DNA of 64,000 nucleotides from an uncultured Lachnospiraceae bacterium (GTDB lineage: Bacteria; Bacillota; Clostridia; Lachnospirales; Lachnospiraceae), in NCBI GenBank assembly GCA_947625775.1, contig CANQPM010000005.1, positions 1 to 64,000 on the forward strand. Reading direction: 5' to 3'. The position numbers were made by a program, and so were the translations under genes. A model generated the notes under the pieces. The model was not told where the DNA came from, did not search any database, and was given only the letters and a program-made list of their open reading frames with translations. Of the stretch, positions 1 through 64,000 are shown piece by piece; within the stretch, counting starts at the first letter, position 1; every line of letters begins with the position of its first letter.

Positions 1-437
1 CAATCAGTTCTTCCTGTCCTGTTCATTTTATGTTATAATTTGTTACAGGTTTTTCTTTCCCTTATTTTTGCCCTTATTAGGGTTCGTAACATGAGGAAAA
101 AAGATATAACACAAGGGAAAACATAAGGGCAAGCTCACTTGCTATAAATTTAGCATTTTCAAGGGTTTGTGGATTTTTTGGAGATAAGATATAACAGTTA
201 TTAAATGTTATAAATTAGGTCTTATCAGAATTCCCATTTATCGAGCGAACAGTATTTATAATCACAACAAAATAGCAACACAGGTCTCTTTTTAGAATTG
301 CAACTGGTAGGGACACTTTTCCGAAAAGGGACAATAAAAAAGGTTGTTTACAATAATCAGAAGATTTATGAGTTGACCTGCCTATAGTGGTGAGATTATT
401 ATGAAAATCTTTTAATAGAGGAAAATTTGATTTTTTA
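1..437. other. AT-rich stretch without a recognised gene
   Basis: No convincing reading frame is visible up to the first parS site. The notable structure is a 10-bp inverted repeat, TTGCCCTTAT at 68-77 against ATAAGGGCAA at 123-132, directly followed by a small perfect hairpin GCAAG-CTCA-CTTGC at 129-142. These may be the 3' end or terminator of a gene that lies left of the window, but there is no U-rich tract after the hairpin, so I leave the role open. The only long frame here, on the minus strand over 215-454, has no ribosome site and no family resemblance, and I take it as chance. Confidence 0.5.
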
Positions 438-453
438 TGTTTCACGTGAAACA
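438..453. promoter_or_regulatory. parS: parS site 1 (ParB/Spo0J binding palindrome)
   Basis: The sequence TGTTTCACGTGAAACA is a perfect 16-bp palindrome, extended to 18 bp by A/T on the flanks. It agrees with the known bacterial parS consensus, in which ParB (Spo0J) loads as a CTP-dependent clamp to help segregate and condense the origin region. It lies in an intergenic stretch upstream of the small membrane protein at 634. A second site with a single mismatch lies 2.1 kb away at 2563. Known parS sites cluster near the replication origin, so the left end of this window is probably origin-proximal. That last step is inference; no parA, parB or dnaA is in view. Confidence 0.88.
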
Positions 454-633
454 TTATTTAAAAAATGGGTGGGGCGAAGTCCGCTATTTCTTTTGAAATG
501 TATGGAAAATAGGAGTTCTTTTTGATAAAATAGTTACTGTTAGAAAACGCTAAATCTGAAATTTTGTTGATTTGGAAAATCCTGATAAATTAATTTTATA
601 GGAAACAGAAACTTTGAAATTGATGGAGGTATT

Positions 634-963
634 ATGGGCAGGAAAAAGTATTGGATACTACGACTATTTTTTGTGCTTTTTACAATATCCGTATCTGTTG
701 CAATACTTCCTTGTGGAATAATAAATGTTCATGGCTTATTTGGTGAAATAACAGCACATGTAATAGTCGAAGATAAAGAACAAGAAATTATCAGTATTAA
801 AGACGCAGATTATAAAAAAGTCCAAACTGCAAAAGGCATAAACATTCTAAATATTTGGTTTGACCTTCTGATAACAGTTGTATGCATTACTTTTTGCGCT
901 AATTTAATTAAACTTCCACGAGGAGATACTATAGTTACATTAAAAGTTCGCATGGACAATTAA
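634..963 (+). CDS. Small membrane protein of unknown function
   Basis: A 109-residue protein starting at an ATG with GGAGG six bases upstream. Two hydrophobic segments are visible, at about residues 8-30 and 70-92, separated by a polar stretch rich in Glu, Asp and Lys that would lie outside or inside the membrane as one loop. No family is recognised. It is followed at short spacing by the DUF6483-like gene at 1002 and another small membrane protein at 1427, each with its own ribosome site, so the three may be co-transcribed. The reading frame is probably real because of the good ribosome site and the two membrane segments. Confidence 0.6.
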   Translation: MGRKKYWILRLFFVLFTISVSVAILPCGIINVHGLFGEITAHVIVEDKEQEIISIKDADYKKVQTAKGINILNIWFDLLITVVCITFCANLIKLPRGDTIVTLKVRMDN

Positions 964-1001
964 ATCCTTTCTGCAAATAAAAAGTAGAAAGGAGAAATAT
1001 T

Positions 1002-1385
1002 GTGTTTGAGCAGGATTATGTAATGAGGCTCATTAAAGAGATGGTGCGGGCTATTTTAAAGCTATTATTTAACATTGATGCGGAGTCACCGACGGTAGAA
1101 TCATTGGAAGACAAAGAAGAAAAGGAAACATTGGAAAATCTGTTAGACATGATTGACAATGGTAAAATCAATGAGGCAGAAAATAGCTTATATGATTTGA
1201 CCAGTGATACAGATATGAATAGTTTAGAAATCGCGCTATTATTTTATTCATATTTGAATGACAAAACAGATGATTTTTTAGAAAAAAATGACTTCAGCAG
1301 AGATGAAATCAAATTAGGTCTTGAAAATGTCGCTGACAGATTTGAACTAAGCAGTATTGCAAAAATATTTTTGACAGATTTTTAA
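1002..1385 (+). CDS. DUF6483-like cytosolic protein
   Basis: A 127-residue protein starting at GTG behind an AGGAGA ribosome site. The opening MFEQDYVMRLIKEMVRAI and the acidic helical body resemble the DUF6483 family, which is widespread in Lachnospiraceae and has no known function; I recall this from the N-terminal signature and have not searched. The protein is predicted soluble and all-helical, with two-helix repeats rather like TPR units in the middle. It sits between two small membrane proteins in the same orientation. What it binds or does cannot be said. Confidence 0.6.
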   Translation: MFEQDYVMRLIKEMVRAILKLLFNIDAESPTVESLEDKEEKETLENLLDMIDNGKINEAENSLYDLTSDTDMNSLEIALLFYSYLNDKTDDFLEKNDFSRDEIKLGLENVADRFELSSIAKIFLTDF

Positions 1386-1426
1386 TGAATATGTAAAAAA
1401 TATTAGAAATTTTATAGGAGGAGTTA

Positions 1427-1741
1427 ATGAAAGAACAGAAAATATTTTCATTATTAATAATTGTAATAAATGCTATCGGGGTTATTTGTCTGATTTATTT
1501 TGCTATTCCATATCTTACCCACAGCACTGTGGTAGCCAATCCAAATGCGATGCTGCCTGCAGAGGCATGGGATATGGCGGGTATGGCATTGACGCTTGGA
1601 TTTATCCCGCTTTTAATTGCAAATATTTTATGTTTTGTATTCATAAAAGCAAAACAAAAGCTTGTAAAGTTAATGTTTTTTGTTCCAAGTACAATATGCT
1701 TTATTATTGTGGCAAGCTATTGGATAACATCATTTGCATAA
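1427..1741 (+). CDS. Small three-helix membrane protein
   Basis: A 104-residue hydrophobic protein starting at an ATG preceded by AGGAGG (spacing about 6). Three membrane-spanning segments are visible, roughly residues 6-28, 52-74 and 80-102, with a short loop containing a Pro-Ala-Glu stretch after the first. No family is recognised. An overlapping frame (1486-1773) on the same strand is a shadow. The neighbour at 1778 (QueG-like) has its own strong ribosome site 36 bases downstream, so the two may share a transcript. Confidence 0.6.
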   Translation: MKEQKIFSLLIIVINAIGVICLIYFAIPYLTHSTVVANPNAMLPAEAWDMAGMALTLGFIPLLIANILCFVFIKAKQKLVKLMFFVPSTICFIIVASYWITSFA

Positions 1742-1777
1742 AAACGAAAATCAGAATTTTATCGAGGAGGTAACGCT

Positions 1778-2479
1778 ATGCTTGATAATAGAGCGGTTAA
1801 GAAAATAATGTTTTCGTTAGGGGCGGATTTATGCGGTATTGCAAGTGTAGACAGATTTAATGACGCGCCTAAAGGGTATCATCCTTTGGATATTTTGCCG
1901 ACTTGTAAATCGGTAATTTCTTTCGCCTGCAGGTTTCCTGTTGGAACACTTATATGCAAGTCGCATATTCCATATACAAGGACAAGAAATTCCATCACGC
2001 CTAAAATGGATTCTATTGCTCTTGATTTCTGCATAGAGATGGAAAAAAGAAAAATAATATGCGTTCCTATACCAACGAACGAGAGCCAGTGGGATAAGAA
2101 TACTGACAGATACCGCTCTATTATTTCGCAAAAGCATGCTGCACAGGCGGCTGGATTGGGCACGATAGGAAGACATTCCCTGCTGATAACGCCAGAATTT
2201 GGAAGTATGGTTTGGCTGGGGGCGGTGCTATGCGAGCAGGAATTTGAGGCTGATGAAATGAAAGCTCCTGTTTGTAATGGCTGCAATTTATGTGTAGATG
2301 TCTGTCCCATAAACGCTTTGCAAAATCCAGAAATAAATCAGCAGGCTTGTTGGAATTTTGCATTTGGAGATGATAAAGAGGAGCGGGTTTGGAAAATATC
2401 CTGTCACAAGTGCAGAGATATTTGTCCGTATAATTTAGGGAGTCAAAATTCGCTTGTAGAATTGAATATAGAGAAATAA
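1778..2479 (+). CDS. QueG-like double [4Fe-4S] cluster protein
   Basis: A 233-residue protein with GAGGAGGT upstream of its ATG. It carries a C-terminal dicluster ferredoxin region: CNGCNLCVDVCP at about residues 167-178 and CHKCRDICP at about 210-218, which supply cysteines for two [4Fe-4S] clusters. The region before it contains GLGTIGRHSLLITPEFGS, typical of the epoxyqueuosine reductase (QueG) superfamily. True QueG reduces epoxyqueuosine to queuosine in tRNA with cobalamin and is near 310-380 residues; this shorter protein lacks the C-terminal part, so I call it QueG-like rather than QueG. Such short relatives are common in Clostridia and may be redox proteins with other substrates. There is no queuosine gene nearby. 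Confidence 0.75.
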   Translation: MLDNRAVKKIMFSLGADLCGIASVDRFNDAPKGYHPLDILPTCKSVISFACRFPVGTLICKSHIPYTRTRNSITPKMDSIALDFCIEMEKRKIICVPIPTNESQWDKNTDRYRSIISQKHAAQAAGLGTIGRHSLLITPEFGSMVWLGAVLCEQEFEADEMKAPVCNGCNLCVDVCPINALQNPEINQQACWNFAFGDDKEERVWKISCHKCRDICPYNLGSQNSLVELNIEK

Positions 2480-2562
2480 ATTTTTAATGGATAATAAACT
2501 AATGAAAAAACAAAATAAGGTTTGTTGAAAGTTAGAAAAAATTATAGTGTTGGCTTAAAAAA

Positions 2563-2578
2563 TGTTTCACGTGAAACT
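2563..2578. promoter_or_regulatory. parS: parS site 2 (ParB/Spo0J binding, one mismatch)
   Basis: TGTTTCACGTGAAACT matches the parS consensus at 15 of 16 positions; only the last base breaks the palindrome. It lies in the intergenic stretch between the QueG-like gene and the truncated methyltransferase at 2635. Together with the perfect site at 438 it makes two parS-type sites within 2.2 kb, which is far more than chance allows for a 16-bp motif in 64 kb. Confidence 0.8.
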
Positions 2579-2634
2579 TTTTAAAAGTCGTGTTAAAAAA
2601 ATACAGTCAAATTGACATTTAAAGGAAATATAAG

Positions 2635-2817
2635 ATGAATATTATATGGAATGCGGAAAAATACACGTCGGATTTTTCTTTTGTTCATCAGTATGGGAAT
2701 AATGTGGTTGAATTGATTGATGCAGCTGCAGGCAGTTCTGTATTGGATTTGGGATGCGGAAATGGCGCTTTGACGAAGGTTTTGTATGATAAAGGCTATA
2801 ATGAAAGAATGGGGTGA
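2635..2817 (+). pseudogene. Truncated class I SAM methyltransferase (N-terminal stump)
   Basis: Sixty codons that begin like a complete SAM-dependent methyltransferase: an NAEKYTSDFSFVHQYG opening followed by motif I, SVLDLGCGNGALTKVLYDKG at about residues 35-54. In intact relatives the fold continues for another 150-190 residues with the acidic loop that holds the adenosine ribose and the substrate-binding strands. Here the frame ends six codons after motif I, and the ribosome site of the next gene (GGGGTGATAG) begins at the break. I infer a deletion that removed the 3' part and joined the stump to the next gene. It cannot be an active enzyme. Confidence 0.8.
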
Positions 2818-2821
2818 TAGT

Positions 2822-3472
2822 TTGAAACGGTATTCCGCTTTGTTGGTCTGCAAAGGCGTAGAATACAAAACATTTGTAAATGGCGATATGTATGATGATG
2901 ACGAACTGACTTTCGAAATCAATGGCGTAAAAATATGTGTTGAATTTGACGGCAGCCTTTACATAGAAAATTTTGCCGATTATTCTGATGAACAGCTCAG
3001 TTTTCTGACATTTTATCAAAAGAATGATGCTGCATTTTTGACAAACTATGTTTTCACCTGTTTTATTCCTGTATCTGTGGTTAAAAAAGAAACAGGCGAG
3101 ATGAGTAAATCATTTTTGACAATAGTAAACAGGCATAAAGGCGCGCAGGATAATGCAGCCACTCATCTGTTACAGCTTTTAAATGAAAAATCAGAAATGA
3201 AATATATAGATGATGCAGTCAATGAGCTTCAAAACAAATTAAGCGGCAGATACAGCATATGCATTTGCGGATGCTGTAAATATGGACAGGAAAATCCATA
3301 TGGCGGAGATGCATATTTGAATTATCTGTGTTTCAGAAAAAATAAAGCTAAGTATCTGCAATTTCAAGCGGGTGTTGGTAAATTAGACTGGGAGTTTTTT
3401 ACAGATGAGAAGAATGTTGAAAAAACACGACCTGTTTACGGCTGTGAGGAATTTTTGTCTGTAGTAGGGTAA
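2822..3472 (+). CDS. Unrecognised cytosolic protein, possible orphan immunity protein
   Basis: About 216 residues if translation starts at the TTG at 2822, which has GGGGTGATAG just upstream; upstream ATG codons at 2786 and 2801 are in frame but fall in the tail of the truncated methyltransferase and lack a comparable site. The protein is soluble, with a beta-rich N-terminal half (VNGDMYDDDELTFEINGVKI) and a Cys-rich stretch near residues 153-175 (SICICGCCKYGQENPYGG) ending in LCFRKNK. I do not recognise the family. Size, acidity and its place in a row of small unrelated cytosolic proteins recall immunity genes that gather downstream of polymorphic toxins, but no toxin is visible. Confidence 0.5.
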   Translation: MKRYSALLVCKGVEYKTFVNGDMYDDDELTFEINGVKICVEFDGSLYIENFADYSDEQLSFLTFYQKNDAAFLTNYVFTCFIPVSVVKKETGEMSKSFLTIVNRHKGAQDNAATHLLQLLNEKSEMKYIDDAVNELQNKLSGRYSICICGCCKYGQENPYGGDAYLNYLCFRKNKAKYLQFQAGVGKLDWEFFTDEKNVEKTRPVYGCEEFLSVVG

Positions 3473-3492
3473 TTTTGCGGAAGGATAAAAAA

Positions 3493-3888
3493 ATGTTATT
3501 CAAGATTTTCAATTCACAAGAAGAAAGGAAAAAATATGGTGGTTCAGCGTTTATTGAGATTCAATTTTGCAGACTTCCTATGGAAACTAATATAAAAGAT
3601 ATTGTGGCAGTGGACAGGATATGTCACTGGCAAAACGATTCTTTGTATGTCTATATTGACGATCTCAATGTTTTTTATAAAAAATATAGCCGAATTTTCA
3701 ACTGTGGAATTTATAACAATCTGAAAAAAGGCGGAATGGATATATATGGAATTAACTATTATGATTTGCCGCACATAGATTCTATGATTAAAATGCTTTT
3801 CATGGAAAAACCTGTAGATTATGAAACGTTGGCTGAATGGCTGAATAGGGCAAGGGCGTATAATGGATTTTATATTTTGGGAATATGA
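3493..3888 (+). CDS. Unrecognised small cytosolic protein
   Basis: About 131 residues from the ATG at 3493, chosen because AAGGA stands seven bases before it; a longer form would begin at a TTG at 3475 without a ribosome site. The protein is soluble, with mixed alpha/beta predicted character and many aromatic residues (ISRIFNCGIYNN-type pattern near the middle, an aromatic C-terminus YNGFYILGI). No family is recognised. It follows the 2822 gene after 20 bases and is likely co-transcribed. An immunity-type role is a guess from context only. Confidence 0.45.
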   Translation: MLFKIFNSQEERKKYGGSAFIEIQFCRLPMETNIKDIVAVDRICHWQNDSLYVYIDDLNVFYKKYSRIFNCGIYNNLKKGGMDIYGINYYDLPHIDSMIKMLFMEKPVDYETLAEWLNRARAYNGFYILGI

Positions 3889-4023
3889 GCAATTATGAAG
3901 TCTGAAAATGGATTGATTGAAAAAACTGTGACGTAATTTATAGTTTTTGGTTTTGTTTAACAGCAGAATATTTGTAGGATGTATATTGAAAAAATAAAGG
4001 TCGATAAAGGAGGAGATTTACCA

Positions 4024-4380
4024 ATGTTTAGTGAAATATCAAAATGGCTCGATAATGTATTGGAGGCTGAAATTCCAGATGAGGTTGCAGCATTTGGTTT
4101 TAATCTGTATGATGACGGCGATTGCCGCTGGTCGATGGAATTAGTCGGAGCATCAGAATTTGACGCCGATGAAGACGACTGGCTGTGCAATGAAGTGACA
4201 GACTTTGACACAAGGGAAAACCCTTTCCGCTTGGAAAAAGAAGCGGAATGGGAGGAAATACTTGCAGATGTAATTAGTGCATTAAAAGAGTATCTGAATA
4301 ATGGCAAGTATGCTGATACGCTAAAAGCAAAAGCGGGCATTGGCATCGGATTTGTTGACGGCGATATAGAAATTCTTTGA
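4024..4380 (+). CDS. Acidic cytosolic protein, possible orphan immunity protein
   Basis: About 118 residues from the ATG at 4024, which has AAAGGAGGAG ten bases upstream; the in-frame ATG at 3979 has no ribosome site. The protein is very acidic (FDADEDDWLCNEVTDFD near residues 42-58) with a small beta sheet followed by a C-terminal helix and GIGIGFVDGDIEIL. This composition and length match the general style of contact-toxin immunity proteins, and it lies among other orphan candidates. I do not recognise a named family. Confidence 0.5.
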   Translation: MFSEISKWLDNVLEAEIPDEVAAFGFNLYDDGDCRWSMELVGASEFDADEDDWLCNEVTDFDTRENPFRLEKEAEWEEILADVISALKEYLNNGKYADTLKAKAGIGIGFVDGDIEIL

Positions 4381-4485
4381 TTATGGCAGATTTTGAATAG
4401 GCTTTGGAGGACGTTGCTCAAGGACAAATTTGGTTACGATGTATATTTGAGTAACAGACAAATTAATGTTGAGGGAAAAATAATT

Positions 4486-4902
4486 ATGAGAAATCCAGAA
4501 GAAACAATCGGTAAAATGATAGACAAATCAGGAACAAGCTTTATTGGTTATATAGACAATGAAGGCTATCCAATTACAAAAGCGATGCTAAAACCAAGAA
4601 AAAGAAATGGCATTAAGGAAATATGGTTTTCGACAAATACATCATCAAATAAAGTCAAGTGTTTCAGAAAAAATAACAAAGCCAGTGTTTATTTTGTAGA
4701 CAAAAGATTTTTTAGAGGGGTTAGTTTAATTGGAAATATTGAAATACTGGAAACGCCAGATGCGAAGGAAAGCATTTGGCAGGAGGGAGATGAAATTTAT
4801 TATAAAAAAGGCATAACTGATCCTGATTATTGCGTTCTTAAATTTACGGCAATTAAGGGACGATATTATAGCAATTTTAAGTCTGAGGATTTTGAAATAT
4901 AA
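4486..4902 (+). CDS. Pyridoxamine 5'-phosphate oxidase-fold (PNPOx-like) protein
   Basis: About 138 residues from the ATG at 4486 with GAGGGA nine bases before it; an upstream start at 4393 would add 31 residues of poor coding character. The pattern FIGYIDNEGYPITKAML, then IWFSTNTSSNKVKCFRKNNKASVYF and GVSLIGNIEIL follows the split beta-barrel of PNPOx-like flavin/F420-type proteins (general stress protein 26 group). Members bind FMN or related cofactors or haem, usually as dimers. The substrate is unknown. The neighbours are unrelated small genes, so context gives no hint. Confidence 0.75.
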   Translation: MRNPEETIGKMIDKSGTSFIGYIDNEGYPITKAMLKPRKRNGIKEIWFSTNTSSNKVKCFRKNNKASVYFVDKRFFRGVSLIGNIEILETPDAKESIWQEGDEIYYKKGITDPDYCVLKFTAIKGRYYSNFKSEDFEI

Positions 4903-4915
4903 ATTTTAATCTATC

Positions 4916-4950
4916 TTTATTCAGTGGATAAAACATTAACAGTAACTGCA
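4916..4950. repeat. 35-bp direct repeat, copy 1 (remnant of a GNAT gene 3' end)
   Basis: These 35 bases are identical to 6207-6241. The second copy holds the last codons and the stop of the GNAT gene (FIQWIKH then TAA). Here the same codons stand in a non-coding gap with no acetyltransferase in front, so this copy looks like the scar left by a duplication or recombination event involving that gene. Confidence 0.8.
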
Positions 4951-5049
4951 TTAACTCACACAAGATTTGTTTATGTGATAGTTGTTATGAAAAGTGATGA
5001 CGTGATAAGCGTTTGCTGTCGTGATAAAAAATATTATGGAGGAAATAAA

Positions 5050-5289
5050 ATGTTATGTCCTAAATGTGGTAAAGAAATGCAGAGCGGCGCACTTGGACCA
5101 AGTCAAAAAGGATTAGTATATTGGGCAAGAGATGAATTTTTCAATAGTAAAATTTTTATTTTTATGACGAAACGAAGCGCCGCAAAGAACGGTGCAATTA
5201 TTATACCTGTTCGTTATGGACTAATTGATCATCGTACAAAAGCATGGGCGTGTGAGGATTGTAAATATGTATTGGTAGATTGCAACTGA
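5050..5289 (+). CDS. DUF6487-like zinc-ribbon protein, copy 1
   Basis: A 79-residue protein from the ATG at 5050, with GGAGG eight bases before it; a frame beginning further upstream at 4924 runs through the repeat scar and is not credible. It begins MLCPKCGKEMQSGAL and ends with CEDCKYVLVDCN, so four cysteines in two CxxC pairs would form one zinc ribbon. This layout matches the DUF6487 family of small clostridial proteins, function unknown. A second copy, the same length and nearly identical, lies at 55080; the two differ at roughly a tenth of positions. Confidence 0.75.
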   Translation: MLCPKCGKEMQSGALGPSQKGLVYWARDEFFNSKIFIFMTKRSAAKNGAIIIPVRYGLIDHRTKAWACEDCKYVLVDCN

Positions 5290-5365
5290 ATTATGTTATA
5301 TTAGTTTGCAATGAATAAAGGACGCCCATTGCATATCAAAACTGGTACTTATGGGGTAAGTAAAA

Positions 5366-5713
5366 ATGAATGAATTAAAGAGGAAACTAGATGAAAATTG
5401 TGTTAGGATTATCAAAATAAGTCAAAAAGCATTGTTTGAATTTATATATGAAAAGTTTATTGAAAAACAAGAAGATTATCTTGATGTAGACTCACTTGAA
5501 GTGTCAAACATTTTTGACATCAATTTTGAGCATGGAGAGTTTGTTTTTTGTGCTTTTAAATCAGAAGATGCATACGGTGGAATGCGTCAGTTGCCTAAAG
5601 GAATTGACTTACAGCGGCTGATGGCAAATATACCAGATACTACGTTGACAATGTTCTCTGCTGATAGATATAAAGAATACACAATAGATGAGCTGGTTGA
5701 GTTATCAAGGTAA
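5366..5713 (+). CDS. Unrecognised small cytosolic protein
   Basis: A 115-residue protein starting at an ATG with a purine-rich TGGGGTAAG site upstream. It is soluble, with an N-terminal helical part, an acidic middle (EDYLDVDSLEVSNIFDINF) and a C-terminal helix. No family is recognised. It stands alone between the DUF6487-like gene and the GNAT gene. Like several neighbours it could be an orphan immunity protein, but there is no direct evidence. Confidence 0.5.
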   Translation: MNELKRKLDENCVRIIKISQKALFEFIYEKFIEKQEDYLDVDSLEVSNIFDINFEHGEFVFCAFKSEDAYGGMRQLPKGIDLQRLMANIPDTTLTMFSADRYKEYTIDELVELSR

Positions 5714-5789
5714 CAATAAAAATTCCTATTTTGCAAAGATGAAAGAGAATAGGTTTTTATCAAAAGGATTAATAGTAGAGGTGACGTGT

Positions 5790-6230
5790 ATGATTAGAGA
5801 AATAACGGAAAATGATTTAGACGGATTATTAAAGCTGTATATGCAGCTGCATAATAATCCTATGCCCGAAAAGACGGCTGAACTTTTGCAGATTTGGAAT
5901 GAGATTTTTCAGGATAAAAATCATCATGTGATTGTTGCCGAGGAAAATGGGGAAATTGTGTCCTCATGTGTCTGCGTAATCATTCCAAACCTGACTCACA
6001 ATCAACAGCCGTATGCTTTTATTGAAAATGTGATAACTGATGAAAAATTCAGGAAAAAAGGATTAGCAACGCAATGCTTGAATTTTGCAAAAAAGATTGC
6101 GCAGGAGGAAAATTGCTATAAGATGATGCTGCTTACAGGCTCTAAGGAAGAAAGCACATTGAATTTTTACAGAAAAACGGGATATAACAGCGAGGACAAA
6201 ACCGCATTTATTCAGTGGATAAAACATTAA
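5790..6230 (+). CDS. GNAT-family N-acetyltransferase
   Basis: About 146 residues from the ATG at 5790; GAGGTGACG lies just upstream, while earlier in-frame codons lack a site. The acetyl-CoA pyrophosphate-binding motif is clear in VITDEKFRKKGLATQCL (R/Q-x-x-G-x-A type, about residues 85-101), followed by the alpha-4 region with NFYRKTGY near the C-terminus. The enzyme would transfer acetyl from acetyl-CoA to an amine; the substrate cannot be read from the sequence. Its last codons and stop form copy 2 of the 35-bp repeat at 6207-6241. Confidence 0.85.
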   Translation: MIREITENDLDGLLKLYMQLHNNPMPEKTAELLQIWNEIFQDKNHHVIVAEENGEIVSSCVCVIIPNLTHNQQPYAFIENVITDEKFRKKGLATQCLNFAKKIAQEENCYKMMLLTGSKEESTLNFYRKTGYNSEDKTAFIQWIKH

Positions 6231-6241
6231 CAGTAACTGCA
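6207..6241. repeat. 35-bp direct repeat, copy 2 (inside the GNAT 3' end)
   Basis: Identical over 35 bases to 4916-4950. It includes the last seven codons and stop of the GNAT gene plus eleven bases beyond, so the repeat crosses the gene end. The two copies are 1.29 kb apart in the same orientation and flank the DUF6487-like gene, the 5366 gene and the GNAT gene. Confidence 0.8.
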
Positions 6242-6270
6242 CCAAATCAAAATTTCAGGAGAAAAACAAA

Positions 6271-6879
6271 ATGAACCAAAAAGAAAGAATGTTAAACGGT
6301 CTGCCGTATAAAGCATGGATGGATAATCTTGACGCTGAGCGAGATGCCTGCAAAGAGATTATCTATGAATTTAATATGTTAAAGCCGAGTGAACGAAAAA
6401 GGATTCCCGAAATCCTTAAAGAGCTATTTGGCAAAACTGGAAATAACATATTGGTTGAGCCGCCGTTTCATTGTGATTACGGGTGGAACATTGAAACGGG
6501 CGAAAACTTTTATGCTAATTACAATCTTACAATTTTAGACGTTGGGAAAGTGACGTTTGGCGATAATGTTTTAATTGCGCCGAATGTGTCAATTTACGCC
6601 GCAGGACACCCCATCCATCCTGACAGCAGAAATTCAGGGTATGAATATGGGATTCCCGTTACAATAGGGAATAATGTGTGGATAGGAGGCAGCGTCGTAA
6701 TTCTGCCAGGTGTCACAATAGGCGATAATGTCGTAATCGGTGCGGGCAGTGTAGTCACAAAGGATATTCCAAGCAATGTAATCGCAGCGGGCAATCCGTG
6801 CAAAGTCGTCAGGGAGATAACAGATGCCGACAGAGAGTTTTATTATAAGGACAGGAAGTTTGATGTGACGGATTTTTAA
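6271..6879 (+). CDS. Sugar O-acetyltransferase, maltose/galactoside acetyltransferase family
   Basis: A 202-residue protein with AGGAG before its ATG. The N-terminal helical cap (MLNGLPYKAWMDNLDAERD) and the left-handed beta-helix built of hexapeptide repeats (IGNNVWIGGSVVILPGVTIG, IGAGSVVTKDIP) are those of the LacA/Maa/NodL group. The loop YAAGHPIHPDSRN carries the catalytic histidine. These trimers move acetyl from acetyl-CoA to the 6-OH of sugars. The C-terminus (GNPCKVVREIT) is complete, so the gene looks intact. The sugar acceptor cannot be assigned. Confidence 0.9.
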   Translation: MNQKERMLNGLPYKAWMDNLDAERDACKEIIYEFNMLKPSERKRIPEILKELFGKTGNNILVEPPFHCDYGWNIETGENFYANYNLTILDVGKVTFGDNVLIAPNVSIYAAGHPIHPDSRNSGYEYGIPVTIGNNVWIGGSVVILPGVTIGDNVVIGAGSVVTKDIPSNVIAAGNPCKVVREITDADREFYYKDRKFDVTDF

Positions 6880-7482
6880 ATCTGTTTTTTCAGTTTTGTC
6901 AAAATGCAAGTATGTAAAGAAGAAAAGATAATTTATCAATTTTAATAAATTAAAAAGGATATATTGATATAATAAACGTTTTATTTGTACTATAAAAATC
7001 ACATGAAAAATTTTGTAGTAGATATAATTAAATATGTAAGATTCAGATAATGATTGCAAGAGTTTGCGTATTTTTATAATATGCAGACTCTTTTCATTTT
7101 CAAAAAATACAAAAAGTCATTAATCACATATTTAAAAGTGACAAATAGTCATAAATACAAATTGTATAGGGTGTATTATTGTGATAAGTCGATTCGTATG
7201 ATTTATGGACAATTAAAAAGTTATATAGTATAAAGTCATTTATTTTGTAGTAGGATATATCAGAAAATGTTTTGGAATTTTATCTAAGTAGCGAAAAGAT
7301 TATTTTGGCAGTTAATAAGTAGGAGAGAATTTGTTTTACAGATTATTATGGTGTGCCAGACCAATGTAATTATAAAAATATTAAATGAGAAATTAATAGA
7401 TAAAAAGATGTTTTAGTGTGAGATGTTTAACCGCAAATATTAGAATCAAAAGATAAAAAATGATTGAAAAGGGAGACGCAAA
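6880..7482. other. 600-bp AT-rich gap upstream of the restriction locus
   Basis: No gene is supported here; one long minus-strand frame (6634-7059) is a shadow of the acetyltransferase. A terminator-like hairpin lies at 7058-7092. Between it and the HTH gene the sequence AGTCAT recurs near 7115, 7148 and 7231, and TGACAAATAGTCA at 7139-7151 is a perfect dyad with 4-bp arms. Controller proteins of restriction systems bind short GACT/AGTC-type boxes, so these could be operators for the HTH gene at 7483; this is a guess. Confidence 0.4.
7058..7092 (+). terminator. Putative intrinsic terminator
   Basis: AAGAGTTTGC and GCAGACTCTT form a 10-bp stem with one G-T pair around a 15-base AT loop, followed by TTTTCATTTT. 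It lies 180 bases after the acetyltransferase stop and 390 bases before the HTH gene, so it would close the upstream transcript. Confidence 0.5.
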
Positions 7483-7974
7483 ATGGATTCACAGGAAATA
7501 TTTATAAATAATATTAATAGATTGGCATCTTATTACAAATTGAATACTTATAAGAAGATGGCAGAATTTTTAAGTGTCACTGAAGATTCACTAAAACACT
7601 GGCAAAATAAAACAAGATGCCCAACTCTAAAAAAGATTGATCAGATAAGCAATAGAATAGGGTGTTGGTCGTATGCATTGATACAAAAAGATGGTGAGAT
7701 TTTTGCAGAAATCGAATTTCCTCAAAATGATTCTAGGGAAATTTTGATAAGAAATTTGAAGGAAATATTTTTGCAAGAGGGGCGGTTTTCATGGAATGAT
7801 AAAGCTGCGCTATTTTGCTGTTTTGTTAGTGTAGATGTTTTAAAGTCTTATTTTAGGGAAAAAAATTTTAAAACGCCACCATTAAAGAAATTAGATGAGA
7901 TGGCGTCTGCATTAGGTATACCCGCATATGAACTAATCAAGGAGGTCAGAGCAAATGAGAAAACAGATACCTGA
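7483..7974 (+). CDS. Tandem XRE-like HTH protein, probable controller of the restriction locus
   Basis: A 163-residue soluble protein with GGGAG upstream of the ATG. Two regions look like XRE-type five-helix DNA-binding units: residues ~10-62 (YKKMAEFLSVTEDSLKHWQN, then LKKIDQISNRIG) and ~118-158 (LKKLDEMASALGIPAYELIK). The reading frame runs 20 bases into the methyltransferase-nuclease gene at 7955, so the two are translationally coupled. Small HTH proteins in front of restriction genes usually act as C (controller) proteins that delay nuclease expression until DNA is methylated. By position this is the likely role; a paired fold in one chain would be unusual because C proteins are normally single-domain dimers. 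Confidence 0.7.
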   Translation: MDSQEIFINNINRLASYYKLNTYKKMAEFLSVTEDSLKHWQNKTRCPTLKKIDQISNRIGCWSYALIQKDGEIFAEIEFPQNDSREILIRNLKEIFLQEGRFSWNDKAALFCCFVSVDVLKSYFREKNFKTPPLKKLDEMASALGIPAYELIKEVRANEKTDT

Positions 7975-10339
7975 AAAAATAAAGATTAGATTAAATAAAA
8001 TAAAAACAGCTATTGAAGATGTTCCTAATACTGTTCCTAATGAAATGCGTATGACTTTCAATTTTAAAGGCAGAAAGTCTCCTATTATAGCTGAGAAAGT
8101 GATAGAAGCAATAAGTGATGGCAGTGATGTTATGTATGATCCCTTTATGGGTTCTGGTTCATTTGTTTATGCTGCAATGGGAAAAGTAAAAAAGATTTAT
8201 GCTACGGAATTGGACAATTATACATTTAATGCAGTAAGTGTATTGATGAATAAAGTAGATATGCTTAAATTAAGTGAATTATTTAATGCTGTTAAAAAAG
8301 ATGTATATGAACAGATAATGAAATTATATGAAACGTCATGTTGTGGCCGCAAAAATTATATAAGTAAAGTTTTGTTTGATCCTGAAGAAGGCAAAGAAGG
8401 ATATTTTAATCCGTCTAATAATAGGGAAATAGTAAATGGAAAAAATATAAAACTTATAGAAAAATGTCCAGTATGTGGTGGAAAGTCCAAAAAATTTGAT
8501 AATGATGATTATCAAAAATTAGTTAGACTCGAAAAGGTAAACGTAGATAGATTTCCCAGAGATCAATATATCGTAAACAGCAGGATTAATATTACATCGT
8601 CAACAGGCGCAGATAAATATGATAGGATTTTTACGCAAAGAAATAAAATTGCTTTGTTGACTTTACAAGATGCAATTAATAAACTTGAACCATCAGGCGA
8701 AAAAGATGTATTAGAGCAAGTTTTGGTTGCCTCTATTTCTCTTGCAAGAATTGCTATGTATGGTTCTAGCACCGATATATTATATCATGTAGTGGGGCAT
8801 GGCGCGCAGGATATGAATGTTTGGCAGCTTTTTGAGGAAAAATATAAAAGTTTTTGTAAATTTAAGTCCGTTTATAGCAATAAACAAATAGGAACAACAG
8901 ATTCAACCGTAATAATTGCTAATAAGGATTATGCGGAGTATATTAAAGAAAATCCTGATTTGAAAGTAGATATTATATATACTGATTTTCCATATACTGA
9001 CCAAGTTCCATATTTAGAAAGAAATCAATTGTACCGTATTTGGTTGGAAAAGTTTTATGATTCTAAATATGCATTAACAGAAGATATGTTAAAACAAGAA
9101 ATTGTCCTGACAAATGCAGAATCAAGAATTGAAAAAAGGGATATAGAGAATTACTATAAGGATATTGACAATATGTTTTCTCATTTTTATAAAGTATTAA
9201 ATGAAAATGGGCTTGTGTTTCTTACAATGAAACTGGGGAAAGCAAAGTATTTCAAAACTTATATAGAAATTGTAAATTTAGCCCGCAAAAATGGGTTTGA
9301 GTATGCATATCAAATTGGAATTGAAAAAAAAGATCCGACAATAAGGAAGCAATCAGCTTTTACCAATACATTTATGAATGAGATGATAGTTGTTTTTTAT
9401 AAATTACCAAAAGAAAATAGATATTGGTATATTGGTAATGAAAATTATGAGTTCTTACTTGTTAAAAAAGTGTATTTATACCTGACTCGAACAAAAGAAT
9501 ATGTTACATTGTCGAGCGCTGTAACGTTAGTATGCAATGATTTAAAGTCAAAATATTCATATCTAGCTAATGAACAAGATATATTGAAAATAAAAACGCT
9601 GTTACAGCAATATTTTAAGGTAGATGCGGGTTGCATACAAATTGATAATAATCAATTATATTTAGATATTGAGGATACGACAGATTTATATACAAAATTG
9701 TATGATTTAATGCCAATCTTTATTAGACAGCTTTTGGATAGTAAAGGCAGGTTTGTATTAGAAGACGTTTACTTTGAGTTGGTGAATTCGTTATGTGATG
9801 GTAATCCAAAGACCATTGCACAGATTTTAGAAGATGAAAACCATCAAAGAGATATTGGTAATTTAATATTAAATTATTGCGAAAAAGATGGGCAGTATTA
9901 TGTTGAAAGGAAGGATATTAGCAAACCTAATGACAATGCGATTGATATATCAACATTAAGTGGTATAGATTTTGAAATTTTGGTGCAAAGTTTACTTAAA
10001 AAGGAAGGATATGAAAATGTTATAAAGATGGGAGGCGCAGGTGATCTGGGCGTTGATATTATTGCCTCTAAACGTCAACAGGATAGATTGTTACATTATA
10101 TTTTTCAGTGTAAGCGTTGGGCTTCAAATGTTGGTTCTGATCCTATACAGAGATTATATGCTGAAAGGATGAGGAGAGGGCTAGACTATGCAGTTTGTGT
10201 GACAACCTCTGGGTATACTAAAGATGGCAAAAAGGTGGCATTTGATCTTGAGGTTGAAACTGTAGATGGAAATCAGTTGATGCAGCGTCTTAACAAATAT
10301 TTTCCAGGAGAGTATTATAATGGAATTCAGGATATGTAG
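7955..10339 (+). CDS. DNA methyltransferase fused to an Mrr-type restriction nuclease
   Basis: A 794-residue protein whose ATG overlaps the HTH gene by 20 bases, with AAGGAGG about 11 bases before it. The N-terminal half is an amino-methyltransferase: motif I YDPFMGSGSF with Asp62, and motif IV TDFPY at residues 343-347, where Phe replaces the first Pro of the usual DPPY. Between them lies a Cys-containing insert (YETSCCGRKNYISKVLFD, later EKCPVCGG) that would bind zinc, as in Zn-ribbon adenine methylases of the COG1743 kind. The C-terminal domain (residues ~670-785) is an Mrr/PD-(D/E)XK nuclease: FEILVQSLLKKEGYENV, Asp701 in GDLGVD, and QCK with Lys720. Methylation and cutting thus sit in one chain, as in type IIG enzymes. 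A helical linker (~540-660) separates them. Confidence 0.85.
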   Translation: MRKQIPEKIKIRLNKIKTAIEDVPNTVPNEMRMTFNFKGRKSPIIAEKVIEAISDGSDVMYDPFMGSGSFVYAAMGKVKKIYATELDNYTFNAVSVLMNKVDMLKLSELFNAVKKDVYEQIMKLYETSCCGRKNYISKVLFDPEEGKEGYFNPSNNREIVNGKNIKLIEKCPVCGGKSKKFDNDDYQKLVRLEKVNVDRFPRDQYIVNSRINITSSTGADKYDRIFTQRNKIALLTLQDAINKLEPSGEKDVLEQVLVASISLARIAMYGSSTDILYHVVGHGAQDMNVWQLFEEKYKSFCKFKSVYSNKQIGTTDSTVIIANKDYAEYIKENPDLKVDIIYTDFPYTDQVPYLERNQLYRIWLEKFYDSKYALTEDMLKQEIVLTNAESRIEKRDIENYYKDIDNMFSHFYKVLNENGLVFLTMKLGKAKYFKTYIEIVNLARKNGFEYAYQIGIEKKDPTIRKQSAFTNTFMNEMIVVFYKLPKENRYWYIGNENYEFLLVKKVYLYLTRTKEYVTLSSAVTLVCNDLKSKYSYLANEQDILKIKTLLQQYFKVDAGCIQIDNNQLYLDIEDTTDLYTKLYDLMPIFIRQLLDSKGRFVLEDVYFELVNSLCDGNPKTIAQILEDENHQRDIGNLILNYCEKDGQYYVERKDISKPNDNAIDISTLSGIDFEILVQSLLKKEGYENVIKMGGAGDLGVDIIASKRQQDRLLHYIFQCKRWASNVGSDPIQRLYAERMRRGLDYAVCVTTSGYTKDGKKVAFDLEVETVDGNQLMQRLNKYFPGEYYNGIQDM

Positions 10340-10342
10340 GCG

Positions 10343-10369
10343 CAAATGCGAGGAATCTCCTCGCATTTG
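10343..10369. terminator. Bidirectional terminator-like hairpin between convergent genes
   Basis: CAAATGCGAGGA at 10343-10354 and its exact complement at 10358-10369 form a 12-bp stem with a 3-base loop. It fills the 32-base gap between the stops of the methyltransferase-nuclease gene (+) and the double methyltransferase gene (-). There is little U-run on either side, so efficiency is uncertain, but the position argues for a shared terminator. Confidence 0.7.
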
Positions 10370-10371
10370 TG

Positions 10372-13251
10372 TCATTTCCATTTAGCTGTAGAAGAATCCC
10401 AAGTTAAATGTTTATCAAAGATGTCAACTAGAGAAGAATACTTATTTGAAAGTTTAGATAACCAGCCATTTTGGATTAAAATTTCCATAAGTCCATTGTC
10501 ATATAATTCGGGAGTGGACATTGGACCATTTGATTTCACCATAAATTTAGCCTGGCGAATAATGTTGTGTTCAATTTCAGATATGTCTTCTTCCGCGCTG
10601 TGTTTTATAGGAGCAGCGCTTTTTGAGAAAATAAGTACAGAATCACCGTTTAACGATTTTTTAGGACTAATAATGTTTTTTAAAGTAACAGTCTTATCAA
10701 TATGTATTTGTGTGATAAATCTAAAACAATTTTTTTCTAAGATAGTAATTAATTCGTTCCAAACATTTAAATTACTATCGTGGAAATACAAGCATAAATA
10801 ATGGTTTGTTTTCAGTTTATGAGAACATATATGAAAAACTTGTTCCAACAAATTAAAATAGTCCTCTTTGTCTTTGTGGCGGGAAGGTGCAGAGGAAACA
10901 ATTATTTCATCTTTTAGGTTATAATCCAAATTTAAAAATGGTTTGTATAACTGCATATATTCAGAATATAAAACTTGCTCTAAATAGGGGGGATCAGTGA
11001 TAATTAAATCCACACCATTATTTGGTATATCCTGTTCGGTTATTGACTGACTGCCTTTTTGCAATAATAAACATTTGCAGGGAGAAAGAGAATCATATGA
11101 TTCAACTATTTCGGAACTCATGTAATTTTCCTTCATAAATGGTATAACTTCATAAAAATTTTTGATTTTTTTTATATAAATATCTATAATATTTTTTTCA
11201 ACACAATCGGTTTTAGGTATCCATAACGGCCATTGAGAATTTGAATGTTTATCGGTTATCTTACATAAATGCAATACTGACATTAGGATATATTTTAAAA
11301 TAGATTGATATCTTTCACTATATTTGTTAATTATGCTCAATATTTCATCTAGTACAGATAAATTGCGTCCTGTAAATATGTTTTTAATATCATCGTTTTC
11401 AGTTACCGCTATCTTAGAGTTATAGAGTAAAGCAGTATTGCTTATATTTTTTAATACTGGGGTGATATTAATTTTTGCATAATCACTTTCATCAGCAGCC
11501 TTAATGCCCTTTTTTGTACATTTGCATGTATAATTGATGGTTTTAATTGTTATCTTTGAGTCTGTTCTCTCTGGCTTGTCAAATATTACTTTTGAAATAA
11601 TGCCAGTTTTTTTACATATTGGACAAGTGGTTTCGTAGTAGTGAGACAATGTGCTCAGCTCAGATATAAAATTTTCGAGCTCTTTTTTAATATTAGGAAT
11701 GGTATTAACGGATAATAAAAGTTTTGAAATGAATAATGGCATATCATTAATATCACAACCAATAGCACAACGAGATGAATCTGTTTTAATGGCTTCAAGT
11801 GTTGTTACTCCAGAACCAAGAAATGGATCAAAAACAACATCACCTTTATTTGACAGAGAATCTATTAATGTATCACAGATATTAAATGCTTTTTGTGACC
11901 AATATATATGAGAGTTATACATTGAATTGTTTTTACTTGGCAATAAAGTGCATAAAGTTTTTTTAAGTGAATCAATGTTAACTTGATTTAAATTTTTATC
12001 ACCGCATAGTATCAAATATTCAAGAACTTTTTTCTGTTCGCTATTTCGATGGTTCGCATGATTATAATTTTGTGTTACTACATTAACACGAGCGCTTGTA
12101 TAATATTTTTGCGCCAGTTCTACTAATTCATCAATTGAAATAGTATATCTGTCCGTAGCCTGTATTTCTCTGTCTTGAGGATATGCATAACTAATGGCAA
12201 GGTTTGTATGTGCCTGCGCACAAAAGCTGATTAAATTTTCTAATGATTGCTTAGCTGAACCATGTTGGCTTAGTTTTGATTGATAGCGTCCTTCAGTGTA
12301 TAAACCTTTGGTATAACCATTTTTGGTAACAGTTAATAATGGATATTCATATTTAGCAGCTACATTCAGCAGATGATAATATCTTGAATACTGCATATCC
12401 GTATATGGAGGATCTGCATACACTAAACCTATGTTAGAAAAAAGTTTTTCGTCTAATAATTCCTCAAAATTAGAATTAAAGATCATGTTCTTTCCAGAAA
12501 ATTTGGAAAGAGGAACACAAATATATTCTTTAAATTTTTTAATAAATAGTTCATAAATATTTTTTTTCCTTTGAACAAAAAGACGACTTTGATTTTTTTC
12601 AGGATTTAATGGCTGAGCCATATGACCATCTTTTGAAAAAACCGTTTCCTTCATTGCATAAAACAAGCATGAAAGCAGGGCAGTTTTATATTTTATAAAA
12701 CTTGTGTTAATCATTTTGATGATACAATCAATGTCAAGTGCCTGGATAATACCATAGTAGTTTGTAGCATAATATGTTGTAAATAGATAAAAATCTTTAG
12801 TGTTTTTTACGCTATCAACCGTTAATGGTGATTTGGTTATTTGAGAGTATTGATTGTTCCAAACAGTTGGATATGAATTATAAAGAGCAATTAATTCTTC
12901 ATAATTTTCATTATCTAATGCTTGCTGTTCATGGTTTATAAAATGTATAATAGGATTTGCCTGTTTTTTGACAATAGCAGCGTATTCTATATCCAGTGAA
13001 TGAATAAGGTCAGAGGAGGATTCTATCTCTGTCTGGTTTAATATAGCGTCAGCTATTATGCTTGCGTAACACTCGGCATCATTCGCATAGACTTGATAAT
13101 TATCCCTAAACATATTACTTACAGCAGCAGAACCTGAAAAAATATCTAAAATGGCTTTGCCATCTTGTATATACGGTTCTATGTTTTTATGTATAAAACC
13201 GCTAAGATTATTTTTACTGCCCTGATAGTTTAAAATAGTAAAATTCCCCAT
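10372..13251 (-). CDS. Two-module DNA methyltransferase with C-terminal winged-helix-like region
   Basis: A 959-residue protein starting at the ATG at 13251 with GGAGG eight bases before it; an in-frame GTG 15 bases upstream overlaps that ribosome site and is rejected. Module 1 (about residues 1-420) is a D12/Dam-class adenine methyltransferase: ILNYQGSKNNL, motif I ILDIFSGSAAV, motif IV ADPPY with Asp280. Module 2 (about 440-860) has motif I FDPFLGSGVTTLEA (Asp475), a Cys-rich insert (CPICKK ... TCKC) and motif IV TDPPY (Asp753). Its insert and following ISKVIFD match the insert of the methyltransferase-nuclease at 7955, so those two modules are homologous. The last ~95 residues look like a winged helix. 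Two-module methylases (as with FokI) modify both strands of asymmetric sites; that is the likely role here. Confidence 0.85.
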   Translation of the reverse strand: MGNFTILNYQGSKNNLSGFIHKNIEPYIQDGKAILDIFSGSAAVSNMFRDNYQVYANDAECYASIIADAILNQTEIESSSDLIHSLDIEYAAIVKKQANPIIHFINHEQQALDNENYEELIALYNSYPTVWNNQYSQITKSPLTVDSVKNTKDFYLFTTYYATNYYGIIQALDIDCIIKMINTSFIKYKTALLSCLFYAMKETVFSKDGHMAQPLNPEKNQSRLFVQRKKNIYELFIKKFKEYICVPLSKFSGKNMIFNSNFEELLDEKLFSNIGLVYADPPYTDMQYSRYYHLLNVAAKYEYPLLTVTKNGYTKGLYTEGRYQSKLSQHGSAKQSLENLISFCAQAHTNLAISYAYPQDREIQATDRYTISIDELVELAQKYYTSARVNVVTQNYNHANHRNSEQKKVLEYLILCGDKNLNQVNIDSLKKTLCTLLPSKNNSMYNSHIYWSQKAFNICDTLIDSLSNKGDVVFDPFLGSGVTTLEAIKTDSSRCAIGCDINDMPLFISKLLLSVNTIPNIKKELENFISELSTLSHYYETTCPICKKTGIISKVIFDKPERTDSKITIKTINYTCKCTKKGIKAADESDYAKINITPVLKNISNTALLYNSKIAVTENDDIKNIFTGRNLSVLDEILSIINKYSERYQSILKYILMSVLHLCKITDKHSNSQWPLWIPKTDCVEKNIIDIYIKKIKNFYEVIPFMKENYMSSEIVESYDSLSPCKCLLLQKGSQSITEQDIPNNGVDLIITDPPYLEQVLYSEYMQLYKPFLNLDYNLKDEIIVSSAPSRHKDKEDYFNLLEQVFHICSHKLKTNHYLCLYFHDSNLNVWNELITILEKNCFRFITQIHIDKTVTLKNIISPKKSLNGDSVLIFSKSAAPIKHSAEEDISEIEHNIIRQAKFMVKSNGPMSTPELYDNGLMEILIQNGWLSKLSNKYSSLVDIFDKHLTWDSSTAKWK

Positions 13252-13763
13252 AATATAATCCTCCACATAGCATTATAAAATGAATGTGGTAAAAAGGCAA
13301 TCACAAATAAAAAAATAATTTAAAAATTTTCGCATCGAGAAAAGTTTTAAAATAAAAATGCATATGGCTCTTTTTTGCATTTGGATATAATCATGAAATC
13401 AGTTCTTGAAAGAATAGCAAAATGAAGCTCTAAAGTTAAGGAAGAAACATAAATTGCTTAAACCTTTAAAGAAACTTTTGCATAGACGTAAAGGTTTGAT
13501 GGCGGGTTGAAAGGTGAGTGTGGCTATGATAGTATAGTAATGTAACAAATAAATGAAGATTTGTAATGGAAAAAAATCAAATGAAAAATCCAAGGAAAGG
13601 AAATTCATTATCTGATTATGAAAAATATATGAAATTTGATTCTGTAAATAAATTTGAAAAGGCGTAGGGGTATATGTTAATATTAATAAATTAATCTTGA
13701 TTGAATAAATGCAGAATGTTGTAAAAATTAGTGAAAATTACATATTGTGAGGAAAAATATTAT
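13252..13763. other. AT-rich gap, one possible 33-codon peptide
   Basis: This 500-bp gap separates the restriction locus from the secreted protein gene. It is strongly AT-rich and shows no recognised family. A 33-codon frame at 13566-13667 on the plus strand (MEKNQMKNPRKGNSLSDYEK...) has a charged, protein-like composition but only a weak ribosome site (GAAGATTTG). A minus-strand frame at 13399-13608 is Phe/Leu-rich without a ribosome site and is taken as chance. Confidence 0.4.
13566..13667 (+). CDS. Possible 33-residue peptide
   Basis: A short frame ATG-to-TAG encoding a very hydrophilic peptide with a high share of Lys, Asn, Glu and Asp, ending in FDSVNKFEKA. There is no clear ribosome site. 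It might be the remnant of a longer gene or a small real peptide. Listed only because the composition differs from the surrounding AT-rich sequence. Confidence 0.2.
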   Translation: MEKNQMKNPRKGNSLSDYEKYMKFDSVNKFEKA

Positions 13764-14405
13764 ATGAAAAAGACAATTCTTTTATTGGCAGGCATTATTT
13801 GTTTATGCGGTATTCTTTTTGGGTACGGCAGCAGTCGTAACAAGACTGATACAAATAATAATATGACAATCCAAAACAGTATTTCCGCAGCGGAGGAAAA
13901 TACTTCTGCAGATAACACGTTTGATGCCGAAAGCGAAAGTCAGACAGAAAATTCAGATATAAGTAGCGCTGATGAATCGCTAGACATATTTGAGAAATTT
14001 GATTTATTGGCTGATTTTTCAGACAAATTTGGAATTTCAGTTTTGATGCCCGAAAATAAAAACTGGATTGCAGATGCAGAATACTGTTTAGAAGACGACA
14101 ATAATTTGAAAATAACATACCACGATTTGATTGCAGAAGCGGACGGCACTTTACTGGCATCTAAAAACAACAGCCTGAGTCTGCCCCAAATTGAATATAA
14201 TAAATCGCTTGATGAAAATTGGGAAGGAAAAACCACCAGTGGGCAGTTAATTTTGATAAAGATACAGCGTGAAAACAATAATGGAAAAATGGCGCTTGCG
14301 ACTTGGGAATATAATGAGTGCCAATTCGCAATTTTTGGGGAATACAAAGAGGATTACCAAGTACTTCCAAAAGTTGCAATAGGGGTTATCCAGCATTTGG
14401 AGTAA
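13764..14405 (+). CDS. Secreted or membrane-tethered protein of unknown function
   Basis: About 213 residues from the ATG at 13764, preceded by GTGAGGA. A signal peptide is clear (MKKTILLLAGIICLCGILFG). The position where a lipoprotein would have its Cys reads FGYGSS instead of a form like FGCGSS; one base change (TGC to TAC) would explain this, so the lipid anchor may have been lost. A low-complexity Ser/Glu/Asn/Thr linker (~residues 30-75) leads to a beta-rich domain (FGISVLMPENKNWIADAEY ... FGEYKEDYQVLPKVAIGVI). No family is recognised. The architecture resembles the lipoprotein at 58047: signal, acidic linker, beta domain. Confidence 0.65.
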   Translation: MKKTILLLAGIICLCGILFGYGSSRNKTDTNNNMTIQNSISAAEENTSADNTFDAESESQTENSDISSADESLDIFEKFDLLADFSDKFGISVLMPENKNWIADAEYCLEDDNNLKITYHDLIAEADGTLLASKNNSLSLPQIEYNKSLDENWEGKTTSGQLILIKIQRENNNGKMALATWEYNECQFAIFGEYKEDYQVLPKVAIGVIQHLE

Positions 14406-14478
14406 CAAGTTAAATCATTGTTTAAATAGGGTTTCGCAAACACATAGAAAATAAATGAAGCGCAAAGGAGAAAAACTA

Positions 14479-15336
14479 ATGAACAAAATTTTAAAAGGAA
14501 TCAAGGATTTAGGCAAGAAAAAATCTGAACCTGTCAATGAAAAGCCAATGAATAAAATTTTAAAAGAAATTAAGGATTTAATAAAAAAAAATCTGAAAAA
14601 ATATCTGCCAGAGGTTAAGGAAACAGACTTAGAGGAAAACGGTGATATTTTCTATATGAATGGCAAAAACGGAACAGAGTTTGACTGGCATGTAAACGAT
14701 TGTTTGTCAAGTTTTATGGTTTTTTATAATGATAAAAATAACATGGGCGCAGTCAAACTAACCCTTTATAATAACGGCAGTATTTCAATTTATCTTTATG
14801 GGGACAGCGGCAGCAGGCTGGTTAATGAGGTCAAGGCAAGTTGCAAAGCGTCTGAGGAAGAAATATTAGAGCTGGCAGTTATTTTAAAGGCGGAAATGGA
14901 CGACAAGGGAATTTTTGACAGCAGCATTGAAAAAGTAAGCGCGGATATTGAGATTGACAAAGATAAAATCGAGAAGTTTAAGGAGGATAAAAAGTATTTT
15001 GACAAAATAAAGGCGAAAATGGAAATGCTTAATATGTGCGCTGTAGTTTCCGCTAAGATTACTAAGGAAGGCTTTAAGGCTGGATATATGGTCAGGCGGA
15101 CACCGCATAATGAAATAGACAGCGGCTGGCAGTTTTTTGCAGGAAATGAAGATGATGATTACGCTAATGACGTGAAAAATTTTGAATTGGTGACATTGGG
15201 GTATTTGGACAGATTGGATTCAGATGTTTTAAAGTATATAGAAAATCCTGTCGGGACAGAACTCATAAGAGTGTCCTCCAGTGATTTTGAGAAGGATAAC
15301 CACACAAAGGGCATATATGTCGAAAAGAGAGAGTAA
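14479..15336 (+). CDS. Imm33/DUF2185-domain protein with duplicated N-terminus
   Basis: About 285 residues from the ATG at 14479 (AGGAG nine bases upstream). The C-terminal ~90 residues (from CAVVSAKITKEGFKAGYMVR) contain DSGWQFFAGNEDDDY and NPVGTELIRVSS, diagnostic of DUF2185, known as immunity protein Imm33 of polymorphic toxin systems. The middle part is a separate alpha/beta region. The first 46 codons are an internal repeat: MNKILKGIKDLGKKKSEP is followed 23 codons later by MNKILKEIKDLIKKN, a 69-base tandem duplication. Imm33-type proteins neutralise a partner toxin in the cytosol; no toxin is present, so this is an orphan immunity candidate. Confidence 0.8.
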   Translation: MNKILKGIKDLGKKKSEPVNEKPMNKILKEIKDLIKKNLKKYLPEVKETDLEENGDIFYMNGKNGTEFDWHVNDCLSSFMVFYNDKNNMGAVKLTLYNNGSISIYLYGDSGSRLVNEVKASCKASEEEILELAVILKAEMDDKGIFDSSIEKVSADIEIDKDKIEKFKEDKKYFDKIKAKMEMLNMCAVVSAKITKEGFKAGYMVRRTPHNEIDSGWQFFAGNEDDDYANDVKNFELVTLGYLDRLDSDVLKYIENPVGTELIRVSSSDFEKDNHTKGIYVEKRE

Positions 15337-15354
15337 AGATGCGGGGTGAGCTTA

Positions 15355-15504
15355 TTGGATATCAGCAATTATAGTAAGTATATTTCAGAAGAAACCATGA
15401 TGGGACCAAGCTGTATAAGAATTTTGGAAGAATTGCTTAACAAATGTCCATTTATTTACATATCAAAAATCGGCAAAAATTATTGCCGATTTGTAAATTT
15501 ATAA
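15355..15504 (+). pseudogene. Truncated SAM methyltransferase (N-terminal stump)
   Basis: A 49-codon frame from a TTG with GGGGTG upstream. Its first 32 residues, DISNYSKYISEETMMGPSCI and then RILEELLNKCP, match the opening of a common family of clostridial class I methyltransferases in which MMGPN-x-xRLLEELL is followed by the glycine-rich motif I. Here motif I and everything beyond is missing, and the frame runs into a terminator hairpin. This is the second methyltransferase stump in the left arm of the window (see 2635). Confidence 0.65.
15467..15492 (+). terminator. Terminator hairpin at the methyltransferase stump
   Basis: AAATCGGCAA and TTGCCGATTT form a perfect 10-bp stem with a 6-base loop, followed by GTAAATTTATAATTTG. 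It overlaps the last codons of the stump at 15355 and would end transcription of the Imm33 gene region. Confidence 0.6.
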
Positions 15505-15602
15505 TTTGTTAAAATGACAATTCCAGCAAAGTAAACGGATAGCCTTAGTTTGGGCTATTTGTTTTGCTACAGGCAGCAAATAAAAATTAATATTAATGCA
15601 AA

Positions 15603-16505
15603 TCAATAAGCGCCAGTCGTAATGTCGTCGATGTTGGCGACTATTTCCTGCAGTGATTTAGTGATGTCGGCATCTAAATGGCAGTTAATAAGCTTATTAA
15701 AAATATGCTTTGCCTTGTCAGTATCATACGCGTCAAGCGCGCTGAGCGCCTCCTGCAGCTGTGCGCTCCATTTTTTGAGCGTTATGCCTTTTTCAAGAGT
15801 GCTGTCGCTGTCTTCAAGCCCAAGCGATTTAATGTATTTTGTCAAATGCTCATAAGCCTCGTCCAATTCAAGGGAAAGCTTGACCCAGTTTGCCTTGACT
15901 ACGCCATAGCAGCCGCCGTAAGCCTCAATCTCATGAAAAAACACCGTATCGGTAAGCTTTGTGAGCCCCAGCTCATTTGCGCGGACTCGCAGCGCATGAG
16001 CCTTGACCGCATATTGGATAAGCGTCTCGGGAGTAAGCAGGTCATAAAGCGCATCTTCAAGCCTGTCGCTTTCCTTTATAAATGAAAGCGCGAGCCTGTT
16101 ATACGCGTCAATATTTGAATTGAGCCTTTTGAGCGCGCCTTCTACGTCTATGCCGTTTTTGGACAGATAGCACATTTTTATGCGGCTGTCGCTTATGTAT
16201 GTATCGGGAAAATCACGGCGGTACGCCTCAAAGGTCTGCCTTGCGTTTGAAGCCGTCATTGATATAAGCTGGTTTTTAATCATAAGGTTTGCCTTGCGGT
16301 TATATATATGGAGAAGTATGAGCAGCGCAACCCCCGTGGGTATCAGCCATAAAAGGGAGTAAAGCGCATATGCAGGCAATACTTTAGTCATGCACAGGAA
16401 ACATATAATAAGTGACACGAGTGTCATAAAAGCAAGCCATATGTATGCGGTTTTGTTTATAAGCCTTTTATAATCTGTGAATATCTTGTTGCAGTCGTGT
16501 ATCAT
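15603..16505 (-). CDS. Membrane-anchored HPt (histidine phosphotransfer) protein
   Basis: About 300 residues from the ATG at 16505, chosen for the GGGGGA site before it; the 31 additional upstream codons are not coding-like. Two membrane segments (residues ~20-41 and ~45-67) are followed by a short helix and an HPt domain at ~115-225. The domain shows the usual lead GIDVEGALKRLNSNIDAYNR, then KAHALRVRANELG with the phosphorylatable His170, and an E residue in FHEIEAYGG. HPt domains relay phosphate between hybrid kinases and response regulators. A membrane-tethered HPt with no kinase in the same gene is unusual. A hybrid kinase lies 8 kb away (24774) and is a possible partner, by inference only. 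Confidence 0.75.
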   Translation of the reverse strand: MIHDCNKIFTDYKRLINKTAYIWLAFMTLVSLIICFLCMTKVLPAYALYSLLWLIPTGVALLILLHIYNRKANLMIKNQLISMTASNARQTFEAYRRDFPDTYISDSRIKMCYLSKNGIDVEGALKRLNSNIDAYNRLALSFIKESDRLEDALYDLLTPETLIQYAVKAHALRVRANELGLTKLTDTVFFHEIEAYGGCYGVVKANWVKLSLELDEAYEHLTKYIKSLGLEDSDSTLEKGITLKKWSAQLQEALSALDAYDTDKAKHIFNKLINCHLDADITKSLQEIVANIDDITTGAY

Positions 16506-16648
16506 TTTAATCCCCCATTCCTGATGCGCCTGTGAATTTGTGCCATAAGCGCAAATTTGCGTGTGAAAAACGCAAACCTTATAAATATTGTAGCACAATT
16601 AAAAGGCTTAGAAAAGTCCGAATTGAAATTCGGCAGAAATTGGCGATT

Positions 16649-17191
16649 TTACAGCGACCTCCTTATGCGGTTCACCAGATTGAGTGCAAAGTATATCACG
16701 GCTGTGTCTATGGGCAGCATTATGATATTTTTGATGACGCGCGCGGGCAGAATAGCCATAAACGCATTTCCGTTCAGCAAGGAGAGCCAGAGCGTGTTTA
16801 AAAAGCAGTTGACTATCGCCTTTACGAGAAATTCGGCAAGCAGGATGTATCGGATTTGTACAGGGCGTCTGTAGAGGATAGAGCCGTAGATTATTCCCGC
16901 GACAATCACGTTGAAGGTGTAGCCGAAGAAAAACGCGCCGCTTGGCTTTAGTATGTATTTCAGTATATCAAGCATGCCGCCGAAAATAGCGCCGATGGCG
17001 GGACCGAACATATACTCGACAATACGGTTTGGGATTCCCGAAAAGCCTATGCGGATATTGGGGGTAATATAAATAGAAGTAGTATAATTCAACACTATCG
17101 CAAGCGCGGCCATAAGACCGCAGAAGACAAGGTTTCTGGTGACAGAAAGCTCCTTTAATGAGTCAGAGTAAAGCTTTTTGATTTTCTGCAT
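16649..17191 (-). CDS. folT: FolT, folate-specific S component of an ECF transporter
   Basis: A 180-residue membrane protein with about six hydrophobic helices. ITPNIRIGFSGIPNRIVEYM and the AIFGGMLDILKYILKP stretch match the folate-family S components that bind folate outside and deliver it through the shared EcfT-EcfA-EcfA' module, which is not encoded here. The ATG has AGGAGG upstream. Directly upstream stands a THF riboswitch (about 17268-17395), behind a sigma-A-type promoter, which independently supports the folate assignment: when tetrahydrofolate is plentiful the leader should lower expression. The gene is monocistronic, ending before the HPt gene. Confidence 0.92.
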   Translation of the reverse strand: MQKIKKLYSDSLKELSVTRNLVFCGLMAALAIVLNYTTSIYITPNIRIGFSGIPNRIVEYMFGPAIGAIFGGMLDILKYILKPSGAFFFGYTFNVIVAGIIYGSILYRRPVQIRYILLAEFLVKAIVNCFLNTLWLSLLNGNAFMAILPARVIKNIIMLPIDTAVIYFALNLVNRIRRSL

Positions 17192-17267
17192 AATAAAAAT
17201 CCTCCTTTATGTAGTTTATACGGCAGCCTTTAACTACACAAATGAGAATTAGAATCATTTTCAAATA

Positions 17268-17395
17268 TGTAGCAGCGGGATGCGGATTCTGTACCGCAAG
17301 GGCATACCTGCAAAGCCCTTTTCGTCCCCATGGCAACTCCCTGTCCACAAGGCACTTGACGCACACAATCCTACTCTGCGTAGTTGGATAATATT
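17268..17395 (-). ncRNA. THF (tetrahydrofolate) riboswitch, folT class I
   Basis: Read on the minus strand, the leader contains the conserved elements in order: GCAGAGUAG at the 5' side of P1, GCGUCAAGUGCC, GGACAGGGAGUUGCC, GGGACGAAAAGG, then GCGGUAC and AAUCCGCAUCCCGCUGC closing P1 (GCAG with CUGC). This order and spacing are those of the class I THF riboswitch, which binds reduced folates. The gene downstream is folT, the most common target of this class. About 75 bases separate the aptamer from the folT ATG, enough for an expression platform over the ribosome site. A minus-strand frame through this RNA (17163-17414) is spurious. Confidence 0.9.
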
Positions 17396-17405
17396 TTATA
17401 GGGAC

Positions 17406-17434
17406 ACTATACACTATGCATGGGGATTTGTAAA
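17406..17434 (-). promoter_or_regulatory. Sigma-A-type promoter of the folT riboswitch transcript
   Basis: On the minus strand TTTACA (17434-17429) and TATAGT (17411-17406) are spaced by 17 bases. Transcription would begin near 17399, a few bases before the first paired base of the THF riboswitch. Confidence 0.7.
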
Positions 17435-17522
17435 GAGATAAATATAAATTTTTGTATTGCAGAACTGGTGTTTGTATGGTATAGTTGTACTGGTTGATTA
17501 TTTTATTGCAGAGGACAGGCAG

Positions 17523-17987
17523 ATGAGTGAGATAGCGTTTGATGTAAAAGCGTATGCCGCGGTTCTGGCGGGGCTGGTTATAGCGGCGGCTGTAGTTATG
17601 GCGGTATGCAGGTATTATAAGAGGGGCAGGTATTTAAAGCGTTTTGACGAGATGGACGGGCATGATTTTGAGTATTACTGCGCGGGGCTTTTGGAAAAGC
17701 ATGGCTTTTGCGAGGTGGAGGTTACGCGGGGGAGCGGAGATTACGGCGTAGATATCCTTGCCCAAAAGGAGGGCGTGACTTATGCCATACAGTGCAAGCG
17801 TTACAATGGTCCTGTGGGAGTGAAGGCTGTGCAGGAGGCGTATGCGGGAAGGGATTATTATGACCGAATGGTAGGGTGCGTGCTTACCAATCAGTATTTT
17901 ACCAAAGCGGCGGTTGAGGCGGCGCAGAAATTGAAGATACTTCTCTGGGACGGAGAATATTTGGAGGAGCTTGAAAATGAGGGCTGA
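17523..17987 (+). CDS. Membrane-anchored Mrr-type restriction-endonuclease-like protein
   Basis: About 154 residues from the ATG at 17523 with GAGGA before it. One membrane helix (about residues 11-32) is followed by basic residues and an Mrr_cat domain: MDGHDFEYYCAGLLEKHGF, Asp in GSGDYGVDILA, and QCKRY, the D...QxK active-site pattern of this PD-(D/E)XK branch. The same fold is the nuclease domain of the protein at 7955. Stand-alone Mrr-like proteins with one membrane helix are common in Clostridia and their role is not known; a defence role or DNA turnover at the membrane are both possible. It is followed closely by ylmH. Confidence 0.8.
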   Translation: MSEIAFDVKAYAAVLAGLVIAAAVVMAVCRYYKRGRYLKRFDEMDGHDFEYYCAGLLEKHGFCEVEVTRGSGDYGVDILAQKEGVTYAIQCKRYNGPVGVKAVQEAYAGRDYYDRMVGCVLTNQYFTKAAVEAAQKLKILLWDGEYLEELENEG

Positions 17988-18022
17988 TTTGCGCCAGTCT
18001 GTATGGCGGAGGGAGATTTAAG

Positions 18023-18781
18023 ATGGACAATGAGGAAGCGTTATTTAGAAAGAGGTTAAAGGAGCTTGCGGACAAGGCTTATAATCACGGCCAGTATTTT
18101 TTTACGGGCTTTTTGTCTATGGGTGAGCTTGATATATATTATCAGATGGAATCAGAGCTGTCTTATGTGACGGTTACGGCGTATGGGGGGACAAATGACT
18201 GCGAGCGCGTCATGCTGCGGTTTGGCGACGGGGAGCTTTGCGGGTATGATGAGGAGTTTCCGATTGTCTGCATAGAGATTTCCCCTGTTTCTGAAAAATT
18301 CGGCGAGACGCTCACGCACAGGGATTATCTTGGCGCGCTGATGAATCTGGGGATTGAGCGCAGCACATTTGGCGATATTGTGATAAAGGACAAGCGCGCG
18401 TTTTTGTTCTGCAGTGAAAAAATGGCGCCATATATAATGGACAATCTCAACAAGGTGCGCCACACCATAGTGCTGTGCAGGCAAGCAGAGCAGATACCTG
18501 AAAGCACCGTGGCGAGAGTGGAGCGTAAAACTGTGCAGGTGAGCGCTGAAAGGGCGGACAGCGTTATCGCAAAGGCGTACAATCTGTCGAGAAGTGAAAG
18601 CGTGGAGCTGTTTAGGGGCAGGCGCGTGTTTGTAAACGGGCGGCTGAATGAGAACAACAGCGGACAGCTGAAGGCGGGCGACAAGGTAACCGTGCGCGGC
18701 TATGGTCGTTTTCAGTACGGCGGCATGTCGGGCGAGACGCGTAAGGGAAAGCTTAGCGTGGAGCTTGAAATATATTGCTGA
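18023..18781 (+). CDS. ylmH: YlmH-family S4-domain RNA-binding protein
   Basis: A 252-residue soluble protein with GGAGGGAG upstream of its ATG. The N-terminal two thirds match the YlmH domain (YFFTGFLSMGELDIYYQM, GALMNLGIERSTFGDIVI), and the C-terminal ~70 residues form an S4 RNA-binding fold (RADSVIAKAYNLSRSESVEL ... VFVNGRLN ... DKVTVRGYGRF). In Bacillus YlmH binds 50S-nascent chain-tRNA complexes and helps ribosome rescue. In many Firmicutes ylmH sits in the division cluster with ylmF-divIVA, but here it follows an Mrr-like gene and precedes a MATE transporter. Length and domains are complete. Confidence 0.88.
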   Translation: MDNEEALFRKRLKELADKAYNHGQYFFTGFLSMGELDIYYQMESELSYVTVTAYGGTNDCERVMLRFGDGELCGYDEEFPIVCIEISPVSEKFGETLTHRDYLGALMNLGIERSTFGDIVIKDKRAFLFCSEKMAPYIMDNLNKVRHTIVLCRQAEQIPESTVARVERKTVQVSAERADSVIAKAYNLSRSESVELFRGRRVFVNGRLNENNSGQLKAGDKVTVRGYGRFQYGGMSGETRKGKLSVELEIYC

Positions 18782-18887
18782 AAATAATTGTTCAGCCTAT
18801 TGCATTTCGCGGAAATAGTGTTATGATAGCATAATGAAACACTTCCCCAGTCTGCTGTGGGGAGATTTGATTAAGGAGATTTGCGCT

Positions 18888-20240
18888 ATGGAGAACGAAA
18901 AACAGTCAGTTTACAATATGACAGAGGGAAGCCCTGCAAAGCTTCTTTTGTCATTCACGCTGCCTATGCTTATAGGCAATCTTTTCCAGCAGTTTTACAA
19001 TATGGTCGATTCTATCGTCGTGGGGCGTTTTGTCGGCGCAAACGCGCTTGCATCAGTGGGAGCGACGGGCTCGCTGAACTTTCTGTTTTTTGCGATGAGC
19101 TTTGGAATTTCAGCGGGCGTCGGCGTGGTAGTGTCACAGTATTTTGGCGCGGGCAAAAATGACATGGTTGAGCGCAGCATTATAAACGGCATGTATCTGC
19201 TTGCGGCGGTGTCTGCGGTAACGGGGATAATCGGCGTATTGTGCGCGGAGTGGGTTCTGCGCGCGCTTGACACTCCCGAAGTGATTCTTAAGGACGCGGT
19301 CATTTATATGCGCGTGTCATGCGCGGGCATTCTGGCTATAGCCGCTTACAACGGAGTGGCGGCGGTTCTGCGCGCGCTGGGCGATTCCAAAACGCCGCTT
19401 TATTTTATGGTGGTGTCCTGCCTTATAAATATCGGGCTTGACCTGCTGTTTGTAATTACCTTTAAGTGGTCGGTATTCGGCGTGGCGCTTGCCACAGTCA
19501 TAGCACAGCTTGTTGCGGCGGTCGGCGCGTTTGCGTATGCGCTCTGGAAAATCCCGTATTTCAGGATAAAGAAGGAATACCGAAAGGTGCGCATGGATAT
19601 TATTTCGCGGTGCTTTACGCTGGGGCTGCCTATCGCGCTCCAAAATTCGCTTATTGCGTTTTCATGCATTTTCCTGCAGAGGGTTGTCAACGGCTTTGGC
19701 GAGGGAGTTGTGGCGGCGAATACGGCGCTTGGCAGGATTGAGCAGCTTGTGCAGCAGCCGTACAATTCGCTCGGCGCGGCGATAACCACCTATACGGGAC
19801 AGAATGTCGGCGCGGGCAAGCTTGACAGGGTTAAGCAGGGCTATAAGGTCGGCTTTGTGAGCGTGGCTGTGTTCAGCGCGGTTATGCTTATTCCGACACA
19901 GTTTTTTGGGGACGTGATAATGCGCATTTTTGTTACGGATGCGGCGGTAATCGCAATTGGCGCGAAGGGGCTTTCGATTACGAGCTGGTTTTACTTCTTT
20001 TTAGGCATGATTTATGTCGCCAGAAGCGTGCTTAACGGCGCGGGAGACGCTATATATGCTATGGTGAATGGGCTTATGGAGGTCATTGGGCGCGTCGGCT
20101 TTGCTGTGCCGCTTACGAAGATACCGTTTATCGGAATGTGGGGGATTTTCCTAACGACGGGCTTTACATGGGCGCTTACGTCTGTGGTGAGTATGGCAAG
20201 GTATCACAAGGGCAAGTGGAAATATAAAGGGATAGACTAG
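18888..20240 (+). CDS. MATE-family multidrug/sodium antiporter
   Basis: About 450 residues from the ATG at 18888 with AAGGAG before it; the earlier in-frame ATG at 18834 has no site. The N-terminus TEGSPAKLLLSFTLPMLIGN and NMVDSIVVGRFVGANALASV is typical of the MATE family, with twelve membrane helices in two bundles and the second-half signature RVVNGFGEGVVAANTALGRI. MATE proteins export cationic drugs or metabolites in exchange for Na+ or H+. The stop is 17 bases before the start of the short UvrA gene, so the two form one operon. Confidence 0.9.
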   Translation: MENEKQSVYNMTEGSPAKLLLSFTLPMLIGNLFQQFYNMVDSIVVGRFVGANALASVGATGSLNFLFFAMSFGISAGVGVVVSQYFGAGKNDMVERSIINGMYLLAAVSAVTGIIGVLCAEWVLRALDTPEVILKDAVIYMRVSCAGILAIAAYNGVAAVLRALGDSKTPLYFMVVSCLINIGLDLLFVITFKWSVFGVALATVIAQLVAAVGAFAYALWKIPYFRIKKEYRKVRMDIISRCFTLGLPIALQNSLIAFSCIFLQRVVNGFGEGVVAANTALGRIEQLVQQPYNSLGAAITTYTGQNVGAGKLDRVKQGYKVGFVSVAVFSAVMLIPTQFFGDVIMRIFVTDAAVIAIGAKGLSITSWFYFFLGMIYVARSVLNGAGDAIYAMVNGLMEVIGRVGFAVPLTKIPFIGMWGIFLTTGFTWALTSVVSMARYHKGKWKYKGID

Positions 20241-20257
20241 AAGGAGTGGCACAGGCT

Positions 20258-22756
20258 ATGAACGGGGAAAAAATTCCGACGCATATAAAGGTGCGCAGCG
20301 CAAGGGTGCATAATCTCAAAAATATAGACGTGGATATTCCGCTCAACAAAATCGTGGGAATAGCGGGAGTTTCAGGCTCAGGTAAGTCGTCGCTTGCGCT
20401 GGGCGTGCTGTATGCGGAGGGCTCGAGGAGGTATCTGGAATCTTTATCTACATATACCAGACGGCGCATGACTCAGGCGGAGAGGGCGCAGGTTGACGAG
20501 GTTCTGTATGTTCCCGCGTCGCTTGCGCTGCGTCAGCGCCCTGGTGTGCCTGGAATACGGAGTACGTTTGGGACAGGCACAGAGCTTTTAAACAGTCTTA
20601 GACTGATGTTTTCGAGGCTTGCCTCGCATCGCTGTCCGAATGGGCATTATGTGGAGCCGTCTTTAAATGTGGCTGCCGACCGCGCGCTTGTCTGCCCTGA
20701 ATGTGGGGAGAGCTTTTATGCGCCTGGGGCGGAGGAGCTTGCGTTTAATTCTATGGGCGCATGCCGCTGCTGCGACGGTATGGGGACTGTGCGCACGGTA
20801 GACGAGGCAACTCTTGTGCCTGATGATTCGCTGACTATTGATGAGGGCGCAGTCGCGCCGTGGCAGACGCTTATGTGGTCGTTGATGAAGGATATTGCGC
20901 GTGACAATCTAGGCGTGCGCACTGATGTGCCGTTTAAAGACCTGACTGAGCAGGAAAAAAATCTTGTTTTTCACGGTCCTGCAAATAAATACCATATGCT
21001 TTACCACAATGAAAAGACAAATACTGCGGGCGAGATGGATTTTACTTATTATAATGCGGTTTATACTGTTGAAAACGCGCTTTCCCATGTTAAAGATGAG
21101 AAGGGAATGAAGCGTGTGGAGAAGTTCCTAAAAATCAGTCCATGTCCTGAGTGCGGCGGCAGCAGGCTGTCGGAAAAGGCGCGTGCGCCGAGGCTTTGCG
21201 GGATTTCACTGGCAGAGGTATGTAAGATGACGCTTGCCGACCTTATCGAGTGGGTGAATGGCGTGCCTGCGTCATTGCCAGAGGAGATGCGGCCGATGGC
21301 GGTGAGCATTTGCGAGTCATTCCAGCATGCCGCAAAGCGCCTTATGGATTTGGGGCTTTCATATCTTACGCTTGACAGGGAGGCTTCCACGCTGTCTACA
21401 GGGGAGCGCCAGCGCATGCAGCTTGCGCGCGCCGTAAGGAACCGCACTACAGGTGTGCTTTATGTCCTTGATGAGCCGTCTATTGGCTTGCATCCGATAA
21501 ATATTGAGGGTGTGACGGGAGTGATGGACGATCTGATTGCAGACGGAAACTCGGTAATTTTGGTTGACCATGATATGAATATTCTCTCCCATGCGGACTG
21601 GCTTATAGAGCTGGGACCAAAAGCAGGAGCAGACGGAGGAAGGATTATATATAGTGGCACGATAGAGGAGGCAGAGAAAAATCCTGCTTCGCGCATCGGC
21701 GGATTTCTTTCGGGGAAGACAGTGATTGATATGCGGCGTGAAATAAAGGCAGATGAGCTGTTTTCACTTGGCAGAATCCATTTGTCCACTGAGCAGCTTC
21801 ATACGGTGCAGCCGTTAGAGGCTGACTTTCCAAAGGGGCGTATGATAGCGGTCACAGGCGTGTCTGGTTCAGGCAAGACTACTATGATTCTGGAGAGTCT
21901 CATTCCAGCTTTAGATGCAATGATAAAGGGAGAAAAGCTGCCTGACCATGTGAAGGAGGTTACGGCTGACGGTATAAAGCAGATAAAGCTTATTGATGCT
22001 GCGCCGATTGGGATAAATGTGCGCTCTACTGTCGCGACATACGCTGATGTCCATGATGAGCTGCGCAAGGCTTATGCGCGCACAGCTGGCGCTAAAAGCA
22101 AAGGCTATAAGGCGGGGGATTTTTCATATAATACTGGAAAGCTGCGCTGCCCTGTGTGTGACGGTACAGGCGTTATCAGTCTTGATGTACAGTTTTTGCC
22201 TGACGTGGATATTCCGTGTCCTGACTGCCGAGGCTCGCGCTACTCAAAAGACGCATATTTGATTAGGCGGATTCCTAAGAAGGGCACGGAGGGGTATTCG
22301 CTGCCTGAGCTTATGGATATGAGCGTAGATAAGGCTATGGAGGCGTGTCGCGACATATCAAATGTACAGCGAAAGCTGCAGGTTTTGCACGATTTGGGGC
22401 TGGGTTATCTTACTCTTGGGGAGGAAACGCCGAGCCTGTCTGGGGGAGAGGCGCAGCGGCTGAAGCTTGCAAGCGAGATGGGGCGCGGGCAGGAGGATAC
22501 GGTATTTGTATTTGACGAGCCGACTATAGGGCTGCACCCGCTCGACGTGCAGACGCTTCTGGAGGTATTTCGCAGGCTGACTGACAATGGGGCGACTGTG
22601 ATTGTGATTGAGCATGATTTGGACGTAATCAGAAATGCCGACTACTGTATAGATATGGGACCAGGCGGAGGCATACATGGAGGGCGTATTGTCGCCGTCG
22701 GAACGCCTGATGAAATTGTGGGGAATAAGGAGAGCGTGACGGGAAAGTATTTGTAG
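20258..22756 (+). CDS. Short UvrA-like ABC ATPase (UvrA paralogue)
   Basis: About 832 residues from the ATG at 20258, with AAGGAG upstream. Two UvrA-type ATPase halves are present: Walker A GVSGSGKSSLA near the N-terminus and GVSGSGKTTMI in the middle; signatures LSTGERQRMQLARAV and LSGGEAQRLKLASEM; Walker B VLDEPSIGLHP and VFDEPTIGLHP. Zinc-binding CxxC pairs (CPECGGSRLS, CPVCDGTGV with CPDCRGSRYS) are kept. Canonical UvrA is ~940 residues; the missing ~110 fall where the UvrB-binding region lies, so this resembles class II/III paralogues linked to drug tolerance rather than repair. Co-transcription with a MATE pump fits a role in resistance. Confidence 0.88.
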   Translation: MNGEKIPTHIKVRSARVHNLKNIDVDIPLNKIVGIAGVSGSGKSSLALGVLYAEGSRRYLESLSTYTRRRMTQAERAQVDEVLYVPASLALRQRPGVPGIRSTFGTGTELLNSLRLMFSRLASHRCPNGHYVEPSLNVAADRALVCPECGESFYAPGAEELAFNSMGACRCCDGMGTVRTVDEATLVPDDSLTIDEGAVAPWQTLMWSLMKDIARDNLGVRTDVPFKDLTEQEKNLVFHGPANKYHMLYHNEKTNTAGEMDFTYYNAVYTVENALSHVKDEKGMKRVEKFLKISPCPECGGSRLSEKARAPRLCGISLAEVCKMTLADLIEWVNGVPASLPEEMRPMAVSICESFQHAAKRLMDLGLSYLTLDREASTLSTGERQRMQLARAVRNRTTGVLYVLDEPSIGLHPINIEGVTGVMDDLIADGNSVILVDHDMNILSHADWLIELGPKAGADGGRIIYSGTIEEAEKNPASRIGGFLSGKTVIDMRREIKADELFSLGRIHLSTEQLHTVQPLEADFPKGRMIAVTGVSGSGKTTMILESLIPALDAMIKGEKLPDHVKEVTADGIKQIKLIDAAPIGINVRSTVATYADVHDELRKAYARTAGAKSKGYKAGDFSYNTGKLRCPVCDGTGVISLDVQFLPDVDIPCPDCRGSRYSKDAYLIRRIPKKGTEGYSLPELMDMSVDKAMEACRDISNVQRKLQVLHDLGLGYLTLGEETPSLSGGEAQRLKLASEMGRGQEDTVFVFDEPTIGLHPLDVQTLLEVFRRLTDNGATVIVIEHDLDVIRNADYCIDMGPGGGIHGGRIVAVGTPDEIVGNKESVTGKYL

Positions 22757-22785
22757 GAGATTTAAAAATTTACAGGAAAACATGG

Positions 22786-22889
22786 AAAAGGGATGCCGCA
22801 ACAAGGGATATGAACACAAAATATAGTACATTAGTTAAATACTATACTATATTTTGTATGCTTAATCCCTGTTGCGGCAGTCCCTTTTT
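22786..22889. repeat. ~100-bp palindromic element, copy A, between convergent genes
   Basis: The outer arms (AAAAGGGATGCCGCAACA... at 22786-22809 and its near-complement at 22865-22889) pair over about 24 bases; an inner pair ACAAAATATAGTA / TACTATATTTTGT extends the stem. A T-rich run follows on the plus side, so it can serve as terminator for uvrA (+) and, read backwards, for the SPFH gene (-). The element at 46459-46561, read in reverse complement, is homologous along its full length, including the inner arm, and also separates two convergent genes. The pair therefore looks like a dispersed family rather than two chance terminators. Confidence 0.75.
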
Positions 22890-22984
22890 AGATTGCTGAC
22901 AGTTTTTATTTTTCTGTTGAAAAGTCTTTCTATATTAAAATATTTTAGATTCTGGCAAGATTGAAAATTATATTTTTTATGAAT

Positions 22985-24430
22985 TTATTTTACAATGTCG
23001 CCTTCATCAAACGGATCCCCACATTCAGGGCAGAACTTGGGCGGGTGTTTGGGATCTTCGGGCTCCCAGCCGCATTTGTCGCACTTGTAAAGCAGGGCGC
23101 CCGCAGGCTTCTTGGCGCCGCACTCGGTACAGAATTTTCCCTTATTGATTGTCTTGCAGCTTGGACATTCCCAGCCGTCAACGGGAGCAGGCTTTGGCTG
23201 CCCACATTCCTTGCAGAATTTGCCTGTATTTTCCGCGCCGCATGAGCATTTCCAAGTGTTGGAGGCGCTTGCCTGTGCGCTGTTTTGAGCAGCATTGTCT
23301 TGATTTGCCACAGATGCAGCGGCTTTTGAAGCTGCGTTTTGGATATCTGATGGCATATCAGTATTTTGAGCCGTATTCTGGTTCGCGGCGGAGAGCGAAG
23401 CTGCCGTGACTGGCGCAATGCCTTGTCCGTTTGCCATCATAGCTGAATAATCGGAATTATTTCTTGCCATTCCTGTCATATTTAAGCCTGCAAAAGCCAT
23501 CATAGGGCCAGTCGCTGTATTTGACGCAGCCGCCTTCATGGCCTCTGCCTGTTCAAGCGCAAGCTTTGCGCCAAGCATGCTCTGGTTTGTATATACTGCC
23601 GTAGTCTGGATTTCCTTGATACGCTCTAGATCCTCGGGCGGAATGTCAATGCTGTTGAAAGCAAGGCTTACAAGCGTAATGCCGCGGTTTTTGCCCCATG
23701 TGTCGGCAAGGCTTGCGTCTGCTTCGTCGCGCACCTCGTTTGCGTGAAGGGCTATCTCGCTGTAGCGGACTCCCTTTGCGCCGACTGCCGTGAAAGCGGG
23801 AATCAGCCCGTTTAAAAGCTCGCTGCGAAGCTGATCCGCAATCTGTGAGCGTGTGTATGTGGCTGTCATATTGCCGCTTATGCTCTTATAAAACAACACG
23901 GGATCGCTTATTTTGAAGGTGTATGTACCAAAGCAGCGCATGCTGATATCAAAGTCGATGCCTGTGCGCGCGTCAATAACGCGGAAAGGCAGCGGATTTG
24001 AAGTGCCGAATTTGTTGTTCATTATTTCCTTGATATTTACGTAGTAAATTCTCTGGTCGGAAGGCGCTTCGCCGCCGTGTGAAAATCTGCGCCCAAACTG
24101 CTTAAAGCTTTCGATGATCCCTTTCCCAAGTCCGCCGCTGAAAATGGAGGATTCGGTCGAGGCGTCATAGGTATATACGCCAGGCTCGGCGCAGACCTCG
24201 GCTATAGCTCCCTGGGCTACGATAAGGGCGCACTGCCCGTCGCTTACGACGACACCCGAGCCATTGTTTATGATATCCGCGTCGCCCTTGTTTGTAGAGC
24301 GGTTAGAGCTTTTTTTGACGCCCCTTGTGACGAGGACATCTTCCGAAAGCGAGTCGCAGACAAAATATTCAAGATACTGGTTGGCAAGCTCGCCTGAGAC
24401 TGAGCTGCCCAATGCACGAATTAATCCCAT
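22985..24430 (-). CDS. SPFH/band-7 domain protein with C-terminal zinc ribbons
   Basis: A 481-residue protein, ATG preceded by a GAGG-type site. Residues ~30-290 form an SPFH (virion core/YdjI-like) domain (VSDGQCALIVAQGAIAEV, NNKFGTSNPLPFRVIDARTG, IDFDISMRCFGTYTFKISDP). A low-complexity Ala/Asn/Gln/Ser linker follows, then two to three zinc ribbons with CxxC pairs: CSCGAENTGKFCKECG, CPSCKTINKGKFCTECG, CDKCGWEP...FCPECG. Such proteins scaffold membrane microdomains, and this group often travels with TerD or phage-shock-type proteins. No transmembrane helix is evident, so it is probably peripheral. It is convergent with uvrA across palindrome A. Confidence 0.85.
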   Translation of the reverse strand: MGLIRALGSSVSGELANQYLEYFVCDSLSEDVLVTRGVKKSSNRSTNKGDADIINNGSGVVVSDGQCALIVAQGAIAEVCAEPGVYTYDASTESSIFSGGLGKGIIESFKQFGRRFSHGGEAPSDQRIYYVNIKEIMNNKFGTSNPLPFRVIDARTGIDFDISMRCFGTYTFKISDPVLFYKSISGNMTATYTRSQIADQLRSELLNGLIPAFTAVGAKGVRYSEIALHANEVRDEADASLADTWGKNRGITLVSLAFNSIDIPPEDLERIKEIQTTAVYTNQSMLGAKLALEQAEAMKAAASNTATGPMMAFAGLNMTGMARNNSDYSAMMANGQGIAPVTAASLSAANQNTAQNTDMPSDIQNAASKAAASVANQDNAAQNSAQASASNTWKCSCGAENTGKFCKECGQPKPAPVDGWECPSCKTINKGKFCTECGAKKPAGALLYKCDKCGWEPEDPKHPPKFCPECGDPFDEGDIVK

Positions 24431-24773
24431 TTTTTCCTCATTTCTGCGTTGCTTGTATGCGCAAAATCATAAATTTATACAGGATATATGCCGCAACGCA
24501 AGCGTGGGCCTGTACTTTGCATTAGCCCTTATTCCTGCGGGCAATGCGCCAAGCCTGCAGAATAAACAGGCAATTTGGCGGATGCCGTGTGGTGTCTGGC
24601 TTAGAAAATTGTGCGCATGGCAATATTTTTATAGACATTTATATTTTATCGTTTTGGCGGTGTATTGTCCAGAAAATTTTCAAAAAACGGAGGGTAATTA
24701 ATAGCTTTTGTCCAATAAGTATGATAAAATAGAAAAAATGGGTGTTTAGGCTTACAGGCAGAGGTGAAGGTTC
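24431..24773. other. Divergent intergenic region between SPFH and kinase genes
   Basis: This 343-bp gap must hold promoters for both the SPFH gene (-) and the hybrid kinase (+). No frame is convincing. The right-hand 80 bases are AT-rich and contain AGTATGATAAAATAG near 24719, a possible -10 for the kinase, without a clear -35. The left half has GC-rich patches with no clear dyad. Confidence 0.35.
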
Positions 24774-27700
24774 GTGGAGATTGAAGATTACAAGATGCTT
24801 TTGGACTCGATGCATTCGACGGGAATATATGTCATACGTGAGGACAATCATGAAATCCTGTACCTGAACAGGCATGTAAGGGAAATCGTTCCCGCAGCCT
24901 GTGAGGGCATGATTTGCAATGAGGTATTTTCGGGCGCATGCGGCAACTGTCCGCTTTTATATATGGGTGAAAAGAATGAGGGCAGGGCAGTGCATTACGA
25001 CAGTCCTTTTGGAAGCATAATAGATGTAACCGCCACGCGCATAACGTGGCAGGGCGACATTCCTGCCATTATGCTGCAGATTACTCCGCACGCCGAGACT
25101 GCGGGCTATACCTACAACCGTATTTTGCGGGCAAATCTGACTACTGACAGCTTTGGGATAGTCAGGGAAGATGAAAACAATACCCTTTTGGACTATGGAC
25201 ACCAGATACACAGCCTGTCGGAGTGGTTTCGCAGCTTTTTGAAAAACGGCAATGTCTACATAAGGGACATAGGGCGCTTTGAAAAATTTATCCGCATAGA
25301 ATATCTGCGCGAGGAGTTCAAAAAGGGCAAAAGGACACTCAGCTGCACGTACAGGCGCAAGGTCTCAGATGTATATAGGTGGTACACAATGGAGATTGTG
25401 CCCGATTATGATTATGCGGACGACAACCAGACGGTGATGCTCTATGTCAAAGACGTGCAGGACGCGTACAGGAAGGGGCTGGAATTTGAGGAGAGCAATA
25501 TCCGCCATAAGGAGATACTTAAATCCGTCAGCGAGAAGAATTTTGGCATTTACATTATTGAGCTTTCCACGGGCATGATAAGCCCCACGCTTGTTTCCGA
25601 AGATATGAAGGATTTGCTTGAGCAGGGCATAGTTGAGTGGAATGCCGTGCTTGGCAAGATGGTTATGAGGTATTTCCACCCTGAGAGCAGGGAGGATATG
25701 CTGAATAATTTCTCATGGGAGGCGCTTAAAGCGGCAAGCGTCGGGAATGAGAAAAAGAAATCCCTGCTTTGCAGGCGAATGCTTTACGGAAAATATCACT
25801 ATGTATCCGTGGCGGCGCATTTTTACACGGATGATGAGGGCGGGGCGTATGCCATTCTTGTCCAGCAGGACGTTGACGAGCACACGCGCGAGGAGATAAA
25901 GCGTTCGCAGAGCGACAAGCGCATATCAGCGATTATAAAATCCCATTACAATGTTATGAATATAGTGGATTTGGAGACGGGAATATGCGAGCGCTCATAC
26001 CTTGACATAGAGGAACCGCAGAAGGAGAACCGCATAGGCGACTGGGACCACTATTTAAATAAGGCGAGCGGCGATTTTATAGATGAGCGCGACGCAAAGC
26101 GCTTTTTGAGCGTGCTTTCGCTCAGCGCACTGCGTGCGGAGGCGGACAAGGTAGAGGATTTTGATGAATTTACATATCAATTCAGGACAAAGCACGATAC
26201 GGTAAAGTGGCTGGAGGAGCAGGTATTTTTCAGCCGGCAGGATAAAAATGTCCTTGTGAGCATTTTGGGGAGGGACATCACGCAGAGAAAGCTAAAGGAG
26301 GACGCGGCGCTTGAGGCGGAGCGGGAAAAGCAGCATATCATCAACAGCCTCAGCACCCTGTTCTTTTCGATATATTATCTTGACCTCCGCATGGAAACGC
26401 TGCATCCGATAATACAGATGGGCGCGGTGGGCGAGGTGCTCAAACAGGAGGCGGAGTGCGAGGAGGTATTTGCGCTGTATGCGCAGAACTTTGTCCACCC
26501 TGACGACCGCGCTGAATATCTGGAAAAAATGAACTGTCGCTATATACGTGAGACGCTTGGCAGCGAGCGCCCGTTTATCGCCGTGGAGTACCGTATTCTT
26601 GACAAGGACAATGTCGGCATAAATGATGAATATTCATGGGTGCGCGCGACCGTGCTGATTGCCCAGAGCGAGGGCGGTGTGCCCGTAAAGGCGCTGTATG
26701 TCGCACAGGACGTGACAGAGAGCAAGCGCAGGGAGGAGCTTGAACAGAAGATGCTCAAAGAGGCGTGCGAGGCGGCAAACCACGCAAGCGCGGCAAAAAG
26801 CGAGTTCCTCTCAAAGATGAGCCATGACATACGCACGCCGATGAACGCGATAATAGGCATGGCGACGATAGCCCAGCTCCATATAAGGAACACGCAGAAG
26901 GTGGAGGACTGCCTTAACAAAATCGATGCCGCGAGCAAGCATCTTCTTTCGCTCATAAATAATGTGCTGGACATGAGCAAAATCGAGTCGGGAAAGATAA
27001 CGCTTGCAGAGGAGGAGTTTAACTTAAACGAGCTTCTGCAGGGAGTGCTTGACACGGTGCGCCCGTCGGTGCAGTCAAAAATGCATGAGATAAGGCTTAC
27101 AGTCGGTGATATAGAGCATAGGGAGCTTATTGGAGATGTGATGCGCCTGCAGCAGGTATTTATAAATATCCTCGGAAATTCAATAAAGTACACGCCGCCT
27201 GGCGGGAAGCTGGAGTTTAGGGTGAAGGAAAGACCTTCGCAGGCGCCAGGGTACGGGTGCTTTGTGTTTGAGTTTGAGGACAACGGCATAGGAATGTCGC
27301 AGGAGTATATTGAGCAGATTTTTGAGCCGTTTAGCCGCGCCGAGGATTCGCGCGTGAGCAAGATAGAGGGGACAGGCTTAGGCATGCCGATAGCGCTCAA
27401 CATCATACGCAGAATGAACGGCAGCATAGATATAAAGAGCGAGGTCAATGTCGGCTCCTGCTTCATAGTTACGATATTCCTGAAATACCATGACAAGCCT
27501 ATAGAAAGAAAAGACGAATTTGCAAATCAGGTGCGTCAGTATGAGGACGTCGATTTGGGCGGAAAGCGTATTCTGCTTGTGGAGGACAATGAGCTTAACC
27601 GCGAGATTGCGGCGGAGATAATAAGCGACCTTGGCATAAAGGTTGAGAGCGCGGAGGACGGTAAGGAAGCGCTTGACATATATCTTGAAAAGGGTGCGGG

Positions 27701-27947
27701 CTACTATGATCTTATTTTCATGGATATACAGATGCCCGTAATGAACGGCTATCAGGCGACGGAGGCAATACGCGCGTCAGGGCAGGAGGACGCAAGGACT
27801 GTCCCGATAGTCGCAATGACGGCAAACGCGTTTACAGAGGATATAATCGCGAGCAAAAACGCGGGCATGAACGAGCATATAACAAAGCCGCTCAGTCTTG
27901 AACAGCTTGTAGGCTGCATAGTGAGATGGACAGAGAGGGCGCAGTGA
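24774..27947 (+). CDS. PAS-containing hybrid histidine kinase
   Basis: A 1057-residue soluble protein starting at GTG, with GAGGTGAAGG just before it. Several PAS-like sensory regions occupy the first ~660 residues; the first has a Cys-rich loop (CNEVFSGACGNCPLLYM) of the kind seen in clostridial PAS kinases. The HisKA domain carries His684 in KMSHDIRTPMNAIIGM; the ATPase domain shows EFEDNGIGMS and EGTGLGMPIA. A C-terminal receiver has Asp984 in IFMDIQMPVMNG and KPLSLEQL. No membrane segment is evident, so it senses a cytosolic signal. The gene is 55 bases from the REC-HD-GYP-GGDEF gene, which is likely its output. A final transfer step to that receiver would need an HPt protein (see 15603). 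Confidence 0.92.
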   Translation: MEIEDYKMLLDSMHSTGIYVIREDNHEILYLNRHVREIVPAACEGMICNEVFSGACGNCPLLYMGEKNEGRAVHYDSPFGSIIDVTATRITWQGDIPAIMLQITPHAETAGYTYNRILRANLTTDSFGIVREDENNTLLDYGHQIHSLSEWFRSFLKNGNVYIRDIGRFEKFIRIEYLREEFKKGKRTLSCTYRRKVSDVYRWYTMEIVPDYDYADDNQTVMLYVKDVQDAYRKGLEFEESNIRHKEILKSVSEKNFGIYIIELSTGMISPTLVSEDMKDLLEQGIVEWNAVLGKMVMRYFHPESREDMLNNFSWEALKAASVGNEKKKSLLCRRMLYGKYHYVSVAAHFYTDDEGGAYAILVQQDVDEHTREEIKRSQSDKRISAIIKSHYNVMNIVDLETGICERSYLDIEEPQKENRIGDWDHYLNKASGDFIDERDAKRFLSVLSLSALRAEADKVEDFDEFTYQFRTKHDTVKWLEEQVFFSRQDKNVLVSILGRDITQRKLKEDAALEAEREKQHIINSLSTLFFSIYYLDLRMETLHPIIQMGAVGEVLKQEAECEEVFALYAQNFVHPDDRAEYLEKMNCRYIRETLGSERPFIAVEYRILDKDNVGINDEYSWVRATVLIAQSEGGVPVKALYVAQDVTESKRREELEQKMLKEACEAANHASAAKSEFLSKMSHDIRTPMNAIIGMATIAQLHIRNTQKVEDCLNKIDAASKHLLSLINNVLDMSKIESGKITLAEEEFNLNELLQGVLDTVRPSVQSKMHEIRLTVGDIEHRELIGDVMRLQQVFINILGNSIKYTPPGGKLEFRVKERPSQAPGYGCFVFEFEDNGIGMSQEYIEQIFEPFSRAEDSRVSKIEGTGLGMPIALNIIRRMNGSIDIKSEVNVGSCFIVTIFLKYHDKPIERKDEFANQVRQYEDVDLGGKRILLVEDNELNREIAAEIISDLGIKVESAEDGKEALDIYLEKGAGYYDLIFMDIQMPVMNGYQATEAIRASGQEDARTVPIVAMTANAFTEDIIASKNAGMNEHITKPLSLEQLVGCIVRWTERAQ

Positions 27948-28002
27948 CGGCATAAACGTAAGCTGCATACAGCATGCGCCATGCGCAGAAATGAGGAAAA
28001 GT

Positions 28003-30078
28003 ATGAATGATAACACGGTAAATGTAAATGCGGATATTTTGATTGTAGATGACGACAGGCTCAATATCGCTGTAGCGCAGAAAATTCTTGAAAAGAATTA
28101 TAAGGTAATATCGGCGAGGTCTGGCGAGGAGGCTCTGGAGGTTTTGAAAAAATGCGTGCCCAAGCTGATTCTGCTTGACCTGCATATGCCAGGAATGAAT
28201 GGCAAGGACACTATGCGCGAAATCCAAAAAAACAGCGTTTGGAGAAAAATTCCCATTATATTTCTGACAGGCGATTCCAATCCCGAGACGGAAAATGAGT
28301 GCCTGCTGCTGGGCGCGGCGGACTTTATTGTAAAGCCCTTTGTGCCTATGGTTATGCAGAGCCGCATAAGCCGCACGATAGAGCTTTATGAGCTTCGCGA
28401 GGATTTGGAGACTCGCCTTGAAGAAAAGACGCAGCTTGTAGAAAAGGTATCGCTAAACTCCATTATGGCGATAGCAAACACGATAGACGCAAAGGACGCT
28501 TATACCTCTGGACATTCCATAAGAGTGGCGGTATGCGCGGAGGCGATAGCTGAGAGGCTTGGCTGGAGCGAGGAGGAGATACAGAATATCCACTATATCG
28601 CGCTTTTGCATGACATAGGAAAAATCGGCGTTCCCGATTCTATACTGAACAAGCCGACCAGACTTAGCAAGGAGGAATTTGACATTATTAAAAAGCACCC
28701 CATTATAGGCAACGATATCTTAAAGGATATCCGCATGATAAAAAATGTGGCGGAGGGAGCGCTTTACCATCACGAGAGATACGACGGAAAGGGATATCCG
28801 TATGGGCTTAAAGGCGAGGATATCCCGATTTGCGCGCGCATCATAGGCATAGCCGACAGCTATGATGCGATGACTTCAAACCGCATATACAGGGGAAAGC
28901 TCTCAAGCGAGAAGGTTATAGAGGAATTTGAGAATAACAGGGGTACGCAGTTTGATCCAGAGCTTACGGATTTGTTTGTAGCTATGCTCAGGGAGGGCTT
29001 TTGCGTACACAGGACAGGTGCGCGCGTGGGCGACGGTGACGCGGCATCGGAGGAAAGGGAAGCCGAGATGGTCAAGGAGAGCAGCAAGCTCCTCAACAAG
29101 ATAATCGCGGAATACACGGCGGGCGTCAAAAATGAGGCTTCCATAGATGCGCTGACGGGCTTAAGCAACCGCAGCTGCGGTGAGGCTGGGATAGATATGT
29201 TCCTGCATAACCAACGCGCGGGGGCGCTGCTGATGCTTGATATGGACAATTTCAAGGCGGTAAACGATACATACGGGCATATTGCGGGCGACAACGCTAT
29301 CAAGGCTATGGCTGAGGTGCTTAAAAACAATGCGGGCGAGGGCGATATAGTTTTCAGGCTGGGCGGCGACGAGTTTGTCGTGCTGCTTGCGAATATTACG
29401 GAGAAGGAAAAGATACAGGAGAAATGCCAGGGCATCATAGACGGCTTTACGGAAAAGAAAAAGAGCATGAACTGGGGACGGCTTGTGACTGTTTCTATAG
29501 GAGTGGCTGTCACGCCGCTTGACGGGCGGAATTACAAGACGCTCTATCACAAGGCGGACAAGGCGCTCTATTATATAAAGAAAAACGGCAAGAATGCATA
29601 CGCCTTTTATGACAATGGCGAGGACATAGCGGACACAGGCAGGACTGGAAAAGATCTTGAACATATCCGCTGTATAATAGAAGGGAGTATGGACAAGACA
29701 GACGGCATTTTTCAGGTGGAGTATGAGGAGCTGCAGACGCTTTACAGCTATATTTCAAGGTGCGTAAAGCGCGACGGCGAAAAGGTGCAGACGATTCTCT
29801 TTACGATAAGCGCCATGAACAACGGCAGGACAGATAATGAGGTGTTTGAAAACGCTATGGCGGCGCTAGAGGTGGCGGCGGCATCATCGCTGCGCATGGT
29901 TGACATAGGCAGCCGCTACAGCAGCGTGCAGTATTTTATAATACTTATAGGTACGGACATTGACAATGGCAGAATGGTCGCGGAGAGAGTGATGAAGCAG
30001 TTTTACAAGATACATGCCAACTCAAATATTGTTGTTTCGTATGATATACAGACAATGATTTCAGGCATAAAACATTAA
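28003..30078 (+). CDS. REC-HD-GYP-GGDEF response regulator (c-di-GMP turnover)
   Basis: About 691 residues from the ATG at 28003 (GAGGA before it lies within a longer in-frame alternative at 27991). A receiver has Asp59 in LILLDLHMPG. The HD-GYP domain holds HDIGK with His203, then HHERYDGKGYP, the residues that bind metal and c-di-GMP for hydrolysis. The GGDEF domain has an intact GGDEF at 454-458, so it should make c-di-GMP from GTP. The last ~130 residues (from about 560) resemble a second, degenerate GGDEF-type fold without the motif. Opposing activities in one chain imply control by phosphorylation. A strong terminator follows. It almost certainly works with the kinase directly upstream. 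Confidence 0.92.
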   Translation: MNDNTVNVNADILIVDDDRLNIAVAQKILEKNYKVISARSGEEALEVLKKCVPKLILLDLHMPGMNGKDTMREIQKNSVWRKIPIIFLTGDSNPETENECLLLGAADFIVKPFVPMVMQSRISRTIELYELREDLETRLEEKTQLVEKVSLNSIMAIANTIDAKDAYTSGHSIRVAVCAEAIAERLGWSEEEIQNIHYIALLHDIGKIGVPDSILNKPTRLSKEEFDIIKKHPIIGNDILKDIRMIKNVAEGALYHHERYDGKGYPYGLKGEDIPICARIIGIADSYDAMTSNRIYRGKLSSEKVIEEFENNRGTQFDPELTDLFVAMLREGFCVHRTGARVGDGDAASEEREAEMVKESSKLLNKIIAEYTAGVKNEASIDALTGLSNRSCGEAGIDMFLHNQRAGALLMLDMDNFKAVNDTYGHIAGDNAIKAMAEVLKNNAGEGDIVFRLGGDEFVVLLANITEKEKIQEKCQGIIDGFTEKKKSMNWGRLVTVSIGVAVTPLDGRNYKTLYHKADKALYYIKKNGKNAYAFYDNGEDIADTGRTGKDLEHIRCIIEGSMDKTDGIFQVEYEELQTLYSYISRCVKRDGEKVQTILFTISAMNNGRTDNEVFENAMAALEVAAASSLRMVDIGSRYSSVQYFIILIGTDIDNGRMVAERVMKQFYKIHANSNIVVSYDIQTMISGIKH

Positions 30079-30118
30079 GAAAGTCTAAGGCGATAAAAGA
30101 CATCGCCTAAGACTTTCT
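30078..30118 (+). terminator. Intrinsic terminator after the HD-GYP-GGDEF gene
   Basis: AGAAAGTCTAAGGCGAT and ATCGCCTAAGACTTTCT pair over 17 bases with one mismatch and a 7-base loop. The stem begins at the last base of the stop codon. The U-rich stretch is short (AAATGTTTAG), but the stem is long and no other gene end is near. Confidence 0.7.
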
Positions 30119-30179
30119 AAATGTTTAGAAAAAACGCAGGGGCGGCGTTTTTTCGTGGCTTTGGTTTGTTGGAGGGACA

Positions 30180-31154
30180 ATGAAATGGGAGGGATACATT
30201 ATGCGGGATGGGTGCAGTGAGCCGTGGATTTTGCAGCGGGCTGATCCTTTTATATGCAGGGATGGGAATGGAAAATATTATTTTACTGCGTCGGTGCCGT
30301 CATATGACAGGATTGTGCTTAGATGCGCTGATACTTTGGCTGGAATTGCAGACGCGGAGGAAGTGACAATATGGGAAAAGCATGCGTCGGGAATTATGGG
30401 AGCGCATATCTGGGCGCCTGAGCTGCACAGCATTGGCGGTAAATGGTACATATATTTTGCGGCAGGGGCTAAGGAGGACATTTGGGCGATACGCCCTTAT
30501 GTGCTTGAATGCGCTGATAATGATCCCATGAAAGGCGAATGGCGTGAGCTTGGGAAAATGCAGGGCGCGGACGGCGACGAGCTTTCGTTTAATTCATTTT
30601 CGCTTGATGCGACGATTTTTGAGAGCGGAGGAAAGCTTTATTTCGTATGGGCGGAAAAGGCGAACACGGAGCAGGCGGCATCAAACCTTTACATAGCTGA
30701 GATGGCATCTCCCAACAAGCTAAAAACGCCGCGGGCGCTTTTGACGACGCCTGATTATGACTGGGAGAAGGTTGGTTTTTGGGTGAACGAGGGACCGGCG
30801 GTGATAAAAAAGGACTGGAGGATTTTTCTCACCTATTCGGCAAGCGATACAGGTCCTGCGTATTGCATGGGCATGCTTACGGCAGACGAGCGCGGCGATT
30901 TGCTCAATCCGCTTTCATGGAAAAAGGAAAGCCAGCCAGTATTAAAATCAGACGAAACGCTGGAGATATACGGGCCTGGGCATAATTCATTTACTACAGA
31001 TGAGAAGGGCAATGACATTCTTGTCTACCACGCGCGCAAGGAGAGCAAGATTGAGGGCGATCCGCTTTACAATCCCAACAGGCACACCTTTCTTATGAAG
31101 GTGGAGTGGGAGAACGGCAGACCTGTATTTGATTACAAAAATAATATAATGTAA
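30180..31154 (+). CDS. Glycoside hydrolase family 43 (arabinosidase/xylosidase type)
   Basis: A 324-residue protein without signal peptide, hence cytosolic. Five-bladed propeller hallmarks are visible: the general base Asp22 in RADPFICRD, the pKa-modulating Asp143 in SLDATIF, and the acid Glu204 in VNEGPAV. IMGAHIWAPELH and YGPGHNSF further support GH43. The family removes arabinose or xylose from arabinan and arabinoxylan oligosaccharides. Two starts compete: 30180, whose GGAGGG is very close (4 bases), and 30201, whose GGAGGG lies at ideal distance; both keep the whole domain. The GH51 arabinofuranosidase starts 12 bases downstream, so the two form an operon for arabinosyl side-chain removal inside the cell. 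Confidence 0.9.
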   Translation: MKWEGYIMRDGCSEPWILQRADPFICRDGNGKYYFTASVPSYDRIVLRCADTLAGIADAEEVTIWEKHASGIMGAHIWAPELHSIGGKWYIYFAAGAKEDIWAIRPYVLECADNDPMKGEWRELGKMQGADGDELSFNSFSLDATIFESGGKLYFVWAEKANTEQAASNLYIAEMASPNKLKTPRALLTTPDYDWEKVGFWVNEGPAVIKKDWRIFLTYSASDTGPAYCMGMLTADERGDLLNPLSWKKESQPVLKSDETLEIYGPGHNSFTTDEKGNDILVYHARKESKIEGDPLYNPNRHTFLMKVEWENGRPVFDYKNNIM

Positions 31155-31166
31155 AGGAGTAAAACA

Positions 31167-32672
31167 ATGGCAAAGCTTTTTATCAATGAGAAAAACAAAA
31201 AAGGGCATATCAACGCTGAGCTTTACGGCAATTTTTCAGAGCATTTGGGCAGATGCATTTATGAAGGGATTTACGTGGGTGAAAATTCGGATATTCCAAA
31301 TACAAACGGCATGAGAAATGACGTTGTGGCGGCGCTGAAGGAGATGAAGCTTCCTGTGCTGCGCTGGCCGGGCGGCTGTTTTGCTGACGAATATCACTGG
31401 AAAGACGGAATAGGCCCCAAAGAAACAAGAAAGAAAATGGTAAACACGCACTGGGGTGGCGTCACCGAGGACAACAGCTTTGGCACGCATGAGTTTTTGG
31501 AACTTTGCGGGCAGCTTGGCTGCAAGACATATATAAACGGAAATGTCGGCAGCGGCACAGTGCAGGAGATGTCCGAGTGGGTTGAGTATATGACCTTTGA
31601 CGGAGTGTCGCCTATGTCTGAGCTTAGAAAGAAAAATGGACACGAAAAGGCGTGGAAGGTAGATTATTTCGGCGTAGGCAATGAGAACTGGGGCTGCGGC
31701 GGAAATATGACGCCAGGCTACTATGCAAATCTTTACAGAAGATATCAAACGTATGTGAGGGTTTACGATTCAAATAAGCCTATATTTAAGGTATGCGGCG
31801 GGCCAAACGCGGGTGATGCGTACTGGACAGAGGAGGTATTAAAGACCTGCTTTGAAAATGTGCCGAAGGAATCCCATGGGCTGATGAACGGTCTTTCAAT
31901 GCATTATTATACTGTCCCGGGCGATTGGAGTGTTAAGGGCAGCGCGACGGAGTTTGACGATAAGGAGTGGTACAAGACGCTTTCCAAGGCGCTTTATATC
32001 GAAAGCCTCATCAATATGCACGGCGGAATAATGGACAAGTACGATCCCGACAAGAAAATCGGGCTTATCGTTGACGAGTGGGGCACATGGTTTGATTGCG
32101 AGCCAGGCACAAATCCTGGATTTTTGTACCAGCAGAATACAATGCGCGATGCGCTTGTCGCCGGCTTATCGCTCAATGTATTCAACAAGCACTGCGACCG
32201 CGTGAAGATGGCGAATATCGCGCAGCTTGTAAATGTGCTGCAGGCGGTAATACTCACAGACGGGCCTAAGATGCTGCTCACCCCGACATACCACGTATTC
32301 CATATGTACAAGCATCATCAGGACGCGGAGCTTGTAGACAGCTTTATCGAGGGCGTAAGGACTATCGGCGAGGAGGAGGAATATATGGTTCCGAGCCTTC
32401 AGGAGTCGGCGTCAATTGATAAAGACGGGGTTATCACAATCACGATAAATAATCTTTCAACGAAGGACAGTGAGGATATGGAGATTGCGTTTGCGGAGCT
32501 CAAGCCAAGCGAGGTTACGTCGGCGATTTTGACAAATGAAGCGCATGCGCACAATACCTTTGAAAATCCTGACAAGGTTAAGGAGACTGAGTTTAAGGAC
32601 TTTACAGTGACAGACAAGGGCATAAGCTTCAAGCTGCCCGCCTGCAGCGTTATACAGTTCCGTGTAAAATAA
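31167..32672 (+). CDS. abfA: Alpha-N-arabinofuranosidase, GH51
   Basis: A 501-residue cytosolic enzyme with AAGGAG upstream. The (beta/alpha)8 barrel signatures are present: [17 protein letters not shown], the acid/base Glu173 in [11 protein letters not shown], and the nucleophile Glu304 in IVDEWGTWF. The C-terminal beta-sandwich is complete ([12 protein letters not shown]-type stretch and a final SVIQFRVK). It cleaves terminal alpha-L-arabinofuranosyl residues with retention, releasing L-arabinose from arabino-oligosaccharides. It forms an operon with the GH43 gene. Arabinose would be passed to the pentose phosphate route; a xylulokinase is encoded 16 kb away at 49111. Confidence 0.95.
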
Positions 32673-32755
32673 ATATGCGGCAGGAAATTGCAGGTATCTG
32701 TTCAGCAGCGTTTTGCAGCTGCTTTAAATGGCATTAAAAACAGAGGGGTTATCAT

Positions 32756-33019
32756 ATGCAAGAGGGAAATAATCCGCAAAAGCGCTGTTTAAAATGTCTT
32801 TTGCGGGAGATGAGCCAGGAAGCGTACATGGAAAACCTGTATTCCTACATAAACCGTTTAGACGAGGACATCAAAGCAGACAAGGCGCTCTATGAGGAGC
32901 GCCTGTCTGTTTGTAAAGAGTGCGATTACCTCACAGACGGAATGTGCAGGGCATGCGGGTGCTTCGTCGAGCTGCGCGCCGTAATCGCAAATAATTCATG
33001 CTCGTATGGAAAGTGGTGA
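32756..33019 (+). CDS. DUF6171-like cysteine-rich protein
   Basis: An 87-residue protein with GAGGGG before its ATG. Cysteine pairs CLKCLL near the N-terminus and CKECDYL, then CRACGCFVELRA, are typical of the DUF6171 family of small clostridial proteins, which has no known function and probably binds zinc. A helical middle (YINRLDEDIKADKALYEERL) links the two parts. It lies alone between abfA and a decayed toxin-antitoxin pair. Confidence 0.75.
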   Translation: MQEGNNPQKRCLKCLLREMSQEAYMENLYSYINRLDEDIKADKALYEERLSVCKECDYLTDGMCRACGCFVELRAVIANNSCSYGKW

Positions 33020-33078
33020 GGGGGCGCGGACTTTGCAGGAAATAACATTAGGTGAATTGATTGAAAATTTTAGAATAT

Positions 33079-33362
33079 ATGGCGAATGTAAATGTAACAA
33101 TCCGCACGGATGAGAGCATAAAGCGGCAAGCGGACGAACTTTTTTCTGATTTGGGAATGTCCTTATCCAGGGCGATTACTGTATTTTTAAGACAGTCGTT
33201 AAGGGAGCAGGCAATACCGTTTCAAATTAAGCGTGATGTGATATGCCGAACAGGGATACTCTGGAAGCAATCGAAGAAGTAAAACATCTAAAAAATGATC
33301 CCAATAAAAAAACGTACAATTCCTTTGATGAAATTTTAAGAGAAGTTGAAAATGATGTATAA
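33079..33362 (+). pseudogene. Frameshifted RelB/DinJ-family antitoxin
   Basis: The first part reads MANVNVTIRTDESIKRQADE and continues LGMSLSRAITVFLRQSL and IPFQIKRD, a standard RelB/DinJ ribbon-helix-helix antitoxin. At 33232-33241 the pentamer GTGAT is repeated in tandem; this shifts the frame, and translation then ends at 33282. In the other frame the expected C-terminus continues intact from 33244: MPNRDTLEAIEEVKHLKND and NSFDEILREVENDV, ending at 33362, where the toxin would begin with a stop-start overlap. Removing one GTGAT unit would restore the whole antitoxin, so the damage is recent or the result of slippage. Confidence 0.8.
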
Positions 33363-33402
33363 AATTGTAACAACTGGAAAATTGCCTTATAATCTGCCTT
33401 GA
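33355..33402 (+). pseudogene. Stump of the partner toxin (RelE/YafQ type)
   Basis: Sixteen codons starting at an ATG that overlaps the antitoxin stop: MYKIVTTGKLPYNLP then TGA. The opening MYKIVTTGKF is that of YafQ/RelE-superfamily mRNA interferases, which normally run ~90 residues. Everything after about residue 9 is missing, so the toxin is dead, which explains why the antitoxin could decay. Confidence 0.6.
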
Positions 33403-33501
33403 ACCCAAGGTATCATAAGAAGGCGTGGAAAGATATTGCGAAGTTTATGTATCAGCAAGGTTTGCGCGTATGGAAAATTATTTATGGAAAGGATAGTAAT
33501 C

Positions 33502-33910
33502 ATGAAGTCATTAAAAAGAAACATTATTATTGGCATTTTTACTGGTATTAATCGGTGGCGCATATATTGTTCATATGAAATCAAGCGTAGGGTATGATGC
33601 GGCAATATCTTTAGCTTGTACTGGACAGAAATACGAAGAAAAATACAACAACGGTTATTTGACTTTTTCAATAGATACTCCTGACGGTTCAATTATTAAA
33701 AATATTAGGGTTGATAGTTCTGAGATGGAAAAAGATTTGAGTTCTAATGATATACAGGAGATAATAGGTCTTCTTATCTTTCTGGAACTGCCCAATCAAG
33801 TTATTTCAGAAAAACATTTAGATGTCAAAACAATGGATGCTCTTGAATTATTGACAGATACAGATATGTATGATGACTATTTTCGAATTGCTGACTATTC
33901 GACAAAATAA
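33502..33910 (+). pseudogene. Membrane-anchored protein with early frameshift
   Basis: The ATG at 33502 has AAAGGA eight bases before it, a good site, but its frame (MKSLKRNIIIG) closes after a few dozen codons. The coding pattern continues in another frame from about 33515: ETLLLAFLLVLIGGAYIV, a membrane segment, followed by ~95 extracytoplasmic residues. One extra A in the AAAAA run near 33512 would explain the shift. If the frameshift is real the product must start at the TTG at 33530, which lacks a ribosome site. The family is not recognised. A terminator hairpin follows at 33921. Confidence 0.5.
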
Positions 33911-33920
33911 TATTTTTACA

Positions 33921-33956
33921 TAGTGTCTGCTTTCTGGTAACAAAAAGCAGACACTA
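33921..33956 (+). terminator. Intrinsic terminator
   Basis: TAGTGTCTGCTTT and AAAGCAGACACTA form a perfect 13-bp stem with a 10-base loop, 11 bases after the stop of the 33502 gene. The following bases ATAGGCATG are not U-rich, so strength is uncertain. Confidence 0.6.
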
Positions 33957-34018
33957 ATAGGCATGTTGATTGCTCTAGGATATATACTTAGATTGTCGTG
34001 CTTGCCTCCAATTTATTC

Positions 34019-34048
34019 TTTACAACCCCAATGATATAGCGCTATAAT
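34019..34048 (+). promoter_or_regulatory. Probable promoter of the Rpn nuclease gene
   Basis: TTTACA at 34019-34024 and TATAAT at 34043-34048 are spaced by 18 bases. The distance to the ATG at 34086 is 38 bases, and AAAGGAGC lies in between as ribosome site. Confidence 0.6.
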
Positions 34049-34085
34049 AAAGTTAACAAAACAGCATTTACTAAAGGAGCAGTGA

Positions 34086-35132
34086 ATGGCAGAAGAAACA
34101 AAAACAGATAAAAGTACAGGCAGTCAAAGTAAATTTGAAAAGTTACAGTGGCATCCCGCATTTGGGGCGGCGCTAAAAATGGAGTTCATAAGGGAAAAAG
34201 ACAGCCTAAGCTTTGATACGGAATACCCACTGAATATGAAACCTTTATTGATAGACTATCTTATAGTAAAAAAAGTGAAGGGCATAGTCCTTGAAAATGA
34301 GATAGGCAAATTTTTTAAAGGGCACAATATTATAGAATACAAGTCAGCCAGAGATGCCCTGTCCATCGACACAGTATCAAAAGTACAAGGTTATGCTTAT
34401 TTATATAAATCATATGGCAAAAGCGTAGATGAAATAAAGCTTGATGATGTAACAACCACCCTGATACGTGAATCAAAGCCTAGAGCCTTATTCAATTATT
34501 TCGCGGAAAACGGTTACGAAGTATCAAATCCGTACAGCGGCATATACTACATAGAAAACGGATTAAAAATCCCGATGCAGATAATCGTAGGAAGTGAGCT
34601 CAGTAGCAGAGAGCATGAATGGCTTCATTTGCTGTCGGACAAGGTAACAAAGCAGGAGATGACGCACGCTATAGAGTATTCAAGAAATACGAACAATAAG
34701 GAAGAAAGAGATCTGATAGATGCTATATTTGAAGTAAGCGCGGTAGCAAACAAAGAGGTAATTGAAGAATTGGTGAGAGGAGGCGGAAATATGTGCCAGG
34801 CATTAATGGAGATAATGAAACCTGAAATTGATGAAATAGTGAATATAGCGGTACTGCAAGAGCGCGAACGCGTAGAGAAGGAAACAGCGAAACGCGTAGA
34901 GAAGGAAACAGCAGAACGCGTAGAGAAGGAAACAGCAGAACGCGTAGAGAAAGAAACAGCGAAACGCGTAGAGAAGGAAAACGAAAGGAAAATAAAAGAA
35001 GCCACAGAGCGCGCAATAAAAGCTGCGGTTAAAAGTCTGAGGCGTTTTAATGCCAGTGATGCAGATATTAAAGCGGCGCTTATTGAGGACTATGGCTTGT
35101 CAGAGCAGGAAGCGCTCTCGTACCTAAAATAG
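34086..35132 (+). CDS. Rpn-family recombination-promoting nuclease-like protein
   Basis: A 348-residue soluble protein. The N-terminal ~250 residues match the Rpn/PD-(D/E)XK transposase-like family found in clostridia: LQWHPAFGAALKMEF, PLLIDYLIVKK with the active-site acidic residue, IGKFFKGHNIIEYKSARD with the E-x-K pair, and YGKSVDEIKLDDVTTTLIRE. The C-terminal region is a coiled coil built from an 8-residue unit RVEKETA(K/E), repeated four times exactly and once partly (DNA 34869-34988), followed by a small helical tail (DADIKAALIEDYGLSEQEAL). Rpn relatives cut DNA and stimulate RecA-independent recombination. The variable-number repeats suggest the length changes between strains. Confidence 0.85.
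   Translation: MAEETKTDKSTGSQSKFEKLQWHPAFGAALKMEFIREKDSLSFDTEYPLNMKPLLIDYLIVKKVKGIVLENEIGKFFKGHNIIEYKSARDALSIDTVSKVQGYAYLYKSYGKSVDEIKLDDVTTTLIRESKPRALFNYFAENGYEVSNPYSGIYYIENGLKIPMQIIVGSELSSREHEWLHLLSDKVTKQEMTHAIEYSRNTNNKEERDLIDAIFEVSAVANKEVIEELVRGGGNMCQALMEIMKPEIDEIVNIAVLQERERVEKETAKRVEKETAERVEKETAERVEKETAKRVEKENERKIKEATERAIKAAVKSLRRFNASDADIKAALIEDYGLSEQEALSYLK
34869..34988 (+). repeat. 24-bp tandem repeat, about five units, in frame
   Basis: Units begin with CGCGTAGAGAAGGAAACAGC at 34869, 34893, 34917 and 34941, and a fifth, diverging unit starts at 34965. They differ by only one or two bases, which fits recent slippage. Each unit adds eight residues to the coiled coil of the Rpn protein, so changes in copy number leave the frame intact. 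Confidence 0.9.
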
Positions 35133-35183
35133 AATCTAAGGAAACGCTGAAAAGAATTTTCATTATGTATAAAAATTATAATA

Positions 35184-35206
35184 GGAGCTGTTTTTAAGAC
35201 AGCTCC
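35184..35206 (+). terminator. Intrinsic terminator after the Rpn gene
   Basis: GGAGCTGT and ACAGCTCC form an 8-bp stem with a 7-base T-rich loop. Fifty bases separate it from the Rpn stop. The trailing sequence CATTAATTATTTTC is AT-rich. Confidence 0.55.
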
Positions 35207-35268
35207 CATTAATTATTTTCATTAGTGTGATGAATCGTAAATATTATGCAAAAAGATATTTTTTTCGG

Positions 35269-35715
35269 TCAATTTGCCTGCATTTCCTTGGACTTCTCGT
35301 CGAGTAATTTCTTCCAATATCCCTCTTTCATGCTTATTTTCCCATATTGAGGCAATTTAATTTTATTATTTAATAAATCCTGCCTAATTAATCTATGTGT
35401 TGTTTTTATTTCAAAATCAAGATTTGGCTCTTGTGGATAATCGCTAGTTAAGCTAAGGTTTCTCCAATCTTTTATATCACTTCCTATATATTCCTGCATA
35501 CTTTTTATCAGTATATTAATGTCTTCATATTCTACGAAAAAGGTCAAACCAGCTTCATCATAACCGTATGTATCATACTCTATTCTTACCATTTTTTCAT
35601 TCATAATAGTTATAGTTTTGACATAGCCAATATAATAATCGCATAAATCGCAATAAATAATGACAGTTTTCGACTTGCCCAATTTCAACAAACTCCTTAA
35701 TTGCTCATCATTCAT
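35269..35715 (-). CDS. Unrecognised cytosolic protein
   Basis: A 148-residue soluble protein with GAGGTGATT about ten bases before its ATG. The N-terminal half is beta-rich with a Cys pair (IIYCDLCDYYIGYV, about residues 19-32) and an aromatic core; the C-terminal half is basic and helical (LIRQDLLNNKIKLPQYGK). No family is recognised. It lies alone on the minus strand between the Rpn gene and the decayed BlaI/BlaR1 copy. An immunity-type role is possible but unsupported. Confidence 0.5.
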   Translation of the reverse strand: MNDEQLRSLLKLGKSKTVIIYCDLCDYYIGYVKTITIMNEKMVRIEYDTYGYDEAGLTFFVEYEDINILIKSMQEYIGSDIKDWRNLSLTSDYPQEPNLDFEIKTTHRLIRQDLLNNKIKLPQYGKISMKEGYWKKLLDEKSKEMQAN

Positions 35716-35907
35716 TTAGCCAAAATCACCTCTCTATAAACAGTCCCGTCAAATTAGCTTGCCTTTTTTAGTTTTCTCCTTTCGCTTTGTTATACTTTAC
35801 GTACAGCAGTTACAACCATAACAAAGAAAATAATTCTCGCTTTGTAAACCGCTTTACAAAACTAAGGAAAAATATTTTAAACGCCGCAATTTACCAATAC
35901 CTCGGCG

Positions 35908-36366
35908 CTAATAATTCTTTATACTTATCGCCGCTGTGTTTTGCGCTGCTTCTTTTTTGCACTCGAAGCTCCACCGCCTCACCTTACGGCGCATTTTCCA
36001 GTATGCTGTCAAATGGTATGCTGTCAAAGCCAGCGCCCCCGAAAGCCAAAACAGAAAAAGTATTTTTTCCGTAGAAATCTCCGTTTCGCGCGTTTTGCTT
36101 TGTATGGCATAAGCTCCGACATCTGTTTCATTCTCTTGTGGCAATGCGTCGTTTCCCGTATTTGATGCGCTTTCAGGCATTTTATCCAGCACGAGGTTTG
36201 GGAGTTGCACCGTGCGCATATGAATATACGGCAGCTCAACCAGATTTAAAGGCAGCAGAATGCCAAAATGCCGACTCCGCCTGCGGCAGATGTCCCTATC
36301 AATCCTAAAAAAGCTTTTCTATCATTTTTCATCCAATGAATTAAGAAACGCCCTCAAGTCCTTTAT
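35908..36366 (-). pseudogene. Decayed second copy of the BlaI-BlaR1/M56 pair
   Basis: Reading leftward from 36366, the first 42 bases encode the last residues of a BlaI-type repressor (KDLRAFLNSLDEK and stop), overlapping an ATG (36325) that opens MIEKLF and then stops. Further on, frame fragments match the intact M56 protein at 36366-38012: VQLPNLVLDKMP corresponds to VQMPNLVIKENG, and ISTEKILFLFWLSGALALTAYH to LTTEKILFPFWLAGMLILTVYH. The peptidase core is missing. The copy starts immediately behind the stop of the intact M56 gene and shares a 36-bp exact repeat with the live blaI end, so it is the remains of a tandem duplication. Confidence 0.8.
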
Positions 36367-36367
36367 T
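36332..36367. repeat. 36-bp direct repeat, copy 1 (BlaI 3' end)
   Basis: Identical over 36 bases to 38025-38060. It codes for the tail of the decayed BlaI copy and reaches the stop of the M56 gene. The distance of 1.69 kb equals one repressor-peptidase unit. Confidence 0.85.
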
Positions 36368-38012
36368 ATTTAAAAACAGCATTGTATTCCGTTTGTATAT
36401 ACTTGTCCATATTCTTTTGGTAAAAGTTTCTTACTATTTCAACGTTTTCAATATACCAGCCATCTTTACGATAAGATGCATCTACCACCTTTACGGTATC
36501 TTTATCGCTAAAATCGGGCAGATATAAAATGAAACGCGCCATTGTTTTTCCGTTTTTCTCAAATATGGTAGCGCCTACATACATGTCGCCATTCTCCCAG
36601 CTTTCATTGCTTTCAAAGCTTATCGGCTGTTCTATGGAAATGTTCGGATTGTGTATAAAATTATAAGGATATTCTACCCACGCGTTATTCTCTAAGTGCA
36701 ATATACTGATTTCAACAATTCCATGATTGCTATATACCGCTCGCCTCATTAATATATCCGCCCTTCCATTTCCTGATAAATCACCTGTGACTATCAGGGA
36801 ACTGTGCGCCCCGTCATAAGTTTTTCCTGCTATGACATTCTTATTTCCATGTGTATATGCCGTAAGCGTCGTGTACTGCTCGCTGTCTGTTACAATAACC
36901 CTGTCTTCATTATCGTCCCCATCTAAATCAGTCCGCACCTCAATGCCAAAATCAATAGGAATGTTTCCCTTTTTATATATAGTTTCGCTTTTGACAATAT
37001 TTATCAGTTCACTGAATATTGATATAATAATAATCATTCCAATAAGAAAAAAAGCCCCTTTCGATTTAGCTCCATTATCAAGGGCATTTGAAAATCTTTG
37101 CTTTAAGAAAAATGTTCCTGCCATATATTCAGTGGATAAAGGAGTTTTATGGGGATTATTTTTCTCAACCCATGACATTATAATATCACAGTATCCGCTA
37201 CGTTCCTGTGCGGTGGCATTTTTAAGCACACTTTCATCGCATGCCAGTTCAATATCATTCGCCGCAAGCTTGTGCATAAGCCACACAAATGGATTGAACC
37301 AGTGTATGGTATCAACAGTTAAAAACAGGAGCTTCCACAAAATATCCTTTTCACGGCAATGTACAAGCTCATGCTTTAAGATATAATACAAATCATCTTC
37401 ATTCCACTTTTCATCAGGCAGAAATATTGTGCTTTTAGTTATTCCTATTGTAAATGGCGCACATTCTGATGCTTCTAAAATCTGAAGTGACGGAAATTTT
37501 CGCAAGCCTAATTCAATAGAAATATCTTCTGCCATCTGCTTAACTGATTCATCGTTACAGCTATGGTTGTACCTTTTTAATCTGCGAAGCATATAGTGAT
37601 AGCTGAATACATGATAAACTGTCAATATTAACATTCCCGCAAGCCAAAACGGAAACAGGATTTTTTCTGTCGTAAGCCCTGTATTTTTCACTTTACCCTG
37701 AGTGGCATTAAAATACATATCTGAATTTCCTTTAGATTCAATTGTATCTGCTTCAAAATTGCCATTGTCGTTAGTGTTAATATTGCCGTTCTCCTTTATA
37801 ACAAGATTTGGCATTTGTACGGTATGCGCAAAGGGCAGCTTAATGAAACCAGCTGGCAGCAACAGAGATGCGGCAATCAAAATCCAGCCGTATTTTCTGC
37901 TTTTCGCTCTGCATTTTTGCCCATATGTTAGTGACAATGTGCAAAATACAGTAATGCTCAGCGCACCTGTTACAGACGAATTTAAGATTTCAATAAGCAG
38001 CCGTTCAATCAT
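36366..38012 (-). CDS. BlaR1/MecR1-type M56 membrane metalloprotease sensor
   Basis: A 548-residue protein. Four membrane helices in the first ~330 residues surround a gluzincin-type site: HELVHCREKD (HExxH) with the downstream ELACDE glutamate, typical of peptidase M56. In BlaR1/MecR1 a periplasmic sensor triggers this protease and leads to loss of the BlaI repressor. Here the extracytoplasmic part is not a penicillin-binding domain; it contains DLDGDDNEDRVIV and GDLSGNGRADI, acidic repeats of the VCBS/FG-GAP kind that may bind calcium. So the signal is probably not a beta-lactam. Its ATG overlaps the blaI-like stop (ATGA), so the two are translationally coupled. The stop lies inside a 36-bp repeat. 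Confidence 0.88.
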   Translation of the reverse strand: MIERLLIEILNSSVTGALSITVFCTLSLTYGQKCRAKSRKYGWILIAASLLLPAGFIKLPFAHTVQMPNLVIKENGNINTNDNGNFEADTIESKGNSDMYFNATQGKVKNTGLTTEKILFPFWLAGMLILTVYHVFSYHYMLRRLKRYNHSCNDESVKQMAEDISIELGLRKFPSLQILEASECAPFTIGITKSTIFLPDEKWNEDDLYYILKHELVHCREKDILWKLLFLTVDTIHWFNPFVWLMHKLAANDIELACDESVLKNATAQERSGYCDIIMSWVEKNNPHKTPLSTEYMAGTFFLKQRFSNALDNGAKSKGAFFLIGMIIIISIFSELINIVKSETIYKKGNIPIDFGIEVRTDLDGDDNEDRVIVTDSEQYTTLTAYTHGNKNVIAGKTYDGAHSSLIVTGDLSGNGRADILMRRAVYSNHGIVEISILHLENNAWVEYPYNFIHNPNISIEQPISFESNESWENGDMYVGATIFEKNGKTMARFILYLPDFSDKDTVKVVDASYRKDGWYIENVEIVRNFYQKNMDKYIQTEYNAVFK

Positions 38013-38386
38013 TTTCCGTTTTCCTCCAATGAATTAAGAAACGCCCTCAAGTCCTTTATTTCCTTTGCTGAAAGCTTTTTGCCATTATATAAGCTCGCTA
38101 CCAGCTTTGTCGGGGAATTGTCAAACAGCTTCTCCATAAAAGAGCTGCTTTCTGCTGTCTTATATTCTTCCTCTCCCACGACCGCGGAGTAGTAGTTTGT
38201 GCGTGTGCTTCTGTCGCAGGACACATACCCCTTTTCAGCCATGCGCGCCAAAACCGCCATAAGGCTCGCAAGCTTCCAGTCGCGGTGCGGCTTTAATTCA
38301 TCAAGAATTTCATTTGACGTCATAGCCTTGTCCTGCTTCCACAGAATTTTCATAATATCAAGCTCTGAATCTGCTAAACGTTTCAT
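38009..38386 (-). CDS. BlaI/MecI/CopY-family repressor
   Basis: A 125-residue winged-helix protein: LADSELDIMKILWKQDKAMT, then WKLASLMAVLARMAEKGYVS and the wing, followed by a C-terminal dimerisation helix (SFMEKLFDNSPTKLVASLYN). Members bind TACA/TGTA dyads as dimers and are removed when the partner M56 protease is activated. A consensus promoter with such a dyad in its spacer lies 50 bases upstream (38434-38461), so it should repress itself. A near-identical promoter facing the other way drives the gene at 38721. Confidence 0.92.
   Translation of the reverse strand: MKRLADSELDIMKILWKQDKAMTSNEILDELKPHRDWKLASLMAVLARMAEKGYVSCDRSTRTNYYSAVVGEEEYKTAESSSFMEKLFDNSPTKLVASLYNGKKLSAKEIKDLRAFLNSLEENGK
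38025..38060. repeat. 36-bp direct repeat, copy 2 (3' end of live blaI-like gene)
   Basis: Exact match to 36332-36367. Here it encodes the C-terminal residues of the intact repressor (IKDLRAFLNSLE). Confidence 0.85.
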
Positions 38387-38433
38387 TTCAAATGTCCTTT
38401 CGCATAAAAAAATTAATATTGAATCCTGATATT

Positions 38434-38461
38434 ATTATACAATATGTAAATATTTTGTCAA
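38434..38461 (-). promoter_or_regulatory. Consensus promoter with BlaI-type operator for the blaI-M56 operon
   Basis: On the minus strand TTGACA (38461-38456) and TATAAT (38439-38434) are both perfect, with a 16-base spacer. The spacer holds TACATATTGTA (38448-38438), a TACA/TGTA dyad as bound by BlaI/MecI proteins. The position, 50 bases before the repressor gene, fits autoregulation. Confidence 0.8.
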
Positions 38462-38531
38462 TCGCAAAATATAAAAATAAATTTTTTAAACGCTAATTTG
38501 TGCTTAGGTACAAATCCGCAGTGTCGTAAGA

Positions 38532-38609
38532 ATGGGTGACGACCTGCCAAAGTTTTTACAAGATGCTTTAGCTGAATTGCGAAAAGACATTGATAATGGG
38601 AACAAATAA
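38532..38609 (+). CDS. Possible 25-residue peptide or gene remnant
   Basis: A short frame MGDDLPKFLQDALAELRKDI ending DNGNK, helical and acidic, with no ribosome site. It lies between the two divergent BlaI-type promoters. It may be the tail of a lost gene. Listed because its composition is protein-like, but evidence is thin. Confidence 0.2.
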   Translation: MGDDLPKFLQDALAELRKDIDNGNK

Positions 38610-38617
38610 TTTTACGA

Positions 38618-38645
38618 TTGACAAAACATTTATATATTGTATAAT
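38618..38645 (+). promoter_or_regulatory. Consensus promoter for the 38721 gene, twin of the blaI promoter
   Basis: TTGACA (38618-38623) and TATAAT (38640-38645) with a 16-base spacer AAACATTTATATATTG. Compared with the blaI promoter the 28 bases differ at only two positions. The operator dyad is TATATATTGTA instead of TACATATTGTA. The ATG of the driven gene is 75 bases away. Confidence 0.75.
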
Positions 38646-38720
38646 GAAATTTGCAGAACATTGATATAAAGGCATAATAAATATGCTGTTGCCCTAATGA
38701 AAAAAGGAGAATAAACGATA

Positions 38721-39341
38721 ATGAAGGTAAAAACTAAAAAGGTATTAGTCGGTGCTTTAGTTATGATATTTACAGGATTGATTATAAGCACAATATTTTT
38801 CTTCAAAAACGTATTATACGGCAAAGAGGTAGAAACATCAAACGCAAGGGATTATGGCAGCTTTGAATGTTTTAACAATATGAGCGCATTGGCAGTCTTT
38901 CCCGCCGCTGACGCTTCATATATGTCACAGGATTATTACTACCAGCTAAAGGATGAAATAAACAGTCCCAAATGCCAGATATACTTAAAACGCCAATATA
39001 CTGCAGAACAATACAAAAACGAAATAGAACGCATAGAAAAATGGGAGCTGTCATACCTTGACCAGACGCACAGGTTTTATAAAGATAATTCCCAATACAT
39101 CAGCACGGCGTATGTAGCTGTAGAAAATTATAATAACTGCTATGAATATGCGTTGGCCTTTGAAAATATCAATACTATTATATATGTCTATCTTAAAAAC
39201 ATTGACATTGATGAGCTTTATATGGAAAAAATGTTCCTGCCTGCATATCTTCAAAATAATACCACAAACAGCGAATGGAAAAACACATATGCGTTTCTTA
39301 TAGGCAGTAAATATGTAGTATGCATGGATTTGGCGGAGTAG
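38721..39341 (+). CDS. Membrane-anchored protein, probable member of the BlaI-type regulon
   Basis: A 206-residue protein with AAGGAG about 12 bases before its ATG. One N-terminal membrane helix (VLVGALVMIFTGLIISTIFF, residues ~9-28) leads to an extracytoplasmic domain of ~175 residues rich in Tyr and Asn. No family is recognised. Its promoter is almost identical to that of the BlaI-type repressor, so it is probably controlled by the same repressor and M56 sensor. This makes it the best candidate for the effector of that regulatory pair. Confidence 0.6.
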   Translation: MKVKTKKVLVGALVMIFTGLIISTIFFFKNVLYGKEVETSNARDYGSFECFNNMSALAVFPAADASYMSQDYYYQLKDEINSPKCQIYLKRQYTAEQYKNEIERIEKWELSYLDQTHRFYKDNSQYISTAYVAVENYNNCYEYALAFENINTIIYVYLKNIDIDELYMEKMFLPAYLQNNTTNSEWKNTYAFLIGSKYVVCMDLAE

Positions 39342-39498
39342 GTATGACACATATTTTTGGCAGGAGGTCAGTCATGTCATATGCTGTAATGAACGCATTA
39401 AAACAACTGATTCAGAAGCAGGGATTTCATTTATGAAAAAACTGTGCTAAAATTAAAATATTTACAGCACATATATAAAAACATTGGAGAAAACAAAC

Positions 39499-40002
39499 AT
39501 GCCAAGATTAAAGATAACAGACATAAAAAATCCTGATGAAAAATACATGCGCGAGGCAGTCAGGCAGGCAAAAAAAGCCTATGCCCTCGGCGAAGTGCCC
39601 ATAGGCTGTGTCATAGTGTATGATGGCAAAATCATAGGACGCGGCTACAACCGCAGGAACACAGACAAAAACACTCTCTCCCACGCCGAAATAACAGCCA
39701 TACGCAAAGCAAGCAGAATAATCGGCGACTGGCGGTTAGAGGACTGTACGCTTTACGTAACCCTCGAGCCATGCCAGATGTGCGCAGGCGCAATCATACA
39801 GGCAAGAATCCCCAGAGTAGTAATGGCATGCATGAACCCCAAAGCAGGCTGCGCAGGCTCAATATTAAACATACTAAATATGCCCGAATTTAACCACCAG
39901 GCAGAAATAGTCCAGGGAGTCTGTGAAGAAGAATGTTCCCAAATGCTCAAAAACTTTTTCAAGGAGCTCCGCGCCAGAAACAAAAAAGCAGCGCCACAAT
40001 AA
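39499..40002 (+). CDS. tadA: tRNA adenosine(34) deaminase TadA
   Basis: About 167 residues from the ATG at 39499; TTGGAGAAA directly before it is the ribosome site, so an in-frame TTG at 39484 is rejected. The cytidine-deaminase fold motifs are intact: zinc ligand and proton shuttle in LSHAEITAI, and PCQMCAGAIIQARI with the two zinc cysteines. The N-terminus MREAVRQAKKAYALGEVPIG is diagnostic of TadA, which turns A34 of tRNA-Arg into inosine so that the CGN codons can be read. In many Firmicutes tadA is next to ffs and dnaX; neither is visible here. Confidence 0.92.
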   Translation: MPRLKITDIKNPDEKYMREAVRQAKKAYALGEVPIGCVIVYDGKIIGRGYNRRNTDKNTLSHAEITAIRKASRIIGDWRLEDCTLYVTLEPCQMCAGAIIQARIPRVVMACMNPKAGCAGSILNILNMPEFNHQAEIVQGVCEEECSQMLKNFFKELRARNKKAAPQ

Positions 40003-40200
40003 ACTTATGCACAAAACGCAACTTGGGCAAACTCAATCCACATATAAAAATTATCTTCCCCCCTTTATAAAATCAGCATAATATGGTAAACTTTACATAT
40101 CAGAAGCAATACGCCATACATACAAAACAGGAATTTGATAAAGCTAATAAAGACAAAATAAATTCAGAAAGCGCCACTTTGCGCGGAAGCGAGGACACAG

Positions 40201-41142
40201 ATGGACGAAATAGCGGTACTTATCCCATGCTACAATGAAAGCAAAACCATAGAAAAGGTAGTAAAAGACTTCAAAAAGGCTCTGCCCGAGGCAGTGATAT
40301 ACGTCTACGACAACAACTCCAAAGACGGCACAGACGAAATAGCAAGAAAAGCAGGCGCGGTGGTGCGTTATGAATACCAGCAGGGAAAAGGCAACGTCAT
40401 ACGCCGCATGTTCAGGGAAATAGACGCCAAATGCTACGTAATGACAGACGGCGACGACACATATCCCGCAGACGAGGCAAGAAAGCTCTGCGACGCGGTT
40501 CTTAACAGAAACGCAGATATGGTGGTAGGCGACAGATTATCCTCCTCATACTTTGAGGAAAATAAACGCCCCTTCCATAATTTCGGCAACTCCCTTGTGC
40601 GCGGCGCAATAAACAGCATGTTCAAAAGCAACATAAGGGACATAATGACAGGCTACAGGGCATTCAGCTACCAGTTTGTAAAATCCTTCCCCGTGCTTTC
40701 AAAAGGCTTTGAGATTGAGACAGAAATGAGCATACACGCCATAGACAAAAACATGCGCGTGGAAAACGTGATTATCCAGTACCGCGACCGCCCCGAGGGC
40801 AGCGTGTCAAAGCTCAACACCTATTCCGACGGCTTTAAGGTGCTTATGACCATAGCAAAAATGTACAGAAATTATAAGCCGATGCGCTTTTTCTCATGGG
40901 TGTCAGCCCTGCTTGCCGTGGCGGCGACGTTGTTTTTTGTCCCTGTCTTGTGCGAATATTTTGAGACAGGGCTTGTGGAGCGTTTCCCCACGCTCATAGT
41001 GTGTGGTTTCGTATATATAGCCGCGATACAGTCGCTTTTTGCGGGGATTATGCTTTCCACAATGCGCCAGAAGGACAGGCAGGATTTTGAGATGAACCTG
41101 ATTTCACTCCATAATGAATACAAAAGCAAATTAAATGGGTAA
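40201..41142 (+). CDS. Family 2 glycosyltransferase with C-terminal membrane helices
   Basis: A 313-residue protein. Start region VLIPCYNESKTIEKVVKDF and the nucleotide-sugar site DGDDTYP (DxD type, about residues 81-87) are those of GT2 enzymes; IMTGYRAFS and GFEIETEM are typical of the dolichol/polyprenol-phosphate sugar synthase-like group. Two membrane helices close the C-terminus. It probably moves a sugar to a lipid carrier for cell-envelope glycans. There is no clear Shine-Dalgarno sequence; GGAAGCGAGGAC lies 11 bases upstream. Its 3' end overlaps the convergent gene at 41131 by 12 bases. Confidence 0.85.
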   Translation: MDEIAVLIPCYNESKTIEKVVKDFKKALPEAVIYVYDNNSKDGTDEIARKAGAVVRYEYQQGKGNVIRRMFREIDAKCYVMTDGDDTYPADEARKLCDAVLNRNADMVVGDRLSSSYFEENKRPFHNFGNSLVRGAINSMFKSNIRDIMTGYRAFSYQFVKSFPVLSKGFEIETEMSIHAIDKNMRVENVIIQYRDRPEGSVSKLNTYSDGFKVLMTIAKMYRNYKPMRFFSWVSALLAVAATLFFVPVLCEYFETGLVERFPTLIVCGFVYIAAIQSLFAGIMLSTMRQKDRQDFEMNLISLHNEYKSKLNG

Positions 41143-41742
41143 AAGCTCGCCCAAACGCTTTAAGATGACATCGCGCTGCATTGACCTGATATTCTGGGCG
41201 CTCTCCATGAGGTCAAATATCTTTTCGGGAGTGTGCGCGTCGCTGTAGAGCTGCGCAAGCAGATAATAGCTTTTGCTCACATCGGTGTTTGTGGACACGG
41301 CAAATTCAAGCGTCATTATGGCAAGCGCGTCATTTCCGCTTTCATGGAGCTTTTCCGCAAGCTTCTGCAGGAGAGAGACTAAATTTGTGTAATGAAAATC
41401 GTATTCGCTTAATATAGTAATATTAGCAGTGCCATATTCAAGCTTTAAGTCGGTGTTGGTGTAGCCCGTCAGATTGACGATTTTGTATTCGGACAAGTCG
41501 TTTAAATCGCGGATGCAGGCGTCAAGCTCATCGTTTGAGTTTTCGGGCTTCATATGGAGCAGCCCGTCAGGGATAGTAATGTAGTCGAGATTGTCGAGCG
41601 GCTTTTTGCGCGTAAAATTCGCTTTGTTTTCCCTTGCCCAAAATTCGTCATACGCTTTGGACTCGATGGACTTTATGTGCCTAAGTCTGAAAAAAAATAC
41701 AATTGAAAACGTAAGAAAGCTTGCAATAATTAAAAAATACAT
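41131..41742 (-). CDS. Membrane-anchored protein with TPR-like C-terminus
   Basis: A 203-residue protein with AAAGGATA before its ATG. One N-terminal membrane helix (YFLIIASFLTFSIVFFFRL) precedes a cytosolic part. Residues ~80-110 form a beta region (KIVNLTGYTNTDLKLEYGTA), and the rest is helical and TPR-like (LLQKLAEKLHESGNDALAIM, YYLLAQLYSD). No family is recognised. It is convergent to, and overlaps by 12 bases, the GT2 gene. Confidence 0.6.
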   Translation of the reverse strand: MYFLIIASFLTFSIVFFFRLRHIKSIESKAYDEFWARENKANFTRKKPLDNLDYITIPDGLLHMKPENSNDELDACIRDLNDLSEYKIVNLTGYTNTDLKLEYGTANITILSEYDFHYTNLVSLLQKLAEKLHESGNDALAIMTLEFAVSTNTDVSKSYYLLAQLYSDAHTPEKIFDLMESAQNIRSMQRDVILKRLGELLPI

Positions 41743-41800
41743 ATATAATATCCTTTCAGAAAATAATAATCATTGTTGTAAAAATAAAGGGGGGACGGCT

Positions 41801-41908
41801 ATGCTTAACTTCAACAACAAAAAGACGCAGAAAAAAATCGCGGCGGTAATTGCCATTCTGCTTGTGCTTGCCATGGTAGTTCCATTGGCAGTCACGGCTT
41901 TGGGCTAA
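41801..41908 (+). CDS. Small single-helix membrane protein (35 residues)
   Basis: A 36-codon frame with GGGGGGA eight bases before its ATG. It encodes NFNNKKTQKKIAAVIAILLV and a further hydrophobic stretch ending VTALG: a basic N-terminus followed by one membrane helix. The strong ribosome site and clean topology argue for a real small membrane protein. Similar short proteins occur in Lachnospiraceae by my recollection, without known function. It could also act as a signal-peptide-like peptide. The VanW gene starts 132 bases downstream. Confidence 0.6.
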   Translation: MLNFNNKKTQKKIAAVIAILLVLAMVVPLAVTALG

Positions 41909-42040
41909 TGTTATTTTACAATATATGCAATATTATTTACAACAGGTAATTTTCATATTATTTGCATCAGTTTTTAGTTATTGTCCACAGAAGGTTTTTT
42001 TAATCTGTTTGAGCCGTTTTTAATGGCATAGGAGATTGTT

Positions 42041-43645
42041 ATGAAAAATATTATAAGGAGAAGGAAATTATTTATTTTTGTGTTTATGGCTGCGCTTCTG
42101 CTCTGCGCGGGCGCGGTGTTCGGCGCTTCTAGGGCTTATGCGGCTGAGTCGGACAATGTTATTCTTGAGGGCGTGTATATGGGTGACATAAATCTTTCGG
42201 GAATGACGGCTGACGAGGCGAAGGCGGCGGTAAGTGAATTTGTAAATACGCTGAAACAGAAAAATGTCACTTTCGGCGCGGTAGACGACCATTTTGTAGC
42301 GGTAACGGCGGGCGACCTGGGGCTGAGCTGGGTAAATGAATCGGACATAGACGCGGCGGCGGCTCTTGGCAAAAAGGGAAATATTGTCCAGAGATATAAG
42401 GCGATGCAGGATTTAAAGCATGGCAATAAGGTGTACGACTTGGAGCTTTCGTTTGACGACAACGCAATCAGGACAATTTTGTCGGAGCAGTGCGCGGAAT
42501 ATGACGTACCTGCCATAAACGCTAATATCACCAGTGAAAACGGCGAGCTTGTGATTACAGACGGGCAGCAGGGAAAGGGCGTAAATGTAGAGGAATCGCT
42601 TGAAAAAACCGTAAGCTATCTCACGACGGACTGGGATTATGCTGACGCGTCGATAGATTTGGTTATAGACGTGACTGAGCCGAAGGGCACGGCTGAGGAG
42701 CTTTCAAAGCTTACAGACGTACTTGGCACATACACGACAAGCTATTCTTCGAGCGGCGCTTCCCGTTGCAAGAATGTTGAGAACGGCTGCCGCCTTATAA
42801 ACGGCACGCTGCTTTATCCAGGCGATGAGTTTTCGACATATGACACAATCAAGCCGTTTACGACGGACAACGGATATTATCCAGCGGGCTCATATTTGAA
42901 TGGAAAGGTAGTAGACAGTCTCGGCGGCGGCATCTGCCAGGTTTCCACTACGCTTTATAACGCGGTGCTTTTGGCTGAGCTTGAGGTGACGGAGAGAAAT
43001 AACCATTCGATGATTATAACATATGTCGATCCTTCTATGGATGCGGCGATTGCCGAGTCAGCGGGAAAGGATTTCAGATTTACGAATAATCTTGATAATC
43101 CTGTGTATATAGAAGGGCATACAGAGGGCAAGAAGATAACATTTACCATATACGGCGTGGAGACAAGACCGTCAGACCGTAAGGTGCGCTATGAGAGCGA
43201 GGTGCTTTCCACAAAGCAGCCTGAGTATGAGGAGATTATAGCGGACGGCGGCCAGGGCGTAGGTTATATCAGCGTTCAGTCCGCTCACATAGGGTATACC
43301 GCGCAGCTCTGGAAGATTGTCGAGGAAAACGGCACGGAGGTGAGTCGCGAGGTTATAAATAAGAGCACTTATAAGGCGTCGCCGCGCAGCGCGGTAGTAG
43401 GCGTGAATACTGATAATCCCCTGTATGCAAGCCGTATTCAGGCGGCGATTGATTCGGGGAGCATTGACACCTGCAAGGCGGAGGCGGCTGCAATTAAGGG
43501 CGAGATGGACGCGGCAGCTCAGCAGCAGGCTGACATAGATGCGTATAACCAGGCGCTTTTGGAGCAGCAGGCGGCATTGGAGGCATACAATCAGGCGCTT
43601 TTGCAGCAGCAGCTTTTAGAGCAGCAACAGCAGAATGGACAGTAG
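42041..43645 (+). CDS. VanW-family protein with peptidoglycan-binding-type N-terminal domain
   Basis: A 534-residue exported protein with AGGAG before its ATG. A signal/anchor helix (residues ~9-30) precedes a PG_binding_4-type domain (VYMGDINLSGMTADEAKAAV). The VanW domain follows at ~235-385, with the signature YPGDEFSTYDTIKPFT, LGGGICQVSTTLYNAVL and ERNNHSMIITYV. A region of ~60 residues with YKASPRSAVVGVN follows, then a Gln/Ala-rich tail (AYNQALLEQQAALEAYNQAL). VanW proteins lie in some vancomycin clusters but are common in Clostridia as wall-associated proteins without known reaction. The gene is 16 bases from the AIR-synthase-like gene. Confidence 0.88.
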   Translation: MKNIIRRRKLFIFVFMAALLLCAGAVFGASRAYAAESDNVILEGVYMGDINLSGMTADEAKAAVSEFVNTLKQKNVTFGAVDDHFVAVTAGDLGLSWVNESDIDAAAALGKKGNIVQRYKAMQDLKHGNKVYDLELSFDDNAIRTILSEQCAEYDVPAINANITSENGELVITDGQQGKGVNVEESLEKTVSYLTTDWDYADASIDLVIDVTEPKGTAEELSKLTDVLGTYTTSYSSSGASRCKNVENGCRLINGTLLYPGDEFSTYDTIKPFTTDNGYYPAGSYLNGKVVDSLGGGICQVSTTLYNAVLLAELEVTERNNHSMIITYVDPSMDAAIAESAGKDFRFTNNLDNPVYIEGHTEGKKITFTIYGVETRPSDRKVRYESEVLSTKQPEYEEIIADGGQGVGYISVQSAHIGYTAQLWKIVEENGTEVSREVINKSTYKASPRSAVVGVNTDNPLYASRIQAAIDSGSIDTCKAEAAAIKGEMDAAAQQQADIDAYNQALLEQQAALEAYNQALLQQQLLEQQQQNGQ

Positions 43646-43661
43646 GAGATGGTGATTATAA

Positions 43662-44690
43662 ATGAATTACGGCAAGCTCACGGAGCTTGTTTACAAACGC
43701 TCTGTTGACAAGGTGATAAGGGATATTTCACAGAAAAATATGAGCTTTTATGATGGCGCAGCACTTGGGGCAGACTGCGCCATTTTGCCGTCGGGACTTT
43801 TTAGCGCGAGGGCTCTGGCATCTGGCAGAGATGAAAATGTCGCGGCGCGGGCGTTTTTTGCCGCGTCAAATAATGCATGGGCGGCATTGCGGGAGGAGCC
43901 TGCCGATGCGTATGCCGTTTTGAGCGTTAAGCTGCCTGAAAGATGCCGTGAGATAAAGGCGCGGAGGATTGTAGAGCAGGCAGCGCTTGGCGCGCGGCAG
44001 CTGGGAATACCGATTATGGGTGCGGACGTGAGCGTGCTGCCCTGCGTGAGCGGCATAATTGCCGAGTGTGTGATGAGCGGCAAAGTAAACCAGACAGACG
44101 GCAAAGAAAGGCTTGGAGCGCGGGCGGGCGATGACATTGTGATGACGAACTGGATAGGGCTTGAAGGAACGGCGCTTATAGCGGGAGGCAGCTTTGACAG
44201 GCTGTGTGAGAGATACCCTTCCGATATGATTGAGGAGGCTAGGGGATTCATAAGACATTTTTCGGTAGCGGCGCAGGCACGCGCCGCTGTGGAGGCTGCT
44301 ACCGCCGTTAAGTCCGACGCAGGTTGCATGCTGGCGGCGCGGGAGGGCGGTATTTTCGGGGCTCTCTGGGCGCTTGCCTCTGACAACGGCGTTGGACTGG
44401 TCGCAGACTTAAAGGACATACCTGTAAGGCAGGAAACTATAGAGGTATGTGAATTTTTTGACTTAAATCCATATGAGCTTTTGGCGGGAGGAAGTTTGCT
44501 GATTACGACAACGCGCGGCGCGGAATTGGCGGAGCGTCTTGGCGATAAGGGGATAAACGCCGCTGTGATAGGAAAAATCTGCGAGGGCAATGACAGGATA
44601 GTGCGCCACGGCGAGGAAACGCGTTATCTCGAGCCTGCCAAGGGTGATGAGATTTTCAGGTACTATGAGATTGTGAATAATATGCGCTGA
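43662..44690 (+). CDS. AIR-synthase-related protein (HypE/ThiL/PurM superfamily)
   Basis: A 342-residue soluble protein. The N-terminal ATP-binding half contains GADCAILPSG, and GADVSVLPCV in the middle; the C-terminal half begins with RLGARAGDDIVMTNWIGLEGTAL and holds DAGCMLAAREGGIFGALW. This order is that of PurM-fold ATPases and is closest to the HypE-like and AIR-synthase-related families. True HypE ends in a C-terminal PRxC cysteine for the nickel-iron hydrogenase cyanide; that is absent here (ends NNMR), so the substrate is unknown. It lies between VanW and Lrp genes. Confidence 0.75.
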   Translation: MNYGKLTELVYKRSVDKVIRDISQKNMSFYDGAALGADCAILPSGLFSARALASGRDENVAARAFFAASNNAWAALREEPADAYAVLSVKLPERCREIKARRIVEQAALGARQLGIPIMGADVSVLPCVSGIIAECVMSGKVNQTDGKERLGARAGDDIVMTNWIGLEGTALIAGGSFDRLCERYPSDMIEEARGFIRHFSVAAQARAAVEAATAVKSDAGCMLAAREGGIFGALWALASDNGVGLVADLKDIPVRQETIEVCEFFDLNPYELLAGGSLLITTTRGAELAERLGDKGINAAVIGKICEGNDRIVRHGEETRYLEPAKGDEIFRYYEIVNNMR

Positions 44691-44754
44691 CAGAAAGCAT
44701 ACGGCTCTGCGAAGGGGCGGCGCAGCAGATGGCAGCGCAGGAAAGAGGTAAAAT

Positions 44755-45237
44755 ATGAGAGAGAAAATTTTGACAATAATCGAAAAGAACAGCAGAATTG
44801 ATCTGCGTGAGCTTGCAATCCTTCTTGGCGAGTCCGAAACGGACATTGTAAATGAGATGGAGAAGATGGAGCAGGAGGGAGTAATCTGCGGCTATCACAC
44901 GCTTATCGACTGGGAAAAGACAGATGTGGAGAAGGTGAACGCGCTTATCGAGGTGCGCGTCACGCCGCAGAGGAACAACGGCTTTGACGCTATTGCGGAG
45001 AGGATTTACAAATATCCAGAGGTTCATGCGGTTTACCTTATTTCGGGCGGCTATGACCTGCTTGTCAGCCTTGAGGGGAAATCGCTTAAAGAGGTGTCGC
45101 GCTTTGTCACGGAAAAGCTTTCGACGCAGGAGTCCGTTATCAGCACGGCGACGCACTTTATCCTGAAGAAGTATAAAGACCACGGCACTATTCTGGGCAA
45201 AAAAGAGGTCGATGAAAGGATGCAGGTGACGCCATGA
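44755..45237 (+). CDS. Lrp/AsnC-family transcriptional regulator
   Basis: A 160-residue protein with AAAGAGG before its ATG. The N-terminal winged HTH (KNSRIDLRELAILLGESETD, MEQEGVICGYHTLID) and the C-terminal RAM ligand-binding domain (VHAVYLISGGYDLLVSLEG) are clear. Lrp proteins form octamers and sense amino acids. Its stop overlaps the ATG of the aminotransferase (ATGA at 45234-45237), so it probably controls that gene or responds to its product. Confidence 0.9.
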   Translation: MREKILTIIEKNSRIDLRELAILLGESETDIVNEMEKMEQEGVICGYHTLIDWEKTDVEKVNALIEVRVTPQRNNGFDAIAERIYKYPEVHAVYLISGGYDLLVSLEGKSLKEVSRFVTEKLSTQESVISTATHFILKKYKDHGTILGKKEVDERMQVTP

Positions 45238-46412
45238 GAAATCCGTTATCAAAGACAATCGTAAATATTAAGCCGTCGGGCATAAGGAAGTTTTTTGACA
45301 TAGTGAGCGAGATGAACGATCCCGACGTAATATCGCTTGGCGTAGGCGAGCCCGATTTTGAGACGCCGTGGCATATACGCGACGAGGGTATTTATTCGCT
45401 TGAAAGAGGGCGCACGTTTTATACTTCAAACGCGGGGCTTTTGGAGATGCGCGAGGAGGTCAGCAGGTATTTAAAGAGAAGGTATGACCTTGAATACGCT
45501 GCGCGCAATGAAATGATAGTGACGGTAGGCGGCTCAGAGGCGATAGACATTGCGCTGCGCGCGATGGTAGACGCAGGCGACGAGGTGCTCATACCGCAGC
45601 CAAGCTATGTATCATATGAGCCCTGCGCCGTGCTTGCGGGCGGCAAGCCTGTGATAATCGAGCTAAAGCACGAGAACCAGTTCAGGCTCACGGCAAAAGA
45701 GCTTGAAGATGCGATTACGGATAAGAGCAAAATACTTATACTGCCTTTTCCCAATAATCCGACGGGCGCGATTATGGAGAGGGAGGATTTGGAGGCTATA
45801 GCTGAGGTTATAAAGGAGCACGACCTGTATGTCCTTTCGGACGAGATTTATTCGGAGCTGTGCTACACGGACAAACACGTTTCGATTGCGAATATCGACG
45901 GAATGTGGGAACGCACGGTTTTGATAAACGGCTTTTCAAAATCTTATGCAATGACAGGCTGGCGGCTTGGCTATGCGTGCGGTCCAGAGAAGATTATCGA
46001 GCAGATGTACAAAATACACCAGTTCTGCATTATGTGCGCTCCGACGACATCACAGTATGCGGCGATTGACGCGCTGCGAAACGGCGACGACGACGTGAAA
46101 ATGATGCGCGAGGCATACAACCAGAGGAGACGTTTCCTCGTGCATGCATTTAAGGAGATGGGGCTTGAATGTTTTGAGCCGTTCGGCGCGTTTTACATAT
46201 TCCCGTGCATAAAGGAATTCGGAATGACGAGCGATGAGTTTGCGACAAGATTTCTGCAGGAGGAAAAGGTCGCTGTAGTGCCAGGTACGGCGTTTGGCAG
46301 CAGCGGTGAAGGATTTATAAGGATTTCGTATGCGTATTCGCTTGAAAAGCTGAAGGTTGCGGTCGGAAGACTTGAGCATTTTGTAAAGCATCTGCGGGAG
46401 AGCGGGAAATAA
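45234..46412 (+). CDS. Class I/II PLP-dependent aminotransferase
   Basis: A 392-residue enzyme of fold type I. Signatures: SLGVGEPDFETPWHI near the N-terminus, YTSNAGLLEMREEVS, PFPNNPTGAIM with the PLP-binding Asn, VLSDEIYSELCY with the Asp/Tyr contacts, and GFSKSYAMTGWRLGY with the Schiff-base Lys. It is of the aspartate aminotransferase I-gamma/PatA group; the amino-donor cannot be told. Coupled to lrp, it likely serves amino-acid catabolism or biosynthesis under Lrp control. Palindrome B follows. Confidence 0.92.
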   Translation: MRNPLSKTIVNIKPSGIRKFFDIVSEMNDPDVISLGVGEPDFETPWHIRDEGIYSLERGRTFYTSNAGLLEMREEVSRYLKRRYDLEYAARNEMIVTVGGSEAIDIALRAMVDAGDEVLIPQPSYVSYEPCAVLAGGKPVIIELKHENQFRLTAKELEDAITDKSKILILPFPNNPTGAIMEREDLEAIAEVIKEHDLYVLSDEIYSELCYTDKHVSIANIDGMWERTVLINGFSKSYAMTGWRLGYACGPEKIIEQMYKIHQFCIMCAPTTSQYAAIDALRNGDDDVKMMREAYNQRRRFLVHAFKEMGLECFEPFGAFYIFPCIKEFGMTSDEFATRFLQEEKVAVVPGTAFGSSGEGFIRISYAYSLEKLKVAVGRLEHFVKHLRESGK

Positions 46413-46458
46413 AAGGGAAATAAAAAGCGGTGTGAGAATTATTTTTTTGATGTGAGAT

Positions 46459-46561
46459 GCGGGGCTGTCGTAATAAGGATTAATTGTACAGGATATGGTA
46501 TTGTGCCTAAATTATGTGAAACTATATCTTGTGATTGTATTCCTTAATGTGGCAGCCCCGC
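46459..46561. repeat. ~100-bp palindromic element, copy B, between convergent genes
   Basis: The outer arms GCGGGGCTGTCGTAATAAGG and TTCCTTAATGTGGCAGCCCC (near complements) enclose about 55 bases with a weaker inner pair (GATATGGTA / ACTATATC). Reverse complemented, it lines up with the element at 22786-22889: the shared pattern is GGG-TGCC-CA--AAGG-ATA, then CACAA-ATATAGT, and at the other end TTAATCC-T. It separates the aminotransferase (+) from the AAA/nuclease gene (-). Confidence 0.7.
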
Positions 46562-46616
46562 GCTGATTTGTGCAGAAGATAAACTAAAACAGATTGACAG
46601 TTTGGCAAAGTGCGCA

Positions 46617-48191
46617 TTATTTTTCAACTTTTTCAATAATGCAGCTATGGCGCTTATTTTTATCAGCCTTGCTATAGCTGATTGCGACGAGCATAATTTC
46701 ACCGCTATAGCCTTCAAGCGCCTGCGCATACTGTCTGTTCTTTATTTGCTGTATGGCTGTGTCGGCGGCTTCGTCATATTTTAATTCCACAATTAACGCT
46801 GGCTTTGGCGAGTGCGGAAGGGGCAGAAATATGATATCTGCAAAGCCTTTGCCTGCGGGGAATTCCCGTATAAGCCTGTAATCCTTCCGCGCGCTGTAAT
46901 ATGCAAGCCCGATGGCACAGCTTAAAGAATTTTCATCATTGTATGTCAAAATAGACGCCGCCTCCATATGCGCCTTATCAAGCGCCTCGGCGACTTCCCT
47001 TTCATTGCCGCTTAATGTATCTGACAGCAGCTTTTCAGAGGCTTTGAGGATTTGCATAACATCAGACCAGCCGCCGACGCTCATAGCGTTTTCAAATTCC
47101 CTGATTATTTCCTTGTTGGGAATAAAAGCCTCCTCTGTCTGTGCGTCATATCCAAGATAGCCAAGATGAATCAGCAAAGTCAAAACATCATCCTTCACCT
47201 TGAAGCTGCGCATATCATTTTGAAAGCTCAGCGTATTGACTTTGATGCGTTCGCCGCTGAGCATCTGTATTATAGAGCCTCTTAGACCGTCAAAATCCAT
47301 GTCAATATATATTTTCAGCGCATCATATGTTTCAGTGGAAGCCCAATAGCTTGAAAAGCTCTTAAAGCTCATAGCGGACACTACAGAGCGCGGATTGTAA
47401 ATGTGTTTGAAATTTTTGAACATGTAGCCGTCATACCAGCTGCTTGTTTCGGTATAATCCATGTCAAATCTCTGGCACAGTGCCTTTACCTCGTCCTGAG
47501 TAAATCCCGTATATTCCTCCAAATCATATTGTCCAGTCATTGAATGTTCGCTGAACATATTCAGCGCGGAGTGCTGTCCGTATTTTTTTACAGGCAGAAT
47601 ACCTGTCATATAGGCAAGCGCCACATAGGGCTGATCCTTCAGAAGGCTGCGCAGAAAATCAAGGTATTGCTTTTGCAGAGCCTCGGATTCCTGCCGCTCA
47701 CGCATCACGCAGTCCCATTCGTCAATCAGAAAGATAAACTGTTTATCAGCCTTTGCATAAATTTTTTCGAGCGCCTCAGCTAAAATAACAGTCCGTTCCG
47801 AAAACAGGCTTCCATAGGCTTCCTGCAGTTCATCAAGGACAGCATGCTCTAAATATTTCGTCATATTATTGGCATCTGTCCTGAGAAGAAAATGCTGCAT
47901 ATTCAAATAAATCACATCATATTTATTCAGATATTTTGGGAAGGTTTTTGTGCCAGTGATTTTGAGTCCGCTAAATAAATCCATCGAGTCGCAGCCGCAG
48001 CTATAGTAGGCAGCGAGCATTTCAAGCGCCATAGATTTGCCGAAGCGTCTCGGTCTGCTGACGCAGATATATTTTTGCTTTGTATTCAGGCAGGAGTTTG
48101 TATATTCAATCAGTCCTGTTTTATCTACATAAATCTGAGAATTGAGCGCTTCCTGAAAACCTCTGTTTTTAGGATTTAAATAAATTCCCAT
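46617..48191 (-). CDS. AAA-ATPase-like protein with PD-(D/E)XK nuclease domain
   Basis: A 524-residue protein. The N-terminal part is a P-loop ATPase of the AAA-ATPase_like (PF09820-type) group: YVDKTGLIEYTNSCLNTKQK, the loop RPRRFGKSMALEML (Walker A), IFLIDEWDCVM (Walker B). The C-terminal ~100 residues are a PD-(D/E)XK domain of the kind known in this family (FPAGKGFADIIFLPL, ALIVELKYDEAADTAIQQI with E-L-K). These proteins are abundant in gut Firmicutes and Bacteroidetes, with a suspected but unproved defence or mobile-DNA role. It is soluble. The frame is intact, unlike the related gene at 53381. Confidence 0.88.
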   Translation of the reverse strand: MGIYLNPKNRGFQEALNSQIYVDKTGLIEYTNSCLNTKQKYICVSRPRRFGKSMALEMLAAYYSCGCDSMDLFSGLKITGTKTFPKYLNKYDVIYLNMQHFLLRTDANNMTKYLEHAVLDELQEAYGSLFSERTVILAEALEKIYAKADKQFIFLIDEWDCVMRERQESEALQKQYLDFLRSLLKDQPYVALAYMTGILPVKKYGQHSALNMFSEHSMTGQYDLEEYTGFTQDEVKALCQRFDMDYTETSSWYDGYMFKNFKHIYNPRSVVSAMSFKSFSSYWASTETYDALKIYIDMDFDGLRGSIIQMLSGERIKVNTLSFQNDMRSFKVKDDVLTLLIHLGYLGYDAQTEEAFIPNKEIIREFENAMSVGGWSDVMQILKASEKLLSDTLSGNEREVAEALDKAHMEAASILTYNDENSLSCAIGLAYYSARKDYRLIREFPAGKGFADIIFLPLPHSPKPALIVELKYDEAADTAIQQIKNRQYAQALEGYSGEIMLVAISYSKADKNKRHSCIIEKVEK

Positions 48192-48485
48192 ATGAAGATA
48201 CCTCCATGCTCCAAAGCCGCTCAGCAGTATTTTAGCCGGCAGCGGTTTAGGTGTTTTTCTATATTATATAAAAACAAAATTGATTTAACAAGGGCTTTGA
48301 TGCTGATGTTATTGTAAATATGAGTGTTTTTCTGTATAATAAAAGCGTCAGAAAATTATAATGACGGCGCTTTAGAGTATTGAATACTTTGCAGTATTGT
48401 TTCTATAACTGTAAATTGTTGGCTGCTTTTTACAATGCTGTTTGGGCGTATATACATATATATCTGATAGAATGGAGATTTGATT

Positions 48486-48989
48486 ATGAATATAGTGCTT
48501 TATCAGCCCGAAATCCCTGCCAATACGGGAAATATAGGCAGAACATGTGTCGCGACCAATACTGTGCTTCATTTAATTGAGCCGCTGGGCTTCCGGCTTA
48601 CGGGCAAGGAGCTTAGGCGCGCGGGAATGGATTACTGGGAGCATTTGGACGTGCGAAGGTATATGAATTTTGAGGAATTTATGGAGAAAAATTTTGCGGC
48701 AGGCAAAGACGCAAGACTTTGGCTTGCCACTACGAAGGCAAAGCAGGTGTATACAGATGTGCATTACGGTGAGAATGACTTCATTATGTTTGGAAAGGAA
48801 AGCGCAGGAATACCCGAAGAAATACTTGTTGAAAATCAGGACGGGTGCATACGCATACCAATGCTTGACAAAATACGCAGCTTGAATCTTTCAAACAGCG
48901 TGAGCATAGTGCTCTATGAGGCGCTGCGGCAACAGAACTTTGCGGGAATGAGGCTGGAGGGGGAGCTACACAGGCTGGAATGGAAATAA
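48486..48989 (+). CDS. trmL: tRNA (cytidine/uridine-34 2'-O)-methyltransferase TrmL
   Basis: About 167 residues from the ATG at 48486, GGAG nine bases upstream. It is a complete minimal SPOUT enzyme: NIVLYQPEIPANTGNIGRTC at the N-terminus, FGKESAGIPEEIL in motif 2, and IPMLDKIRSLNLSNSVSIVL in motif 3, the trefoil knot that binds SAM. TrmL methylates the wobble ribose of tRNA-Leu isoacceptors. Length is typical. Confidence 0.93.
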   Translation: MNIVLYQPEIPANTGNIGRTCVATNTVLHLIEPLGFRLTGKELRRAGMDYWEHLDVRRYMNFEEFMEKNFAAGKDARLWLATTKAKQVYTDVHYGENDFIMFGKESAGIPEEILVENQDGCIRIPMLDKIRSLNLSNSVSIVLYEALRQQNFAGMRLEGELHRLEWK

Positions 48990-49110
48990 CGGCAATTTTC
49001 ACAATAAATTCAGTGCATTTTATACAATGAAAAATCCGTGAAAACCCTATATACTATATTTATGTAAGATTGTTGATTGGTGCGGCGGCGCACACGGAAA
49101 TGAGGTAAAA

Positions 49111-50583
49111 ATGTATTATATAGGAGTTGACCTTGGCACTTCCGCGGTAAAGCTTTTGCTGATGGAAGGAAACGGCAGAATCGCAAATATTGTATCAAAG
49201 GAGTATCCGCTGTATTTCCCGAATGTCGGCTGGAGTGAGCAAAAGCCCGAGGACTGGTGGGATGCCGTGCTTGCGGGCTTAAAGGAGCTGACGGAGGGCT
49301 TTGACAAGTCAAAAGTAGCAGGCATAAGCTTTGGCGGACAGATGCACGGGCTTGTCATGCTTGACAGCGAGGACAATGTTATCCGCCCCGCGATTCTCTG
49401 GAACGACGGCAGAACACAGAAGGAAACTGATTATCTGAACAATGTTATCGGCAAGGACAAGCTTTCAAAATATACCGCAAACATAGCGTTTACAGGCTTT
49501 ACAGCGCCTAAGATTCTGTGGGTGAAAAACAATGAGCCTGAAAATTTCGCAAGGATAAGCAAGATAATGCTCCCCAAGGATTACATAGCGTATAAGCTTT
49601 CGGGAAGCTTCTGCACGGATTTTTCAGACGCGTCAGGGATGCTTCTGCTTGACGTGGAGCATAAGTGCTGGTCTGAAGAAATGCTTGAAATCTGCGGCAT
49701 TAAAAAGAAACAGATGCCAAAGCTCTATGAAAGCTATGAGGCGGTCGGCACTTTAAAGGCAGATATAGCGGCGCGGCTTGGACTTCCCGCGACAGTCAAA
49801 ATCGCGGCGGGCGCGGGCGACAACGCGGCGGCGGCAGTCGGCACAGGCACGGTCGGCGACGCTATGTGTAACATCTCGCTCGGCACAAGCGGCACGATTT
49901 TCATATCAAGCAACAAATTCGGCGTAGACAAGAATAACGCGCTCCACAGCTTTGCGCACGCGAACGGTAAGTATCACCTTATGGGCTGCATGCTCAGCGC
50001 GGCATCGTGCAATAAGTGGTTTATGGAAGACATTCTTCGCACAAAGGAGTTTGCCAATGAGCAGGCGGCGATAACAGATGATATGCTTGGAAATAACCAC
50101 GTATATTTTTTGCCGTATCTTATGGGCGAGCGCTCGCCGCACAATGACGCCAACGCACGCGGCACGTTTATCGGCATGACAATGGACACGGGCAGGGCGG
50201 ATCTTTATCAGGCTGTTTTGGAGGGCGTGGCGTTTGCGATACGCGACTCGTTTGAAGTGGCAAAGAGCCTTGGTATTGACATAAAGGCGTCGAAAATCTG
50301 CGGCGGCGGCGCAAAGAGCCCGCTTTGGAGAAAGATATTTGCAAATGTGCTTAATATACGACTTGACATAATCGAGAGTGAGGAGGGACCAGGTTACGGC
50401 GGAGCGATTCTTGCGGCGGTGGCGTGCGGAGAGTATTCGACTGTAGAGGAGGCTGCCGATAAGCTTGTGAAGGTTATAGACAGCGTGGAGCCTGACGCGG
50501 AGCTTGCGGCGCGGTATGAGGAGAGATACCGCAGGTTCAGGCAGATTTATCCCGCGGTTAAGGAGTTGTTTCCGAAGCTTTGA
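49111..50583 (+). CDS. xylB: Xylulokinase
   Basis: A 490-residue FGGY-family sugar kinase. YYIGVDLGTSAVKLLLMEG holds the phosphate-1 loop; GISFGGQMHGLVML and ILWNDGRTQKET are xylulokinase-specific; catalytic Asp is in GAGDNAAAAVGTG; the C-terminal ATP site shows ICGGGAKSPLWRKI. It phosphorylates D-xylulose to D-xylulose 5-phosphate for the pentose phosphate pathway and would use both xylose and arabinose carbon that the GH43-GH51 pair releases. No xylA or transporter is next to it. A strong terminator follows. Confidence 0.94.
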   Translation: MYYIGVDLGTSAVKLLLMEGNGRIANIVSKEYPLYFPNVGWSEQKPEDWWDAVLAGLKELTEGFDKSKVAGISFGGQMHGLVMLDSEDNVIRPAILWNDGRTQKETDYLNNVIGKDKLSKYTANIAFTGFTAPKILWVKNNEPENFARISKIMLPKDYIAYKLSGSFCTDFSDASGMLLLDVEHKCWSEEMLEICGIKKKQMPKLYESYEAVGTLKADIAARLGLPATVKIAAGAGDNAAAAVGTGTVGDAMCNISLGTSGTIFISSNKFGVDKNNALHSFAHANGKYHLMGCMLSAASCNKWFMEDILRTKEFANEQAAITDDMLGNNHVYFLPYLMGERSPHNDANARGTFIGMTMDTGRADLYQAVLEGVAFAIRDSFEVAKSLGIDIKASKICGGGAKSPLWRKIFANVLNIRLDIIESEEGPGYGGAILAAVACGEYSTVEEAADKLVKVIDSVEPDAELAARYEERYRRFRQIYPAVKELFPKL

Positions 50584-50615
50584 CGGCGCTGGCTGATGAT
50601 ATATAATGAGCGGTT

Positions 50616-50664
50616 ATCCCCGCTGCGTATTTGAAGGAATGGCAAATATGCGGCGGGGATTTTT
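50616..50664 (+). terminator. Strong intrinsic terminator after xylB
   Basis: ATCCCCGCTGCGTATTTG and CAAATATGCGGCGGGGAT pair over 18 bases (two G-U-type pairs), with a 9-base loop and TTTTT immediately after. It cleanly separates xylB from nagA. Confidence 0.85.
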
Positions 50665-50684
50665 AGACGGCGGAATGGAGGTCT

Positions 50685-52034
50685 GTGATGATAATTCAAG
50701 GCAGAAAAGTATGGCTGGGCAGCAGCTTTGTCCCTGCGCAGATAGAAATAGATGATGGCGGAGCGGCTTGCAGCGCGGCGGTTTACGGTGGCAAAAATTG
50801 TGGAAAAATACAGCGCGTGATGAGGCTAAATACCGAAAAATGTGATATTGACTATGGCGATAACTGGATTTTGCCAGGCTTTATAGATATCCACACGCAC
50901 GGCGCGTTTGGGTTTGACACAAATGATGCGGATTCGGAGGGGCTTCGGTATTGGATAAAAAATATAGTGGCGGAGGGCGTGACAGCGATAATGCCGACTA
51001 CTGCGACACAGGAGAAAAAGGCGCTTAAAACCGCGCTGAAAAATGTTGCAGAAGTAGCGGCATGTGTTGGAAATGCAAATGATGCTGTTTTTGCAAAAAA
51101 CACTGTGGAAAGAAGTGCGTCGAAGAGGGCAGCTGCTGACGCGGGAGCGGAAATTTTGGGAATACATTTTGAAGGTCCGTACATTGACAGGAAATACAGG
51201 GGCGCACAGGCGGAGAGCGCGATTTTGCCGCCGTCGATAGAGGAATTTTGGGAATATCAAGACGCGGCGGGAGGTTTGATAAAATACATCACATTGAGCC
51301 CGACGCAGGACAGGGATTTTGAGTTTATCCGCTTTTGCGCACAGAACGGAGTGACGGTAAGCCTCGGACATTCAGACGCGGAATATGGCGACGCGGTAAT
51401 GGCTATGGCAAACGGTGCGCGTTCAATCACCCACGTATATAATGGAATGTCGCCCTTCCACCATAGAAACGCAGGAATGACAGGCGTGTCACTTATTGAA
51501 AATGAGCTGTATGGGGAGATAATCTGCGACGGCTTACATTCAAGCGCGGAGGCAGTGCGGCTTTTTTTCAATGCAAAGGGTGCGCACAGGGCTATAATGA
51601 TAACCGATTCACTTAGCGCGAAATATGTTAATGAAGGGAAGCATTATAAAGACGCGGCTTTTGAGAAAGCTTTTATTGAAGAAACCGCCGCAAGAAATAA
51701 TCAGCCTGATAAGCCTTTAACGAAATCAGGAGGATATGCCTTATATCTAGCGGGGCAGCAGATAGAGCTTGACAGCAGCGGGCTTGCGAGATTATGCAAG
51801 GATGGCACTATAGCGGGCAGCACGCTCAAAATGAATGAAGGTCTGCGTTTCCTCATTGAAGAAGTCGGAGTGTCGCGAGAGGCGGCCATTAATTCTTGCA
51901 CGATAAATCCCGCCCGCTGCATAGGCGTGGGGGATAGAAAAGGAAAAATATGTGCGGGTTATGATGCTGATATAACAGTGTTGGGCAAATCTTATGAGGT
52001 GCTCGAAGTATATTGCAGAGGACGCAAAGTATAG
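50685..52034 (+). CDS. nagA: N-acetylglucosamine-6-phosphate deacetylase
   Basis: A 449-residue amidohydrolase with GGAGG nine bases before the start; ATG codons at 50685 and 50688 are both possible. Metal and substrate residues are in order: FIDIHTHGAFGFD, HFEGPYIDRKYRGAQ, SLGHSDAEY, THVYNGMSPFHHR, ICDGLHSSAEAV, MITDSL. It turns GlcNAc-6-P into GlcN-6-P and acetate for wall recycling or glycolysis. It is ~60 residues longer than common NagA, owing to an insert after the first strand of the composite sheet and one near residue 110. No nagB is adjacent. Confidence 0.9.
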   Translation: MMIIQGRKVWLGSSFVPAQIEIDDGGAACSAAVYGGKNCGKIQRVMRLNTEKCDIDYGDNWILPGFIDIHTHGAFGFDTNDADSEGLRYWIKNIVAEGVTAIMPTTATQEKKALKTALKNVAEVAACVGNANDAVFAKNTVERSASKRAAADAGAEILGIHFEGPYIDRKYRGAQAESAILPPSIEEFWEYQDAAGGLIKYITLSPTQDRDFEFIRFCAQNGVTVSLGHSDAEYGDAVMAMANGARSITHVYNGMSPFHHRNAGMTGVSLIENELYGEIICDGLHSSAEAVRLFFNAKGAHRAIMITDSLSAKYVNEGKHYKDAAFEKAFIEETAARNNQPDKPLTKSGGYALYLAGQQIELDSSGLARLCKDGTIAGSTLKMNEGLRFLIEEVGVSREAAINSCTINPARCIGVGDRKGKICAGYDADITVLGKSYEVLEVYCRGRKV

Positions 52035-52054
52035 TAAATAGATATTAAATATAA

Positions 52055-53273
52055 GGAAACGCTGATTAATTCATGCATTTTCTCATGATTTTTGATATAA
52101 TATAAATATCAACTGAAAGGACATATACTTATGAATCAACTGATATTTTCTGATAAGGAATACTCCAACCGAAAGAAGAAAACTAGGCGTGAAGAATTCC
52201 TTGATGTCATGGATGAAATCATCCCCTAGTCATACTGGGTGGAAATGATCCGCCCATTTTATTTTGCTAACAGGCTCGGACGCAAGCCTATCGGTATTGA
52301 AACCATGCTCCGCATGTATCTTATGCAGGTTTGGTTTAATTTGTCCGATGAGGGGGTCGACGATTCCATCTACGACAGTTATGCCATGCGTTCATTTATG
52401 CACATAAATTTCAATGAACAGCAGGTATCGGATGCGCCCCCCTGATTAAGTTCAGGCATATGCTTGAAACAAATAAAATTGGCGGGAAAATTTTTGTCGA
52501 TGTCAGCAATCGTCTCGATAAGGCAGGCTTTATCATGCATGGAGGTGCTATCGTTGATGCAGGTCTTATAGCGGCGCCAAAATCCACTAAGAACCAGGAT
52601 GACTGACGTGATCCTGAAATGCATCAGACAAAGAAGGGCAATGAATGGCACTTCGGAATGAAAGTACATGTCGGTGTAGACGCAGGCAGCGGACACGTTC
52701 ATACAATAACCGGTACGCCTGCCAATATGCATGATGTTTCAGAAACCGCAAACCTTATCAGGGAAGATGATGAGGTGGTATATGGGGACTCTGATTATCT
52801 TGGAGCCGCTAACCAGCTCGCGATTAGGGACGATGAGAAAAAATCCAGGACAGAGTTCCGTGTAAACAAACGTCCTTCCAGCCTCAAAATGGCGGATGCT
52901 TTCAAAGTCTTTAAATGGGACAAGAAAATGGAACATGCAAAGTCCGCATTCTGCTGTAAAGTCGAGCATCTATTTCTCATTGTAAAGAAGCAGATGGAAT
53001 ACTCGAAAGTTGTATATCATAGGATTGCTAAAAATATGAATCAATTCCATATGCTGTTTGCCAGCGCAAATCTATTAATGTGCAGTAGGGCTGGCAGGAC
53101 AAAGGATTTTGTTGGGTGCATAGTACAACTGTGCCCATTTTGAAGAAACATCCTCAAAATGGGATAAATAGCAGGGATATAACAGGTATATGAGGTCAAA
53201 ATCCTCCTGGTTTTTATAAAAACTTGACACACTGGGATAATGCTGAGAATAAGGTTAATTAATCAGCGTTTCC
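52055..53273 (+). mobile_element. Decayed IS5-family insertion sequence
   Basis: The ends are 17-bp inverted repeats GGAAACGCTGATTAATT (52055-52071) and its complement (53257-53273). Between them is one IS5-type transposase gene on the plus strand, broken by two stops and a frameshift. The flanks read TATA on the left and CTAA on the right; a 2-3-bp target duplication (TA/TAA) is possible but not certain. Length, about 1.22 kb, is normal for IS5. It lies just behind nagA and cannot move on its own. Confidence 0.85.
52131..53143 (+). pseudogene. IS5-type DDE transposase, inactivated
   Basis: The conceptual protein follows IS5 transposase: MNQLIFSDKEYSNRKKKTRR, RPFYFANRLGRKPIGIETML, MYLMQVWFNLSDEGVDD, then after a break FVDVSNRLDKAGFIMHGGAI, RDPEMHQTKKGNEWHFGMK, VYGDSDYLGA and KVEHLFLIVKKQMEY, so the DDE residues are still visible. 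Lesions: TAG at 52227-52229 where IS5 has Trp (IIPW), a frameshift at the C6 run near 52436-52442, and TGA at 52604-52606 where Arg is expected. There is AAAGGAC before the first ATG. Confidence 0.9.
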
Positions 53274-53380
53274 CTAAAAATTTTGATGTTGGCGAGGACA
53301 TTAACAACGTTTTTGGTTACTTATTTTTGAGATAATGTTAAAATGGCTGTAGCGAAAACGGAGTGATGGGAGGCGAGTGA

Positions 53381-53455
53381 ATGAAGCGCAGGTTTAACGT
53401 AACGGGTGCATGTATTCCATCCAGACATTATATGGTGCGTCTTGATGATCGGTAA
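53381..53455 (+). pseudogene. N-terminal fragment of the ATPase gene, cut off by a frameshift
   Basis: A 24-codon frame with GGGAGGCGAG before its ATG reads MKRRFNVTGACIPSRHYMVR and LDDR, then TAA. This opening is that of the AAA-type ATPase family whose body continues in another frame from 53448. A small indel in the AAAAAAAA run at 53453-53460 would join the two parts (LDDR-x-KKIKDEFVDYG). Confidence 0.7.
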
Positions 53456-54971
53456 AAAAAAGATTAAGGACGAGTTTGTGGATTATGGAAGCTATTTTTT
53501 AATCAACAGAGGACGTCAATACGGAAAAACAACGACGCTTAAAGCATTGGAAAAATATCTTAATGATGAATATCTTGTACTGTCACTTGATTTTCAGCAG
53601 ATTGAGACAGGCGATTTTGCTGACGGACCGACATTTTCACACGCCCTGTCAAAACGGATTTTTATTGAGCTTGATAGTATTGAAACAGAAGCTGCAAAAA
53701 CACTAAAGAATATTTTGTCAGATTTTATGAGTAATCATCCAAATGCAGGAATGGATGATTTGTTTATATGCTTTAGTTCTATGTGTAAAAAAAGCGCCAA
53801 TCCTGTTGTATTGATGATAGACGAGGTGGACAGCGCATCAAATAATCAGGTGTTTATAGATTTTCTTGCACAGCTTAGGGGGTATTATCTTAATCGTGAA
53901 AAAACCCCGATTTTTCACTCTGTAATTCTGGCAGGAGTATATGATATCAAAAATTTAAAATTAAAGCTGCGTCCCGATTTTAAACATCAATACAACAGCC
54001 CATGGAATATAGCTGCTGATTTTGATATTGACATGAATTTTTCAGTACCGCAAATTGCAGGAATGTTGAAAGAGTATGAGGCAGATAATCATACAGGTAT
54101 GGAAATAGAAGAAATAGCGGAGGAAATATATTGCTATACGTCAGGGTATCCTGTACTTGTATCTTCAATATGTAAACAGCTTGATGAAAGGATTTGCGGA
54201 AGCGAAGGCTTTGAAACAATGCAAAAAACCTGGACAAATGAAGGCATTAAAAAGGCTGTCAGCATAATACTGAAAAAAAGTTCACCTCTGTTTGAAAGTC
54301 TGGCAAAGCAGCTTGACGTATATAAAGGCATGCGCGAAATAATAGAGGATATTATATATCGCGGAAGAAAGATTACATTCAGCCCTGAACAAAAGTCTAT
54401 CAATCTTGGTCTGATGTTTGGCTATCTGAAAGAAGAGAATGGACACGTGGCAATAGCAAACAGAATGTTTGAAATGTGTCTGCTGAATCTGTTTATGGCA
54501 GAAGAATCAGGAAATGATGTCTATGCACGCGGCGGAAGCGACAGAATCGGCTTTATAAAAGACGGCATGCTCAATATGGAGCTTGTATTAAAAAAGTTTG
54601 TTGAATATTTTACGGAGATTTATGGGCAAATGGACGAAAGCTTTATTGAAAAACAAGGCAGAAAGATTTTCCTGATTTATTTAAAGCCAATTATCAATGG
54701 TGTTGGAAATTATTATATTGAAGCACATACAAGAGATGAGCGGCGCACTGATGTCATAGTTGATTATCTGGGCGAGCAGTTTATAGTTGAGCTGAAAATC
54801 TGGCATGGAAGTGAGTACAATGAAAGAGGCAAGAGGCAGCTTGTTGAGTATTTGGATTATTACCGCAAAGATAAGGGATATATGCTGAGCTTTAATTTTA
54901 ATAAAAATAAAGAAGTGGGTGTCAGGAAAATTAAAGCAGGGAATAAAGTGATTGTTGAGGCGGTAGTTTAA
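53448..54971 (+). CDS. AAA-type ATPase with C-terminal nuclease-like domain (5' frameshift)
   Basis: About 507 residues from the ATG at 53448, which has no ribosome site; the true start is the fragment at 53381 and the gene is frameshifted at a run of eight A. The P-loop is NRGRQYGKTTTLKAL, the Walker B VVLMIDEVDSAS, and a sensor-like VILAGVYDI follows. The C-terminal ~110 residues look like a PD-(D/E)XK domain (DERRTDVIVDYLGEQFIVEL, with V-E-L-K-I). The family belongs to the ORC/AAA_14-like ATPases of gut Firmicutes, with uncertain, perhaps mobile-DNA-linked roles. It is distinct in sequence from the one at 46617. Confidence 0.75.
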   Translation: MGKKKIKDEFVDYGSYFLINRGRQYGKTTTLKALEKYLNDEYLVLSLDFQQIETGDFADGPTFSHALSKRIFIELDSIETEAAKTLKNILSDFMSNHPNAGMDDLFICFSSMCKKSANPVVLMIDEVDSASNNQVFIDFLAQLRGYYLNREKTPIFHSVILAGVYDIKNLKLKLRPDFKHQYNSPWNIAADFDIDMNFSVPQIAGMLKEYEADNHTGMEIEEIAEEIYCYTSGYPVLVSSICKQLDERICGSEGFETMQKTWTNEGIKKAVSIILKKSSPLFESLAKQLDVYKGMREIIEDIIYRGRKITFSPEQKSINLGLMFGYLKEENGHVAIANRMFEMCLLNLFMAEESGNDVYARGGSDRIGFIKDGMLNMELVLKKFVEYFTEIYGQMDESFIEKQGRKIFLIYLKPIINGVGNYYIEAHTRDERRTDVIVDYLGEQFIVELKIWHGSEYNERGKRQLVEYLDYYRKDKGYMLSFNFNKNKEVGVRKIKAGNKVIVEAVV

Positions 54972-55079
54972 AAAGGAATGGTTGCCAAGATTCTTGTCGT
55001 CAAAATGTTTAAGCAGAAGTTAATTTTTGTTGGGTTGTTTTATTAAATGTCAATTAAGAGATAATATGGAGAAAATGAA

Positions 55080-55319
55080 ATGTTATGTCCTAAATGTGGA
55101 AAAGAAATGCAGAGCGGCGCACTTGAACCAAGCCAAAAAGGATTAGTGTATTGGGCAAGAGATGAGTTTTTCCATGGTAAAATCTTGAACTTTATGACGA
55201 AACGAAGAGCTGTAAAGAATGGTGCAATTATTATACCTGTTCGTTATGGAATGATTGATCATCTTACAAAAGCATTGGCGTGTAAGGATTGCAAATATGT
55301 ATTGGTAGATTGCAACTGA
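55080..55319 (+). CDS. DUF6487-like zinc-ribbon protein, copy 2
   Basis: A 79-residue protein starting MLCPKCGKEMQSGALEPSQK, ending CKDCKYVLVDCN. It differs from the 5050 copy at only about ten residues; the DNA is also nearly the same through the gene, including the stop region. GGAGAAAATGAA stands before the ATG. The likeness stops outside the gene. One zinc ribbon from four cysteines is expected. It follows the frameshifted ATPase gene in an accessory block. Confidence 0.75.
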   Translation: MLCPKCGKEMQSGALEPSQKGLVYWARDEFFHGKILNFMTKRRAVKNGAIIIPVRYGMIDHLTKALACKDCKYVLVDCN

Positions 55320-55492
55320 ATTTTGATATATCAAGCTAACATCAATAATTATCACAACTGAATATCAACGTAGCGCAAAGGCGGTTATTAACGTGAAGTT
55401 TTTATTCGTTTTTGTTTGGAAAGGGCAGAAAAAGTCATATATATCGTTTGATTAATTAAATTACATGGATTTAGACGGATATTGATATAAGG

Positions 55493-56230
55493 TTAAATAA
55501 TATTATAAATATACGAATTTCCAGTTTTCCCGATGCGTTTTACAGTCCCTGTTTCCAACAGGATATTCAGCAGAGTGCCTGCAAATCCCTGCGGGATTTT
55601 TGCGGCTTTTGCCAAATCCTTTGAAGTGAAGTTTTCCTTTATATTTTCTGGAATAAATTTTTTATAGTCGTCTAATGTGTCGATACGCAGTTCGTCAAAT
55701 ATATCTACGGGAATACCGTCCATACGCGATGAACCTCTTTTTTTGTTTGCACTCCAGCCGTTGAGGCAGCGTGTTTCTTCTACATCTATCAGTACGAGAA
55801 TTAAATGCAGCCTTGGATTGCCGACAAACATTTTTATTTTGTAAAGCTCGGGCACTACCCTGTAGAAGCTCCCTTTTTTCGGCGATTTTCTTTTTGGGGA
55901 GAGTTCACCTGTTTCCATATCAAGCCACGAGAGCCATTTTGTGTGCGCTATCGGGTATATGATAGTTACATCGTGCTCCTGCAGAAAGTATTCAAGCTTT
56001 CCGCGCATTTTGTTGAAATTCCTTGTCTGCACTTCGTAAATTTCCCCATCAACGCAGATATCGGCTACGTAAGGACCGATTTTAATTTCGTGATACGCGG
56101 GATTCGGGGCATAATAATATTTCAATACGCTGTGTATCGTTTTTTCGCTTAAAGTGCCTATGCCGTTCTGACCTTTGAGTGCGCCAGTCATTTTTTTGCG
56201 CGCCTCGGCAAAAAGAGCCTTGTCTACCAT
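55493..56230 (-). CDS. Putative nuclease-fold protein with winged-helix C-terminus
   Basis: A 245-residue soluble protein. The N-terminal half has the pattern HEIKIGPYVADICVDGEIYE followed by VQTRNF; the Asp in ADI, and E-x-Q, fit a PD-(D/E)XK-like core with Gln in the Lys position. It continues with YFLQEHDVTIIYPIAHTKWL and TGELSPKRKSPKKG. The C-terminal ~70 residues form a winged helix (FTSKDLAKAAKIPQGFAGTL, TVKRIGKTGNSYIY). I recall this layout in Lachnospiraceae hypothetical proteins (DUF8091-like), with no known role. Its ribosome site is weak. Confidence 0.6.
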   Translation of the reverse strand: MVDKALFAEARKKMTGALKGQNGIGTLSEKTIHSVLKYYYAPNPAYHEIKIGPYVADICVDGEIYEVQTRNFNKMRGKLEYFLQEHDVTIIYPIAHTKWLSWLDMETGELSPKRKSPKKGSFYRVVPELYKIKMFVGNPRLHLILVLIDVEETRCLNGWSANKKRGSSRMDGIPVDIFDELRIDTLDDYKKFIPENIKENFTSKDLAKAAKIPQGFAGTLLNILLETGTVKRIGKTGNSYIYNII

Positions 56231-56509
56231 GCTTTTGACCTCAAATTTACATAATTATATTTTATTTTACCAGATTTTGCATGTATTTTTAATACATTTC
56301 CTTGAAAATATTGAATTTAGTGGTAAAATCAATAATATGTAATTTGACGTAAGTGTTGAATATTTTACTCTTACGGAAAAATGCATATGAAGCACAGCTG
56401 CGGAGGTCAAATATTTTGTGGCGCGGATGTGAGGGGTTAAGCTTAGTGTTAGGGCATTTGGCATTGTGGCATTAATTGGATTTATAAATGCGCACGCTGA
56501 ATTGGCTGA

Positions 56510-58072
56510 TTGCCTGTGGAAATAAAGGCGGTGTTAAATTTGGGCATAATCAGGAGCAAATATTATGGAATAATCAGGGGTGTGACTGTCGGGATAGCGT
56601 TTCTTCTGCAGATAGTCACTATGATTGTGCTTGCGATGTATCTTTTGAGGGCGGCAGTCATAATATATTTTATTTTTGAAGTGATAAGCGTGCTGACTGT
56701 GTTTGCGCTTGTAAATAATTCGGAGTCATACAAGCTTGGGTGGGTTATCATTATTCTTATAATACCTGTCGCGGGAGTTTTTCTGTATTTTATGTGGGGC
56801 AGGCGCAGGAATAACTCGAGATATTTTAAGCGTTTTAGGAAGTACGATCTGCAGATGCGCGAAAGCCTTGTCCAAGACGAGGAGGCAGCAGAGGATTTGG
56901 AGCAGTGCCACCCGAACAAGGTGCAGATAAGCAGGTATCTGAGAAAATCAGGCTTTCCGATTTATAAAAACACCGAGGCGGTCTATTACGAAGTCGGCGA
57001 AGACGCAATTAACGCGATTATGGAGGATTTAAAGGGCGCGAAAAAATTTATTTTTATGGAATATTTTATCGTGTCCGACGGCAGAGTGTGGCAGGATATA
57101 CTGGAGATTTTGACGCAGAAGGTTAAGGAGGGCGTGGAGGTCAAGCTTTTGTTTGATGATTTTGGCACGCTCAGGATTAACACGCACGCTTTCAGGGAGG
57201 ATATGAAGCGCAGGGGCATTGATATGTGCATTTTTAACCCGATACACCGCGATGTGGCGCGCCTTTCCTTTAATTACAGAAACCACCAGAAGATTACCGT
57301 GATAGACGGAAATATTGGGTATACGGGCGGTTTTAATCTTGCCGACGAGTATGCCAATTATATTGAGAGGTTCGGGCATTGGAAGGATTCGGGTATACGT
57401 CTTTATGGTGAGGGTGTTTACAGCTTTACGTGTTTCTTTTTGGAAATGTGGCGTATTTCACACAAAAACGCGCTGGAAATAAATAATGAGGATTATAAGC
57501 CAAGCGAGTATGTGGAGGTAAACGGTTATGTTCAGCCGTTTATGGGTGGTCCGCACAGGAATCCGCATAATCCTGCGGAAGGCGCTTACACGCGTATGAT
57601 TACAAAAGCGAGGGATTACGTGTTTATCACTACGCCTTACCTTGTGCTTGACCAGAATATGATTAACGATTTGACGAGCGCGGCGCAGAGCGGAGTTGAC
57701 GTGCGCATTATAGTGCCGAAAATTTATGATAAATGGTATGTTTATATGGTGAACATATCAAATTATGGAAAGCTTATGGAGGCTGGCGTGCATATTTATG
57801 AGTACCAGCCAGGCTTTATACACGCGAAGAATGTGATTGCAGACGACGAGTGCGCGGTGTGCGGCACAATCAATACGGATTATCGGAGCTTTTACCTTCA
57901 TTATGAGTGTGGAGTGTTTTTGAGTGAGATGCATGCGATTGAGGATATGAAGGCTGACTTTTTAAGGACTTTGGACAAATGTAGGGAAATGGATTTGGAG
58001 AGCTGGTCTAAGCGTCCGATGCCTCAAAAAGTAGTGCAGGCGGGACTTAGGATACTGTCGCCGTTGTTGTGA
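56510..58072 (+). CDS. cls: Cardiolipin synthase (phospholipase D family)
   Basis: A 520-residue membrane enzyme. Two or three N-terminal helices include a short PLDc_N-type region (YKLGWVIIILIIPVAGVFLY), and two HKD motifs carry out catalysis: NHQKITVIDG (about residues 262-271) and IHAKNVIADD (about 441-450). GFNLADEYANY after the first motif is typical of Cls. It joins two phosphatidylglycerols into cardiolipin. The start is unsure: a TTG at 56510, and GTG codons at 56516 and 56531, lack clear ribosome sites. The 3' end overlaps the convergent lipoprotein gene by 26 bases. Confidence 0.92.
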   Translation: MPVEIKAVLNLGIIRSKYYGIIRGVTVGIAFLLQIVTMIVLAMYLLRAAVIIYFIFEVISVLTVFALVNNSESYKLGWVIIILIIPVAGVFLYFMWGRRRNNSRYFKRFRKYDLQMRESLVQDEEAAEDLEQCHPNKVQISRYLRKSGFPIYKNTEAVYYEVGEDAINAIMEDLKGAKKFIFMEYFIVSDGRVWQDILEILTQKVKEGVEVKLLFDDFGTLRINTHAFREDMKRRGIDMCIFNPIHRDVARLSFNYRNHQKITVIDGNIGYTGGFNLADEYANYIERFGHWKDSGIRLYGEGVYSFTCFFLEMWRISHKNALEINNEDYKPSEYVEVNGYVQPFMGGPHRNPHNPAEGAYTRMITKARDYVFITTPYLVLDQNMINDLTSAAQSGVDVRIIVPKIYDKWYVYMVNISNYGKLMEAGVHIYEYQPGFIHAKNVIADDECAVCGTINTDYRSFYLHYECGVFLSEMHAIEDMKADFLRTLDKCREMDLESWSKRPMPQKVVQAGLRILSPLL

Positions 58073-58859
58073 TTTTGTTGGATATGCTTATGCTTTCAGC
58101 AGCTTTCACACATTCCTCCTGCGAAAGCGCCTCCGCGTCAAATTCAAATGCGGCATACACGCCTTTAGATAGGTCGTATGCGACTATTCCGCGGTTTGTC
58201 ATTTCGCCGTTTCCGTTATTGAATACATTTGAATAATAAACATCTGTAATGGCTGCTTCAAAATTTTCTGTGCTTGTGATGATGTCGTATTTTTCTCTTA
58301 TGTCAAAGCGGTAATCGTTGCCTAAGTCTATCTGGCTGTAAATCGCGGCGGGCATCATATCCCCGTCGGCTAAATCGGGCATCACATTGTAGCCTGCCGT
58401 GCCTATGCAGATGTTATTTTCGTCATAAATATAGTACGTGGAAAAGCCAAGGCTATAGGCAAAAGCCATGCCGTCTGGTTTGTTAAGATTAATCTGCCAT
58501 TTTTCGGGCAGAGTGATGTTTACCGTAAAAGGTTCAATATTTAAAATATCAGCGTTGTATTCGGTAAGCTCGTCATTTCCTGACGGGAATACAAGACTGT
58601 TTACTTTGTAATTTTTTGGAATATTTTCAATATTAGCAGCGTCGGTTTGAGTTTCATGATTAGCCTGTGAAATGCTGTCTGTGTCGTCAATTATATCTAT
58701 ATCGTTAGAAAATGTGACAGATGTGTCATAATATGACTCCGTTTGATTGTTTTGTAATTCTGAATTACTCTCCGCTTCTAGGTTTTGCGTTGATTTTGAA
58801 TTGCATGATGTCAAAAGCAATGCTGATAATGTTATTAAAATAATTTTTGATTTTTTCAT
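58047..58859 (-). CDS. Lipoprotein of unknown function
   Basis: A 270-residue exported protein with GAGGAG upstream of the ATG. The lipobox LLLTSC (Cys19) follows a typical signal (MKKSKIILITLSALLLTSC). An acidic, Asn/Ser/Thr-rich linker (~20-85) leads to a beta-rich domain (FPSGNDELTEYNADI, INLNKPDGMAFAYSLGFSTYY, YDLSKGVYAAFEFDAEAL). No family is recognised. The overall plan matches the secreted protein at 13764, which has lost its lipobox Cys. It is convergent to cls with a 26-base overlap. Confidence 0.75.
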   Translation of the reverse strand: MKKSKIILITLSALLLTSCNSKSTQNLEAESNSELQNNQTESYYDTSVTFSNDIDIIDDTDSISQANHETQTDAANIENIPKNYKVNSLVFPSGNDELTEYNADILNIEPFTVNITLPEKWQINLNKPDGMAFAYSLGFSTYYIYDENNICIGTAGYNVMPDLADGDMMPAAIYSQIDLGNDYRFDIREKYDIITSTENFEAAITDVYYSNVFNNGNGEMTNRGIVAYDLSKGVYAAFEFDAEALSQEECVKAAESISISNKITTTATVS

Positions 58860-59109
58860 TTGAACTCCTCATCGCATTTATTAATATTGAATTATAAAAA
58901 TTATAATAATGTTAGTATATCAGTCTGGGAAAAATTTTCAATATCATTGGAATTAAATAATGCTTTTTTTGCAAATTTTACATTTTTAAAATAATCTGTT
59001 TTTGGTTCTGTTTTTTAATTTTGTACGATTTTTTACATTTCAGACGCTATTTTTGCCTAAAGGTTTGCCGGTTTTAAGTATTGGTGATATAGTACAGTCT
59101 AATGAAACA

Positions 59110-59172
59110 ATTCACCACCTAAGGAATCCAACCACCAGCTCAGCTGGTGGTTGAACCCCCTGGGCGGTGAAT
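59110..59172. repeat. Nested dyad element (two stacked inverted repeats)
   Basis: An outer pair ATTCACCACC (59110-59119) with GGCGGTGAAT (59163-59172) encloses an inner perfect pair AACCACCAGCT (59130-59140) with AGCTGGTGGTT (59142-59152). The whole 63 bases can fold as one long stem. There is no U-run, so it is not a classical terminator. Such nested GC-rich hairpins occur at ends of IS200/IS605-type elements and in REP-like repeats; no transposase is near. Confidence 0.6.
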
Positions 59173-59206
59173 TTATCTTTCTGAATTTATCTTTCCAAAA
59201 AATACC

Positions 59207-59261
59207 TTGACATATATAGATAATCTATATATAATACTCATAAAGATATATAGATTATCTA
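59207..59261 (+). promoter_or_regulatory. Promoter and double operator of the padR operon
   Basis: TTGACA (59207-59212) and TATAAT (59230-59235) are both perfect with a 17-base spacer. The spacer and first base of the -10 form the 17-bp perfect palindrome ATATAGATAATCTATAT (59214-59230). A second dyad, TAGATTATCTA, lies at 59251-59261, in the transcribed leader. Both share AGAT-x-ATCT, so a dimeric PadR could bind both and repress its own gene. Confidence 0.85.
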
Positions 59262-59289
59262 CACATCAATCAAAAGGAGGAAACCAATC

Positions 59290-59619
59290 ATGGCAATCGA
59301 CAAGTCGCTTATTTCAGGCAGCACCTCAATGCTTATCCTGCGTCTTTTGGAGGACAAGGATATGTACGGCTACGAGATGATCGAGACGCTTGAAAAAAAG
59401 TCAAACAACGTATTTATCCTAAAGGCGGGCACGCTCTACCCGCTGCTGCACTCACTTGAGGAAAAAAAGTACCTCACCGCCTACGAAGACGAAGCAGGCG
59501 GCAAAATACGCAAGTATTACAGCCTCACAAAAGAAGGCAGAAAATACCTCAAAGCCAAAAAAGACGAGTGGCAGGAATACCAGAGCGCCGTGTCGAATGT
59601 GCTGTGCTTTCTGCATTAA
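59290..59619 (+). CDS. PadR-family transcriptional regulator
   Basis: A 109-residue winged-helix protein with AAAGGAGG before its ATG. The pattern SGSTSMLILRLLEDKDMYGY, ILKAGTLYPLLHSLEEKKYL and GGKIRKYYSLTKEGRKYL is that of the short PadR-s1 class, which senses small molecules or envelope stress. It is preceded by two AGAT-x-ATCT dyads in its own promoter, so autoregulation is likely. The SEDS-type membrane gene begins 116 bases downstream, and PadR genes of this class commonly control such a neighbour. Confidence 0.92.
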   Translation: MAIDKSLISGSTSMLILRLLEDKDMYGYEMIETLEKKSNNVFILKAGTLYPLLHSLEEKKYLTAYEDEAGGKIRKYYSLTKEGRKYLKAKKDEWQEYQSAVSNVLCFLH

Positions 59620-59735
59620 TTTAAAATGTATATTTGCTTATCAGCAGCAGATGTTTTTACAGCATTTTTAACTGCAGAAAGCATAGAAAGGCATAGAAAG
59701 CATAATAAAATGCAGAATGGAGGACTATCATACAG

Positions 59736-61082
59736 ATGGAAGAATTTTTAAAGACAATCACAGAACAGATAAGATGCGAAAAAGCGCGCGACGGCGCGGC
59801 ACAGGAGATAAGAAACCATATTCTTGACCAGACAGCAGCATATGAAAAGTCAGGCGACGACCACGACAAGGCGCTCGAGAAGGCGGTGCGCGACATGGGC
59901 GATCCCGTGGAAATCGGCATTGCGCTTGATGCCGTGCATAGACCGCAGCTTGACTGGAGGCTGCTTGCAATCACGCTGCTTTTGCATATCGCAGGGCTTG
60001 CCGTAATGTACGGCGCATATGGTTCAGCAAGGTTTCCGAGACAGTGCGCGTATACAGTGCTTGGCTTTGCGATAACGATAGGCGTGTGCTTTATTGACTA
60101 CACCTTTATAGGGCGGTGCTGCCACATTATTTACATAGCGATGACTGCGGCAATGTTTGTCTTCGCGCTTTCAGGAGTGCAGATAAACGGCAGAGTGCCC
60201 GCCTTGTCAAGCCTTGTGTACCTTTATGTCCCTGTCTTTGCTGGGATATTATACAGGCTCAGAGGGCAGGGATGGGGCGGAATAGCAAAAGGCGCGCTGC
60301 TTGCGCTCATTACAGCGTACATAACGACAGAATTTTCCGACAGAATATTTATAGGAGCCAATATTTTTGTAATCTGCATAGTTTTGTTTGCCGCAGCCGC
60401 CCTCAAGGGCTGGTTTAAGGTAAGCAGGAAATCAGCGGTTTGTGTGGCAATAGCGGCAATTATAACGCCTGTGGCGGTCTTGGCGTTTATGACATTTTAC
60501 GGCGTAAGCTATGGCAGCGGATATCAGGCAATGAGGATAAAAGCAGCCATAAACCCTGCAAAATATGCAAACGCGCAGGGCTATCTGCCAATTCAGATAA
60601 GGGAAACGCTGCAGGGGGCAAGCATGATAGGCGCATATGAAAATCAAGTGCCAAATGAGCTTTTTGTGTCGTCGGATTTGATGCTGACGTATATTATCCG
60701 CGCATACGGGCTGCTTGCGGCAGCGCTGCTTATATTCGCGCTTGCGGCGTTTATCATACGCGCCGTAAATATCACGAGGGCGCAGAAAAACCAGCTTGGC
60801 TTCATCATATCGCTTGGCTGTATGCTGATAATCGCTGTCAACTGTTTGCAGGGGGTGCTGGAAAATTTCGGGTATTTTCCGCTTACGTCTGTAATAATGC
60901 CATTTGTAACATACGGCGGGAGCACGGCGGTCATGTATTCAATTATAATAGGTCTGCTTTTGAGCGCGCACCGCTATGAGAAGGTGCTGCCCGACACGCA
61001 GGGCACACAGGCTGCGCGCAGAAAATGGAGCATAAATATGTGCCATGAAGACGGCGGCAGAGTAATAAAAATCAGACTGTAA
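59736..61082 (+). CDS. SEDS (FtsW/RodA-type) membrane protein with permease-prefix domain
   Basis: A 448-residue protein. The first ~70 residues form a soluble helical prefix (TITEQIRCEKARDGAAQEIR, LEKAVRDMGDPVEIGIALDA), a DUF1700/permease-prefix-like domain usually found beside PadR. About ten membrane helices follow. The C-terminal part carries FPLTSVIMPFVTYGGSTAV, the conserved SEDS loop of FtsW/RodA/SpoVE, which polymerise glycan strands from lipid II. The region between helices 7 and 8 has YLPIQIRETLQGASMIG. The usual FtsW/RodA partner, a class B PBP, is absent. Co-regulation with PadR suggests conditional expression, for example under envelope stress. Confidence 0.85.
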   Translation: MEEFLKTITEQIRCEKARDGAAQEIRNHILDQTAAYEKSGDDHDKALEKAVRDMGDPVEIGIALDAVHRPQLDWRLLAITLLLHIAGLAVMYGAYGSARFPRQCAYTVLGFAITIGVCFIDYTFIGRCCHIIYIAMTAAMFVFALSGVQINGRVPALSSLVYLYVPVFAGILYRLRGQGWGGIAKGALLALITAYITTEFSDRIFIGANIFVICIVLFAAAALKGWFKVSRKSAVCVAIAAIITPVAVLAFMTFYGVSYGSGYQAMRIKAAINPAKYANAQGYLPIQIRETLQGASMIGAYENQVPNELFVSSDLMLTYIIRAYGLLAAALLIFALAAFIIRAVNITRAQKNQLGFIISLGCMLIIAVNCLQGVLENFGYFPLTSVIMPFVTYGGSTAVMYSIIIGLLLSAHRYEKVLPDTQGTQAARRKWSINMCHEDGGRVIKIRL

Positions 61083-61119
61083 TATTAATATTTTTAATGC
61101 AGAAGTCCCCAAAATCCCT

Positions 61120-61165
61120 AAAAATCCCAATATAAGGGCAGAAATTGCGCTGTATTGGGATTTTT
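61120..61165 (+). terminator. Intrinsic terminator after the padR-SEDS operon
   Basis: AAAAATCCCAATA and TATTGGGATTTTT pair over 13 bases with a 20-base loop and end in a T6 run. It lies 38 bases behind the SEDS stop. Confidence 0.8.
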
Positions 61166-61305
61166 TATTGCTTAAATATTCTTTAAATCATTGTTTTATC
61201 TGCCATTAAATGGTAAAATACTTATGTATGTTCATAAGATAATTCATAAGCGGCTGGGAAAGCTAAAGCATAGTGACAAGACATGCGGAGCGGAGGCTGA
61301 TTTTT

Positions 61306-61902
61306 GTGTCATCAAATACGGGAAACTGGAAAAACTATTGCGTAACTCTGATTTTTTTAATAATAAATGTCGCCGTGTATATTTTTTATATAATTGCGGG
61401 CGAGAGGGTTTTTGACATCGGCAGCCTTTCCGCCGACGCGGTAATCGGAGACGGCGAGTTTTACAGGCTGATAACCTGCACATTTCTGCACGCTGACGCG
61501 GCGCACATAGTAGGAAACATGATTTTTGCGGTGGGCTTGGGCGAGATGCTTGAGCGCGAGGCGGGGCACTGGCGCTTTGCCGTGCTTTATCTTGTTTCGG
61601 GCTTGGGCGGAAGCCTTTTCTCGCTTACATATATGGTAATGTCTGCGCAGAATTACCGCTCGGTCGGCGCAAGCGGGGCAATCTCAGGTCTTATAGGCGC
61701 GCTCCTCGTGCTTGTGCTGGCGAACAACGGCAGGTACGGCGCGGTTTCGCTTGGCAGAATAATTCTCGGAATATGTTACATGATATACACAGGCGTACAG
61801 TCCACGACAACGGACAACGCGGCGCATATCGGCGGTCTGGTGTGCGGATTTTTGGTAATGCTGATAATGCAGCTTGTCAGAAGGGGGAGGAGTAATCCGT
61901 GA
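61306..61902 (+). CDS. Rhomboid-family intramembrane serine protease
   Basis: About 198 residues from the GTG at 61306, chosen because GGAGG lies ten bases before it; an upstream GTG at 61273 has none. Six helices are visible. The catalytic Ser is in GASGAISGLIGAL, the His in NAAHIGGLVCGF, and LHADAAHIVGNMIFAVGLG provides the conserved first-loop HxxHxxxN pattern. Rhomboids cut membrane helices of substrates; the target is unknown. Its stop overlaps the GTG start of the flavodoxin-like gene by four bases, so the two are coupled. Confidence 0.9.
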   Translation: MSSNTGNWKNYCVTLIFLIINVAVYIFYIIAGERVFDIGSLSADAVIGDGEFYRLITCTFLHADAAHIVGNMIFAVGLGEMLEREAGHWRFAVLYLVSGLGGSLFSLTYMVMSAQNYRSVGASGAISGLIGALLVLVLANNGRYGAVSLGRIILGICYMIYTGVQSTTTDNAAHIGGLVCGFLVMLIMQLVRRGRSNP

Positions 61903-62888
61903 AAATAAACATTTATTACGGGGGCAGGGGACTGATAGGCGATCCGACGCTTTACGTATTAAACAGCATGCAGGAGGTTTTGAAGGAGCTCAATGTAAAT
62001 ATAGAGCGCTACGACCTTTACGAATACAAGAATAATATAGTTACGCTGCCGCAGACTCTGAAGGACGCTGACGGCGTGGTGCTTGCGACTACGGTGGAGT
62101 GGTACGGGATAGGCGGCTATATGCAGCAGTTCCTCGACGCATGCTGGTTTTATGGCGACAAGGAAAAGATTTCGGGCATATATATGTGTCCGATAGTTAT
62201 GTCAACTACATACGGAGAGCGCGACGCTATGATGAGCCTTACCGAGGCTTGGGAGATACTGGGCGGGCTGCCCTGCACGGGCATATGCGGCTATATTGCC
62301 GATGTGTCCGAGCTTGAGGAAAATATCGGCTATACGCGCGTCATTGAAAAGCGCACGGAGGATTTGTACCGTTCTATCAACCAGAAGGCGGCGGTATTCC
62401 CGTGCAGCAATCAGGCTGTAAAGCAGAAGGTTTCGTTTACCCCAGGGCTTAATCTCACTCCGCAGGAGGCGGCGCAGCTTTCAGAGCTGGCAAGCGATGA
62501 TTTGTATGTGCAGAAGCAGAAGGAGGATATTCAAGAGCTTGCGAGCATGTTTAAGGATTTGCTCAATGAAAAAGAGCCTGACTATACCATGTTTCTGCAG
62601 GACTTCAAGATGCATTTCCGCCCGCAGGCAGGCTTTGGCGCGGCGTATAAATTTGTCATTGCCGATTCCCCAAAGCCGCTTGTCATAAAGGTTGACCATA
62701 CAGATATGGAGTGCTATTACGGCGATATTGAAAGCGCAGACGTGGAAATGCAGATTTCGCCCGATGTCCTTGAAGCGATTACCCAAGGGCGGACAACCTT
62801 CCAGCGCGCGTTTATGTCGGGTGATATGAAAATGAAGGGCGATTTTAAGGTATTTAGGACACTTGATTTACTTTTTGCGTTTGTCTGA
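61899..62888 (+). CDS. Flavodoxin-like NAD(P)H oxidoreductase fused to an SCP2-type domain
   Basis: A 329-residue soluble protein. The N-terminal ~180 residues have a flavodoxin-like fold (MKINIYYGGRGLIGDPTLYV, ADGVVLATTVEWYGIGGYMQ, PIVMSTTYGERDAM). The C-terminal ~110 residues match the SCP2 sterol/lipid-transfer fold (FKFVIADSPKPLVIKVD-like strand order, ADVEMQISPDVLEAITQGRT, FMSGDMKMKGDFKVF). The pairing suggests a redox enzyme with a hydrophobic substrate, such as a quinone or lipid, but the reaction is unknown. The GTG start overlaps the rhomboid stop. Confidence 0.8.
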   Translation: MKINIYYGGRGLIGDPTLYVLNSMQEVLKELNVNIERYDLYEYKNNIVTLPQTLKDADGVVLATTVEWYGIGGYMQQFLDACWFYGDKEKISGIYMCPIVMSTTYGERDAMMSLTEAWEILGGLPCTGICGYIADVSELEENIGYTRVIEKRTEDLYRSINQKAAVFPCSNQAVKQKVSFTPGLNLTPQEAAQLSELASDDLYVQKQKEDIQELASMFKDLLNEKEPDYTMFLQDFKMHFRPQAGFGAAYKFVIADSPKPLVIKVDHTDMECYYGDIESADVEMQISPDVLEAITQGRTTFQRAFMSGDMKMKGDFKVFRTLDLLFAFV

Positions 62889-62999
62889 TAAGTTGTCTGC
62901 CGCTTTTGACAGATGAATTATGTTTGCGGCTTTATATATAATGTCTGGTAAAAATAAAATCTGCGCCGCGCGCGCCGAAGAAAAGAGGTAAGGAAAATT

Positions 63000-63413
63000 A
63001 TGAGAGATGAAAACTGTATTTTCTGTAAAATCGCAAATGGCGAGATACCGTCGAGGACAATCTATGAGGACAATGATTTTCGGGTAATTCTTGACTTAAA
63101 TCCCGCTACAAAAGGACATGCCTTGATACTTCCCAAAAATCACTACAAAAACCTGTACGAGCTTGACGACAGTGTCGCTTCCAAGGTAATGCCGCTTGCC
63201 AAAAAGATGGCTAATCATATGTGCGAGAGGCTTGGCTGCGACGGCTTCAATATTATTCAAAATAATAATGAAGTGGCGGGGCAGACGGTGTTTCATTTCC
63301 ACACGCATCTGATACCGCGGTATAATAACGATAACCAGACGCTTGTGATGAAACCGACAAAGATGACAGATGAGGAGCTTGACAAGGTAAGGGACATAAT
63401 TGTTAAAGGGTAA
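63000..63413 (+). CDS. HIT-family nucleotide-binding hydrolase
   Basis: A 137-residue protein with GAGGTAAGG upstream. It has CIFCKIANGEIPSRTIYED at the N-terminus, including the zinc-type CxxC of the bacterial Hint/HinT group, and the catalytic triad motif HFHTHLIPRY (HxHxHxx). HinT-like enzymes hydrolyse AMP-lysine or other nucleotide conjugates. Complete length. It is the last gene of the GC-richer block. Confidence 0.93.
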   Translation: MRDENCIFCKIANGEIPSRTIYEDNDFRVILDLNPATKGHALILPKNHYKNLYELDDSVASKVMPLAKKMANHMCERLGCDGFNIIQNNNEVAGQTVFHFHTHLIPRYNNDNQTLVMKPTKMTDEELDKVRDIIVKG

Positions 63414-63470
63414 AATATTTTTAATAAAAACAACTTAGATAAAACAATTTAGTATTTTAGAGGTGATTAT

Positions 63471-64000
63471 ATGCTGATGGGAAAGTGTCGGAGTGTTATA
63501 AGGAATATAAGGGATAAAAATAATTTTAGGAAGGATTTGTTAAAGTTTAAGGAAAGTTCTATAGATGGGAAAATGCCAATAAAGGAGATAGTTCCTATTC
63601 TCACAGATAAATACAAAGCAGCAGGAACAATAGATGAGCATTATTTTTTACAGGATATATATGTGGCGAAAAAAGTTATTGAAGCGAATCCAGAAAAACA
63701 TTATGATATTGGTTCGCGAATAGATGGGTTTATTAGTCATTTATTATTATTTTTAAATAGAGTAATAATGATAGATATAAGACCGCTGCCGCAAAAAATA
63801 GAAGGTTTAGATTTTGTTCAGGGGGATGCAACAAATTTAACAAGCATAAGGGATAATTCTATTGAGTCGTTATCCAGTTTACATGCTGTTGAACATTTTG
63901 GCCTTGGCAGATATGGAGATGAAATTAATCCAGAAGCTTGCTTTTTGGCAATGAAATCGATGCAAAGGGTCATACGGGGGGGGGCATTCTGTATTTGAGT
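63471..64000 (+). CDS. DUF268/methyltransferase-like protein, cut by the window edge, with a poly-G tract
   Basis: The window ends inside this gene. It starts at ATG 63471 (or 63477) behind GAGGTGA. Residues up to ~168 follow the DUF268 family, a class I methyltransferase-like group often in surface-glycan loci: EHYFLQDIYVAKKVIEANPE, HYDIGSRIDGFISHL, QGDATNLTSIRDNSIESLSS, LHAVEHFGLGRYGD. At 63976-63984 there is a run of nine G, after which the given frame reads AFCI and stops at 63996. With ten (or seven) G the frame would read GILYLS, as expected for the next strand. So either the gene is off by slippage or the base count is wrong here. AT content rises sharply from 63.4 kb on. Confidence 0.75.

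Follow-up and report, generated by a model that had tools for sequence, protein, structure and literature searches.

The nearest described parallel to the locus analysed here is BpuSI, in which, according to the accessible part of its report (PMC3817140), a bifunctional restriction-modification (RM) enzyme works alongside two additional methylases, each for one strand. The available text of a review (PMC4081073) describes BtgZI as an N-terminal alpha-class methylase with a C-terminal PD-(D/E)XK variant carrying Q, and adds that nucleases of the ordinary kind bear no similarity to the methylases that accompany them. AlwI and MhoVII (PMC12898733, in the portion available) place two methylases with complementary non-palindromic motifs in one chain, MhoVII by fusing a YhdJ-type and a D12-type module. 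Nuclease parts have been paired as well: in the accounts accessible to us, an engineered single-chain PvuII joins two PvuII-type subunits (Simoncsits 2001), and Type IIT enzymes combine two different catalytic sites per polypeptide with two methylases.

The window, a stretch of 64,000 nucleotides from an uncultured gut Lachnospiraceae bacterium, contains a locus of three genes, all with open reading frames. Gene 1 (7483..7974, plus strand, 163 aa) encodes a tandem-HTH regulator recognized by ORF, Pfam and half-versus-half score. It overlaps by 20 nt with gene 2 (7955..10339, plus strand, 794 aa), which Pfam, BLASTP and ortholog alignment define as a Zn-insert methyltransferase with a C-terminal Mrr-type PD-(D/E)XK domain. 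Convergent to these lies gene 3 (10372..13251, minus strand; ORF, Pfam and ortholog alignment), a D12 plus Zn-methyltransferase fusion with two methyltransferases in one chain. Its longest ORF spans 10372-13266 on the minus strand (964 aa); ortholog similarity begins at Met6, so 13251, the end originally predicted, is the better start. Folding places a hairpin with a 15 bp stem and a 3 nt loop at 10340..10372, common to both convergent genes as anticipated. All nine loci folded (by minimum energy alone) have a hairpin separating the stop codons of the two genes, with a different sequence at an unchanged position in L053, L055 and L094; it is a probable bidirectional terminator. An Rfam search of 6800-14000 gave no match. 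Sequence comparison indicates that, besides the genes already noted, the window holds a decayed fourth gene (7198-7482) and a conserved operator (7137-7151).

In pairing a methylase-nuclease protein with two companion methylases, the locus resembles BpuSI. It differs in that BpuSI, as far as the accessible report goes, has an N-terminal nuclease and NPPY, whereas here the nuclease is C-terminal and of Mrr type, a Zn insert is present and the motif reads DFPY; moreover, the two companion methylases are fused, and relatives carry another nuclease. Gene 2 shares its domain order with BtgZI, a likeness of description rather than of sequence, and the available BtgZI text makes no mention of DFPY. 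Gene 3 is built like the double methylases of MhoVII and AlwI, but those systems have other nucleases, and the Zn insert belongs to gene 3 module 2. Gene 3 module 1 has relatives on plasmids and in a phage: these are the D12 methylases of M.LlaI / LlaJI-type and BfiI-like plasmid systems, whose nucleases are instead of PLD, LlaJI or BglII type. With BpuSI, AlwI, MhoVII and BtgZI as precedents, so far as the accessible sources describe them, the expectation of a layout outside every known kind was not borne out, and on its predicted gene content the locus is filed as a BpuSI-like Type II RM system (an RM enzyme with two methylases) rather than as a new type.

Fourteen loci of this type were found, together with a diverged sister group in three genomes. 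Genes 2 and 3 were both present in all 12 loci for which the contig extends far enough, in agreement with the proposal that the two large genes travel together. Two of the three sister-group genes match both N6_N4_Mtase and Mrr_cat; the remaining one, L125 (712 aa), lacks an Mrr match. Mobility of the locus is supported by an empty site at the locus position in one genus-mate genome and by phage-like genes adjoining the locus copies of two relatives. Scans of viral contigs with proteins or alignments, based on short peptide patterns, returned no relative.

Gene 2 matches the Pfam families N6_N4_Mtase (7.8e-11) and Mrr_cat (5.3e-22). Both the Mrr_cat profile and the motif GDxGVD...QxK identify an Mrr-type nuclease domain at residues 666-777 (9950..10285, plus strand), and GDxGVD..QxK recurs in every gene 2 whose Mrr part is in the data. 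As in Type IIC/IIG enzymes, one polypeptide contains nuclease and methylase domains; the canonical catalytic [DNS]PP[YFW] of that class is absent. Locus comparison shows motif IV of gene 2 (residues 344-347; 8984..8995, plus strand) as DFPY in place of DPPY in 14/14 loci, while the three sister-group genes all have DPPY and further relatives have PP at this position. The methylase part is altered in this respect and may now serve as a reader. PDB sequence searches with genes 2 and 3 gave weak methylase matches and nothing more, and the open-licence PMC literature yielded nothing relevant to DFPY and no Mrr-methylase fusion of this kind.

The two halves of gene 3 match MethyltransfD12 (2.1e-14) and N6_N4_Mtase (7.5e-22), which, with the gene 2 matches, bears out the original prediction of three methyltransferase modules and one nuclease. 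Module 1 (11995..13251, minus strand; Pfam and alignment) is a D12-class adenine methyltransferase, and module 2 (10564..11994, minus strand; BLASTP and alignment) is an N6/N4 methyltransferase that has a Zn insert and is a homologue of gene 2. Both modules conserve DPPY, which occurs twice in each of the eight aligned gene 3 sequences. BLASTP aligns gene 2 with module 2 at 5e-20 (25% across 484 columns), including the insert motif YET.C...ISKV.FD, and the insert's Cys residues do not vary among the orthologs compared, 10 of gene 2 and 8 of gene 3. The homology claimed for the two Zn modules is thereby upheld. The suggestion that one arose from the other needs refinement: in a two-family tree the sister-group genes join gene 2 (support 1.0) and, weakly, gene 3 (0.313), which dates the paralogy before the split of this locus type from the sister group. 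In L121 the two modules of gene 3 are encoded apart, by a first gene that stops at TAG and a second that has a Shine-Dalgarno-like GGGAGG and a TTG start, so gene 3 is a fusion of two methylases. These probably act on one strand each of an asymmetric site.

Pfam HTH matches to gene 1 are weak and fall below the cut-offs. Its two halves nevertheless score 71 against each other, whereas shuffles average 24.3 (sd 4.6) and none of 500 reaches that score, consistent with the controller-like tandem HTH that had been proposed; profile searches with C-protein profiles did not match it. Upstream, pattern matching across loci revealed the near-palindromic conserved operator AGTGACAAATAGTCA (7137..7151, plus strand), with a half-site AGTCA ~22 bp further upstream. 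Among loci with upstream sequence, the exact pattern, which was written post hoc from the sequences in view, occurs in all eight that have a close gene 1 ortholog and in none of the other five, of which L053, L119 and L120 have no gene 1 and L094 and L121 a diverged one. It has a single match in the whole genome assembly. The operator is a likely C-box-like site for gene 1.

Between operator and gene 1 lies the pseudogene of a PvuII-like two-half nuclease (7198..7482, plus strand), recognized by blastn, three-frame view and upstream alignment. The upstream alignment shows a start codon kept at 7198; the interior is mostly deleted, and the three-frame view reveals several stops and frame changes. 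By blastn, nt 262-305 of the gene in L048, a locus of Petralouisia muris, correspond to 7209-7251 (84%) and nt 745-980 to 7254-7482 (66%, 1e-11). A second nuclease gene, decayed in the window, was present originally or at least in near relatives. A PvuII-like gene precedes gene 1 in an open frame in 6 of the 14 loci; two more retain remnants and in six none was seen. The two halves of the encoded protein are homologous to each other (98.6% probability, E 1.1e-15; 32% identity), and D..EYK is present in all 12 halves. With a cut-off of 25 bits, PF09225 recognizes L041 (28.3) and L050 (27.7); L048 (15.6) and L055 (20.1) score below it, L052 has no PvuII match and L049 was scanned in part. Three of the six second halves reach E 0.1 or better with this profile (best 0.00034). 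Apparently, the relatives' gene encodes a single-chain heterodimer of two non-identical halves which, unlike the engineered PvuII, is natural and has dissimilar halves. Searches beyond these loci added little: PDB sequence searches found no PvuII for this protein; 0/391 class genomes matched at 1e-5, in a set without a known carrier that therefore shows nothing; the PF09225 profile gave 0/88 genomes and also 0/14 controls, and is thus uninformative; no plasmid matched; the one record in the phage collection is the same locus; and the open-licence PMC literature contained no natural two-half PvuII.

Comparison of the window with L048 gave dN/dS values of 0.059 for gene 2, 0.024 for its Mrr part and 0.073 for gene 3, and L051 versus L053, both without the PvuII-like gene, gave 0.068 for gene 2 and 0.11 for Mrr. 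Nonsynonymous and synonymous changes on the window branch number 22:57 in gene 2 and 36:74 in gene 3; in gene 2, amino-acid changes are relatively commoner on this branch than on that of L048 (7:38). Gene 2 is under purifying selection in these comparisons, which makes the Mrr protein the probable working nuclease of the locus. In L120 gene 2 is frameshifted ahead of Mrr and gene 3 is whole, so the locus can lose the Mrr nuclease too.

We consider it fairly probable that this is a mobile Type II RM locus with an asymmetric site, in which gene 3 protects, gene 2 cuts and gene 1 times. The two fused adenine (or N4-cytosine) methylases of gene 3 would each modify one strand; the methyltransferase-type module of gene 2 would find the site and its Mrr-type domain cut nearby. 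Since motif IV reads DFPY in this lineage, gene 2's own methylation step has probably been lost or changed, in which case gene 3 methylation alone would mark self versus foreign. Gene 1 probably binds the upstream operator and times expression, with methylation first. In some relatives the operon opens with the single-chain PvuII-like heterodimer, a second nuclease presumably directed at the same site; in the window this gene has decayed, and the locus persists with genes 2 and 3. A tentative and, on balance, doubtful extension is that one double methylase guards two unlike restriction enzymes of a shared asymmetric site: a nuclease in which a former methylase with the changed catalytic motif DFPY acts as reader and is fused to Mrr, and an accessory single-chain PvuII heterodimer of natural origin. 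As the accessory cutter has been repeatedly lost and the reader-nuclease kept, the cutters would, on that tentative reading, be redundant within one RM system.

The principal alternative, which we regard as unlikely, is that gene 2 encodes a conventional Type IIC/IIG enzyme, still able both to methylate and to cut, with DFPY tolerated, its product perhaps changed, and gene 3 a BpuSI-like companion. Motif I of gene 2 is DPFMGSG in 12/14 loci (EPF in L051 and L094), and the stretch flanking DFPY is almost invariant among orthologs, as fits a working base-binding pocket. KsgA of the same genome, from a working methylase family, has NLPY with a non-proline at that position, so DFPY is no proof of lost methylation; BpuSI cleavage, in the available part of its description, needs the methylase part. 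Against this, DFPY has become fixed among the loci of this type, and neither the sister group nor other relatives have it; the same partial source gives BpuSI's own methylase as weak and not the protector, so selection on such a methylase may be slack.

An improbable reading makes gene 2 Type IV-like, its methylase-like part reading a methylated base and Mrr cutting modified phage DNA. The accessible part of the review mentions methyl-directed enzymes among Mrr-family nucleases. The PADLOC type IV model matches gene 2 weakly (E 0.048) and a sister-group gene at 7.7e-10, yet a constant double-methylase partner of the same family would create gene 2's target in the host genome. Type IV systems are not known to have a cognate methylase, whereas this locus is constantly linked to a double one. 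That two unrelated systems lie side by side, one made of a PvuII-like nuclease and gene 3 and the other of gene 2 alone, would accord with the coming and going of the PvuII-like gene across the 14 loci; we hold it very improbable, given that genes 2 and 3 occur together without that gene in six loci and likewise in the sister group, whose tree position is firm with gene 2 and weak with gene 3. Finally, a BREX- or DISARM-like fragment is called to mind by a PADLOC PglXI match to gene 3 module 2 (8.1e-25) and a BrxA-family gene adjoining a haloarchaeal relative of gene 2. It is extremely remote: PglZ-, Brx- and helicase-type genes are absent among the ORFs listed beside the window locus and the relatives' loci, and the closest genes are nuclease-fused.

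The homology of genes 2 and 3 over the methylase part is expected for combined RM enzymes only. If the Type II reading is correct, the locus would represent a lineage with a nuclease-tied methylase domain in which a motif change is fixed while its sisters still have DPPY. The PvuII relative, if truly a natural two-half single chain, would offer a model for a palindrome cutter becoming an asymmetric-site cutter, and with one nuclease repeatedly lost and the other kept, the idea of redundant cutters is directly testable.

The locus comprises a tandem-HTH regulator (gene 1, 7483-7974, forward strand), an N6_N4 methylase joined to an Mrr_cat domain (gene 2, 7955-10339, forward strand) and a fusion of D12 and N6_N4 methylases (gene 3, 10372-13251 or 13266, reverse strand). 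ORFs and Pfam domains confirmed this three-gene layout of the original prediction. The tandem HTH of gene 1 is an internal duplication of the HTH unit, and the homologous zinc insert is covered by the alignment of gene 2 with module 2 of gene 3, the two being paralogs. The convergent arrangement of genes 2 and 3 around a hairpin (10340-10372) was likewise borne out, a hairpin occupying the equivalent position in all nine loci folded. An immunity-type Imm33-domain protein (14455-15336; 2.2e-23) adjoins the locus, and a second, separate Mrr_cat protein of 176 aa (17457-17987; 4.1e-30) belongs to a small type common in the genus. G+C content is ~0.29-0.35 across positions 1-14000, below most of the window.

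Among 144 related genomes, the window's own genome was the sole carrier of full-length copies. Eight further loci came from screening 84,980 species genomes with a pair of short peptide patterns. Four more of this type (L094, L119, L120 and L121), together with a diverged sister group in three genomes, emerged when profiles were run against 398 genomes of the phylum, 397 of the family and 392 of the order. The window's own group, sister group excluded, totals 14 loci, counting both L048 and L049 though they are 99.5% alike. The complete locus, at 86 and 83%, also lies on a faecal scaffold of 8.2 kb that bears no annotation and is deposited under 'Bacteriophage sp.'; no phage genes were seen on it. 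The phylum search also returned a single 552-aa methylase without a partner (~1e-41) in two genomes.

Gene 3 lies convergent beyond gene 2 in 12 of the 14 loci, and in L052 and L054 the contig stops before the gene 3 position, which upholds the expected co-occurrence of the two large genes. Both are also present in all three sister-group genomes, arranged in tandem in L122 and L123 and divided between two contig ends in G1412; an Mrr domain was found in two of these genomes, with no Mrr match in the shorter G1412 protein. The double methylase and methylase-Mrr genes of the sister group are those of L122, L123, L124 and L125. PADLOC identified Gabija genes immediately beside the two genes in L123 and in their vicinity in L122, and Gabija-resembling AAA_15 and UvrD ORFs lie nearby in several pieces in G1412. 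A DUF4365 gene immediately past gene 3 in L041 (6782-7840) and L050 (15469-16527) is possibly an accessory part.

Gene 2 reads TDFPY at catalytic motif IV in 14/14 loci, at identities down to 49%, whereas the three sister-group genes, which the tree groups with gene 2 (support 1.0), all read TDPPY, and other relatives retrieved show [DNS]PP[YF] at positions chosen by eye from the pattern match (the motif falls outside the available piece in fragment L093 and one ORF of the split gene L068). DFPY is therefore derived and fixed, and may signify lost methylation by gene 2. A non-proline can nevertheless go with methyl transfer in a different family, since KsgA of the same genome reads NLPY. A motif change in BpuSI is reported to have abolished SAM binding, methylation and cleavage (PMC3817140); the methylase module of gene 2 may therefore matter for cutting either way. 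Because DFPY departs from the canonical motif of Type IIC/IIG enzymes, we call gene 2 a derived relative.

In L121, the D12 part of gene 3 stops at the domain boundary, after which module 2 has its own TTG start preceded by GGGAGG, and MhoVII is reported to be a D12-YhdJ fusion that marks GATG and CATC (PMC12898733). This split and precedent favour a reading in which gene 3 would supply a separate methylase for each strand of an asymmetric site. Conserved CGATGCGAAAA and TTGTGATTGC..TATAAT stretches, spotted by eye ahead of gene 3 in several loci (window 13267-13420), are maybe its promoter.

From its sequence, the extra nuclease of the relatives is interpreted as a natural PvuII-like enzyme whose two halves form a single chain. 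It is an ORF of ~315-330 aa ending at gene 1 in six loci (L041, where the end of the record truncates it, L048, L049, L050, L052 and L055). L041 (28.3 bits) and L050 (27.7) pass the PvuII Pfam cut-off of 25 bits, L048 and L055 score under it, and the L052 ORF has no match; taken by themselves, the second halves give weak PvuII matches in 3/6. The two halves are mutually homologous (98.6% probability, 32% identity over 114 columns) with D..ExK residues aligned, and DA...EYK is present in all 12 halves. A PDB sequence search with the protein did not retrieve PvuII.

The window retains a remnant of this gene (7198-7482), with the start codon at 7198, a first-half piece and a degraded second half interrupted by stops; L054 has both ends with an internal deletion between them, and no trace was seen in L051, L053, L094, L119, L120 or L121. 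Since the nearest relative, L048 (Petralouisia muris), has an intact copy, the window must have lost the gene recently. Both large genes are still open reading frames; against L048, dN/dS is 0.059 for gene 2, 0.073 for gene 3 and 0.024 for the Mrr part of gene 2. Parsimony assigns gene 2 22 N and 57 S changes on the window branch, which may include time before the loss, and 7 N and 38 S on the L048 branch; constraint on the window branch thus appears to continue, somewhat looser. L120 shows the alternative outcome, with gene 2 frameshifted ahead of Mrr and gene 3 whole.

The putative operator AGTGACnnATAGTCA (7137-7151) stands upstream of the operon in all eight loci that combine a close gene 1 with available upstream sequence, a count that describes the loci from which the pattern was built and is no independent test; L041, whose record lacks that stretch, was left out. 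It is absent upstream in L053, L119 and L120, where gene 1 is also absent, and in L094 and L121, where gene 1 is diverged (37-39%). The 3.75 Mb assembly contains the sequence a single time; with one mismatch or fewer allowed, the window likewise has a single occurrence, versus 0.05 expected.

In G017, of the same genus, the window's flanks are matched at 97% (left) and 92% (right) with ~184 bp replacing 6879-13494, an empty site that supports mobility of the locus; three loci among the genus matches were examined in detail. L050 neighbours ribosomal S9, a tyrosine integrase, a D5-type primase and a phage capsid gene, and L094 a D5 primase, a capsid gene and a serine recombinase, surroundings that presumably resemble phage satellites.

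The proposal of a new defence architecture was not sustained. The locus is predicted to work like a BpuSI-type system, which likewise has an RM enzyme accompanied by two methylases, these being fused in gene 3 as they are in AlwI and MhoVII. What makes it of interest is the fixed DFPY and the relatives' two-half PvuII-like nuclease, rather than a new type of defence.
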